Assembly: GCA_030141605.1 (NCBI GenBank)
Contig: JAQGDQ010002375.1
Coordinates: forward strand, 124,001 to 188,000
Reading direction: 5' to 3'
Source: Tubiluchus corallicola
Lineage: Eukaryota > Priapulida > Priapulimorpha > Priapulimorphida > Tubiluchidae
Length of the DNA stretch: 64,000 nucleotides
Under the pieces are notes generated by a model that was given only the letters and a program-made list of their open reading frames with translations, was not told where the DNA came from and made no database searches. Within the stretch, counting starts at the first letter, position 1; each line of letters opens with the position of its first letter. A program made the translations under genes and the position numbers. Below, piece by piece: positions 1 to 64,000 of the stretch.

Positions 1-2420
1 AGGAGAAAGAAACACATTGAGAGAGACGGAAGGAAAGAGAGATTTACGTACTAAAATTATGTACTGCACATTAAATTAACATTAAATTACTTTGTTATTG
101 TTACAGAACTGACCTGATTTTTCATTTTAAACATTTTCTTTTGAGGATATGACCCTGACAGTTGATTAAATAGTTTAAAGTAAGTAAACTTTCTTTAGAA
201 TTCGGTGCGCATTCGGTAACCGTATGGAATAAAAAGCTGAGCGAGCAGCCACATCAAATATTTATCGAGGCTAAGCTGCATGAAGGAACGCGCAGCCATA
301 AAAACAAATTAATGTTTAGTGGACTGCCACATAAAATTTAGCCAAATTTAGTTTTTGTATAACATGGATTATGGACCTGGAATAGTATAGTGTATACGTA
401 GCATAGCGTCATAGTTGAATTGTAAATATTTTTGTGAAAGGTTATAACATTGCTTGTAATTTTGTTTTAAAATTTTTCAGTTCCAGGATGTAATTATTAT
501 AAATTTAAAAAAATGAGCTGTGTGTGTGTGTGTGTGTGTGTGCGTGCGTGCGTGCGTGTGTGCGTGCGTGTGTACATACACATATATGTAACTGACATCG
601 TTATGCATATTAAATACTATACGTATATGTAACTACCTTAAATTTGTGTTTATGTATACTTACGTTATGCCATTTGGTTTACACATCGAAGTTTGGTGCC
701 CTATCTTTAGTTTAAATAACTGAATTTAACTTGTATCATTCTATTGTCACTAACGTGGTATATGTTTTTATAGCGTTATATATGTATGTATTTACATCTT
801 TGTAAACAGTGTATGTATTGTGTGAATTGTAATTGTAAATACTCAATGAAAGTGTTAAATATGTTAAATAACAATGATAACTTACAAGTACACTGTAAAT
901 TCAAATGTATGACTGGCTAAGTGACTACAGCTCCGCTAATTATTAGTTTTAATTTGTTATTAGCGTGTAGAAAGAGAAACTTTTTCGTAAAAGAATATTG
1001 GTACAAAAATGTTCAATTTCGTAAGCCCCTAGGGAATCCTAAACAGGCTCTCATAAACGACATCGTTTAATATCATTCATAAATTTCTATACCATTCAGT
1101 TAGGAAACAATGTTTTGTTTTGTGTCTAACCACTAATGGTATGTTGGGGAAATTTTACGTCATTTTTACCACAAAAAAGGTGCCGTTACACAGTGCCATG
1201 CTTTCAAAGTAGAGTTAACTCAAGCTATCCGCACCTTCGCAATAACATCTTAGCGGTATTCTAACTCCCGGTTCTACCATGGGCCATGGTTTTACTACTT
1301 TGCTGTATTTGCGCATGGAATTAAAAGAATGCTGGCCACTTTCAAACCGTTTTACTTGGATTTAGCCCCAGGGGTTGAATTTAGTTACTACTGTACACAT
1401 TACAGCCATACCAAAGTAGTGATAGACAGGATTTCTGCTAATAACAAATATTTCAGGTCACTAGAGAATTTAATAATACATAATTCATTTTAACGCGCGA
1501 CAAATTAGAAAAATACATGAAAACTTGAGAAAAAAAGTTTCCAAATTACAATTTTCATTATATTTTGCCATTAAAAATTAAGTAGGCCATTGTGTGGGAC
1601 TATGGTTAACTGTGAAGAATTAACTTCAGATACATAAACTTTCCGTAAAACAGAGTCAACATTAAGTTGCTAACTTTCCCTAAAACGGAGTTAACAATAA
1701 GTTTCTGACCCTACAATAATTTCAATATTATTGTATATTATATACGTTGAACCCTGCAATATATTAAGCAATAATAATCGTAAATATTACTAATGATTAA
1801 GCGCTAACTAAATGTGAACATTTAAGTTACACACCAGTAACTACCACTATCAATAATCTGATATCTACTAGTGACGCGCTTCATAGAAACGTTTTGTAGA
1901 ACATTCACGCACGAACGTATCAACAGTGGAGTTGAATTATGTTGACAAGCACAAGATCGTTAATATAAAAGGCTAATTTTATGACAAAACGTTACATTAA
2001 ACTACATCACACGAGGAGCCGAGCAGCATAGCAAGCAACAGACTTGACCTTCGCTGGAATTTTTCCTCCGCGCAAAAACTAGCAGTGCCTTGACCGTCCG
2101 GAACGAAGAATGCTGTTTAAGACTACATTCTTATGTTTCGTAACTCTTAAATATCATCTATTTATACATAACCAATCTTAACTATACGTAATAAAAGAAC
2201 TGCGTACACGTGTAATCGTGTTTTCGTGAGTTCTGAGATGTACATGCAAGCAACCCACAAAACCCCTGACATAGAGCCGCCCTGCGCGCGAATTCATACA
2301 GTGACACCTGTCAAACCAAATTAAGGCGTCACAAAACTGAAACGTTGATGATTTAGAAGTCATGGGCTCAGGGTAGCAAATAATTAGTATGTTTTAAAGG
2401 TAAAAGTCTTGCTCTGACTT
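1..2420. other. Non-genic AT-rich sequence with one (TG)n tract
   Basis: I see no coding exon here. A (TG)n/(TGCG)n tract lies at 519-573. Short ORFs are isolated and have no recognisable motifs. Confidence 0.6.
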
Positions 2421-2826
2421 ACAGTAGTGCCCAATTTATAGCACTTAGTGATGATACGTGTCTTGCTACAACTGTTCAAAACTTGCAAATGTTGCATTCG
2501 GAACGTCAAAAGAACTTGACAAAAAAACAGTAGTGCCAATTTATAGTACTTTGTGATACGTATCTTGCTACAACTGTTAAAAACTTGCAAATGTTGCATT
2601 CGGAACGTCAAAAAACTTCACAAAAAACAGTAGTGCCCAATTTATAATACTTTGTGATAAATGTTTTACTATAACTGTTCAAAACTTGCAAATGTTGCAT
2701 TCAGAACGTCAAAAAAACTTGACAAAAAACAGTAGTGCCAATTTATAGTACTTTGTGATACATGTCTTACTATAACTGTTCAAACTTGCAAATGCTGCAT
2801 TCAGAACGTCAAAAAAACTTGACAAA
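2421..2826. repeat. Four-copy tandem repeat, about 100-106 bp
   Basis: Units start at about 2421, 2527, 2627 and 2729, each beginning ACAGTAGTGCC(C)AATTTATA and containing CTTGCAAATG(T/C)TGCATTC and GAACGTCAAAA. Copies differ by a few substitutions and short indels. ORFs on the minus strand across it are repeat artefacts. Confidence 0.9.
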
Positions 2827-2861
2827 AGAACAAAAGTTATCGCCAGTGCAAATCTGAGGTT

Positions 2862-2928
2862 TGAGGTTAGGGTTGGTTCAGGGTTAAGGTTAGGCTTGGG
2901 CCAGGGTTGGGATTAGGATTAGGGTTAG
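2862..2928. repeat. Degenerate telomere-like TTAGGG tract
   Basis: Repeated GGTTAGGG, GGTTAAGG, GGATTAGG and GGGTTAG units follow directly after the four-copy tandem repeat. Shorter relatives occur at 11357-11370, 21564-21598, 43619-43640 and 55771-55785. Confidence 0.75.
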
Positions 2929-3757
2929 TACATTTAAATTGTGCGGGAAATTGTAAACTCCTTCCAAACCTTCACTAAAGAAGGCATTCTTAAAAGCATG
3001 TACAGATTAGTACACTCTGTTAACTTGTGATATGTAGTTTAATTATCCACCGACGTTATATGTACTGTCAAAAATGACTGTCAAATATACAATTTTTCTA
3101 TACATAAAATCCATTTCCTTTCGAATGCTAAGGCAATTAACACACAACTAAAATATTATTACCATCTATTAGTTAAAAACGTTTTCAATAAAGTAAATTT
3201 ATAATGTATGTTCTAGAAATTTGCAGAGCAAGTGTGCGTGCTGGTGATAGTTTTAACTACTTCCATTAAGTACGAGCACTGTGCTGGTACTGTCGCCATA
3301 TTTTATGACCAAGTCAATTATAGGCCATAAATTTAATATTAACGCTTCACACAGAAATCCACTTTTGACCTAGTTAAGCGTGTCTTGTGGTTCCTATGCA
3401 TGCACCGCAGGAACCAGTAGTTTTACTGCATCATGGTTCGACACCTATACTGCTTAAATTGCTTAATTTGCATTTGTCATCTGAGCCAGCAGTTATTTTC
3501 ACATTGTTAGCTTGTTTTTTTATTGAGTGTCAACTACCATTCACCATTGTAAGTGCTTGGCCACGAAAGTTAAGCAGTGTTAAGCCTACTTACTAAATGG
3601 CAGGGTGACAATCGGTAAGACTATGCAATTAAGCATTACTAGAATGCCTTACTTGCAGTGGGCCAAACTGAATATTTACCTGATGACGGGACAGTTATAA
3701 AATTAGTTACAAATCCTCAAAACACAAAAATACATCACAGAAGATTCATGATCTATA

Positions 3758-3763
3758 ATAATA

Positions 3764-3846
<83 letters not shown>

Positions 3847-3875
3847 AATAATAATAATAATAATACTAATAACAA
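3758..3875. repeat. (GAT)n/(AAT)n microsatellite
   Basis: About 28 GAT triplets run into AAT triplets. The poly-Asp/poly-Asn ORF across it is a simple-repeat artefact. Confidence 0.95.
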
Positions 3876-4115
3876 TAATCTTTATTTAATATTGGCTTTC
3901 AGTTCAAAAGACAACACGAGCCTTGCCAAGAGGCTTTTATTATCAACTGTAAATAAGAAGCTTCACCCAGATAACAGAGCTTATTATTAGCCAGTTTTAC
4001 GCCAGGCAGGGCAACAGCAGGTATTTTTAAAGTCCATGAACTGACAAGGCCGCGGTATGGAACTCACGACCTCCCAAACAGACGCGCTATCGATCACACT
4101 ACACGACTGGACGCC
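3876..4115 (-). mobile_element. tRNA-derived SINE, family A, copy 1
   Basis: Read on the minus strand, a tRNA-like head (GTAGTGTGATCGATAGCG, then GGGAGGTCGTGAGTTCCATA) is followed by CTGCTGTTGCCCTGCCTGG and an AATAAAGATTATT tail. The same head, body and tail recur at 18290-18553. Confidence 0.7.
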
Positions 4116-5243
4116 TAAGCATTTTGATTTATTTTGCCTCCAATTTTCAAACTAATACAAGAATTTTTTGACAAGATGTGAATGAAACAACTAAGGCCTA
4201 GTAGTCTATGCTGCAAACGTACCTATCTAGAAACCTATACATTTATTTTACTTGTTCGTTACAGAGTTATAGACAAACACACAAATTTCTTCGATAAGAC
4301 CTGAATGCAAGTGACGTCTCAAAATAAAGTGGTAGCCTATTAATGTTAATTTCTGTATAGGACGAATTTTTTTTCTTAAACTGCAATTTTTTATTTTATT
4401 TTTTTTTATTCTTTAATTCAGCTCCTAGACAGTCTTACAAAAATACAATTTAGAAAAACTGAAAAGACAAAGTAGTTAAGATATTTACGTAAGTGACATA
4501 CATTAAAAGAACATTAAAATGTTATTCCAGTGGGCAAAAAATTTGGAACACAAAAACATCACTATGTTTTAAGAAACCATTAGAATAGTTTAAAATACGG
4601 CAACTAAGTTATACGAACAACATGTGTACAACATAATGCAAGTAAGAATCGCAAGCTTTCCTGTAGGCACTAATTTTTCAAGTACAGTAGTGACTACTAC
4701 TTGTAATTAACTATTTATTTATATGAAAGCGTATTTATGATTTTTCACTTACATTACATATAACGTCTTGACGGTATCACTACATTTCTTCACACAATCT
4801 GGCATGCGTGACCTTCGCAAAGACCCTACCACGAAGTATAGATTTCTATCTTGAAAGCATGAAAAGTACATGCAAAAAAATCGATAATTCTCTGCAGGTG
4901 TTTGCTCTACAGATGTGTTTTTTTCTGTAAACTCAATGGAAAACCCATCACTGCTATGCAAATAAGCTTAAACAGATTACAGGAAGTAACAATGCTCCGA
5001 ATTGGGCACTGCACGATCTGAGACTATCGAACAGTCGAAATCTGCACAAAGTAATATACAATATTCGCTTCTCTAGCCATAATTTAACAATACACTCACA
5101 CATCATATGCTTAATCTAGCAACGTAATAAAGGTTACGCTTTCATAACATTAATGATTTATAATCTTATTTAATGATGGTACAAACCCACTGTTAATTTA
5201 ACTTTGAAACCAAACGTTGAAGAACGGGAAATGTAAAAAAGTT

Positions 5244-5320
5244 AGAACATAGCCTGAATTTGAACCAGGGAGCTTTTGCTTACAAGACAGACGCCGCAGC
5301 CACGAGACTGCCACGTTCCC
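5244..5320 (-). mobile_element. tRNA-like sequence (SINE head or tRNA pseudogene)
   Basis: On the minus strand a degenerate A-box region (GTGGCAGTCTCGTGGC) and a B box, CTGGTTCAAATTC, sit at tRNA-like spacing, with partly complementary ends (GGAACG and TGTTCT). Stems are imperfect. Confidence 0.4.
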
Positions 5321-8300
5321 CAGTGATCTCGACAGTCTAAAGTTTATCCCTAATAGTTGGCCAACCACTTTCTTTAAATATAAATCAAGAATTCATCATC
5401 GTCATCATCATCATCATCATCAACATCATCAGTTTTATCATTTCAACGCTACATTGCACACTTTAAAGACATTCTAGCTAGTCAGATTAGCTTTAATTGT
5501 GACTCATTTTCCGCCTGAACCGCCCCGTACTTAATTATGAATTTGTACCATCACTTGTCCATCCTTTACCACATGCATCGCAGCTTCCAAAAATCAAAAT
5601 AATCCTTCGTTCTAGGACTCTCTTTGCTCTTCAAACTTCAAGACAGGTTAAATTAAAAAATACTTGTTCAGCATGACGTAAATGCTTTGAAAAACTGGTT
5701 TTGCTCAGCGAAGATGAATTAACTTATGCGTGAATTCCGTAAACAGAGTGGTCAGGAAGAATACTTGTGTTACTAGTGTATGAATGAACAAACAGACGGC
5801 GAGCGCGCAATAATATTTAACTTTTAAAACTTGAACTTTTCTATAGACGTGTAAAATGTGAAGGAGAGGTTAAAGGAAGGCAAAATTAATCCGAGGTTAA
5901 TAAAAAATACCATAATCAATATTTTGTTTACAATGCTTTTTTAAGATTTTGACAAAAGTGAGATTTTTTAGGTAGACATGTATATACATTTTAACCGATA
6001 TCCTTTCTGTTTTAAAGTCTTTGTTAAGGATTCCATGTCTGTTAAATCCTCAATGGAAAGTTCATGTTGAACACAGTACCATGGTAATAGCAGAAATATG
6101 AACAAGCACACCCCAAGCATGATGGATTTCATACACGTCATGGTTCGAAATTTGAAGATAATTGTTTAAACCAGTAAATCACCTTGGCAGTTGGCACTCG
6201 TTGAAGTTTGCTCATTTCTTGTTCTACACAGCCATAAATTAGCAAGAACGACTAAACTTAAACATGTTCAGAAAAGCACGCAATTGCTTTTCGGCTCGTA
6301 CAAGAAATTTTTCATCTCCACAGATAATTGCGTTCAAAGGGCTATGAAATATGACATGTCACTCGCAAATCAGGCAAACTGCTGACCGAGTTTCAGCACC
6401 CACTAAGCACTGGCGGCTTACTAGTCATCAAAGCACTCGCGGGACAAAGCTATACAGGCAAAGATTAGGTCACAGGCGAAACTGAAAGCATCTTCCACAA
6501 CCTATGCATCACTTAAACTTGTATATATTCTCTACGCATAAATGAACGCATATAATATATGAACTTTTTAGCAACATTCGCAGGTGTATCTGCGTCCTCC
6601 CTCAACGACTTAAAAAGCCAGAGGCAACAAGGCAGACGAAACAACCAAGAAGCTGTTTTGTGGAGGTCATTTATCTGCTGTTTCGTGGAGGGCATCCATC
6701 TATTTACTATTAACAATTAATCCGTTTTTTAACTTCAGTTAAGTTAAAGATGCACATCATGCTACTGCTCTAGTCCAACATCAGAACAAACTGTCAATAA
6801 CTTCCACGTAGTTTTGTAATCGTTATGATTTTTGGGCTTGAACATTCTAGCCAAGGTTGCCGACGCCACTACCGCCACTGCTGCTGTTGCCACCGCCGCC
6901 GCCATTGCCGTTGTCGTTGTTGCTGCTGCTGTTATTTTTCTTGTCACTGTTGTCTTTCCTGCTGTTGCTAACAGTTGTTTCTGCTACTAGTTGTTGTTGT
7001 TGTTGTTGATATTACTACTGCAGCGGCTCCCGTTACTTATTATTTTGGTGTGGTAGCAGTGGTGCAGGCGCTAGTGGCAGTGGTAATGGTAACTGTGGCT
7101 GTGATTGTTGTTATTGCTATTGTAATAGAAGTAGTCGTTGTAGTTATGCAACTAACAATAGTAGTAGTCAAAGTCGTCCCTGGGGTCGTTGCTGTTGCCG
7201 GTGCCAATTATGCGTTCCTGGAATTTCCACTTGTGATCTTGGAGTTTAACTAATGTGACATAAGATATCCCAACATAAGCTGAACACGTTCTATTTTACA
7301 AGATAAATATTTATAAACAGTATTTAGTTTGCAGCAACGGTCAACAAAAACATGTGATTCACAAGATATCCGTTATGAAAATGAAGTCCATCATTACACC
7401 ACTGTCCTTCAAACCCACCCAAGAAGTGTACAGCTACTTGTTTGCTAGTTACTGTGAAAGTATAATTTATAAAATCCTGACTTAGGAGATTTTATTAACT
7501 GCTATCTCCTAATTAACCGCTAAACTTACTTTTGCACTTTTATGCTACTTATTTTAAAAATTGTCTCACAAGCCAAAACTGTAATAGTTAAGCTTACTGA
7601 ATGTACAGGGAGTTATGACACCTGAACCCACTGGTTTCATATATTCTATTTATATTTATAACCTCCAATAGTTTTTCATAATGAATCACATTAATTTTAG
7701 TTTCCATTTGTTTTTAACTTTTTGCAACTTATGCGTCATCCGCATTCTCTCTGAATTTTAGTTTTATTACTTCACTTAGTTGTATTTGTTTGTTTTTTAT
7801 TACTTTTCTTCATCCACGTCTCAATGTTCCTTTAATTAGTTTTGTATTTTAACATTAGTATTTGTTTTTAATTTATGATTACATTTTTGTCCGTTGACTG
7901 TTGTCTACATTTACTGTACGGTTTAATTATGATTGAAAGACTGACTGAATGGCTGACTGACTGATACATTATTTTTTATTATAATTATTATCATCGCTAT
8001 AGCCATCGTTATCATTGGCATCACGTTTAACGAATTTTTCATTTGCTTGTGTACATTATAGCCACTGTATAGTGTACATTTATCCTAAGTAATAACACCC
8101 GTGAAATAAGTTTTTAGCATCATTTAATTTATATAGCTATAAACGTAACTTAATTACTGTTCTAAATTGTTATGAAATGTAGGATATGTAGCCAAACTCA
8201 CTCAAAACATTTAAAAAGTATTACGTCAGTCAAAGTTATGTTTGACTATACTGTACAATAGCTTTAAAGCCTCTGGGTTACATAAAATATTATATGATGT

Positions 8301-11300
8301 TATACAAGACGCATCCATAATGCAGTCGTCTAAGTATACATAATTATTTTCTAATGTTTGACCCAGTATATTTCTGCATGTCTATGTACATACACTGAAT
8401 AGATGATTGTGTTTTGTAACTCGGTATTCAGTAATGAATCATGTTCGGCAGCAGCTGTGTTAAAAGAATTTGGTATACTCCTGGGATACTAGAATTACAG
8501 TGTCGCGAGCAACGTGGGTGTGTGTGGGTGCAATATCCTTCCCTCAAGGCCCAGGAGCAGAAAAGGTTAAAATTACACAACCTACAATTATTAAACTTAA
8601 ATGGCTTCATTTAAATTTAACAGTTAAACAATCGGTGTTGTTTTTAAGAATTTGATAATGTCACAACATCACAGATATACAAGTAATCAAGTAAAGAATC
8701 ATTTGAAGGTACTGTAGATGAAAAAAATACTAGTAAAAATTACTAAATTTGTATACGCAGAAGAGTCAAAGGTGCCTTTAAGAGGCTTTGTTTAAGCCGC
8801 ATCAAAAGAAATTTATTAAAATTGGCAATTGATCAACGCATTATGCCTAACCAAACCGGCAAGAAAAAGGCGTACGTTAAACACCTGTAAAACACATGCC
8901 AGCAAAAAAGTAAAATTACAAGACAGCTGCTACTATAGTACACAAAATTTGATTCAACAAAAATGATACAAACTGAAAAAGTTTTTCATATCTCTAGACC
9001 CGGCTAAAGTTTCCATGCAGAACTATTTAACAATTCACCCCATTATTAGCATTGACTCCGCAAGGCTTTTTTAAAGAGTTGCAAAACTGAATTGAGAACT
9101 GCCATGTTTACTAAGGGATTAAAGCTTAACATGACCTAACACAATGATTTGTACACGTGAGTCAGCAATTCAATTGCACAATCACTTCAGCTTTCTGCTG
9201 CACTGTACAATAATATTGAACAGAATTCTATAATACACTAACTCAAGAAAAGGAATAATTATATCGGTATTTAGTCTTATAGTACAGGTAATGGCGTCAC
9301 TGAGTTTTTCAGCCTTGTTTTGTTTAACTTTAACTTGCCTAGAAAATTAATCTACCGTTAACATAAAGCAACGATAAAAATTAAATTCTCACAGGGAGCG
9401 AATAATTGGCACATTTTGTGGACGAAGCTTTGCTTTAATTAAACTGTGACGACGAAAACGATAATATGTATACTACTGCAGCTCTCAACTTGGGACACAA
9501 TGATGATTCTTAAACAAAAAGTTTAAAGTACAGCCTGTCTTCTCTCTTCTGACCATGAAGGTTAAAGAAAACTAAAAAAAATTATTCCGGTCCAAGCATA
9601 TCATCGCTTCAGAGTCGCAAACCGCTTTGTAAACTGTCCTCCACAGTATCAATGCGACATAAGGTGCGTGCCACTATTGATCAATAATAGATAATGCGCG
9701 GCCATTCCACGAAGTATTCATTAAATTATAAATCAAGGCACTTAACACTCTATTAGCAACATCCTGTTATCGACATGAAACTTATTCTGTCGGCGAAGAT
9801 CGTTATGCAGGCAAAGCAAATCATTATTGCAAATTCTAATAAATGACGACATTCTATGGGATTACGAATATAACAAACAAGCACTTTTGACTTAACCGAA
9901 AAACAAAACCCGCCTCACAACCTCAAACCTGAGCTTGCGCGTATTCGAAGAAAATCCGGTAATTTAAAAACAATTTGCAGGATTGGCAGTCGTTTTTGCG
10001 TACAACACAAAAATCTATCATTCAAATTCACGGAGCGCATAAGACAAACTACAAAATATTGTAACGTTTGCCAAAATGTAGTGCGCTTGTGAGTTTACTG
10101 ACCATAAGAGTAAAGAATACTGTACATTATCCATTCAGTTAAAGTCTGTGAATAGGTTCAAAGATCCATTAGAAAACTTTATGCTTTCCTTTAAAAAAAT
10201 TATAAGTAGACGGAGAACTTAGTTTACAAAAGTGGCAGGTGATTATTATTATGACGTCATTGTCATGTACCAGTTCTTAGATTCTAAATTAAAGTTGCAG
10301 TTTTATAGATCAAAATTTATTTTTAATATTAAGCTGATTTTAACTAGTTTGAGAAATTATGTGCTTTCACTGTTTTACCATGTTCTTCGTGCAGTGTTTT
10401 AACTTGACTGTCACAATTTCCCTACGTATCTAAAAAGTTAGTTTTAGACGACTTATCATATCTGCATATCATGACACCTTACCAATACGTTAATATACCA
10501 GTTAGCTACATCATCGCTATTCGTAATCGTAAGTTGTTAAAATAACAGCCTGTATCTAGATTATTTTGTTGGAAGCTCAAGAACCTCACCAAGTCACCAA
10601 GTCTTTGGACTTTCCCAATGCTCAGTACAAGGACAATGTCAGTCACCAAGTGTCAGATAAATTAGAGATGAGGAGTACGCTACGCAAACTTCAACCGTAC
10701 AAAGCCAACACTGACCCATAATACCTGCGCCTTTCCGTGAAAATGAGTCCACTTCCATTTTCAAGGTCCAGTCTAACGGCCAATTATTGACCAAGTAAAT
10801 ACGAACCCCCTGAGAGGGTTAATTATAAGCAACAATAGAGAGTGCAGACTTACAGACTCCAGAAAACGCAAAGTGCACAAAGTCCAATTACAAGAGCACT
10901 TATACATGTGCTCTTAGAGGTCGCTGCACTGAGAAGAAATGACGTACATTTGTCTGCTGAAGTGAAAATTAAAACGACAAAGGTAAGTGATCAAGTTAGC
11001 CGGGGAAAATCTACATAAACGAGACATTAAACAGCACCTCACCCGTCCAGCTAAATCACAATTCTAAGCAGTAGTATTCTAGTTTTACAAGACTTAATTT
11101 CACTTAAGCATTCAAATACAGGACCACCAAGAGAATTTTTGAGCCTCGCCCCCAAGGCAAAGGGAAACTTGCCCCCCCCCTCCAATTCTCCAAATAATGA
11201 TACTCAAATTAAGTCCACCACGGTGTGTAATAAACAAGGAATCCGTATAACAAAAATGAATTGTGGTTTAGAAAACAGCTTAAATTCAGTAGCTGGCAAG

Positions 11301-13440
11301 GTAAAAATCCAGGTAAAAATGGCACAGAAAAAATGACACACTTACTAAAATATGACTTTAGGGTTAGGATTACCGTGGGAGATAATTATTTTTGTTATGC
11401 TTTGACGCAGTTTGTTTGTTTAATGTTTGTTTGGTTGTTTTTGTCTATTATGGCAGTAAGCCTGTTATGCAACAACTACTTAATAGAGTTCCATGAAAGT
11501 TTCGAGAAGGGTGTATTGGGTACAAAAATGGGAATCCTTTTGCAAAACTTGACTGAACACCACATACAAAAAACACTTCGTGAATGCCCGAGAGAGATGT
11601 TTAGTACTTCTTTTTTGTTATCTACACCAAGGGCAAACAATATAGTACGAATTATTTCCAGTTCCATTTCGAGAAATTTTCGCCTGTGTAATGCCGTCTA
11701 TAACCTTGGCTTATTAATGTACATAGCCTTACAAAGTGACTTGGTATGTAAATACACACGTATATATTTGTCATTATATAATTATAAATGTATATAATAA
11801 ACAAATATTTTGTGAGACTTTTGCTAGTCTATGATAATACTAACACAGGCACATTATTGTATGTTTGCTTGTTTATCTTTGTGTTAAACTTTTTTTTAAT
11901 CAAAAGATTCGGCTTTGGCAGAGATCTACTGCCTACTGAGTGCATTCTAGTTTTATTACGAAAATTTTTCCATTTGTGCCATTTTTTCCTACATTCGTAC
12001 AGATAGTACATCAACTTACCATCTGTACAAGCTGTACATACAACTGCACAATTAAAACAACATGCTGTACAAGTGTTGCCTAAACGACACACCACAAAGA
12101 ATGCAGACAACTGAACTGGCTTGACCAGTCCTACTATGTAGGTTTGTACACAGCTGCTACACCATTAAGTAAATCAAGGTCAGTGACAGAGCTTAAGGTA
12201 GATTTTTGCTGTTAATTTTCTGGTTACGAATACAATTAAATAAAACCATGAAAGTAACTGACAATCCGTTTGAACTTTAAATGGTAAACACTCGACACTT
12301 TTTTTCTTTTGTTAATTTCCAGGACCATTGTACTAATGAGGATTGGGAAAACTATACTTACTTTGTGCCAAAGCGATCAGAATGAAAAAACAGGAAAACT
12401 TGTAGACGTGGATCAACCTCATCTTGTTTAGAAAACACTGATAGTTAAACTGTTTAATTTGCACATTTCCATTAAATGGCATATAATAGCGCCCTATGTT
12501 ACTCCAGAACTACACTTGTTAACTGGCTGTAAACTATATAACAACACAAACGTACGTAATACTCAAATAAATCGATAAACAATCTTGCGAAATTTGACAA
12601 TGACTGAATAATATAACTTAGGCAGGCCTTCGACTTCAGTTTTCAGGCCGCCTGTGAAATAATCACCCAAATAACCTGCGAGTTCTCACCACAACAACGA
12701 AACAATTTTTCATGAGTAAAATACCACACGATGGAACAATCTAGTCCAGTTTAGCTCACAAATTTGTCGTGGATGCCAATTATTACTAAACGTATTACAT
12801 GATGTAGTCTCATCCAAAGCTGACTACTGCCAGAAGTTGCCAATATTATATGTGCACTAAAAACTTTCTGCAATGATTTCACACTGAATAAATCACTACT
12901 AGCAACTCTGCGTCTAGATTCCTTAATTTGCACTGCACAGCGAGCATTTACCTTTACGTATCGTAAGCCGCGCAACAGGTAGTTCTCAGTTGAGCCAGTT
13001 CACAGCCTTGTTCGCTTACACTGAGCTGACAAAACTCAATCAACAGAAATTATGAAATGACAGAGTGGCGCCTGTATCTTCGCCTTTCTCGCGTCAAATA
13101 ATTGCCTTCTTGGTAGATTTAATCTTCATCTTGTATTAACTCGGTTTTCGCGACGACAGCATGTTGCCACCGAACTGTGACAGACTAAGAAGATATGCTA
13201 GCTCAACGGAGAGAGAAACATAAAAGCTGTCTAGGTTAGAAACAACTGTTTACACAACACCCACGCCTGCAGCCTACTGACACTGTGGCGCCACACAGTA
13301 GTCACAAGAAACACCAAAACAATTGGTTATACAAAGTTTAATAATGTTTGTTTGCATCACTATTTTTTAAATTAAGAGACATTTTAAATCTCTTGCAAAG
13401 CGCTCTTTAAATTTCTTGCAAAGCGCTCTATGCGATAACA
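5321..13440. other. Long stretch without a recognisable gene
   Basis: It holds a (TCA)n tract at 5392-5432, a degenerate trinucleotide region at 6890-7190 (giving Val-rich or Ala-rich ORFs), and a C-run at 11171-11180. A 178-codon plus-strand ORF at 11261-11797 has no recognisable motif. I find no convincing exon. Confidence 0.5.
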
Positions 13441-13443
13441 ACA

Positions 13444-13750
13444 GCATTTGCAAGTTTTAAATTAATGTACACCCTTGAACTGTAATGTAATTTTTCAAGC
13501 AAATGTACCTACTGTATATCATGGAGTTGGTGCTTAAAATTAATTATTGTGGAGTTGAGAAGAATGGAAAAATATTTTTTATTTGGATATGTAAAAACAT
13601 AATGTTATTTCCATTACAGACCAAGTGTGATTAGTAATTAAATAAATATTTCCATTATAATTCAAGGGTGTAAATTAATTTAAAACTTGCAAGTGCTGTT
13701 CCACTCTGCACTACTCCACAATAATAAATTTTAAGTACCAACTCCATGAT
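13444..13750. repeat. Interleaved inverted repeats A-B-A'-B'
   Basis: Arm A (13444-13480) is the reverse complement of A' (13660-13697), with few mismatches. Arm B (13519-13558) is the reverse complement of B' (13711-13750). The order is A, B, A', B', not the nested order expected for one hairpin. A motif near 13495 (CAAGCAAATGTACCTACTGT) recurs as a diverged direct copy near 13871. Confidence 0.8.
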
Positions 13751-14907
13751 AAACCTTATGATCAGACAGTCACCTTACCATTTACTAATCAGCTATAGTA
13801 CTGTTTAACTTCACTGCCAAGCACACATCATAAACAATCAAGTTCGGTTTTTGCCACTAAAATAATTTTCAAGCAGATGTATCTACTGTAGGTGCCTATG
13901 ACGTATAAGTACAAAAAGGTATTCTTCAATAATGCCAAGCGAAATTCATTGGCCCATTGTCAGGATTCTTTGATTTCAACATTACCTTTGTATGTTTGCT
14001 TCAGTTAGTAATTTAAACGCAAGTAGTCTAGGCCAGTTGGCCTAAACCTGGCCATTTTAAATGCGATTGTGCAATGCTGAAACTGAGTAGTCAGCGTGTT
14101 ACTGAGGGTGTAATAACCACGGTTATGCCATTATTATTTAATAAAGAAATTTTGACAGCTCCTTTGCAGTAGATTTGTTGTTGTGTGTAATACAAACAAG
14201 AATGAAAGATTAAGAACGTAGTAAGTGCATATATCATTAGATTTTCCTTTTGAGTACAAAACTGTACATTCAGATCACAGATGTTTATATGCTATGTTCA
14301 TAACGTCCTTTCATATGACAGCATCCAGGAAAAGAGCAAGCTGCGAAAATTACAGAAAAGCAAAACATTTTGACTTCAAGTTTTTTGTTTATTTTTGTTA
14401 AGTAAAATACCTCATCATCGCATAATTTAGATAATCAACATTGAAATAAAATTATATAAATTACTTCTTTTTACAAAAAAGAAAATGGTTCAATTTTACA
14501 TGAGAGTCTTACAAGTGTTAACAAGCAGATAGACATTTGCAAAAGTGAAAAACGTAAAACAGCGAATAATTTACAGCCTAATTTCTATCTTCGCTTCATT
14601 ACAACTGCCTGATTAGTGATTACTGCTCACAACAATACATAAACAATAAAATTTTAATGAAGCTGGATAAGACAATAATTATAACACTTGACAAAAACAA
14701 GACTCCTTGGCACACTGGTTGCTAACACTGACAAAGTTTTTTCATCAAGAAATTTTCAAACTCCAACAGTTTCCTCGTGTAAATCAGATTATTATTCAAA
14801 AGGCTAAATTTTGTTTTAACAAACACAAGAGAAAAAGTGTAAGGGCAGGATAGAAATTTGGATTTGACAAAGGACCTTTTCACTACAAAAGCCAAAGTCA
14901 AACATTT

Positions 14908-15449
14908 TACCGTATTTTCCCATGTATAAGAGACCCCTTCAATTTTTAGGCAAAAATTCTGGAAAAAGTTTTTTGGTAATGAATAACTTTATTCATCATA
15001 GAATTCCTCATCACTCTCATCAAATGCTTGTATTGCTTACAACCGCTTCATAGTCGAACGCGACACGCCTTGCTTAGGCTGACTCATCTCGTTGACCTCT
15101 GCCGACGTATCAATGACGTCGACGGGCATGCAGAGAGCTTATGCAGATGCGTTGATTGGCTGCAGAACAGTCGATTTCTCTCCAATACCAAAGAGACATT
15201 TAAAAAAATAATAACTTACCCGGTACATTAATTTTATCATTAGAATTTAGCCATGGAGAAGATTTATTGAAAGGAAACTATAATTATTCGAAATAAAACA
15301 GTTGTAGAGCACTTATTTCTTTAAAATCATTAGTGTCACAATTTATGCATCTTATTGAAAAGACTTACTCCCATGTATAAGAGACCCCCTATTTTTAAAG
15401 TGAAAATTCTGAGCAAAAAAGGGTCTCTTATACACGGGAAAATACGGTA
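14908..15449. mobile_element. Non-autonomous DNA transposon with ~29-bp terminal inverted repeats
   Basis: The left end TACCGTATTTTCCC..TATAAGAGACCCC is inverted at 15420-15449 (GGGTCTCTTATACACGGG and AATACGGTA). An extra copy of the end motif at 15370-15390 makes the right side palindromic. A 67-codon plus-strand ORF at 15028-15231 lies inside; I cannot assign it to a transposase. Confidence 0.8.
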
Positions 15450-15450
15450 A

Positions 15451-15615
15451 GTAGCATTTACCTGGCATCCAGAATGCGTGTGCATTGGGCGGATGCGGAA
15501 TAGATAAAATCGGTTTATATCGTTTTCAATGCACTCGTCTATCAGACCTGATTTTTTATTCTGCAGGTAGATAATGCATAAAGCATAGGCATTCCGGATG
15601 CTAGGTAAGCACCAC
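15451..15615. mobile_element. Short TIR element (MITE-like), 165 bp
   Basis: GTAGCATTTACCTGGCATCC plus seven more bases at the left are inverted at 15589-15615 (GCATTCCGGATGCTAGGTAA and GCACCAC), with a few mismatches. It abuts the preceding element. Confidence 0.7.
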
Positions 15616-16792
15616 TTTAAGCTACTAAACGATTAATTTAGCATTAAGTCAGACTTTAAAAGCCTGCCAAACCTTCCTACTTTCATACTAGACATCAGTA
15701 TAATTAGAATTACATAAAAATTTATTTGTGTGACTATTTTGTATATTAGAGAATTGTCAACTTAGGTACAAAACATAAGTTTGTATCTAAATTGCACAAA
15801 CAAAACAGATTTCCTAAATTACAATGATAGAGACATAGAGAAATATATGCTATGTACTTACATTAATACTAGTTTGTGAAAATTTTGCCGAATCAGGATC
15901 TCTTGAAAAAAAGCTGTTCTCTCACACATTTTACAATATAAAAATTTCAATGTTTTACTTCTTAAAATTAGAAGCTAAGAAACATATCATAACATCTTAC
16001 TTAAAATGGTTTATTTTAACTGATCTACAATCATCTACACATCTGTACATTTTATATTTACAAAATAAAATTTACAGAATACCTTGGAATTTAATTAAAT
16101 ATTGTCTATTGTTATCAATATATACATGATAATGAGTAGCACTCAGTGCACAATTGTAGAAAAGCACGATTCACGACTATATATGCAACCCGTTTTGTAA
16201 TGAAACTGGGTGAACGAAATACTGTTAAAATTTTATCAGCACCAAGAAATTTTGATGTAAACTCATAAATTTACATCTAACTTTTTACATTTGTCGTCAG
16301 TGGGACTCTGAGTTTCTCCTACATTGGTTTTGCCATTCGCCATATTGGAAAATTTTACAAAGCGCTAGCGAATTGCAGAATGCAAGACGCTTGCATAGCT
16401 TCATTATTAGACCTTCCACGTACTATCTCTTCGACTGAATGAACAAAAAACTGAACTTGGACTGACCAGGTTTCTTCCAATATAGGCAACAAGCTGTTTC
16501 CAGACGTCATTCTCATTAAGCGACACTTGCCAATATACACTTTGATATTAACATTCTGAATACAAATCAGCACAGTATCGTTAGAGAACTACTTTGTTAA
16601 ATGTTGTTCCACAGAGATTCTCAGGTAAATTGATCTCCCTATGAGTCACATGAGTGAAACTGGAATAACATTCATTTAGGTGTCTCAATGTTTGTGCCCG
16701 GTCATTCAGATCAGCTAAATTCTACGCTCAAGAGATATTCAACCTGTAAATGTGATCAAATATAAAAAGTGCATCTCACATATAAGAACAAC
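15616..16792. other. No gene seen downstream of NDST
   Basis: AT-rich sequence. A 72-codon minus-strand ORF at 16355-16573 has no recognisable motif and may belong to an extended NDST 3' UTR. Confidence 0.4.
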
Positions 16793-17198
16793 TTTATTCA
16801 GTTTTAATAAATAGTGATAAAACATACTTTATAAGTGCACTTTCAAGCAAAGTGTTTTCAAAGGCGCTGTACAGTGAAATGTCATAGTTACAGATTCACA
16901 ATTAGAAAAATATAACACTAATAAAATTTTGAAAAAATCCAGTGATACATCCAAACTAACTAATGCACAAATGCTGTAGTTGTGCAGTTTTCCAGCTTCC
17001 ATAGCTAATCTGTTCTCAACACAAAAACACTAGAACTACTTAATACTCTCGACATTTTAATTTTTTTTCATTTTGATAAGACATGAGATTTATCACTGTG
17101 AAACGTAAACAGCAGTAATTAATAAGCTACTACTAACATTTAAACCAGACTAGTAAATAACCTGATCATATTCTGGCAAATTTTACCCGTTATCACTG
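16793..17198 (-). terminator. NDST 3' UTR with candidate polyadenylation signal
   Basis: The first good minus-strand AATAAA after the stop codon lies at 16798-16793, followed in transcript sense by a GT-rich stretch. This gives a 3' UTR of roughly 0.4 kb. Other AATAAA hexamers occur farther downstream, so a longer form is possible. Confidence 0.4.
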
Positions 17199-17286
17199 CT
17201 ACCGCTTCTTTAGTTCCTCATCCAGCCATTCCATGTTTTGCTCACCTAGACGTGACAGCAACTTTGAAAGTGCTATGTTGTACGGC
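17199..17286 (-). CDS. NDST: NDST terminal coding exon
   Basis: The 88-base exon completes Arg845 and encodes [16 protein letters not shown], then a short end finishing KKR and TAG. It matches the conserved NDST C-terminus. Acceptor TTTATTTCAG|G. Confidence 0.96.
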
Positions 17287-20200
17287 CTGAAATAAATGCA
17301 GCAACAATCAACTTCTGAGAAACACTAACTCAACTTACACAAACAACTAAATCATCATCCAAGTGCTCATTTGTCTGTTTGTTACACTTATGCTTGTCAA
17401 TTCGTAACTTCATTACCATAGATAATAGTTTTTGGATATTGGTAAAAAAAAATGTGTTAAAAGCACAGTCAAGGCTCTTGGAAAGTTAAGCTTATTTTAA
17501 TATTTAAGAAAAATGCTAGAAAATTGCATCAGCAAAATTTTGATGACAGCCTCGTGTAATTAGTAAAATCAATTTAAAATCGTGATCACTTCACACTTAT
17601 GTGGGCTCACTTAGGACCAAAAGTGATGTAATTCGGTTACCAGGCAATATAAACGCCTATCCCCAGATGTTTGAACAAACATCTTGCAGCTGCGGTTACT
17701 ATTATCAACTATAAACAATCCAAAACGTTAAATGAGAGATTATTAATATCATTTTTTTGCTGTTAATAAATCCCATTGCCTCTTATTCAAAGAAAACCAA
17801 TTACTGATAATAATACAATAATCTTCAACTCAGCTAGTTAATGCCGACAATGTAAAAGAAGGATTATTCTAACAACCTAAAACTGAGCTCTACAAGCTAG
17901 GTAACACACCCGGCACCTACTATATGATCGCAGGCTCGCAGAATTTCATGCTTATCTGCAATTAGAATATACATAGTACTTATGCATTTTAAGATATATA
18001 TCTACGGATTAAAACTATGTAAGAACTCAGAAGTTGTTGCTACGTAATCCGATGACTAATTTTCACATAAACACAATTAAACAGAAAAATTTAATCAACT
18101 AGAATAGTGGAACTTCTGAGTGAACTGCAGAAGTTTTGTTATGCCTTTTGCACTGTCCACCTGCTTATATTATTTTTTTCAAATATGCCCACAACAAGGA
18201 TAAGAATGATTTAAATTTCTTTCGGACTTCTGAGCAAGGCATTTTATATGTGTATATTATGAGGTAATTTCAATATTTTTAATTGTATATATAATAATAA
18301 TCTTTATTTAAAGATGGCTATTGGGTGACCAATTAACATTAGCTCGAAGAATTATTATCACCGGTTGTAAATAGCACCTACAACTACATAACAGAGACTA
18401 TTATTACCCCACTTTTACCCTAAATACCATGCACCAGGCAGAGCAACAGCAGGTACCACTTTTAAAGATTTAGGTATGGCCCGGCCGCTGTATCAAACTC
18501 ACGACCTCCCAGACAGAAAATGGACACGTTACCACTAGCTAAACTGTCTGGTCAAAACTCCTTTGATGCCCACTCATTCAAAACACTTTATACCACTAAA
18601 CAATGACATTTGATTCATCCAGTAAGCAGTACAATACAATCAGACAACCAGCGCATGCAATTCACAGCAGATCTATGACCAGTTACGCAAAAAAATCAGT
18701 TAAAGACAGTTTGCCATATCTTCTGAGAACTGAGAATTACAAATAACTATACTAACAAAAGTTCAACCATCGAATTACCAGTTATTTTAAGCTTTGCATT
18801 CAAATACATTCATGTCTTTGGTATAGGGTGGCACAGCTCGGTGGTAGCGTGCTCGTTTCGCACCAGGGAGGTCGCAGGTTCAACTCCCAACCGAGTCATA
18901 CCAAGGACTTAAAAAATGGTACCACTGGTTCTTCGACCAAGCACACGGAATTATCGAAGTAACATGGGGTACTAATAATCAGGACCACCTTAGAAATAAG
19001 TATTGAGTTACTTAAGGTGTTATACCTGGAATAAGTCCTGAACGAAATTATTATTGTCATTATTATAAATACAGGCCCTACAAATTTCTAGGAAGCTAGC
19101 ATATAGTTCAGAATATATCACAGAACATATTGTAATTTACGTTTCAGTATACTTCAATATATCGTATCATTACCTATAATAATTAGACAAGAATTTTTCT
19201 GCACGTTGTTCCATGGGCGGATACATGCGACCCTTGCTCCGCCCAAGACATTTTGTATGGTCATCATGTACCACCTGACAGTAAAACCCCTTCTTTGGAT
19301 CATACCTATAATTAACAACAAAACACACACACCTGTAATTAACAATAAAACACACACACCTATTAATTAACAACAAACACACACATTGATTGAATAGGTA
19401 TAATCTGTTCCTAAACATCTGCTAAATTGGTGCTTTAGCTACTGAATGTTAGTTTTTGGAAAAAATGGTTTGTCGGCGGAAAAGCTAGTATTACTTACTA
19501 CTCATATACTAATATACATACTTGAGGTATTTCTCATAAGAAAAATATGGCTTGGTTTTCAAGAAGCGCTGCACTCGCTCCATGCTTCGAACTGGGTTAA
19601 CTTTTAACTGCTCCCCGTCCAAAATCAGCAACTACAAAAACAAAAATACGTCACTAAAATAGGCAATATACAATTCTCTTTGGTAAAAAAGCACAGAAAT
19701 TATCTATAGAATATCACAAATACTTAAAATGAATGTTGCAAAACTATAGGCTTTCAATCATAACGTTTATTTTATGCCTTTTACAGTACAGTATGGTGAC
19801 AGATGCCTTTTTTAGCTTTGCCGACATTATTTCTTTGACTGCGAAAAGCTTCAGTGAAAATATTTAATTTATAATAATTATTTTGAATAATATTAATGAT
19901 TTTACTTTCAGTGTACATTTTCAACAGGTGCCAAAAACCTAGAGCAGAAAATTATGTATGTGCGTGCCTATCAAATAGAAATTGTTGTTATCCAATTATT
20001 TTTGAGATAATTCCACATCCAAAGCAAAATAGCGTAAATATTAAATCATCAAAGAAGCAAACGACCAGACAAAAAAGAATTTAAAAATTATTCATCAATT
20101 ACCAGGTAGTAGGCATACTATTAAAATTGAGGCAATGGTCACACACTACCCTTTAATAGGCACAGTTTAAACAAAATTATTAATTCTTTTACCATGTAAC

Positions 20201-23200
20201 TCAACCTAAAGCCAGAAAAACACTAAACAGAAAACAAGAAATTTGGCATCCATGTGCGCTAGAAAAAAATAAAAAACAGAAACGGACAACAAAAATATTG
20301 TTTTGTGGAACCTTTTCTACAACAAGCACTGCTTGATTAGCGAAACAGAAAGAAGTGTTTGCCTAACATGAAAACTGTTGTTCAATAAAACACTAAGCAA
20401 CTGCAATGCGACAGCCAACCAATGACGAGTTACGCGTGATTGAAAAAAAATAGCAGCTTGTATTGTGGCTACTATAAAATTCAATTTTATGTATGTTTTT
20501 CTCTCTCGTGTACGAGGAGATGAATATCTGCACACGTGTGCAGCACAGAAAACACAAAAGAACCGCAAAACAAGTTGAAATAAATTTGACTGGCATTCTA
20601 TGGCTGGTACAGAAACAAAGCTACACTCAGACTACACTAAGCTTAAGCTAAATTCTCAACTGACAGAAGCAGCTATGAGGTTACTTACCTGATGAGGTGG
20701 ATAATAAGCCAGCCAACGTTCTAGATGTTGTGCGTACATTCCCGGACCTAGACAACGATTGCGAAGATCGCGTACAACTCTGGATGCTGTTTCATCAGCT
20801 GACACAATGGTGTAGAAAGAGTTGTTTAATGCAACGGGATCGCTGTGAGCTCTTTGGTGCTGTAGAAAGAAAGTATCGTACTTGATGTAATGTTGCATTA
20901 ACTCTTTCCTAACATACAAATTGTTTTGGCAGTGGTGTATAAAACAATCGATAATCTTCATTTTGTGCCACAAGAGATAAAAGTAATTTTTTGAAAGAGA
21001 ATTTGATTTCTAGTGCTGCACATGTTTATAAAAAATCCGAAGGAAATTTTTCTGATAATCCAAATCCCTCACCAAATCCAGTTAGTGTCCGTTTCTGCTA
21101 AAAGTTATACAGCGCTCTTTTCTGGGCAAATAGTTAAAAAACTCACTTAAATCAGATAAGCAATGCAGCTTTACAGCTGTTCAATACATCTGTACAGCTG
21201 CAGATATTAACTTACTATGAAATTCACAATGCAAGTGAACAGAACGACGACGAATTAGCAGTTATTGTGCAGTAAGTGAAAAACACATTTTCTGCCAGCC
21301 TGCTACTACAAATACTGTGCAATAAGTTAAATAAATCATTGCTATTCCAAGCAGAAAACTCAAAATAAGAAAATACTGCATGAAAAAAGTTGTTTTTACA
21401 TTGAATACTTATACGTTGGCAACACATTGCCCAAGTTTTCTAGCAGTAGGAAGCTGCAGTATAATGTTTTCACTTTCACCATCACTAGTAAAACACAGGT
21501 ATAACAGGTAAATGGCTATACTGGTCAGAAAATAGACAAATTAGTACTGCTTGTTCTGCTTGTAACCCTAATCCTAGACCTAACTCTAACCCTAACGAAA
21601 TTTTTTTATGTAATACCTACAATTATTAAAGAAATTTAATACATGCCTGGCATGTCTAGTCAGTGATTTAATAAAAAACTGAATACGAATTAGCATACAA
21701 CTATATTTAATAAACGATATAAATTGATACTAGAAATATTTCAGATACATTAATCAGCACTAAGCAAAAAAACTACAAACTTTTCAAATCAATAGACACC
21801 ATTTACACCACATCTGGAAACCTGAGTGCACTTCGGCTTTCAGGTGTTTTTCCTCTACCATTTAACTCAGTCTGGGATGGCCAGATGTACAGCACCACAT
21901 GAATAACAATAAGCAATGAATGACAATAAAATGAAAACAATGCACGTTACCTGCAGTCACTTGAATGTACATACCTGGTACCAAGAGTAAGCTCTTCTAG
22001 CTGGATTGATGAGTATTGTGATTATCTTAGCATGAGGTAACAATGCGTAAGCCCGACTAGGCACGATGTCTTTATCGAAATATGTAGCGCTTTTCTCAAA
22101 CAAATAAATGTGTGGTGTTGAGTTGATCTGCGGAGAAGGAAAGTTGTCCATGTACCTGTTAAAAGTAAAAAACAGGAGAAAATGAAAAAAAGAGAAACAA
22201 ATAAAAATGCACTGTTACCTGAGTACAAAGTAATCAGCACGTGTAGCACCAACAACTTTGGAGATAAGGCTTTTGAAAATAAAACTAAAACACTCAATGA
22301 ATATACAGCAATAAGAAACGTGAGGCTTTTATGAAGCTTAACAACCCATGAACTATTATTCAAATTTACCAATTATTACAAATTCCAAAAGAATGAATTT
22401 CTTTTCACTGGAGAAGCCATATGTCTTGGTAAAGAACTTTAAATATTTAAAGTTGGATTAAATCAGTATAGCACTAGCAAGGATTTTAAGATGTTAAAGA
22501 AGCATTCCATTTTAAAATGAAATATTCCCATTAATCCATTAATTCTATAAATGTTTGAGGTACAATTTTTGCAGATGTATTAGCTTAAAAACCATTGCTA
22601 CTATACCAAAGAATAAGCAAAAGCAAACAGTTTGCTTCACATGTACTGAAAAGGTTTTTTATTGCACAAGGTGACATAACACTATCATGACCCGAGTTTC
22701 TATAATTGGGCATAAACGGCAAATATCTATAACAAGTAAATGTCTAGTTCAGGTGGTTAATAATAATTAGTGTGTGGCACATCACATCACATGACAACAT
22801 TAAATTCTATTGCAACAAAGATTACAGAAATGTTTATTTTAGGGGGCATAATCTTTGACTTTAAAAATTCCCAAAATGCACTGGTTTTTGAAGTTTGCAC
22901 AACTAAATGTTTAATCATTTCAGTAAAACGCAAAACAAATTATAATTTTGTTGGTGTCAAATAGTGCTGGGTCTGATTAATCAATTAAATCAATTATAAA
23001 TCGATTTGGGCTTTGTTTCTGATCCTCAATGATTTTTCCAGTAGTAGATGCCTATCGATTATATTATCAATTGATCATGTTCAACTTATTTTTTTGGAAA
23101 ATTTACAAAAATCGTACGATAAATACAATCATCATTGCAGTATAATCAAGTAATATGGTACTTGAAAAGTGATTATAATCGGTTATCAAATCGGTATTTG

Positions 23201-26200
23201 TATCTCATTATGAGAATGAACCACTTTTCCACCACTAGTGTGAACACTAATACTTTAATTAATAACAGAATTATTGCAAAATGTGCCTATTATGAAGTAT
23301 CTATTATGCAAAAGTGTGCCTTTAAGCAGTATCAGAAAAGGGGAGGAAGGGGAGGGAACCTACCAGTCTATGCCTTTATAGTAATTATTGCCATTGAAGA
23401 ACTGCACTTCCTCAAATGATGGAGTTATGAAATTGCTAAAGATCAAAGGATGCATGGAGAGGAATGTATAGAGTGCTGTGGTCCCTGTCTTCTGTGGCCC
23501 AATCACAAGAAACCTGGGTAACCTGGTACACGTCTTGTTTTTCGCCCAAATGGCTAGGTGTCGCTTGTCATCACAGGGATTCTATAAGATAAATTACAGA
23601 TGTCACAGCTACAATACTGACAGCAAAGATCATGTAAGGGTATCATTATAAATGGCTTTGATTTATTGGCTGTATTTAAAGAAAATTGAAACAATACATA
23701 CGTGAACAGCTGAAATCTTATAACGTTACTAAGTGATTGACTAACTGGTCTATAATAAAAAGCCTATATGAAAGCCTCTCACGTGAAGGCAGTCACGGTA
23801 TTAAAAATCAATAAGAAATGTAACATAACTTCATATATTGGTGGTAAAACAGGAAGTAAAACGTGCAAGGAAAAAGATGGCAAAAATTAGTTGGGGGCGG
23901 ATAATATAAGGATATGATAGATGAGATACTGAAGTGGATGATTAATGATACTCAGATATCGGCATACAAGATAAGGGTCTACGGATTTAGTAAGGCTGAA
24001 TAGTGTTTTATGGTGCACTAAAAGCTCTTGTGCTTAAAAATGGCTTTAGAACTACAAAGACTGACATAAACATTGCAAATAAAATATCGGTTAGTGACAC
24101 CTATAAAACATTTAGAGAAAAAAATGTTTCAAAAACTAGAAAGATTCGATAACATAAAAAATTGGGGACTGCGGTAAATTGCAAAAATGTTTACAGTAGT
24201 GCAAAGAAATTGATGTGAGTTGCAAAAACATAAGATATCAAACATAAACATAAACAAACACTATTAAAAAGTATCAGCTACATCAGGGTCATTACATTCT
24301 ATTGAATTTCTGGATATAGTTCAGGCCTCCATGAACAAAAATAACCTGCATTAGTTACAACGTCAATAACAAAGGTTGTTTCTTTATGCAAGGGAATATA
24401 AAATAAGTATTAATAAATTACGATATCCATTTTAGTTCAACTGCAGGAGCGAATACTAAATCAGAAATAAGATGTTGCCCCACTAAAAAATCAACCCCCA
24501 CATGTCCATACCCCACCTACGGTCTGCTCTTGAACGCACCTGCCATACAGGATCCTCCTCATCTGGAAACATTCTGAAGTATCTATCAGCTAGCTTAACA
24601 GGAGATTCAGACAACAGCTGCAGATTCGTCCAGCATTGAGTAAACTTGATGACGTTCTCAAACGTGTAAAGAGCGAGTCGATCATTGCCGTAGTTGGACA
24701 AGTGTGTCATGAAGATGTTAATCTGTATGTGAAAAAAATCAGCTTACATGTTTACCACTACATAAAACATCTACACGACATCAGTTACAACCAGTGTTAT
24801 GTAGTAATGAGTAACTTTGCTTTTTTAAAAATCAGTATTTTTACAGTAACACAGATGTCACTTCAGTCCTCAATGCACATTTTGCTCAAAGAACTGGCTA
24901 ACGCTATTTTCTATGTTCACTTGGTTAGTGAGGTCATTTTTGTGGCTATGCAAGAAAAAAGAATGCCTGCAATTTCTTTAAATATGCAGTTTAAAATGGA
25001 ACTTTCAAATTAAACCAGTTAAAATGCATTCAGAATTAGAAACTTGGTATTTTTTTAGCTCTATGAAGGTTAGTGGTTTGAAGAAATAGGAAAAACATAA
25101 AATAATGTTAAGAAAGCAGTAGTGACTAATAGAAAAAGCAATATGTAAAGAGCGACTTGTTGTATTTTTTCGATCAAAAAACACATTAACATTTGCATTG
25201 CACTAACATGTTAACTAACAATTTACTTAACAAATAACAAAGGTACTAGTAACAAACCCAAAATCGAGTAAATAACAATGATAAATGACGTAAACTGAAG
25301 GTGGCATTCAGAGTACAAAGATAATATACACACTCAATGTATCTGATTCATTTTTATATAAAAGAAAGGGGCTGTTTCACCAGTTTACATCAATGTTAGT
25401 CACTATGTTCAAGACAGCACTAACTTTTCGTCCATCACATTATTTTCAGGTGAAATTTATGCAACAAAAAAATCCACCGATTTAGGTTTCAATTTGCCAC
25501 AATGTATTGATGATTTAAACATGACCTGGCAAATGAGTCTAGAAAACATTACACAGTTGAAAGACAGTTATAAATTCACAATATAAAACTACTTCTCAAC
25601 TCTCAATATTGCTTCCAGAGCATGCAGCACAACTGAAGGATAACTATGCAACTGTAAAAACGATTTGCAGGTTTGTCCACACAGAAACATTGCCCCAACA
25701 CCCAACAAACTTGTAAACCTTTATCCTGGGTAGAGGCATTTGTAAAGGTCCACGTTATCATTTAACATCGTTTCCCTCTTTCCAACGAGCTATAAATTTC
25801 CCTCCAAAACTCCGAACAAGTAACGATAAAGCATTTTTCTACACAGCATTCCTCTAGGAATGGCAGGTAAAAAATCTCCAAAACTGGCCATTTTATGCTT
25901 TTATTCACTACTGCAATGCTGCATAAAAAAATGCTCTAGCGGCACCTGGCGAGGGTCTTGGAGGGAAATTTATAGCTCTTAGGAAGGAGGAAAAATGCAG
26001 CTACACTGCGATGTGGCTCTCTATTACAAATGCCTCTAATAGGATGAAGGATCACCAGTTAATATGGGGGAACATTTTTTCTAGATGGCCCTGTATGACA
26101 ATGACAACTTGTTTCCTTCGTTCTTGAAAGGTCATCGTTTTCAAGCGGAAAAACAATATTTCAGTTGACAAATTTTCATTGTAAGCGGATTTGTCGCAAC

Positions 26201-28229
26201 AGCTCCCAGTGACAGAATTTATTCCCAGAGTTCGAAAATGAAAACATTTCACAGCTCTTTGCAATCAATAATACATACAGGATTATTGAGTATTGTCTGG
26301 AAGAGTTCACCACCGTGAATACTGGCTTGTAGTTTGTGCTTTCCTCCAGGATACCGATCCAGGAAAACCGTGTGTGTAAACAATCCACATAGTTGCCGGG
26401 GTAACACCTGTAAGTAAGTAATTAACTAACTAATGTAGACAAATTAGCTCTGCTGTAAGCAATAACATCAGTTGGGAAGATAAGTCTGAATGCTAAAGAA
26501 GCTCGTCACACTAAAGCAGAGACTTTTCACTTTTCTGGAGTAAAGAACTCAATAATATTACTGTAAGGAAAGAATTAAATAGTGTAAGAATTTTGAATCT
26601 GCAAGGGAGATGTGATGAGAATTTTTTATTTTTACACAGCTATAATATTTTACATAAAACACATTATAAATAATGTAAATTGCAGTAAACTCGAGAAAGG
26701 GCATGCTAAATCGTTGTACAAAAGCAAAATGCTAAAAACAAAAAACAGCGGTATTTACCACTAAACTTCAATATCCATTTTCTACATTTGGCTGTAGATT
26801 AAACTACACCTATAACTGCGAGTGAGTGTGAACATCATACAAAGTGATTAATCTACGTTACTAATGTCGTAGATGTTCTTAAGCAGGGTTAACATTACAT
26901 TGATGAATGTACAAGAATAATGAAACTGAAACTCAGCCACTACATCCTTGAAGCCTCGCTAAAATTCTTACAGACTTATGAAGCTAAGAGGCTCTTACTC
27001 GTTTGTACAGAAAAACTTTGTTTAACTTTTCATTACTAAATTTAGTTCATATCACTCACAAATGCATAAAGCTATTATGCAGAATGCCAAGAGTACATGC
27101 ATAAGGCTTTCAAAAAAAGCAAAAATCACCCCACCTTAATGCCTCTATGTATGAAGCCTCTACGAGCCCTCGCAGGGTGAAGATGAGGATATTCTTCCGT
27201 GCTTGTCACTTGCACACCCCAAATCTGCAAGCGAAAGAAACGAATCTTTATATTTATATCCATTCATCAGCTTGTAAACTTGATCATTAAAGGAAACTGA
27301 GTTGATTTTCCATAGCCTACCCCAATTTGAAGTATTGTAAAAATGTACATTTTAACACCAATAATACTACAAAAGCACATCACAAACAAACACATCTGAA
27401 TCTGAATTGAGATGTACTGCACGTTTTTTGTGCAATGCATTTCCAAAATGCAGGCGCTACTGCCCATCTAACTAATGAATGGTGCAATGCATGCAACAGC
27501 GAAAAACTAGAAGTGCGAATGCGAACTTACGTTTGTGTGGTAATAATTTCTTCATGTAAATCATTCTTGAAAAAATAGCAAGTTCCTTTCAATATTTTAA
27601 AGACTAGATTGTTTTGACCTACAGTTTAAGATATGTCCACTTTTCCCTTAAGTTTATACGCCTAATATGCACTGTAATGTAGTACATACACATGAGACAC
27701 TATTACAGCCATTCAAAAAATGTGGCAGTTCAAAAAATCCTTGTTTGGCTTTTTAGATAGTACGTAAGTAAACAGACTGAAAAAATGAAACGAAAGTAAT
27801 AACAAAACAATAGGAATAAACTGCAAGTCTGGCTCATGATCCAGGCTTAGTTACTTGCATTGTTTTTCACATGTCACTAATTTCACTCCATTAATTACCT
27901 TCTTCCATGCATCGTACAACGGTTCATGCACGGGGTACACGCCAGAATGATGTGGTGCTACTGAATATCCTGTCTGTGCACTTATGTTATGTTTCTAAAT
28001 TAAAAATAACATAAATTATAACCAGTAGATCAATGCATTATTTAAAAATACATGTAGTAATGTAATGCTATTTTTAAAGTAAAAATGAAACAATCAGTTA
28101 CTGGAAAGCCATTACAATCCAAATATTCTGGAAAAATATAATAAATGGTAGAATAATGTAGCATATTTATTATATTTACTTTTTCTATGTTATACTTCAA
28201 AATGAGTAAGAGGTATCACACATAACTAA

Positions 28230-28270
<41 letters not shown>

Positions 28271-31200
28271 TTAAAAGTCAAATGTTTATTATGAAATAGT
28301 CAAGCTAATATTATTACTACACTTGCAGAAAAAGAATCTTATCATATCTAGTCAACTATGCCAGCTAACCGACTAACATGAAGTGAAAGAATATCTAACG
28401 GCATAAAAGCCCAGGTGCCGAGATGTTCTCACCTTTGCGAACGCCACATTCAAGTTCATCTCGTTTTCCAAGCTCTCCCTTGTAAGGATCTGATGTGGCT
28501 GACTGTGGCTCCACATGTGGCCAAACCAAGAAAACTTCGACGAGTGTGCTAATAATAATTGGAGAAATAAAAAATATAACTAACCGCTGCCAAGGAAAGA
28601 TTAACAGGCATGGTAATTAGACAAATTTGGTTCTTTGTTTTCATTGTGTCATTGTTTCTTCTTTCATTGTTTTGCTGTTCAGTTTGCCTGCAAACTCGTG
28701 TGCTTCTGTGGTAGAAGGATTTTGAGGAAAGACAAGGATGTTTTCCAGAAATGGTACAGGAACAAGGCCAGGTTAGTTATATAAATAAAGTAAAAATACC
28801 TACCTTTTAAGAGCTAATTACAGTCGCATGAGTTTCAATGCTTCATCTTTGCTTCCCAAAGCATTTTTGTTCTATCTTATATATATAGATACTTTTACGT
28901 ATCTCGTTATACATATTACAGTATTACTAGTACTATTTATAGTGTCGTTGTTGCTATATAAAAAAATTATTTATAGGTACTAACAGAATCTATTTTAGCT
29001 ATAACATTTACTTGTGCCTACATACTGCAAAACTTGGCTACAACTTAGTAATTAGTATCAGAACATATTTTCTACTAGTTGAGGAAATGCAAAAAATGAT
29101 CCTAAGCATTCACTTGGTTTTAGTTCAATTCAAAGAACTAATAAGTAAAATAAACAAAATTGATTGACCAAACTTGCTTAAAAAATAATGCATTTCAATG
29201 AAACAAAAAGTCAAATGCATAGTCTAGTTTGAAATAAAAAATGAAAAAATTAATCAATTGTCAAATTTTAGGAAGAAGACTTTGAGAAAAATGTGAGCCA
29301 ACCAAGATTTGTACCCAGTACCTTGAGGTTTCTGGGAACACTGCATGAATTTTTCTATTATTTACCAGAACTCAAAATTAAAATGCACTATTCTCTTCCA
29401 AAACAAAATTGTGATTTTTAATCGTGACCTGAAGGCAATAAATTAGCACTTTAATATTTTGGAACCACGTAATGAGTGTTAGATGCAAATAAACTCTAGC
29501 CACTGTTTACATTAGTTAGGCTAAATGTCCATTATGGAAAATTTCAGTTAACATGTGTATTTGGCACAATAGCAGAATAGCAAAAACAATACTGCATGCC
29601 AATGATTACAAGAAAGCAAAGTTAGCAAACAACTTTATATTTTTTCATTTTGTGATCAGAAATTAGACCCGGTGTGAAAGCTGTTTCATCACTTTCATGC
29701 TAGAAACAAATGTATAAATTACACATCTAAGGTTGTTACAAAAATTAGCAGTAAAGCCAAGTAGTTCAATTATATTTTGAATATAGTAATTTACAGTCAT
29801 TCCCTATCCAAAGTTACTTAACTTAACTAGTCTTTGTATGGTTTGCAACAGTTCATACATGACGTCTAGCCGCCAATTCACACACAATAAATGGCTTAGT
29901 TGTTTGGGGAACTAACTATAAATTATTAATATGTACTTACATTGTAATGGGCTTCTAAAAGCTTCTCATGCAGAAATTTGTACTTTAATGCATTTCCTTC
30001 AGCATAAAGTGCTGTAATACGGAATGGAGTAAAGAAAAAACCAAATCTACATAATCTAGTTCGAATAAACTTACCTTGGCCAACGAAGTCTAGGGTGGAT
30101 ATTTGGTAAATAAAAATTACGTTCGAATTAGTACGTACCTAACGCCAAGTCGCCAATGCTAACTAGTAAAACCATACTGGATGCTGACAAAGTAACTATG
30201 CCAATATCTGCCACCAAAGCTATCTTAGCTCTAAAAAGCTAACTGAGAGTGCTGCCACCTGTAATACCTGTGCAAACTGCAGATTCTTCTTCATGTGAAT
30301 TTGGAGGGTGGAGGATTCAAGGGAGTGGGGTTTGTAATGACTCCACATGTGCGGAAACCACGTGAAGTGATCTTTATGATCTGTAAAAAAACCTCCAGCA
30401 GTTCAGGTTCCGTATTGTTTACAAATTAGTTTTAATTATCTCATAATTGCGACTGGTTAAAGTAAGGCTTAATGAAATGAACCAGAATTTAAAGCAGAGG
30501 CACTAAGGCAAGTTGTCAAGGGAATTTTTATTATCACGCCTTAACTACACCCTTCAGATGATACTCAAACAGTCAATGTATTAGCTGGCTCTCTCTGTTA
30601 CGATGTCATAGTCCAAATAATCCAAATAACAGCAGATCCAAATATTACGCTAAAAACTCAAAATTATTATATTTTTAAAACCAAACTTGACTGACATAAA
30701 AATTGTGAAAAGCCAAGACTGAACTCAAGTTTGTAACAAGGACTTTCGTTTACATCCATCATCATCTCATAAGCAACGAGTCAGGACTGCGGAGTCGGTA
30801 CATCAAACTTCTGACTCTGGCTCTGACTCCGACTCCTAGAATTTTAGAAGATCCAACTCCGACTCTGACTCCAGCTCCTAAAATTTTAGATTCAACTCTG
30901 ACTCCGACTCCAACTCGTAAAATTTTAGGAACCCCAACTCCTGCCTTTAAGTAATAGTTTGTAGCACTCTCAATATTTAGATATAGTGTCATTTTGTCAC
31001 TACTTCTTATACTCGAAAAACAATCTAGCTGCATAGACACCAATGCAAAAGCATCCCAAAATGGGACGTTATGCATAAATTCGTTCAAAGTCCAAAGTAA
31101 CTGGAGTTTGAGTTTGTTTATTTTCTACTGATTATTCCAATTCTTCTAACAATAAGTATACTCAGGACTCCTGACTCCTGTCTTAACTTTTAACAACTGC

Positions 31201-33759
31201 AACTCCGACTCCTTTAGCACTGCTGCCTCCAACTCCACAGCCCTGCCGACAGTCCTGATTTTTTCGCATTCGCTTTCCGTTGACCGATTTTGTATTCGAG
31301 TACTACGGCTTGGAGAACATCACTTTGTCACCAATTCTCTTCATTTTTTGCACTGCTAATACTTAGGCAACTGGGCAATCAATGATAAAAGTATTAAGGA
31401 ATTGTTGAGGTTTCCAGGCTGTCTATTTGTTAAACTGAGTGAAATGTCCATTTGCTAAATCATGAGCAGTATCAAATTAGCAAAAATGTTAAAGTTGAAA
31501 AAACATCCAAAAATAGAGTGCTCAATCAACAACAACAGTTTTGCAACATGTTGTAATTAATGCTACATTATTGTTGTAGTTTATGATTATTTATGTTTAA
31601 AAAACATCGAATTCTGGCTTGAGATATTAACTAATCATAATGCTGATATATTGTTTTAAGTGGGCTAGCCCTCGTGACCTCGTCTCCATAACTTAAGCAA
31701 TATAAGAACACACGCTTAAAGTAACAGCTTTGCGAAAATTGCTACTTATAATAAACAGAGCAATTTGCAGCTCAAACCATAATGAAAACAGCAATAAAAA
31801 CTCAATAAAATTTGCTTTTGTACAAGGTAAACACTGGAAAGTATATGACCAAGCTTAACTATTCAAGGAACAGCTGTTAAAGTTTAGATGCAATATAACA
31901 GGGCTCACTTAAACAAGCTAGTAAAACTGTTAGCTTAAACATTTAAAGCATTCAAGCAGATTGAGCCAAACATTTTTTTAAATACCCTCAAAAAAAGAAA
32001 AATAGTAATTGATTTGCAAGCTGTAGCTTTTAAGTTGAAAAAATGTAAAATGTGCAAAAACAAAGAAGGAAAGACTCACGTTACGCCTACATCTACATAC
32101 AATATGGTAATTCATGGGACCATTAAGTTTAACATGTCTTAATTTTTTAATTCAAATTACTATTTAAATTCATCTTCTGCTGGGCATGACTTGTGTAAAA
32201 TCTTATGCTGATGTGGAGATCAATAAAAATTCATGCAGATCTCGGCTTATTACAATGTCATGCCAAATTACCAACCCAGAGTAACTGAAATAGAGCTCTT
32301 CTGCTTTTTTTCAGGGTTTTTAGACACACGATGCAGCAGCACAGATTTTGTGCAGGTTGCCAGTCTTCTGCTGTAGGTTTAAATAAGCAAGACACCTTGT
32401 CTAGCATTAACTGGCTTTCAAACCTAGCTTCCCTGTTGAAGTAAAATTTTACCTACTATTCTTTCATAAATAAACTGAATATTCAGAGTAAAATCAATGC
32501 TGTACGATGATTTTTATATAGCACATTCATTATACCTATTTTCTGAATTGTATTATAATCACAAAACATATTATCATAATTGATGATCCTAATAAATAAT
32601 GAGTTAAATTCGCTGGTAAATCAAATCCTACCTATTAATTCATCATCTCCTCGATTCTCCTCCTCGGTACCGGCATGAAAATATTTCCCAGAGAAACCCA
32701 AGTTGAACGTGAAACCGGGAACTCTCTGGCGTATTCTTTCTTGGGTGTCAACCAAAGCCTTAAGAGAAGCAAAAAATACTCGTATTAAAGTGAAAAATAG
32801 CCTAATAGGCTTTTCTTAAGTGGGAAATGAAAGTTTGGTTGAAAAATATGAACACAAACAATGTGAAAAATATCAATGCTGTTCATGTTTTTAAAAATAA
32901 CTAGTCAATTATTCACTAACACCTGAAAGCTCTTCATTTAAATTTAAGAATTTCAGGATTTGCTATGGCTAAACACTGAAACTGATAACTAGTGAAACTT
33001 AAGCTATACTGTCAAAAATGTTATTGGATAAGTGGCTATTTTAGTAATTCATTTTAAATGAGGCATAATTTCATATTAGTTTCAGTCATTAAATTGAAAT
33101 ATAAAAAAATAGCATGTTTCGGTGGTTTTACACGTTTGCCCAAATTAGTAGATAATGTTACAAAAAGCAAAGCACACGGGTTCAAAATGAATGCAGCAAA
33201 ACGCCAATTTGAAAGTTAATTTACTGACTGCAAACCCTAATGTAGGCAAGGAGGGAACCCACAAAGGCCTGGTTAATTTTTAATCCGTCACCATGGCAAC
33301 AAAAACTACCAAACAACCGCCGGCTGTGTTGTCAGATGAAATTAATCAATTGCTGGTTATTATTTAATATCGGGAAGCAGAAAGAAAAGCATGATGAATT
33401 TACATGCACGCTAATTAGCATACGCTAATGAGCCAGTGAATTATCCTATTCTGAACGCAATGCTATGCAAGATTCTATTCAATCTTTTCCAGATGGTTTT
33501 ACCTAAAGCACAGAAACACTAGTGTTTTGAATAACTAACTGTTAAAACGTTTGAACAACTAAATTTTTATCTAAGCTTTTTTCTATTTAGTAGACTCAGT
33601 ATTTTCAATGAGGCAATAATGCCTACAAATCTGGGACACTTACATTTTAAATTTTGGGGTTTTACTCTCTAAAAAATATTCCGGGACCTGCACAAAGAAG
33701 AGAATGTTCTGTACAAAAAAATAACACGATCACAAATTCCACGTTTAATAATATTAAAC

Positions 33760-33790
<31 letters not shown>

Positions 33791-36344
33791 TCCATTCAAC
33801 TAAAGCGGTAATTGAACATTAGAAATATATTCCCAGACAGCTATGCATCACATCACAATATTAAATCAAATATTGCACTCTGCATGCTGTGCTGTATTCC
33901 AAAAAAACTATTCACGCTTAACAGTTCTGCAATTCTAATCCAAGTTTCTAACATTACTTTTCCGGATTGCCACTGCATTTTAAATTACGGACATTCGAAA
34001 GCAATAACCATTTTGCCGGTCGATGTAGTTTACGAAAACAGCCGATAACGACGTTGTGGCTGCAGAAATGATGAAAGCGAGGAAAATTAATTGAGCATCA
34101 GCCATAAACTGATGAAAATATCAGAAAAATTGCCGTGTGACGTAAATGCTAAAGTCTGATAGCTTACATTCGGGTAATTTGAGTGGACTGCAAATGAAAA
34201 ATCATTTACCAATTTAGGTCTGGAATCTCAAAATTAATTTTTTAGTTTCCATCAAATTGTGCAGTCAAGCATTGTGAAACATTGGTAGCAATATTGACTA
34301 AGCTTTGCTTTAGGGGTAAAAAATTAAATAACATACATGAGAAAGCTTACATGGAACTACTGAATTTGGTTTGTCAACCATAAGGGATGAAGTCTGGACA
34401 ACCTTGACTACTGGGAAATACAGTGGCCAAGTTATCTAAGGCATATGCCTCATAAGTAGAATGTCGCTGGTTCAAATCCAGACTGTATTCCAACTTTTGC
34501 AGATTTCCTATTTTTCTAGATTGATCAAAATCTAATCTTAAAATTTAGTTTAATAGTAATCTTGGCATTACAATTATACTAACTGAGTTTAAATAACATT
34601 CACTGTCTACATGTAATTGTAATGTCTGACAGTTTGGACATCAAAATTCCATTTAAAAATGAAATTTACGAAATAAGAAAGATCAATTCGCCAAAAACAT
34701 GTATGTATCGTGCAGCATTCTGAATCCAACTGATACTAACCCGTACATCACTGGAGGTCATTCTCACTCCTTTCTCGCCAACAAAAATGTCGTCTACATC
34801 AACCAAGATGTATCTGAAACAATTACATGCAGGATTAATTTTTAGCACATCCTTACATTTACTGTAAGATAGTAACACTGTACACTAATGGCGCGTTCAG
34901 ACTAGTGAGTTTTCTGTCGCGATTTTTCTCTCTAACATCAAACTCGCAAATGTGAACTATCGAGCTACTATTTGCAAGTTATTTTAAACTCACTGACAGT
35001 TGCTGCGAGTTGATTTCCAGCAAGCTCCTGCCAGGTGTGAATGCCTCGGTGACTGTCAACTCGCGCTTACTCTCGGAGAGTAGCTCACAGCAAGTTTTGT
35101 TCTCTAAACTGAATACGCTTGCGAGTTACTTGAAGAGTTTTTTGGTGAGTTAACTAGACAAGAAAACTCGCTAGTCTGAATACACCATGAGAAATTCTTG
35201 TATACCTACAGTATATGCCACATATCAGTCACCAAGTCATGGAACTTTTCAACTTCCAATTGAACTTTTCAATTTCAAATTTTATAACTAATTTTGTCCA
35301 ATTGCCAGTTGGCTCCAGTCACAGAAATTTGAATGTGGCAGCTCATAACTACAGTACAGTACAGAAACAAATATTCATTTTAAAGTAATATCCTTTGCAA
35401 AAAGTCAGTCTCTGTTTAGCAGGATTTTCTTACCTGACAAATGGTGTTGACAGCTTTCCGTGCGACAAATAAGAAATTGCATCTAGAAATATTGGGCGAT
35501 GGAGCCAAAACTTGAAACCCTGCCCAAAAAAGATCCTACGCACACCGTCGAAGAATCCTTTGTCTTCTAACACTGTAGTCAAAAGTTCTTCAGTGCCATC
35601 AGTGTCCACATAGTGCTTAGAACGAGCAAATGCCACTGGCTCAAATGTCGAGTGATTAGTTTTGAAGACCGTCCACCTCCCGTGTTCGGGAATGGACCCA
35701 TGCTGAACTTCACCAGCACGCGTAATTCGCAGCACTTGTGAAAATGTGTTCAGCTCATAATCTCGAATAGGAACGTTCGTGTATACAGATAATGGATAGC
35801 CACGCAGTCGTGATCCGATAATTGTTTGCTCCCGATATGGGGCAAAATACAGGATACCTACATCATAATCTAGGCAATATTTATCTAACAAGTCTCTATT
35901 CCACTTATTCAAGCTAAAATAATGGTCCATGTTTTCAAACACAATAACAGCATATCTGCCTTTGTCTAAGTTAGTTAATACTGGCAAACTTTTACCCGCG
36001 ACATCCATCTTAAAGCGGAAACGATTCCACTCCAGTATCATCTTGATCTCCTGACCGAGCGAAGAGAGTGGAGTCTCTGTAAACACGAGCACTTTCGCAT
36101 CCACCCTCAGTTTGGCATTCGAATGGTGAGAGTTTGGCGGACGGGTTGACATCTGCGGACTGGTATTGCATTTGAATGTGGCTTCTAAGGGCACACGATT
36201 CCGAGATGTTTGGTAGATCAGCACCGCTGGCAGCACTGTGCTTAATATAAGCACAAGCACTACTGCCCCCTTGAGGGTAAAATGTTTGGTGATACGGCGA
36301 CATGTCATCTTCAACTGCAAACAACCGGGTATTCGACAGAACAT
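17199..36344 (-). CDS. NDST: Heparan sulfate N-deacetylase/N-sulfotransferase (complete spliced gene)
   Basis: This is the bifunctional Golgi enzyme that removes acetyl groups from GlcNAc in nascent heparan sulfate and then N-sulfates the freed amine using PAPS. The segments, in transcript order, are 36344-35434, 34813-34741, 32758-32632, then either 30380-30268 or 28548-28433, then 27994-27899, 27224-27135, 26407-26279, 24722-24540, 23581-23364, 22155-21975, 20859-20689, 19631-19522, 19305-19174 and 17286-17199. All introns are GT-AG and phases match throughout. The product is 873 aa (874 with the alternative exon). It has a type II anchor at about residues 26-44, the deacetylase motif VDVDDIFVG near 308, HMWSH near 381-385, PRQLCG near 474, a 5'-PAPS loop with Lys605, His708, Lys825 and a Cys810/Cys820 pair. 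These match Lys614, His716, Lys833 and Cys818/Cys828 of human NDST1 as I recall them. The first ATG follows an in-frame TGA six codons upstream and has A at -3. Confidence 0.97.
18290..18553 (-). mobile_element. tRNA-derived SINE, family A, copy 2 (NDST intron)
   Basis: On the minus strand, GACCAGACAGTTTAGCTAGT and GGTAACG form the A-box side, GGGAGGTCGTGAGTTTGATA the B-box side, then the CTGCTGTTGCTCTGCCTGG body and an AAATAAAGATTATTATT tail. It is the sister of the copy at 3876-4115. Confidence 0.75.
18821..19070 (+). mobile_element. tRNA-derived SINE, family B (NDST intron)
   Basis: The plus strand has a clear tRNA-like head: A box TGGCACAGCTCGGTGGTAG, then CAGGTTCAACTCCC as B box with pairing ends. 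A unique body follows (AATCAGGACCACCTTAGAAA) and a tail of ATTATTATTGTCATTATTAT. Confidence 0.8.
19174..19305 (-). CDS. NDST: NDST exon 13 (disulfide and catalytic Lys)
   Basis: The 132-base exon encodes [30 protein letters not shown] and EKFLSNYY. Cys810 and Cys820 match the sulfotransferase disulfide, and Lys825 matches catalytic Lys833. The canonical start at 19305 gives the family spacing. Two further in-frame acceptors lie 27 and 54 bases upstream. Donor ATAG|GTAATG, phase 2. Confidence 0.96.
19306..19376 (-). repeat. 27-bp tandem repeat forming three in-frame 3' splice sites
   Basis: In transcript sense the intron end has copies of a T/GT-rich 27-base unit ending in TTAATAG, TTACAG and TTATAG. 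Exon starts at 19305, 19332 or 19359 are all possible. The extra 27 or 54 bases are in frame without a stop and would insert 9 (CVCFVVNYR) or 18 residues between Lys801 and Tyr802. Confidence 0.8.
19522..19631 (-). CDS. NDST: NDST exon 12
   Basis: The 110-base exon encodes [30 protein letters not shown] and SYEKYL plus the first two bases of Lys801. Acceptor TTTTTGTAG|TTG, donor CTCAA|GTATGT. It is followed by the shortest intron of the gene (216 bases). Confidence 0.96.
20689..20859 (-). CDS. NDST: NDST exon 11
   Basis: The 171-base, phase 0-0 exon encodes [36 protein letters not shown] and AYYPPHQ. His708 aligns with catalytic His716 of human NDST1. Acceptor TTTCTACAG|CAC, donor CAG|GTAAGT. 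Confidence 0.97.
21564..21598. repeat. Telomere-like CCCTAA tract
   Basis: Degenerate CCTAA units (TAACCCTAATCC, CTCTAACCCTAACG) lie within the intron between NDST exons 10 and 11. Confidence 0.7.
21975..22155 (-). CDS. NDST: NDST exon 10 (3'-phosphate binding strand)
   Basis: The 181-base exon encodes [38 protein letters not shown]. The last part is the 3'-phosphoadenosine-binding region of the sulfotransferase. The family usually has Asp where this protein has the first Arg of the ARRAY segment. Acceptor TTTTAACAG|G, donor CAG|GTATGT. Confidence 0.96.
22962..23237. mobile_element. hAT-type MITE in NDST intron 9-10
   Basis: The ends TAGTGCTGG and CCACCACTA are inverted, and the flanks GTGTCAAA and GTGTGAAC look like a decayed 8-bp target-site duplication. 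No coding capacity. Confidence 0.6.
23364..23581 (-). CDS. NDST: NDST exon 9 (5'-PAPS binding loop)
   Basis: The 218-base exon encodes [12 protein letters not shown], then [18 protein letters not shown] with catalytic Lys605 in the phosphosulfate-binding loop, then [18 protein letters not shown]. Acceptor CTTATAG|AAT, donor GACTG|GTAGGT. The final Trp codon is split, out phase 2. Confidence 0.97.
24540..24722 (-). CDS. NDST: NDST exon 8 (deacetylase/sulfotransferase hinge)
   Basis: The 183-base exon encodes 61 residues including [24 protein letters not shown], and DEEDPVWQ at the end, the linker between the two catalytic domains. Acceptor ACATACAG|ATT, donor CAG|GTGCGT. Phase 0-0. Confidence 0.96.
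25723..26045. mobile_element. MITE-like hairpin element in NDST intron 7-8
   Basis: Left arm ATCCTGGGTAGAGGCATTTG is inverted at the right as CAAATGCCTCTAATAGGAT. An inner arm GAGCTATAAATTTCCCTCCA is inverted as GGAGGGAAATTTATAGCTC. The whole element can fold as a long imperfect hairpin. Confidence 0.75.
26279..26407 (-). CDS. NDST: NDST exon 7 (PRQxCGLFTHT motif)
   Basis: The 129-base exon encodes [20 protein letters not shown], then [13 protein letters not shown]. Cys477 corresponds to the Cys in the family PRQTCG motif, which has been linked to deacetylase sensitivity to alkylation. Acceptor TTACAG|GTG, donor CCT|GTATGT. Phase 0-0. Confidence 0.96.
27135..27224 (-). CDS. NDST: NDST exon 6
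   Basis: The 90-base, phase 0-0 exon encodes [20 protein letters not shown] then [10 protein letters not shown], colinear with vertebrate NDST. Acceptor TTGCAG|ATT, donor AAG|GTGGGG. Confidence 0.96.
27297..27650. repeat. Dispersed repeat family D, copy C (internally deleted)
   Basis: It shares GTACATTTTAACACCAATAA, CCCATCTAACTAA and GTTTGTGTGGT..ATTCTTGAAAAAA, in the same order, with the copy at 37503-38090. The middle portion is missing. Confidence 0.7.
27899..27994 (-). CDS. NDST: NDST exon 5
   Basis: The 96-base, phase 0-0 exon encodes 32 residues containing [20 protein letters not shown] and AWKK, a very conserved NDST deacetylase segment. Acceptor TTTAG|AAA, donor AAG|GTAATT. If both exon 4 copies are skipped, this exon is read as Glu-Thr-stop. 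Confidence 0.96.
28234..28266. repeat. (TA)n microsatellite in the 438-bp intron after exon 4b
   Basis: A pure TA tract of about 33 bases lies between alternative exon 4b and exon 5, about 170 bases downstream of the 4b donor. Confidence 0.95.
28433..28548 (-). CDS. NDST: NDST alternative exon 4b (second HMWSH segment)
   Basis: This 116-base exon (acceptor ATTATTAG, donor AAG|GTGAGA) completes Ala371 and encodes 38 residues including [14 protein letters not shown] and NVAFAK. It aligns to the same segment as the exon at 30268-30380, without gaps to the vertebrate NDST segment, and has the same in and out phases. It keeps HMWSH but replaces the preceding Pro with Gly. Its second half (Glu-Ser-Leu and Leu-Asn positions) resembles vertebrate NDST at some sites where 4a does not. 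The intron from 4a is 1719 bases, and the intron to exon 5 is only 438 bases and contains a (TA)n tract. A degenerate relic is unlikely because frame, motif and splice sites are all intact. Confidence 0.9.
29941..30175 (-). other. Three phase-compatible mini-exon candidates in an NDST intron
   Basis: In transcript sense, just after exon 4a, an ATG at 30175 opens 12 codons ending at donor TTAG|GTACGT (30139). Acceptor CCCTAG precedes a 15-base segment (30089-30075) with donor AAG|GTAAGT. A T-rich acceptor TTACAG precedes 71 bases (30011-29941) ending in donor AAT|GTAAGT. Spliced, they read in one frame: [17 protein letters not shown], then [20 protein letters not shown] and four more residues. 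The implied introns are only 49 and 63 bases. I do not recognise the peptide. It may be chance, a nested gene or alternative NDST segments. Confidence 0.25.
30268..30380 (-). CDS. NDST: NDST alternative exon 4a (HMWSH segment)
   Basis: This 113-base exon (acceptor TTTTTTTACAG, donor CAG|GTATTA) completes Asp371 and encodes 37 residues including [14 protein letters not shown] and NLQFAQ. His381 and His385 of the HxxxH motif correspond to the deacetylase metal ligands His389 and His393 of human NDST1 (from memory). The Pro before the motif is the family consensus. In phase is 1 and out phase is 0, the same as the copy at 28433-28548. I see 16 identities over 38 aligned positions between the two copies. 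Joining 4a to 4b shifts frame and meets TGA after 30 codons. Confidence 0.94.
30782..31245. mobile_element. hAT-like MITE with GGAGTCGG-type subrepeats
   Basis: Ends CAGGACTGCGGAGTCGG and, inverted, CAGGGCTGTGGAGTTGG bracket repeated GACTCCGACTC and CCTAAAATTTTAG motifs. It sits in the intron between exons 3 and 4a. The 108-codon minus-strand ORF here is repeat-derived. Confidence 0.65.
32632..32758 (-). CDS. NDST: NDST exon 3
   Basis: The 127-base exon encodes [16 protein letters not shown], then [18 protein letters not shown] and a GDDELI end, matching the NDST segment after the acidic motif. Acceptor CTTAAG|GCT and donor ATAG|GTAGGA. It ends with one base of a split codon (G), so the following exon must begin with two bases. 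This phase sets the mutually exclusive logic of the two exon 4 copies. Confidence 0.95.
33760..33790. repeat. (AAT)n microsatellite
   Basis: About ten AAT triplets in the intron between NDST exons 2 and 3. Confidence 0.95.
34417..34490 (+). tRNA. tRNA-like sequence, CAT anticodon position (likely pseudogene or SINE head)
   Basis: The 74 bases fold as a cloverleaf: acceptor AATACAG/CTGTATT (7 of 7), D stem GCC/GGC, anticodon loop CTCATAA, T arm GCTGG-TTCAAAT-CCAGA (4 of 5), with a T4 tract at 34495. The anticodon stem has one mismatch, and the D loop lacks the usual GG pair. The D-arm region resembles a tRNA-Leu or Ser type. A functional tRNA is doubtful. Confidence 0.35.
34741..34813 (-). 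CDS. NDST: NDST exon 2 (deacetylase DDIFVG motif)
   Basis: The 73-base exon completes the split Arg304 codon and encodes [18 protein letters not shown] and six more residues. Acceptor TTTCAG|A and donor CGG|GTTAGT. Asp311/Asp312 correspond to the conserved acidic pair of the NDST deacetylase domain (Asp319/Asp320 in human numbering, from memory), thought to be part of the metal site. The exon is in phase 2 and out phase 0. Confidence 0.96.
34889..35187. mobile_element. 299-bp MITE in NDST intron 1-2
   Basis: Left end TGGCGCGTTCAGACTAGTGA is inverted at the right (CTCGCTAGTCTGAATACACCA). The interior has several AACTCGC/GCGAGTT motifs on both strands. Flanks TAA and TGA may be a decayed 3-bp target duplication, as in Harbinger-type elements. 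It fills nearly half of a 620-base intron. Confidence 0.7.
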
Positions 36345-36537
36345 TGTGCAAGCTACCAAATTTCACATATTATAAAAATTTCAAACTCTTTTATGTTACA
36401 TATTTTAGTCGCAATTTACCAGAAGAAAGTACACAAGTTTACACAAGTATAATTCAACCACAGTCTATGACGTAAGATGACTTTGCCAAACACATGGTTA
36501 ATGCTTCAGTTCACTGTAAGGCATCCGGTGAGATTTT
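35434..36537 (-). CDS. NDST: NDST exon with 5' leader, membrane anchor and N-terminal domain
   Basis: Coding runs from ATG 36344 to 35434 (303 codons plus two bases). The protein opens with a short basic tail, a hydrophobic stretch at about residues 26-44 rich in Val, Leu and Ile, then a luminal stem and the NDST N-terminal domain ([38 protein letters not shown] with an N-glycosylation sequon). The donor is CAG|GTAAGA at 35433. A strong acceptor (T-rich tract then CAG) at 36538 suggests that the exon starts at 36537 with about 193 bases of leader. At least one noncoding exon must then lie further upstream. Met13 at 36308 is an alternative start that would still leave the anchor intact. Confidence 0.95.
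36454..36524 (-). promoter_or_regulatory. Two upstream ORFs in the NDST leader
   Basis: The predicted leader upstream of the NDST start has an ATG at 36524 opening an 8-codon ORF that ends in TAA at 36498. A second ATG at 36495 opens a 13-codon ORF ending in TGA at 36454. ATG-TAA and ATG-TGA minimal ORFs follow before the main start. Such ORFs often lower translation of the main reading frame. That effect is inferred here and depends on the leader boundary being right. Confidence 0.45.
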
Positions 36538-36604
36538 CTGAAAAAATAAGCAGAAACGTTTGTTAATAACTTTCTAAATTACATACGGCTGCCTGCATCA
36601 AGCA

Positions 36605-36660
36605 CTGTATTCAATTCAATTCAATTCACTTTATCTGGCAATAAATGCAAAGTAGTTTTA
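36605..36660 (-). mobile_element. Retroposon 3' tail, (TTGAA)n type
   Basis: ATTCAATTCAATTCACTTTA reads on the minus strand as a (TTGAA)n tail of a SINE or LINE. A plus-strand tail of the same kind ends near 38828. The extent upstream is unclear. Confidence 0.4.
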
Positions 36661-37502
36661 CAGAGTATTCATAAGTCGTCAAGTCGGTAATAAAACAAAT
36701 AGTTACAATGATTAATTCAAACAACAGTAAATGCTCTGGCGACCTAGGAAGCGAACTTCTGTAAGGCCATCAGTGTTAAAGACAATAGCAATGCAAACAT
36801 TTTCCATAAAAACATGTGCAAACTCATTATGAAACTAAGAGTACAGATCAGTAAATTTACTCAAATACTAAAGCAATTTGTGTGAAAGCACTGTTCTCAT
36901 CAAAGTTCGATAAGTTCTTTGGCTACTTAACTTGCATAAATTCTAAATAACTGTGTGTTTTCACTGTGTTTATTACTGTATTTTCCTTTACTTGAAAAAT
37001 AGGCTAGGCTCTTGAAACATAATGCAGTAAAACAAAATAGTATAATATAACCAAATAAACGAATATGAATCCGGAAACTGCTAAGCAAACAAAAAAATAT
37101 TTTCCCATCTAATGTGGCTAGTACCGTCTTTGATGCCTAAACTTTAAAAGTATCTTGCAACTTAAACTGCCGTTTTTAAATGAAATCTTTGACGCAATTA
37201 TACGAAAATTCACAAGCATCTATGTCCACAACAGATTCACTGTCTCTTGACATTTCTAAAGTTAATTTAAACAGGATTTCTTGCGATTCATAAAGCTTCC
37301 CTGAACTTTCTAGCAAGTCTTCTAAAATAAATCACGTCACGCCACCAACAGGGATAATCTAATCGCACTTTTAGAAAAAAAACTACACAAGCTTTCCGCA
37401 CACACAGAGGAAAACAGTTTTCTCTCTGTTCAAAAGTAAGCAAGCTGTCAAGGATGGTGATGAGTTACACCAGCATAAAATAAAGAAAGCATGGTTGCCT
37501 GA

Positions 37503-38090
37503 AAACAGGATGATTTTTCACATCCTACCCACTCTGAAGTGCAGTAAAAAGTACACATTTTAACACCAATAATACTGCAAATGCATTTCTAATAATTAAA
37601 CAATAGATTAAAATCTTAGTTAACGGCGAGAAAGCCTAACCAATGATGACATCACAAATGAACATAATTTTCAACAGCAAAAAAATTCCAAGAGTGTGTT
37701 GCACGTGTTTGCAAACGCGAAAATTGAAGTACACTGCTACTGAACAACATTCAATGTGTTATACTGAAACTCGGCAGAGTTTAATATAAAAATTCAAATT
37801 TAAAATTTACCGCTGTCATGCACAAGCTGTTGAAAGCGCGCAATTCTTCACAAACGAACATCTTTGAACTGAGAGGTACAGCATCTGTTTTTAGTTACGT
37901 GTTTCTGAAGGAGCTAGTTCCCATCTAACTAACGAAAAACATGTAACAGCGAAGAACTAGCTGCCAACGCGAAATTGCGTTTGTGTGGTGATAATTGGTC
38001 ATTCTTGAAAAAAAAAACAGTATGTTCCCTTTCAATGTTTTAAAGAGTAAACTGTTTTGACCTAGGGTTTAAGAATGGGACCGGTTTTCC
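37503..38090. repeat. Dispersed repeat family D, copy A (longest)
   Basis: It begins AACAGGATGATTTTTCA and includes CATTTTAACACCAATAATAC, TGAACATAATTTTCAACAGC, GTGTTGCACGTGT, AAATTCAAATTTAAAATTTA and a TTTGACCTAGGGTTTAAG end. Copies at 53767-54260 and 27297-27650 share these blocks in order. No terminal inverted repeats, tRNA head or coding region were found. Confidence 0.75.
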
Positions 38091-38659
38091 TTTAATTGCA
38101 TTTCGTAATTATAAGAACTTCTAAGCTTTTGCGCATACGCGAGTTTGCAGATTACATTCGATCTTCGGTGATATTAACAGCTGCGCGCCCAAACTAATTA
38201 AAAATATGAAATCAGACGCATCTGGAACATAAAAATATCTTAAAGCGCCGACACGTAACCGACGTTTATCGTCCGAATTTTGTTGACCAATAAAATCATG
38301 TGTCACGGTAAACCAGCCAGTATCCCCAATGAAAATGTAGTGTTATACCTGTGACAAGGACATAAATTTCTGTTAGTAATTTTTGTGAGCTCATTAAAAT
38401 GGTTATCAACAGTGACCCTGCATGGAAAAATGAAACAAACAATTATTATCAATCATTTCCAAATTGTAATTGTGAAACCAAGAAATTGAAAAAGTTGAAA
38501 CAATGGCTTCAAGCACCATCTGTCACTAGTTTTAAATCGTGTTTCAGGAGTACCATAAGTCCATAACCGATTCTATTCTAGGGATCAATTCTAGGTCCCT
38601 GTGACTTTAAAAATGACTCTGATGTACGGTATACTTATACTTAAATTTTTTTGTTTCCG

Positions 38660-38828
38660 GGCGTTTTTCGTACTTGGTGTGAGTAGCTTTTAATATTTCT
38701 TTTTTTGTAGTTGCGTGTATTTACTAGAGTTAGTATTTTTTGCGTTTGGGTAGGTTTAGGGATTTGGCTTTTTAGTGTATTTCGTGGCAATTTTAGTTGA
38801 AATAAAAGGTGAATTGAACTGAATTCGA
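38660..38828 (+). mobile_element. Retroposon 3' tail, GAATTGAA type
   Basis: T-rich sequence ending AAATAAAAGGTGAATTGAAC and TGAATTCGATTGAA resembles the 3' end of a LINE or SINE with pentanucleotide tail. The 5' limit is unclear. Confidence 0.35.
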
Positions 38829-38882
38829 TTGAATGGTAAGACTGTAAGGTTTTCAGGGAAGAAAGTCAGCTAATCAGGCGAG

Positions 38883-38887
<5 letters not shown>

Positions 38888-38912
<25 letters not shown>
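38888..38912. repeat. (GA)n microsatellite
   Basis: A run of about twelve GA units. Confidence 0.95.
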
Positions 38913-38918
<6 letters not shown>

Positions 38919-39959
38919 CGAAACACACAATAAAAAAGACAAGCCATCATATTCATACGTATTTAGACTGTAAAGAAGCCCTTTCTGTCTGAGACACTCA
39001 GTCAAGCTCCATCTGGAGAAGTAAACTAAAATTTTGTGAAAAATAATATCGACAAAAATTACATTTTCCCATGTCCACTACGCCTCTAAGAAATCGGAAA
39101 CAATCACATGTGTATAACATGATGCAAAACTTTCAATAACACCAGCACCACTTCCCGAATCCAACTTTTGTTGCACGGCCGCCTAGCTAGACACAAACTC
39201 CATTAGATAGTAGATACCTCTATCACTGGTTTACATTACCTCTTGCTGTATCCAGGCTGATTTAGCGTTATAAACACCGCTCAACTAGCTGACTCAGATA
39301 AGATCAAACCTGGCCAAGAAAATATTACAGACATTTGAACAGTAAACGGATAGTGATAGTTCCGCAGGCAAAATATTTATGCTATTAACATTAGCCATGG
39401 GGTTAGAAAGTCTGGCAAGAGCAGCAGCTGCTTCAGAAATGTTCCCAGGGAAAAACGGAAACTTGCCGCTCCTGTTTTTTATTACGGGAAGAGATGAAGT
39501 CTATACTGAAGTTCAACCATTGCTGTAAGATAGTGAAATGTATATATTTATCTCCTCTTTTGCAAATTAAACTAACCTGTGCTCTTTATTGTTCGGTTTT
39601 ACCTTTTGTATAGTCTAATATTATTTTATTTATTTTTACATAATATTACGTACATTTATTTGAAATAAATTTTCGAATAAATAAAGAAATGAATAAGTAC
39701 TCACTGCAACCTTTGAGTACTTTGTGATTGCAACATGTTAATAAATTCTACATGCTTAATTAATTGCTTATTATTGAAAATATGATGAAATTACCACGCA
39801 CAGAATATTCATACTCCACATAAAACTGTACTAACTGGTAAATAGTATTCAAGACTGGTTCAATGTTCTAAATGTTCCATTTCACCAGCATTTTCGTGTT
39901 GTTTGCACGGCCGCCTGAGACAGCTAGACACAGAAAATTTTATTACTACTACGACTACG

Positions 39960-40032
39960 ACGACTGCCACTGCTACTGCTACTGCTACTGCTACTGCTAC
40001 TGCTACTGCTACTGCTACTGCTACTGCTACTG

Positions 40033-40111
<79 letters not shown>
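39960..40111. repeat. (CTACTG)n then (CTA)n microsatellite
   Basis: About twelve CTACTG hexamers pass into about 25 CTA triplets. ORFs of alternating Tyr/Cys, Ala/Thr or poly-Thr across it are artefacts. Confidence 0.95.
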
Positions 40112-43100
40112 ATTTTCACTTTATAAAAGACCCAAACGCACAAAGTACATATTGTACAAAGGGGTAATTAACAAACACACGTTCAACGTTACTGCATTCA
40201 TTTGTTTTTGTTCTGAAGTGGAAAAAAGCAACTGCGGACTCTGATAGGTTGGTAGGTAATGGAATAAACACGAAAAATTACATTCTAGAAGTAATAATTA
40301 GCAATGGGAGTGTATTTTAACGAAACATGGCCATATCTTACACATCAGTATAAATAACAGATTATAAAATATATCGTCATTTCGTAATTCGTATTGATTT
40401 TGTTTTTGCACATAAGACGAACGCCCGCAGACGGACGCAATGAAATATTTACAATATTCGCGTTACACACATACTTTAAGCATTATATAAGTGCAACTGC
40501 TAGTCATGCTGCATAATTTATATATAACTTGGGGATTCCTCAGCTAAGTGTTGTCGGCTTCTTCTGCGTGACAAATGACTTCAGCTGAGGTGTACGCAGC
40601 TGTAGTTCAAGTACTTGGCTTCATCTACATTCTCAACACTCGCTTATGGCTAAAATTAAGTCTACCACGCGTGTTTAATTGACTGCACAAACACTTTTTA
40701 AAAGATCACTTTTTCCTTTAAGTCATTCACAAAAGCCACAGAAAATGCAGTTCTAAATTGCGAGTAAATCTAGACGTTATATACAGCACCATCACACATA
40801 CATACAATACTGAAACTTTCTCTCATCATTATGGGCTGCACAATGCAAAAAATGTTGACAAATAAATTTGTATATTTTCATTATGTACGCAATTTTCAAA
40901 AAACATGAGTTTGGGTTCTCCAAAGCTACTAACCTGACTGTAAAGTCTTTTTGTGTCAATATTAATTATTAGTAAACTAGACAATTAAAAACACGTGCAC
41001 AAAACGAATCAATGCTCGGCGTTCGAAAATACCGAATAATCGGGCGGACATTCATTCAGCCAAACAGTAACTATTTTTCGTGATTACCTACACGCAAAAC
41101 TATCCCAATTTCGCATCCTACGCGTCCCAGGACAATTTCTGTCAGCTTGCTAACAAACCAGAAACAGAACTTTAAATGTAATTCTGTCATTGTCATTACT
41201 AATCTTATCAAATCACTTCGAACGACCTACAAATGACACTTTACAAATGACGAATTAGCGTTAATAACGTTACATTCTTTCTACAACGAAGAATTCGTTG
41301 TTCAAATTACGCCAACCCAGTAATACACGCGCAAAAATATGTGCGTTTCTGCAATTAACGATAATAATAGAGCAATAATTCTCGTTTGGCTTCCAGAGTT
41401 GCCGCTCAATAATTTACTGCTCAGGAGATGAACAGACGTGGTACGAGGAAATCAGAAAATGTATGTGGTTGCTTAATCCATCAGTGTATACACTGTCCAA
41501 GGCTGATTGATAACACATTAAAACTGTTGCCACACATTAATCACAGCCATACTGATAACAGTGCACACAACCAAAGCCAGAATTGTTGTAAAAACTAAAA
41601 TTACCAAATTACGAAGTAAAAAATGACTGTAGGTCATCCGCCAAAAAACAATAATAAAAAGTTAAAATAATTTTTTTACCATTTTTATTGATATTTTTGT
41701 TAATTTTATTACCATCATTACTTCATACTTTGCATGTTTATACTCAGCATAAACTTATCGCTTTAATTCTGTTTATACACGTATATGCATATTTTGGCTA
41801 TGTATCACTATAGTACTATGTAATTCTTTTCCTTTGACCTCCATCATGATAGGGGTTTATCACGTTAGCTTGTCTCCATTTTGTGTATTTCTGAGGGGTC
41901 ATGATTCGCAAACCAAAACACGTGTTTTTAAGGTATCCATAAACAGGGCAATTTTATTAAAATTGTATAAACAATTCAATTCAATTTCAATTCTATTTCA
42001 GACATTAGTTGCACACAATAAATGATAAAAGATAAATAAGAGTTAGTAGATAAAGCTCATTAATAAATTAAAAAAAAATATGTACAAAGGTGAAGCTAAC
42101 ACATAGTACATAGCACATTTAAGTACGTAGAGTTCTGATATACAAGAAATGTACATATAATATGTCACTCTATCTACTGTAAGGTTTAGAAGTACGCTAT
42201 ATATCAGACAACCTGAAACATCTCTGATAGGTATTATCGCACATTTCAAGGCGCGATTTTAAGAAAAATGGACATTTCCTTAGCAGCACACGATAAGTTG
42301 ATCACGATCTCCAAACAAACCGAGGACTTCAGAAAAATGCAGTGACTCTACAAACTCGTATCCTTCGAATTCATACAATAAAATAACGCCATTTTTAAAA
42401 TATTTTAAATGCAGTAAGCCAATACCACTTCTGAATTAAGCCACAGAGAATTCAACAACTTCGAAGTGAACAGCATCGTTTCCTACTGTCAACATTTAGA
42501 AGTTTAGGACATTATTTACGCGCTCGATGTCGTAAATAAACTTTGTTTTGTTTACTAATCGGCGTAAAACAAGCGTGTAACGCCTGACGCCACTACGTGG
42601 GGGCGCTTACTGCGTATTTTCTTTCACAAAGTAGTTTATTTGCGTTCAAAGCAGTTAGCTAAACGTAATGCGCTTAGCAAGGAAAATTGCTGGCATATGT
42701 CTGACGCAGAGGACGTAGCTACACCATGGTTTGATAAGCCTACAACTTGGTTAAAATTAAACATCCTAATGTTAAATGTTAAAGACCAGATTTTTCTTAA
42801 GTTCATAAACTCACGTTTTGCCTACGGAAGCACTTCATCTACCGTGCAAAATGCACCAAATTTATAAGAACATACAAAAGAAATATTACTCATCTGTTCT
42901 CCACTGAATACACACGTCTATAAATTCCGGTTGTGCCCACTTGAAAGCACAACGTTTTATGATGATTACAGTCAATAATCCCTGTAAGCAGACTGACTGC
43001 AGTCAATGCGGATTAAACTTTAATCGCCATGAAGGCAAAACACATTCAAACAGAAACTGGTAGAGACGCGAGAAACTAAAAGAGGGGAGAGAGGAACCAA

Positions 43101-46100
43101 GGAATATTTAAAAGTATTATCACATAGCCCACCAATACTAATACAGGTAGCTAAATCCATTGAAAAAAGGATAAGCATAAACTACCCTCTAACATACAAA
43201 AGGAATTAACTCCAACTCAACCTAACTCATTTTCATTTATAAAAGTGATGTACTACAGTGTAACAATAAAAGCAAACTTGTATACATTTTGAAGAGAATT
43301 TTTGGTTCTTAAATGCTGCACGTTTTAGAGGCGTTTTATAGATTATAAATAGACGTGTTAGAAATAGATTTTAGGGTGTAAGCGCATTAGTGGTACAATT
43401 TAACTGCTTCCGTTCAAGAAACATAAAATAGTTTTATTGCACGTACACAAACACGTGATTAAGACGCAGTTCATGAAAAATAATCTGTGCCAATCAATTA
43501 CGTCATAAAAAACAGAAGAAAGATAACTAAACTTAAGTTACTTATAAATGATTTTTTTACATATTTTTTAAGATGACGTTTCAACTGCTCTCTAGCAAAT
43601 GTCGTTTCACTCAGGGTGAGGATTAGGGTTAGGGTTATTCCTTTTTTACTGAGACTTTTTCCTGTGATTTTTTTTTACATGTGACTTAAGTTACCTGAAT
43701 TCTAAGAAAGAATTTAACACGTGCTGTATTTGACATCCACACAAAGCCTATAGAAGTGACTCGCATCATATGCTTGTAAAAATTTCATCACATGTAGATG
43801 TTAAGAACAACAAGAAAGATATTTTTCACTAGAAAGGAAAAAAATCTTATGACGAATAACCAGGACTTTTGATATATTAAATAAAATGCAGTTGGACGAT
43901 TTATAACATACAACATGACGCGTTATAAAATTTCGTATCAGCGCGAACGCAAAAACTGCGCAACAATCGTTAATAAAACATTATTATGGACTTTCGTGGT
44001 TTCATCGAAATTTTATGACAGGAGGAAGGAGAGAGGTTATTGTTGAGAGGATTTTCAAAGTGCTTCAGCAAATAATTAACGTGGAACAAAATCTAGTCTG
44101 CGTATGTGCCTATCTATACTCTGTACAGAGTATCTAATGTTTACAACTGTTAAACTTAAGGCAAACAAACACTGACAAGACGATACAGTGAGTAAACACG
44201 CCCTGTCAGCATTAATTAGATACAGAAGCTCACAGTTACCAATTGCTGTAAAATCTGCTGCTGTGACTTCCCTTCGCAAACAGAGAACTCGAGAACACAT
44301 GGTGCAGCTTAGCCAGAAATGGTGATGACGATGACGACGACAATGACGATGGTAACGACGATGGTAATGCCGATTATAACGAAGAAGACCGAGATTTTGA
44401 CGATAATTATGATTTCTTTTACCATGATAATTATGGTAATGATTACAATGACGATCACAATGATGATGCTGATAAAGTATAATCATCTTTAATACGTTAC
44501 AAAACGTTACATTAATTTGCGGCCTATGTTTTGCAAGTAATGTTACAAATCTGCTATAGAATTTCGCGAATAAAACGTATTCGCTACTATCCGCACAAAA
44601 CAAAACCCCAAAGCGAGAATAAATATTTTTCCAGGTTTTCGCAGCCTCGCCGGTATTATGTGCGAAGTGTTTGCTGACTGCAACGAGTTCGTATAGAGTT
44701 TTAATTCACATGGAAAGTAAAAACAAACGTCTCCACTTGCCAATGACCTTACATTCTTTTGGCTTAAAGGACTCCCACGGGTTTCAATGATTGTTCAAGT
44801 ACCCCAGCAGCGTGTTTTATAAAATTGATGTTTACAGTTTGGCTAAACAGTTCGTAATAATTGATGACACAAACAAGCAATATCAATACTGTAAAAATAA
44901 TATTAGCTACATTACATTATTGATGTACAATTGTAGTCGACTTATGACGCTCACTGATGCAGTGATTACGTGCTGATGTACTAAAGTAACGTTAGTTTCA
45001 TACATGGCACATCACGACGTTCACTGAGGCATTAAAGTAACATTATTGTATTGCTGTAGAAAATCACGTTGTACATTATAGCAATAATAATCTACTGGTG
45101 CACTAGACTAACATTACTGTATTGTTGTAGAATCAGCACAAAATTGTTGTTCAAAATAGTATTGCTACTTTTCACTGCATCGATAATGTTAAATTGGCAT
45201 ACCTTTTTTTTCTAAGACTAGCTGATAAGAATTTAAAGTTCATCTCAATTAGAAATGAGTAGTAAATCGTAAACGCAGACTATGAACAAATTTGCAAGAG
45301 GAAAATTTTTGAATACTCACAGTTTTGTACCTTTAGCGTGGGAATAATTACTACAGGCTCAGCCAAGGAGACAGTTTTCTCAGTGATCAAATCAATAAGA
45401 AATCTTACTCAAATTTCCCATAACGGAAAACACACAAATTCTAATGCACGCGCGTTTTCTCAATAAATATCATCGCAAATTGAAATTCCGCGTTTTACTT
45501 CCAACATTTCATTGGCTTTCACGGAAAGCCTATTACCAGGCAGTACGTTTTTGTTCGAAACCTCCTTTCGCATTAAACCGTCATATCATCTAATTCTGAC
45601 GTTATTTCAGGCGCACAAAAGCCAGTTTTCAGACGAAATCTGACAGCTCATTCAAGACGCGGCGGTATTTTCATTTCATACAAGAGAATATTTCCGCGGA
45701 TTTCTTACGCGATTATACAAGACACTGGATTCAGACAATAGAAAACCGATGACATTACACAGACAAATACAGCGGTAAATACGAAACGAACACGAAACTG
45801 GACGGCTAAAACAAAAACATGTGATCGAAATTCGATAATGGATCTATAATAAGTCATTTTACCTTTGAAAATCAAAGCAAGCGTATACCAGGGGACACAG
45901 ACAAGTTGCTGACATACATGCGATCCAATATGCGTACCTACACAATCACTGCGATTTCAAATTTCAGCAACACGCTTTATAACACGGCGCAATTGCTGAT
46001 TTTATTTATTTCTAAATGCCACGTGCACTTAATCATGCCATCAAAGAACAGACTGCACGGTACCAATAACCAATCACTGTCAATAAACACCTGCGTAGTG

Positions 46101-46765
46101 AGGGAATATGTCTGTCTGCTGTCTACCATACAGCTGACTGATTGGCAGCACAAACACACAACAGCTGCAGATTACAGCCACTCATTGCAACTCAAATTAG
46201 AAAGGGTTAAACCTGATCAGAATACATGTAGACGTGAACACGGCACCATATGACGGCTAACAGTAGCCACAAGTATTCAAAAGAATTCTTCCCCAATAAT
46301 ACCAGTTCTCAGGGAAAGAACCTGTACTTACACAACGAGCTAAAAACTTCTTTTGTGTATTTCACCCACAAGTATGTACACAGAACAAATGCCAAGTATG
46401 AGATTAACCTTGATAAAGAATAAGACCTCACTCACAGATAATCACCGCTAAGAAGCTGCGATTAAAGTAGAAGAGAAAGAGAATTCTAAAGTATGCCTCA
46501 AAAAACTTTCAATACAAAGTTATATTACTTTGCATTATGCTTACCTGTTGAAAGGCATGTGTAACTGAAAATTAAATTTCTTATTCAGTGCTCAAGAATG
46601 TTAACCAGTGATCAAAAAACGTCACTGATTCACACATTATTACTCTTGCTGACAAGATTAAATAATTTATGCTTTTGTCTAGTTAATTAGGCGCGCGCTG
46701 CGAATGCCCTTATTACTTTTCGAAACTTTAAGCAATGTTATTTAAATTTATTTCAAACGACTTAC
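40112..46765. other. Region upstream of NDST without a recognisable coding gene
   Basis: I find no supported exon. It contains the TTAGGG-bearing repeat at 43600-43702 and degenerate GAT/GAC triplets at 44320-44475. ORFs at 44076-44603 (minus) and 45906-46253 (plus) have no recognisable motifs. If the candidate first exon at 46766 is right, this is NDST intron. Confidence 0.45.
43600..43702. repeat. Dispersed repeat family T copy with TTAGGG core
   Basis: GGATTAGGGTTAGGGTTATT is followed by T-rich GTGACTT-like units and the end TTACCTGAATTC. The reverse of this end (GAATTCAGGTAA) starts the copy near 55710. Confidence 0.55.
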
Positions 46766-46870
46766 CGCCAAAATGGCTGTGTCTAACGATCATCGCGGGA
46801 GTTTAAATTTACAAGTTTTACAGCGTTGCTGCCAATACAAGCTCTGAGCGCAATAAGGCAGTACGCACGT
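46766..46870 (-). promoter_or_regulatory. Candidate promoter and noncoding first exon, possibly of NDST
   Basis: On the minus strand there is a moderately GC-rich stretch with a CACGTG E-box, a YY1-like AAAATGGC (opposite strand) and a strong donor, GGCG|GTAAGT, at 46765. This fits a TATA-less first exon that could splice to the NDST leader acceptor at 36538, with an intron of about 10.2 kb. Other good donors exist in between (for example near 46545), so the link is only inferred. Confidence 0.25.
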
Positions 46871-47098
46871 GATGCCAGAATTTCAAGACAGTTTTTAGCT
46901 TTATGTGATAATAGTGTTTTTCTTGTACTTTAAGCAGTCAACGGCACAACTTCACTTATTTGACTGATGAAAATCGCGTAAATCTAATACATGAATAAAA
47001 CGTTGAATACTCTTTATAGGTTTCACAGTAGATTATTTATTTGTATAGATCACCAGGGGCAGTGTAACCATACCACTTAAAATGTGAGAGAGCTCTGG

Positions 47099-47238
47099 TG
47101 AGACTTGTCATCTTTAGCATGAAATGAATAAATAAAATGCTGAATGCCGTTTTATGGTCTCAAAATAAATTATTTATTTTTTCAGAAGACTATAAAGGGC
47201 ATTCAAGGTTTTAATGATGCTAAAGATGACTAGTCTCA
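47099..47238. repeat. Long inverted repeat (hairpin element)
   Basis: GAGACTTGTCATCTTTAGCA pairs with TGCTAAAGATGACTAGTCTC, with inner complementarity around GAATGCC/GGGCATTC. A related half-copy lies just upstream at 46990-47045. Confidence 0.75.
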
Positions 47239-47279
47239 AGACAACTTTATTGTGTGTTACTGTATGCTTCGCTCTTTCT

Positions 47280-47286
47280 CTCTCTG

Positions 47287-47319
<33 letters not shown>

Positions 47320-47335
47320 CTCTCCCTCTCTCTTT
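47280..47335. repeat. (CTGT)n/(CT)n microsatellite
   Basis: CTGT tetranucleotides with CT-rich flanks. Confidence 0.9.
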
Positions 47336-47509
47336 CTTATTTTAAATCTGAACAGTTCCGTTTTAACGAATTAAACCGACATTGATAGATGTTTAACTTC
47401 TCAGGTTCAGTTCTCAAAAAGAATATCTGAATAGAATAACACATATGTATAATATAAATCCACGCTAGTAATAGCAAAAAAACTAAGGCAAAGTTTATTA
47501 TACTACCAT

Positions 47510-47881
47510 CAGGGCCGGACTATGACCTTTTAGGGCCCCTAGCTAATAAAATTAAGGGACCCGTCAGGCGGAGCCACTCTCCGACTCGCCTGCACCGGTC
47601 TTAAATTTTTTTACTCATGATATATTTTAGCGACAATTATATAGACGGAAGTAAACTTATTGCAACTTCTTTAAATAAACTAAAATGGCTATCTACTGTT
47701 TGTCAATAAAAATATTCTTTAAGAAATACAAATATTTTACTATTTATTGAACACCAAATTAGCACATATTTCAATGCAGCCATAGTGAAAAAATTTTTCC
47801 CAAGTGTTACCTAAGCCTGAGGCCCTTCAAGCTTGAGGTGCTCTAGGAAGGAATACTAGCCTATAAGACAACTCGGCTCTG
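47510..47881. mobile_element. hAT-type MITE, copy 1, with perfect 8-bp TSD
   Basis: It starts CAGGGCCGGACTATGACC and ends GGCTCTG in inverted relation. ACTACCAT is present on both sides (47502-47509 and 47882-47889). The interior carries AGGGCCCCTAG, as does the element at 52742-53098. Confidence 0.85.
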
Positions 47882-48338
47882 ACTACCATTGGAATAGCGT
47901 AACTTCGAAAAGCTATGACGTCCATAATTTGAATAAGCATTCAGAATTCAAAAAGACAAAGACCCGAATCCACGATCTAGAATCTAAATTCACTATAATC
48001 TATAACAAAAGAAACTGTGAATCTTGGCAAATAAATTGCTAAACGCTGCATAAAAACGATTAATGAAAACAGCAAAATTTTTCAAACTTTAACGTGCAGC
48101 AACATAGTTAAATACTAGCCAAACCAATTAATAATTAAGCGAGTAAATCTTCATATTTCAAGTTCAGCATCCACTAATTAATGCAAGTTCTGCACTAATT
48201 AAATGTCAGTCGCTAATTAATGTTGAATTTTAAATTACCGATTTTTCACTGTCACCGTGATAATAAATGCCAATTTACCCAAAGCTGCATTTAAATTGGA
48301 TTATGATTAACAAAAGATGGCTTCTTAGGTCCAGGCAA

Positions 48339-48644
48339 GTTATATGTAAGTAAAGAGATCAAGATCTGGACGAGCAAATTCCGCTCTCGGGGGCTGCAGT
48401 GAAGGCATCAACAGATTAAATTGGTTTATTAAAAGTTGAAAATTAGTAAGACCCAAGATATATGTATAATAGTGATATAGGTAGTTATATGTAAGTAAAT
48501 GGATCAAGATTACAATAATTTTTTTTTTCAGTTAACGATTTCGGGTGCTGCAGTGAAGGCATCAAGATATCAACAGACTAAATTGGTTTATTAAAAGTTG
48601 AAAATCAGTAAGACCGAAGATATATGTATAATAGTGAGATAGCA
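48339..48644. repeat. Two-copy direct repeat, ~145-160 bp
   Basis: Units starting at about 48339 and 48483 share GTTATATGTAAGTAAA, GGGCTGCAGTGAAGGCATCA (with small changes) and ATTGGTTTATTAAAAGTTGA. The repeat lies immediately 5' of the retrotransposon fragment. Confidence 0.8.
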
Positions 48645-48716
48645 TAGTTACTGTTTGAGTTGTTTTTCGTTGTTTGGGTGCTAACAAAGTGAAGGCTTGT
48701 AAAATCGCGCTTATTT

Positions 48717-50165
48717 TCAGGGTTTGTTGTCAATGCTGATCACACAGCAAATCGCTTAAAGGCAGATCTTAGAATAATTGAAAACTGGGCCAAACGTTGG
48801 TTGGTTAAATTTAATCTTAATAAGACCGAAGTCATGCTTTTCTCCCGTAAATCCAATGCTCCTCAATATCCTACTCTATATTTATCTAATACTCACTGAA
48901 AACTGTAAATGTTCACAAACATTTAGGTATCCATCTTACATCTGACCTGAATTGGAACTATCACGTCTCAAAAATGGTAGACAAAGCATTTTTAAAGCTA
49001 AACAACTTTCGACGCGTGTCAGTTAATATGCCCAGAGCTACGCGTGAACGATTATTCATTACGACTATTCTCCCTGCCATCGAATATGGTAACGTAGTAT
49101 GGTCAGGATGCAGTGAAAACAGTATACGTTTGTTAGAAAATATTCAGCTAACTGCTGCTAGAATCTGTTCTGGCGATATGTTTCGATCTTCCCCTGCAAG
49201 TATCTTGTCTGATAGCGGCTACACTAAATTAGTGACACGCTTCCATTATCATCGCCTATGTCCTTTTTTCAAAATAATCAATGACTTACTTAGTGCCCCA
49301 CTATTTAAGTGCAATTCTGCCGCCAAAGGTAAACGAAGTTACCCCCTATTATATACGCAGTGGTACTAAATACAGAAATTTTAATTGCCGTTCTGTTAGC
49401 TGTGAAAAATCGTTTTTCATATCGACCATTAACATGTGGAACAACTTACCACAGAACATTCGTGAAATTACATCCATTTCACAGTTCAAACAAGAGCTCA
49501 AATCTCATTTAAGTTTTTCGTTGCGTAAGAAACATTTTTCATTTGGTAAAGCTCCAATATCAGTGCATCATACGCGCATGAGAATCGGATTTTCTCAGCT
49601 AAACTATGACCTTTTCTCTAAAGGCTGTAAAGATAATAACGGTAATCCAATATTGCCGAATTGTAACTGTGGATTTCGATTTGAGTCTGTTGAACACTTT
49701 TTGTTGCCCTGCCCATTGCATCAACTAGCTATGGTAGTTATGTTTGATAAATTTAATGCAATACTTCTGCCCGAAAGCCTTAATATAGCTGCCTTAGGAA
49801 AAATGATCTGTTGAAGTTGTTATTATTCGGAAAAGACGAATTTAACTATGTTACTAACTGTAAAATATTCCAATGTATACATGACTTTATATTACGTACT
49901 AAACGCTTCCAGTAGTTTCTAACTCATATAAAATGCATCGTTCTTAAATAATCGTACATTAATATTTACTAACCGTCATTTTCTACTAATGTCTAATGTA
50001 TCACTGTAGTAAAACTTTAGTATACTAAAGCATACTAAAAACTAAGTATAGTCTATTCTTACTGTAAATGTTCTTGTAAACAATGTATAAAGTCTGTTGT
50101 GGTGAGGATCCTAAATCATGTTGTACAAACTGTCTGATCCAATCCTAAATAAATTATGTTTAAAC
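48717..50165 (+). pseudogene. 5'-truncated, frameshifted non-LTR retrotransposon
   Basis: The remnant starts after the RT catalytic region: NRLKADLRIIENWAKRWLVK, NKTEVMLFSRKS, then a stop and frame change near 48895. HLGIHLTSDLNWNYHVSKM and the ERLFITTILPAIEYGNVVW block follow, and a second frame change near 49340. The C-terminal part has FISTINMWNNLP and a terminal NCNCGF..VEHFLLPCPLH domain, ending at 49812. A 3' UTR follows with AATAAA at 50147. This is typical of Jockey/CR1-like LINEs; the clade is not certain. It is not functional. Confidence 0.85.
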
Positions 50166-51139
50166 TAACGCTGATCACACTGGTTGGTCCACATAACAGA
50201 TGCGTGAATCAGAAACCACTATTCTCATGATTCTTTTGCTTTGTGCAGAATTTTTTTTAGGTAATTTGTTGTCAAAGACAGTACAGCTAGAAGGAGGGCA
50301 CTCAATAGAGGTGCAGACCGACGGATTCACGCACGGTCACCATTGGGAAAATTTATTATTTCGATACTTTTGATATTGCGGCCTTGACCTTTGACCTTTA
50401 CAACAAAATGTAAGGATTTACGGGTCCTTTCTTCTGCGATATTTGAACCTGTACAATGGGAGAGGGGAAAATCACTTAATAAGTAGTAAAACTGTAATTT
50501 AAACCAATAAAGTCGTGTTTAAATTAAAAAGATGAATATCAAAAGCATTGCTCGATTTGTCACATTCAAACGCCCCCCTCAGACCAACTCTCCCTGCATG
50601 GCTAAATGCACTCTTGATCGTTTCAGTGTGCTATTATTGAACTAGTGACATCAGGTCAAGGAACTTAACTTCATTACATGTAGAAAAGCACACATCAAAC
50701 CAGCTGCCTATTTAGCTTAGCTGTTTTTACGCATTTGTGTTTAGATAAACTGCCCTTCAGAACTTTCCTCCCCGCACATGATCAAAACTGCGTACAAATT
50801 AGATTTCCGCGCTTCTCTGAGAGACGTTTCGCAGAAACCGCTGAAAACGATTCGACCGGGATTTAGTCGAGCCACAAAAATCCACTTTTATGCCGAAACT
50901 TCACTGTTCATCAAATGAATCATCTGGGATGCGCTAACGGAGAGAAATATGATGTGCGCTGCGTGGAATATATTCGCCATAATTTACACTTAAAAGCACT
51001 TAGCATCTCTATAGTAGCTGTATAAACTTTGGTTTATATAGATTACAAACGGCGGCTGCACGCTACAATGTTACTGCATTATATAATCAATATCATAATA
51101 GCATACTGGAATTTGCATCCTCGTGTCTGTCTGTCTGTA

Positions 51140-52536
51140 TGTCCGCAATATCAGTCAAAGATATACTGTGTGTCCGCAATAGCAGTCAAAGATACTGTGT
51201 GCCCGCAGTATCAGTCAAAGGTACTGTGTGCCTGCAGTATCAGTCAAAGGTACTGTGTGCCCGCAGTATCAGTCAAAGATACTGTGTGTCCGCAATAGCA
51301 GTCAAAGGTACTATGTGCCTGCAGTATCAGTCAAAGGTACTGTGTGCCCGCAATATCAGTCAAAGGTACTGTGTGCCTGCAGTATCAGTCAAAGGTACTG
51401 TGTGCCTGCAGTATCAGTCAAAGGTACTGTGTGTCCGCAATAGCAGTCAAAGGTACTATGTGCCTGCAGTATCAGTCAAAGGTACTGTGTGTCCGCAATA
51501 TCAATCAGAGGTACTGTGTGCCTGCAGTATCAGTCAAAGGTACTGTGTGCCTGCAGTATCAGTCAAAGGTACTGTGTGCCCGCAGTATCAGTCAAAGGTA
51601 CTGTGTGTCCGCAGTATCAGTCAAAGGTACTGTGTGCCTGCAGTATCAGTCAAAGGTACTGTGTGTCCGCAGTATCAGTCAAAGATACTGTGTGTCCGCA
51701 ATAGCAGTCAAAGGTACTGTGTGTCCGCAATATCAGTCAATGATAATGCAAGTCATGTCCGCAGTATCAGTCAAAGGTACTGTGTGCCTGCAGTATCAGT
51801 CAAAGGTACTGTGTGCCCGCAGTATCAGTCAAAGGTACTGTGTGCCTGCAGTATCAGTCAAAGGTACTGTGTGTCCGCAATAGCAGTCAAAGGTACTATG
51901 TGCCTGCAGTATCAGTCAAAGGTACTGTGTGTCCGCAATATCAATCAGAGGTACTGTGTGCCTGCAGTATCAGTCAAAGGTACTGTGTGTCCGCAATATC
52001 AATCAGAGGTACTGTGTGCCTGCAGTATCAGTCAAAGGTACTGTGTGCCTGCAGTATCAGTCAAAGGTACTGTGTGCCTGCAGTATCAGTCAAAGGTACT
52101 GTGTGCCTGCAGTATCAGTCAAAGGTACTGTGTGTCCGCAATAGCAGTCAAAGGCACTATGTGCCTGCAGTATCAGTCAAAGGTACTGTGTGTCCGCAAT
52201 ATCAATCAGAGGTACTGTGTGCCTGCAGTATCAGTCAAAGGTACTGTGTGCCTGCAGTATCAGTCAAAGGTACTGTGTGTCCGCAATATCAATCAGAGGT
52301 ACTGTGTGCCTGCAGTATCAGTCAAAGGTACTGTGTGTCCGCAATAGCAGTCAAAGATACTGTGTGTCCGCAATAGCAGTCAAAGGTACTGTATGTCATG
52401 TCCGCAGTATCAGTCAAAGGTACTGTGTGCCTGCAGTATCAGTCAAAGGTACTGTGTGCCCGCAGTATCAGTCAAAGATACTGTGTGCCCGCAGTATCAG
52501 TCAAAGATACTGTGTGCCCGCAGTATCAGTCAAAGG
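51140..52536. repeat. 29-bp minisatellite, about 48 units
   Basis: The unit is CAAAGGTACTGTGTGCCTGC followed by AGTATCAGT, with variants TGTCCGCAATAGCAGT, AATATCAATCAGAGG and AAAGATACTG. Two short interruptions lie at 51738-51758 and 52388-52399. Because 29 is not a multiple of 3, each frame cycles through the same 29-residue, four-Cys peptide, and all three plus frames stay open for long distances. PstI-type CTGCAG occurs in many units. Confidence 0.95.
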
Positions 52537-52741
52537 AACACCGATCTCGCCTGCTATAAAGATATCCAGTCAAACGAAATCCAAGTACGGTTTTATCATC
52601 CGGTCTCCACGTAATTTCTGCAGAGTATTAAATTTTTTAAGTTTCAACTTTAAACGTCACAGTTTCAACTTCACTTGAAAAATTTAAAATTATTTTTTCA
52701 CATTTGCGCGAGCCCAGGTGAATTTTCCGGCCTAATATATG

Positions 52742-53098
52742 CAGGGTTGGATTGCCCTATGAGCTAGTACAGGTGCAGCCTAGGGCCCCCAAACTTGGAG
52801 ACCCCTACTCTGCATTACTGAATAATTCATAACTTAAAATAAAATTTCAACTTTAAAAAAGAGACCAGGAAGTCTGAAAATCTAATTTTAAAGTTGCTCC
52901 TCAAGTGGGATAAAGGATCCTTGTTTGAGGCCCTTGATTATTTGAGATACGGGCCCCTCTTTAAAGCTCTTTATTTGAAATATGGAGCCCACAACTATGC
53001 AAATGTTGATAAAATATATCTCAAGAGAAAATATTCGATCTGTGGGACCCATAATTTCATTAGCCTAGAGGCCCCAAAAGGTTATAATCCGGCCCTGA
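52742..53098. mobile_element. hAT-type MITE, copy 2, with perfect 8-bp TSD
   Basis: It starts CAGGGTTGGATTGCCCTA and ends ATAATCCGGCCCTGA in inverted relation. AATATATG flanks it at 52734-52741 and 53099-53106. The ends resemble the element at 47510-47881. Confidence 0.85.
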
Positions 53099-53766
53099 AA
53101 TATATGACCAATATTTAGTAGGGTGTAGGGTGCAAATTCAGATAAATCTCTTAATCCAGCCTGAAGGAGGTAAATAATCAAGAGCAATACGACAGACGAA
53201 CTTTGATAGTAACTTCAAAATTAGAAATTCTTAGAAAAATTATTTCTAAATGGTAAGCTAGTGCTGTACGAAAAACTCTTCCAAGTTCCAAATAGCTTTA
53301 TAGTAAAACTAAACACCTACTTTCAATTATAATAGAGCAAAAATATATTTACTACAATCACCAACCACTAGGAGCAAAGATGTCCCTCTACTGAAGGCCC
53401 TCTTAAGTGTGCACGCCACTATATTTACAATGTTCCTATAAACGAGTAAAACCAATATCTTATTATGCACAATCGTAATGTCGCCCTGGAAAGCATTTTT
53501 ACGTCCCTAGAGGTACAAAATGAAGCTAAAATTGATGTTGTTGTTTGAAATAGCATGACAGGTTGCCAGTAATTAGTTTTTGTAAGCCTGGCGTGTGCAA
53601 GTGGACCTGAATGAATTTAAACGACGAATAAGCACGCAACATTCCGTGTTGCAAAATAATAACTCAAACTCAAGCAGTTTGCTGTTGATGCAGTTTAACA
53701 AGATAAATGATTTAAGTGAAGTTGTTTCAATGACGCCGTTTATACTGAGCCATTATACACTTAAAC

Positions 53767-54260
53767 GAGAACAGGATGATTTTTCATATTATACTCTATT
53801 TTGAAGTACGGCATAAAGTATACATTTTATGACCCATAATAATGCCAAAGCGTTTCTGATAATTAAGTGATAGGTTAAAAACTTAATTAATGGCGGGCGA
53901 GCCCAAATAGTGACGGACATCACAAGTGAACATAATTTTCAACAGCACAAACATTCCACGAGCGTGTTGCACGTGTCTGCGAAAGCGAAATACAGTACTA
54001 CTGTAAAACATTCAGTGTGATACACAAAAATTCGGAAAACTTAAAGTTTAAAATTCAAATTTCAAATTTACCACAGTACTCACGCGTGATCTCTCGAACG
54101 CATGCAGTACGTCTCAACAGAACACGTCTGTGCTGTGAGGTAGAGCACCTGTTTTTGGTACAACGCTTAAAACGCAAGATAAAACGCAATTAGATATATT
54201 TTGAAAGCTTCTTTGCTTCGTATGTTTGTCTGACACCGAGGTTTAAGATGGTCTCCAGTT
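53767..54260. repeat. Dispersed repeat family D, copy B
   Basis: It begins GAACAGGATGATTTTTCA and carries GTGAACATAATTTTCAACAG, GTGTTGCACGTGTCTGC and AAAATTCAAATTTCAAATTT in the same order as the copy at 37503-38090. Confidence 0.75.
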
Positions 54261-57200
54261 AATGTATATTACCGTGCGATTTGATTCTAAACCGACAGGC
54301 TGAATTTTGATCTAGCATATTTCTAGTTCTTACAACTACAGCATGCCACAGCTAGTCAGCTTCAAGTCCATCCGTTTAATAAAAGACATTTATCATTACA
54401 ATTTGATTGTTCCCATTCTTCTTTTCTTTTTTGAATAGTAAATTTTGAGCTAATGCTTCCAAAATTGAAAATATTCTCCAATACACTTAAAAACATATTA
54501 CTATAACTACACAAGAACAAGTAACTTGCAAAGTGTTCGAATAAAAATATGGTTGAGGTTGACACATTAATTTAAAAAGTCTGAGGTTGCATTACTACCT
54601 GGACAAGTCAAAACTTACAAGATAAAACTTATGCACAGATAGACCAGATGAAGTATCGAACACCATGCACATTCTGTCCAAACATCAAGTTCATGTTCAT
54701 GTAACCTCTTTATAGAATAGAAACCGACCAAGACCTTCAGTGTTCAGATTACGAAATCCTAAAAGTATTTCACGCTTACTATAACTCAATCACACGGGCT
54801 TCAATTACGCTGAATTATACAGTGACTAGATAGACTGCAGCTCATTTCAGAAGAATGATGAATTATTATCCGACTTGTGGACTGATTAAATCCAGGAAGG
54901 CGTCTCCTTGTCGGCCAGCAATCGATTACTTTTGATTAATACAAACTAGATTACAACAGGCCTGCATTAAAAAGCAAGATTTAACCCTCAAACACCAAAC
55001 CAGAAGAGTACATGCTGTGCGAGAAAAAGCTCTTTTTCTTTAACACATTACTATCAGTTGACCTAGGCCTAACATTCAACTGTATTATCAATTCATCCAC
55101 TTACGTTATTCGTGGTTATAATAAGCTAAATTTTTGATTATTTTGTAGTTACATCCTGGTGCAAGGGCGTTGCTGGTATTCGTTCAATTCTGCACGATCG
55201 CATGTGCACTATGTCACTACGTGCACGTTTTCTGCGTTTCAAATTTCAGAGGTTTATAACAATTTTATGTGCATTTTATATCTGAACGATAAATTTAACC
55301 CATCGGCACCAAAACCGGAGTCAACAACTTCCACACACAAGTTTTTTTTTTGCTCATTTGAGTTTGGTTGGTACCACTGGTTACATTAATTGCAGCAGAA
55401 TATAAACTTTGCAAGCTTCATAGCACCTGTTGTACTGTAGATGGACCTTCGTTTAACAAAAAACATTAAATTAACAACGAAGGGCATTAAAAACGTTACA
55501 GTTAAATATACAGGCTGTCAAAATATTAAATTTGTATTGAATGCTAGCATGAGTGCCCGAGAAGAGCATGCCTTTTTGCACTGAACAGTGTTCTACTTGA
55601 CGAGCAAGTCACCTCTGACAGATCATCAATTTCCTGGAAAATGATAAAACAGCAAGGTTATGACAGGGAAAATAAGAGTGCAAAAACTCCATCAAACCCT
55701 ATAGACCCGAATTCAGGTAAAAAATTCTCAGATAAAAAAGTCATAGGAAAAAAGATATAATTAATTTTGGCTAGGGTTAGGGGTTTTTCCTGTAACTTCT
55801 TTTCCTAGCTAAATTTGTGACTTCTTTCCATGACTTTTTTCCTATGACTTCATTACCACTCACCTGTTTATGCAGTTTTTGCTTTCTAAAATCTATATTC
55901 TACAACCACAACATTTTGTAGAATGATCATAGTAATTAATTATTATGTTTATTGTTTGTCACGTTGTGATGCAAATGTCACACTTTCAATATGCAGTAGC
56001 GAATCCAGGTAAACACGTCACAGGTAAAAAAGTCACAGAAAAAAGTCACAGAAAAAACTGAAAGGTGACTTTTCTGTGACTTTCTTTTCATGTGAATTTA
56101 GTACCAGTCACAGCAATAGCAATATAACTGTGGACAGATATCATTTGAATAAATGGCTGATCGCTAGAAACGTTGAGCTGAATGTACATCTAAATGTGGA
56201 ACGTAGTCAAAACACCGATTTAGAGCAAAATAAAATTGTCTGCTGGCTAGCTACAGAAATGACTAAAAGATCTGCTGGTGAGACAGCATTTCTGGGAAGT
56301 ACCATTTGAATTTCCATTGCTTTAGATAAATAAGTAAAAGTTCAACACAAATCTAATCGTGCCATTTAGAAATGTGTAAACCAACAAACTTGAAATCATT
56401 TCAGTCAACAAAGGAATTCACTTGATACGCAATTTCAATGAGATGAAATCTGATCCAAAAAACACTAACCGATCCTCAGAAATTGCTTCCACATAACTCA
56501 AAACGTTTGTACAAAAACGTATGAAAACCGAAGAACAGCAAAATTGTCTCGTTTTCTGACAATCGACATTTACAAATCATTGATCAATGCCTTTATCTTA
56601 CAATAGCCGTCAGCCCTGAAGATGTGATTTGTGGATGAATAATGAAAGCGTAGTCAGCTGCACAGTACAAGTGTGGTCTAATTTCACCAGGATTATGTTT
56701 GACTACACTGCTCATACAACTCGTCAGGAAAACAGTGAATGCAATTCCCATCATGAATATGATTGCATGGATGATGTCATCTTATTCAATATTGACATAA
56801 TCAATGGTGGCAATCATCTAGTCGGTTTGGTTTGCTGTTGATAATCGTTATATTGCATTTCCGCCTCCGCTGTTAGGGAAGTTTCACCTCTCGTGCTAGG
56901 CTTACATGCAGGGAGTTCTTTGTCATTGCATTTTGTTGGCGACCCAATGCACATCCGCTTTCTGCAAAATTTTGCAAACTTTTATCGAAGTTATGGTTTC
57001 GGTGGTATTTTTGCAACTTTTCAACTTTGCCTTGGTGAAGATGGAGTAACACCTCTGACATACTAACTATTAAAGACTGCAATTGTGTTAATACGCTTCT
57101 ATATTTCTTTATACTTTCATTCATACGTGTTTTAAAGAAATGTATCCAAACGTTCAAGAGCGAGAAGTTTTAAAACATGGTCCATAATCTCCAGCAGTTA

Positions 57201-60200
57201 GGAAACGTTGATGAATTTCAGTTTCAATGCAAAGCCGTTAACCGCTGCTTCTTCAGTTTTTGAAAGATTCGATTTGGGAAATTAAGAATTCCAACACAGT
57301 TCCACCTCTTCTGTTGGGGCTTGCATCCGCTGGTCATGTCATGTCATGAACGTTGCTAATGTCTGTGTCACACTACAGAAGACATTTTGTAAAATCTGTT
57401 CCAACATAAATTGGAAGTGCTTGTCACTAGTTTCCAAACACATAAAACGACTTGTAAAATCTTATTCCCAATATAAATTTACGAAAGTCATTTGATATTG
57501 GAAGGGTTTGTCCGTATAGTTAATGTGTGGTGAAAATCTTACTTATTCTGCATCACAAATAAAAATGATATCTAATACGAAATGTTGTGAGGATTTGTGA
57601 GATGTATCCGGTAGGTCGGGTAACAGTACAAGCAAGAATTTTCCACGATCAGTATTAGAAAAAAGTAAAAAATCAGAAACGAATACGTGGAATAGAAAAC
57701 TAATGGCTATAATTAGAATCTACAACAGAAAACTATTTTGCAAACAGCACACACAGCCAGTGTCATGTAATTTGCTGATGCAATAGCACACATACGATAA
57801 GTTGAAATTCTGGAAATTTCATGCGTTGATCACCACCGCATTCCAGTGACGTAACTGATGCGGTATCCGAGGAAACAAACAACAGCGAAATTAGTCCCGC
57901 TGATAATCGCATTTATCACTAAGCGATTTTATATGTTTCTGCCAGGAGAAATGACCAAGTGTGATCTATAGAATAAGACAAACAAGAAAGAAGGAAGCAG
58001 AGCAATTTGACCATGCAAATTAAAAAAAACAGGAGAGAGGGTAAGGGACGACACACAGAGGGCGGGTGAGAACCAGAAAGAGAGAGAAAAAGAGAGAGAA
58101 TGGGAACGAGTGAGAGAGATTTCTGATATTCTACTTACAGCCAACTTCAGCTCTGGGTCTTTCAGCAGGATAAGTCACTGATCTTCAAAATGGTCCCAAT
58201 TACAATCAGTTGGAAGTCTCTCTCATCACACACCAACAGCCTATTTACACACCAGCATGCATTTCATTCTGTCAGAAGCAGAAGTTCAGTGCGTAATCAC
58301 GTGCAGCATAGTGGGGAATGAATGAGAGTCGTAATGAAGCCCAGCGCTCTCCACTCCTCGCTGGTGCTGCTTATTGATTGATTATTACATTAACCGCTCA
58401 CTGCTTGGACGCCAACTTTGGACGAATCACCTCGAAAACCAGGCGCCAGTCGGACAGCAGCATCCAAAACTTCGGCACGGCATGTGTATCGTTGCTTGCA
58501 TTGTTGACGCAGCTATTTCCAATTAATATAGACTCCCTCACAATTCATGGTTCCGTTTCCGTTTGTAATGCGTCTCTTGTTTCTACTATTTTCCGATGCT
58601 CAAAAAAGATTCTGAATTTAAGGAAGGCACATGTACTTTAGGCACGTCTACTTCAGCTGATTCTATCCATTTCAAGCAAATGTACTGCCCACTCATTTCA
58701 AATCTTTCCGCTGCTCTTAAATAGCATTCGTCGAACATTTCTGCAGTCAGCAAATGCTTCCGAAGACCTCCCCTTTCAGCTCTTCACTCTTAAGCAATTT
58801 TATCACTCGTCTATTGTTGGAAAGCTTTTAGAGATGAAAAGCACTAATTAGAGATTGAGACTGGAAAAGCGCCAGACACGACCGAAATAACAACATCACT
58901 TAACTTCCTCAATCAAATTGCTGTAGTCTTCATCTTCAAACTGCTAACGTATAAGCAAGAGCAAAAAACGAGTGATCTGGAAATACCGATTTTTTATAGA
59001 CAAGTATAATTGTACAAACATTATGTTTGTTTAGTTATCTATTTAACTATTATTTCTGAATTTAATTATTTAACTATTTATCGGAAGAATAGACGTTTTA
59101 GTTAAGTCATATTATATTGATTTAAAAAAACTTTAATTCGTTTTTTAAACATGCAAGGACCTTATCCAAGCAGATGTTTCGTCCTCCCGTGCTGCTAAAC
59201 GTATATTTTTCTTATAGACAGAAAACAAACTTACACGGCAGACACAGTTTGTTTCTACACAGACAAGTTCAGGCACAAAAATCCTATTTTGCAATTTGCA
59301 ACCTCACAAATATGTACAATCATGCTTTGCACATATACTGTGTACTCTCACTTATCACCCATAAGAGTATTTTTCTTTTGAGGTTAGCAATTATAGAATA
59401 AAATAGGCCTGCTGACTCACAAATATATTAGCACGATTTTCATTTCTATGCAAAATTCGAACGGTGACTATTCAATGATCTTTATACATTTAGCATGATT
59501 GACTGAACAAAAGTTGATTTAGCCACAAGGCTTAACTCAAGAAATGAAAATTAAGACAATTCGTTGTATCATCTATTACTACCGTTTCCATTCATGTTCC
59601 CGCTCAATCCAAGCCGGTTTTTATTTTTATTATAAAAAAAATAAGCGTTGCGTTAGTACCTGGGCACTTTACATCACAGCGCAGAAGCAACTGCCAAATC
59701 GGTCGCCCAATGGCGCCACACTGATTGTCGAAGCAATCAATCATATTAATGGGCAAGACTCTAATCTTCAATAGAGGTACATCTATTGTGTAATTCTCAT
59801 TATGCATTATGTACCCTGACAATAATTGGTACTCAGATATTACCAAATGCACGCATGCCTTACGCATTGCTACATACCTTACACTAAATGCATTCTGCCT
59901 TAATTACGAAATTAAAAAAAAGAAATGAAATTAAAAATTAATTTAGTTTAGTTTGAATATTAGCCTTAAGATACTTTTTAGGTACTACATTAACAAGTAC
60001 AGGTCGACATTACAGTGACTACAAATGTTTTTTGGTCAACTAACTCGACCAAAGGACCTGGACCAAGGGACCTGACCTAGATCACTACTCATCTGAGTGT
60101 TATTATTGTTGTTGTTCTTATTGCATTGTCAACTGCTCTCCTACGTATAAAACACGCTGCATCAGAAAGAAAAATGGCATCTGGAAAGCGTTTAGCAAAT

Positions 60201-60350
60201 TCTATGCAAACAGCAAATACTTCTGAATCACCGCAAGCATGAAATGGAGTTTAGGAACTAATACCAACTACAAAATATATTATCCGTAGCCCATTCGGGG
60301 CGACAAATTATAAAAATACATTTATGAGCAAATACATTTTAATAAAAAAT
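54261..60350. other. Mostly unannotatable non-coding sequence
   Basis: I find no supported exon. There are family T repeats at 55708-55870 and 56002-56112 and a GA-rich tract at 58070-58120. ORFs here are short and without recognisable motifs. Confidence 0.45.
55708..56112. repeat. Two copies of family T repeat (GTCACAG/TTAGGG type)
   Basis: GAATTCAGGTAAAAAATTC at 55711 and GAATCCAGGTAAACACGTCA at 56004 start two copies. AAAAAAGTCA(C/T)AG(G/A) units are followed by inverted TGACTTTTTTCCTATGAC or GTGACTTTTCTGTGAC. The first has GGCTAGGGTTAGGGG in its centre. Each can form an imperfect hairpin. Confidence 0.6.
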
Positions 60351-60398
60351 TGTTTCCTGAGAATAAGAATCTTAATATTTTGAGTATTTCCTTTTCAG

Positions 60399-60535
60399 TG
60401 ATGCGTGCAGTTCTTGTGAATCTCAAGAGCATTCGTCAATACGCGTCCTCTATGTCATCACGGTCACCACAATCACCTTTACGAGAAGACAAAAACTACA
60501 AGTATCAGCCAGAAATAAACCCTTTTCCATACTAA
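60399..60535 (+). CDS. Possible terminal coding exon of an unknown plus-strand gene
   Basis: A strong acceptor (TATTTCCTTTTCAG) precedes an open frame ending LREDKNYKYQPEINPFPY and TAA. The composition (Ser-rich, then charged and Tyr-rich) looks protein-like. I do not recognise the family, and no upstream exon was found. It may be chance. Confidence 0.22.
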
Positions 60536-60974
60536 CTCATTAGAGGACACCTTGATAAAAGCTGCTGACAAATCAAACTATGCACAGATTACAACATCAA
60601 TATTTCAGCCCAAAACATTCGATTCCCAGCGAATTTCAGCTGAACGTTTACAAGCTTCGCATTAAAACAAACAATCGTCATACATACTCCTGCTGACCCT
60701 GATCACAATCAAAACAGTTTTATCTAGTAATTGAAAAATCACAAAGCAGCAGGTAATTTAACGCTTTTCTCAGTTTAGGATACCTCAGATGAAGAAAACA
60801 ATAACTGACCGGCCAGGATTTTTTTTACCCAAAACTAAGCAGTCAGACAGGTCTTCAAACAAGTAGCAGTATCTCACAACACTACCAGATTTGACGTGAG
60901 AGAATCCCTGTATTCCTGATAATGCAAGCATTTCAGAAATCTCTCACTAATTTCATTTTCATTTTTCTTTGCAG

Positions 60975-61002
60975 CTAACTGACCAAAAGCATTTGTCTTG
61001 TG
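60975..61002 (+). other. Possible 28-base micro-exon
   Basis: TTTTTCTTTGCAG directly precedes 28 bases followed by GTAAGTTC, giving near-consensus acceptor and donor. One frame reads LTDQKHLSC. No partner exon is established. Confidence 0.2.
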
Positions 61003-64000
61003 GTAAGTTCTTGGACAATAGTTGATAATTTTTTGGACTTACCATTTTTTTATGATGTCACACTGTTTCTTTAGAAAACTGTAAATTTATCTCTGCATTG
61101 ATTTAGAAAATGTGTGATGCGTGGATATACATATGTCAAAATCACTGCACGAGATTTATGAAGCCAAGTCTGAAGCCACTGGGACTCTCTGGAAATTGTC
61201 ATTTGGCTTCTGGTACAATTCTTATTGATTTTTAATGTATTTTTAAAAATAACAAGGAACTTTTGAAAGGCACCCTAAAACGCAATGTGATTTTGATAAT
61301 ACAGCAAATTTACTTATATACTTGGCAGCAAAATTATCATTAACGTTTCGCACCCCAAAAGATTCAATCCATCTACGGGTAATAGGCCACCCTAGTGGTG
61401 GCTTTAACAAGCACAGATTGCATTAGGAATGCATCTAGGGCAGACCCTTGTGGCACAGCATCGCTTTATAATCGAATTGGACAAAACTCATCTCGCCACC
61501 ATCTAAATGTAATAAGAACATAATACGAATGATGGCGAGCAACCATTAGCGCAACCTATGCAGGAAGTCAAACAATAATGAAAATTCTGAAGGTAAAAGC
61601 CGAGTAGCTTACTAATTCACCGAAGTCAGACAATTAATATATAACGCAAAGCATAAACTTGCAGAAAAAATATCTGTAGACCATTTATTCTTGGCTGCGG
61701 CGAAAAGTTCCTTGTTATCAGAGGCATATCCGAGGTCACGGCCAATTATTTTTAGATTTCCTTCATTTCGCTATATTTCCTTCAAAAGAATCAATAAATC
61801 GTGCATAACTAGTAACCTTGCAATCAAGCTAATGCACATTTAATTAATGAAGTGGATTTTAAGCCAGGAATCTTTGAGCTACCCACTGGATCACTTAGGC
61901 GCAAAATTAATTAGAATAACTTACTAATTAGTCTACTGAGGATAAACTAGCACTTGAAATGGAGGAAGTTGGCGAGAGCTCTATTAGTATTGCATCAAAT
62001 CCTGTCTTCATTAGTTGAAAGGTGCAGAGCGATCTCATACATCAAGCACATAATTCAAAAGTTGCTAGTCCAAATCTAGTTTCAATAAGACTATAGCTGG
62101 ATTCAAAAATTTAAAGAACTATTGAACTGTCCCGTTATTAATTTTCAAAAATCTTGCAATTGAGATTACGACCAACTAAGCCTAGGAAGTGCCTAACATT
62201 TATTTATGACTTCTAACCTTATTTTGATTTGGTACTTTATATACATAGATGCTGTTAGCTGGACTAAATGTTGTGTCCTTCAAAGAGTTTAATTATCATT
62301 ACTAATTGCATTGTATAAGTTTACTAATTGCATTTTATAACTAATTAGAAGCCATACGTGGCAGATACAATAAAACATGCATATACACAAAAAATGAATG
62401 ATGTTGCAAGTGACTGCAGAATTGTAAGTTCCACTAAAAATATCAGCACTTGATCAACCGATTATGTATGTTTTTGTAGTGTTCGTGGACGTTGTCATTA
62501 CAGCACAAACAACGAATAGCTTTGATCTATAAAGGTTCATCACCCAGGTTATTTTGGGAGCTACTGTCCGAATATACAAGAAAGCATGAAATTATTTCGG
62601 AATAGTAGCGTTGTGCAAACAGATATAAATGGTGACTTGATGCACACGTTCGATAACCATTTGTAAAAGGCAGTGTTGACACAAGCAGAACTCTGTGTTT
62701 ACCACAGATCTGTGCAGTGCTACATAATGGTGCAGAAATGGAAGGGTAAATCAATCGTTTCATTGAAGAAGCTACAAAAGGAAACTATGTAATGTACCAC
62801 ATACAAATAAATCATTTCTGTGCCAGACTCAATAATACTGAGCACTGTTATGGTTAACTGCAACATAAGAACAAAATTTAGCTAAAAGGGAACTGGAACT
62901 GCAGATATTTCAAAATGCCCTGGAGAATAACCACTTGACTCAGCTCATCAACTAGCCAACTAGAGAGAACAACATTAGCGACCTAATCATAACGAGTAAT
63001 CCAGACTTAATCAATCGAGCAGAGGCAAGCAATCCTTTCTCGGCACAGATGTCTACTTAAACTTGATACAAACTAGAATCTACTAGTTGACAATGTTCCT
63101 GACAACATCAGAAACTGAAGATTTTTACAATTAATAGCTAAAGAATTAGGCCTTGAAAAGATGCCAACTTTTTATTGAAAGTTATAATGAAATCGCAACT
63201 TGTGACTTTTCGATCCGTGAATAAAAGAACAACCGATCTCCTACCATCATACCATTCAATTCATCTCATTGAGACCCAAAGTTTATTTGACATGCTACAA
63301 GCTTCAGTCGACACTGGAATGCATTTGTCTCTCTGATCGCTATTTTGCCCCTTGTGGGATTAGAGATATCAATTTTGCTTAACTTATACCAATTAATTTG
63401 TTTCACTGAGACCCTTCATTTGACATACTACAAGTTACTATTCTTAAAGACTGGAAAAACATCTGTGCCAACCTGCCCATTTTCAACTTTGGCTGCTAGT
63501 GAAAATTTTTTCACTATCCAAATGGCCCATATTTGCCGTACAAAAAAACTTAGCTTAGGCCCATTTAGTCACGTACCAAAAACAGTAGGAGAGAGGGCCT
63601 GACAAAAAACTTACATATATCTACTGTCCTTGACCCTTACACCCTAGGTCACCAAGCAGTGTTCAGTTGTCTGAGCCCATGCCCCAGATATCTACCTACA
63701 AATTTCATTTAGTTTCCTAATTATTAACAAGCCCTGTTTTAACACTTATGCCCATGTCATGTGACCTGGCCACATCCACTTTCTTAGTGCATATCTACCT
63801 CTTCTTAGATATCCATACATGCAAAAACAGTCTCCTAATATAAAAACAGCTTAGTGACAAAGTCATTTGCAGTACTTTGCTGTGACCTTTGACCCAGAGG
63901 TCGCCTTTCCTATACTATTCTCTGAGCACCTAACTCAAGCGTCTACCCTGCAAATTTTGTTATATGTCTTATGCTTATGGAGTTACAGACATAGATAGCC
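61003..64000. other. No gene seen to the window end
   Basis: AT-rich sequence. The last ~400 bases contain TGACCTTTGACCCAGAGGTC, of the kind common in dispersed animal repeats. No supported exon. Confidence 0.45.

Follow-up and report, generated by a model that had tools for sequence, protein, structure and literature searches.

In the 64,000-nucleotide stretch of Tubiluchus corallicola DNA that was analysed here (the window), exon 4 of a complete NDST gene is present as two neighbouring copies, 4a and 4b, each encoding a version of the deacetylase active-site segment with the motif HMWSH. Both are very probably coding exons that are spliced one-of-two. In the explanation that we favour, exon 4 would have been tandemly duplicated long ago, each mRNA would run from exon 3 through either 4a or 4b to exon 5, and either mRNA would give the full bifunctional enzyme with one of two versions of the segment that contains H389, H393 and the residues that follow them. 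Wrong products would presumably be filtered through frame shift and mRNA decay.

The NDST gene and its paired exon 4

The gene lies on the minus strand (36308-17199) and has 14 coding exon positions but 15 exons, position 4 being double. Exon 1 (35434-36308) contains the start codon and the N-terminal domain HSNSD_N in an open reading frame that runs to a GT donor, with a membrane anchor judged by eye; exon 2 (34741-34813) encodes the DD that aligns to human D319/D320, and exon 3 (32632-32758) ends in phase 1. Beyond the exon 4 pair, exon 5 (27899-27994), in phase 0, is the downstream partner shared by both copies. It is followed in the gene model by exon 6 (27135-27224), exon 7 (26279-26407), which encodes LPRQLC, exon 8 (24540-24722), whose MTH aligns to human H529, exon 9 (23364-23581) with the sulfotransferase GPQK motif, exon 10 (21975-22155), exon 11 (20689-20859), exon 12 (19522-19631), exon 13 (19174-19305) and exon 14 (17199-17286), which includes the stop codon. 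Every intron border has AG before the exon and GT after it, and the joined frame has no stop until after residue 861 with 4a, or residue 862 with 4b. A tRNA-Met is predicted on the plus strand within intron 2 (34417-34491).

The product belongs to the NDST family, with N-terminal, deacetylase and sulfotransferase domains on one chain. In the full 4a isoform, Pfam assigns HSNSD_N (PF25119, 255.8 bits), HSNSD-CE (PF12062, 340.5 bits) and Sulfotransfer_1 (PF00685, 120.9 bits), all above the cut-offs; for the 4b isoform the score covers the deacetylase domain only (344.4 bits). Both isoforms have aligned counterparts of human D319, D320, H389, H393 and H529. The model also contains VIGPQKTGT and LPRQLC, with both the GPQK lysine and the LPRQ-x-C cysteine, GPQK and LPRQTC being NDST motifs (PMC4359090, in part). 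Among the known systems, vertebrate NDST1-4 and Drosophila sulfateless, the gene in the window matches human NDST1 in its domains and catalytic residues. In viral contigs, three stretches matched a pattern, none of them related to NDST exon 1.

Exon 4a (30380-30268, 113 nt, minus strand) encodes PHMWSH and exon 4b (28548-28433, 116 nt, minus strand) GHMWSH. Both enter in phase 1 and leave in phase 0 between AG and GT borders, and in coordinates, lengths, phases and the shared HMWSH the pair is as an earlier note on this DNA had described it. That note had counted about 16 shared residues of 38; we measure 17 of 38 aligned, with one gap (z 10.8 against 300 shuffles). In a PF12062 search of the 343.5 Mb assembly, 4a (E 9.8e-7) and 4b (E 9.5e-8) are separate matches above the cut-off. 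When each of the 15 exons was searched against the window (E up to 0.1), 4a and 4b were the only exons inside the gene that matched each other, and exon 6 had one weak match (E 0.029) outside the NDST gene. There is no N run anywhere in the window. The two copies are thus neighbouring, internal, homologous, alike in length and equal in phase, as is expected of mutually exclusive exons.

Reading-frame logic points the same way. The earlier note had proposed that only one-of-two splicing yields enzyme, and translation in frame agrees: with both copies a TGA is reached after 30 codons of 4b, with neither copy exon 5 begins with Glu-Thr-TAA, and exactly one copy is needed for the full frame of 861 or 862 amino acids. 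Joint inclusion and joint skipping both leave no full product, as judged on reading frame alone. Lengths not divisible by three are found in 377 (60%) of human mutually exclusive clusters (PMC5740500, in part). From this arrangement of borders and frames we infer the splicing itself.

How the choice between the copies would be enforced is less clear from the introns. The intron between 4a and 4b is 1719 nt long, which does not suggest steric hindrance, and donors and acceptors look like ordinary GT-AG sites of U2 type when set beside the U12 consensus, which does not suggest U2/U12 incompatibility. Steric or U12 blocking is therefore an unlikely cause, and what is left is frame and regulation. 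The donor of 4a, CAG/GTATTA, agrees with the consensus at 6 of 9 places and that of 4b at 8 of 9; by this measure, 4a is possibly the weaker of the two. A perfect 14-nt inverted repeat, with one arm in intron 3 (32225-32238) and the other in the 4a-4b intron (29341-29354), is a weakly supported candidate for a splice-control element that would loop out 4a, since 6 of 300 Markov controls gave a pairing at least as long and it was picked from 38 repeat pairs, 25 of them listed. The other two intron pairs contain no exact pairing of at least 10 nt with at least 4 G/C. TGCATG, an Rbfox-type motif, occurs once in each of two introns and not in the third, a distribution that is not informative. No clear splice-control element was found in the introns examined, which counts against the favoured explanation.

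Divergence, constraint and the active-site segment

The duplication is old, as had been proposed. Exons 4a and 4b differ at 53 of 114 nt, the differences are spread over the codon positions (18, 13 and 22), and only 9 of the 17 residues common to both are encoded by the same codon, from which the age of the duplication follows. Furthermore, the flanks of the two exons (about 500 nt) have only short matches to each other, the longest match, of 23 nt, being inside the exon.

The claim that both copies are constrained also holds. As the invariant set we used the 12 exon 4 residues that are common to human NDST1 and two paralogs in the same genome, on contigs C2337 and C1850. All 12 are kept in 4a and all 12 in 4b, in the same 12 columns of a MAFFT alignment. 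In a neutral simulation from 4b, run to 53/114 divergence with equal substitution rates and no indels, none of 200,000 descendants was stop-free with all 12 residues (best 10, mean 2.4), and from 4a none of 100,000 kept all 12 (best 9). Among the neutral descendants of 4b, 19% were stop-free and 0.2% had at least 17 shared residues. Because so many neutral descendants are stop-free, an open frame of exon length counts little, and it is the conserved residues, rather than the open frame, that carry the argument for constraint, an argument drawn from this simple neutral model.

The two copies also fit the family equally well. The deacetylase domain scores 344.2 bits with 4a and 344.4 bits with 4b (Pfam), and, placed in that context, the human segment scores 373.1 bits and that of C2337 337.9 bits; 4a and 4b are about equally distant from the family average. 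Identity to the human segment is 17/38 for 4a and 17/39 for 4b, and this near-equal distance speaks against a reading in which one copy is a decaying form of the other. In the neighbouring exons 2, 3 and 5-8, 150 of 233 residues are identical to human, so in 4a and 4b alike the exon 4 segment changes faster than the exons around it.

The ligands of the catalytic metal in human NDST1 are D320, H389 and H393, and replacing any one of them, or D319 or H529, with alanine abolishes turnover (PMC10864358, in part). The histidines of HMWSH, which the earlier note had read as metal ligands, do align to H389 and H393. The swapped segment thus covers two of the three ligands, and the third, D320, aligns to the DD of exon 2. 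The residue before H389 is P in 4a, as in human, and G in 4b, as in the paralogs; changing P to G costs 4a 2.5 bits and changing G to P gains 4b 2.4 bits, so P is the family preference at this place. Behind H393, the stretch in 4a is shorter than in 4b by one residue, much beyond it also differs, and altogether 21 of 38 aligned residues are different. Since the ligands are present in both copies, the exchange keeps them and alters their surroundings. Going by the fold of such enzymes, the stretch that follows the ligands presumably forms a loop and a helix that lie close to the substrate. The exon exchange could possibly tune deacetylation, through substrate fit around the metal and not through loss of the metal site. 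A difference in activity between the isoforms is less certain than the splicing.

A variant of the favoured explanation, in which the exons are still mutually exclusive, treats the two isoforms as equivalent and the choice between them as expression control, via decay of the transcript with both copies or with neither. The truncation of wrong products by the frame logic, the equal family scores and the catalytic residues common to both copies would all be expected if this were so. It is harder to reconcile with the number of residues that differ between the copies, including P or G directly beside H389, and with the shorter stretch after H393 in 4a, and we consider it quite possible, though less likely than not.

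Other NDST-like loci and the history of the exon pair

The same PF12062 search of the assembly returned 25 rows, on C1338 (the window), its duplicate C1677, C2337, C1850 and C1232. With C1677 counted once together with C1338, there are three NDST-like loci beyond that of the window, four in total, compared with the single Ndst in each of the invertebrates examined in PMC4359090 (in part). The earlier note had set exon choice in this animal against the four NDST genes of vertebrates. With three further loci of its own, this genome draws on gene duplication too, and the contrast has to be amended accordingly.

The count of exon 4 copies in the paralogs was taken from this search and from paralog stretches of C2337 and C1850. 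Each of these two genes has only one exon 4, 113 nt long and equal in phase, whose motif reads HTWTH where the window gene has HMWSH; both genes also have GPTK instead of GPQK. They differ from each other by 10 to 30% in the longer blastn matches, and so look like paralogs rather than alleles. On the C1232 contig, the PF12062 search gave no exon 4 match. That one copy suffices in both paralogs whose exon 4 can be read counts against the favoured explanation, and it lends some weight to the view that a single copy is used in the window gene as well, the other being silent or very rarely used and intact-looking by chance. We regard this as improbable, as each copy, despite 46% nucleotide divergence, has kept its 12 invariant residues, its frame and its two splice sites, retention of a kind that the neutral simulation does not yield, and the domain scores are equal. 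An assembly error that misplaced a copy from another NDST gene into the intron is more improbable still: the duplicated contigs C1338/C1677, the gap-flanking repeat in C1850 and the C1232 contig without an exon 4 match speak for it, but the window is without N, both copies are correct in strand, order and phase, and blastn of the C1232 stretch against the window finds no match near the exon pair.

The paralog exons bear on when the duplication took place. Exon 4 of C2337 and C1850 shares 23/38 and 24/38 residues with 4b and 14/38 and 15/38 with 4a, and is 4b-like by these counts. The flanks of C2337 share 144/233 residues with the window gene compared with 118/233 with human. Between exons 3 and 5 of C2337 and C1850, a search for a second, 4a-type remnant found only short weak matches beyond the single exon 4, none better than E 0.8. 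In the exon tree, 4b falls with the exons of the paralogs (support 75/81), over 39 columns and with 4a and human flagged as long branches, and a clade of 4a and 4b is not rejected (p-AU 0.099). The favoured history, as read from these sequences, is that exon duplication would have come before the gene split, with the paralogs losing 4a afterwards.

Two further candidates were rejected. The C1677 contig was considered as an independent allele, but the reverse complement of C1677:891000-920999 is identical to window positions 12689-42688 (0 of 30,000 differences); it is therefore a duplicated contig and says nothing on constraint. In C1850 (121000-131000), exons 2-3 appear in tandem; the near-identical blocks (0.98 to 1.00 identity in 250-base bins) flank an N run of 4966 bases and were read as a probable assembly artefact.

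Elsewhere in the window, a dispersed repeat, at most about 600 bases long (37501-38091, 53767-54164 and 27423-27628), has 69-74% identity to an intron of the C1850 NDST gene, the piece at 27423-27628 sitting between NDST exons 5 and 6. A tandem array at 51135-52536 consists of 47.9 copies of a 29-base unit (88% matches) and is spanned by long open frames, and frames at 48890-49814 resemble, by eye, the terminal part of a reverse transcriptase ORF from a retrotransposon. The assembly also contains Hox-type homeodomain frames, one with an UbdA-like peptide; judged by Hox signature peptides, these frames look like those of a protostome. A COX1 search of the assembly gave no match.

Relation to known systems and meaning for heparan sulfate

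Mutually exclusive exons are an already known kind of arrangement, and an active-site pair in NDST is apparently new. No report of mutually exclusive exons in NDST was found among the titles and abstract openings listed, nor in PMC4359090 and PMC7318944 (both in part); most subscription papers lay outside this search, so that absence is no proof. Ketohexokinase A and C arise from mutually exclusive exons 3a and 3c, with experimental splice evidence, and are isozymes with different substrate affinity in an enzyme unrelated to NDST. The human set of mutually exclusive exons was defined by the same features as are seen here, namely homologous neighbours, phase, length, lengths not divisible by three and a frame shift on joint inclusion, together with junction reads that bridge each exon past the other and none that join them unless the frame shifts (PMC5740500, in part). 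OGDH 4a/4b is another tandem exon pair of this kind (PMC7969005, in part). Among heparan sulfate-modifying enzymes, splice diversity is represented by 6-OST2S, of HS 6-O-sulfotransferase 2, which is a named splice variant and not an exchange of paired exons (PMC4359090, in part), and what defines the fly sfl isoform RA is a 5' UTR exon 2 of 37 bp (PMC7318944, in part), whereas the pair described here lies at the active site. What would set this pair apart from the known ones is that the exchanged segment includes two of the ligands of the catalytic metal in an enzyme that modifies heparan sulfate.

The placement of N-sulfated domains on heparan sulfate is largely set by NDST action. When fly sfl is replaced by mouse Ndst1 or Ndst2, the rescue differs regardless of total sulfation (PMC11011245, in part), and the kind of NDST therefore matters for tissue patterning. 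It is conceivable, though we hold it at somewhat less than even confidence, that the pair acts as a one-gene switch in heparan sulfate patterning, in which exchange of two ligands and the residues that follow would give a different deacetylation rate or spacing, and, as part of the same proposal, that exon 4 was duplicated before this gene and the other NDST genes of the animal separated, the two readable ones among the latter keeping the 4b type only.

Several NDST-like loci in one animal are notable in themselves beside the single Ndst of the invertebrates in PMC4359090 (in part). If one-of-two splicing is true, this invertebrate would vary its NDST through exon choice in addition to gene duplication, and the swap of an active-site segment in an otherwise unchanged enzyme would offer a clean natural test of which residues close to the metal determine rate, spacing or preference for a substrate.
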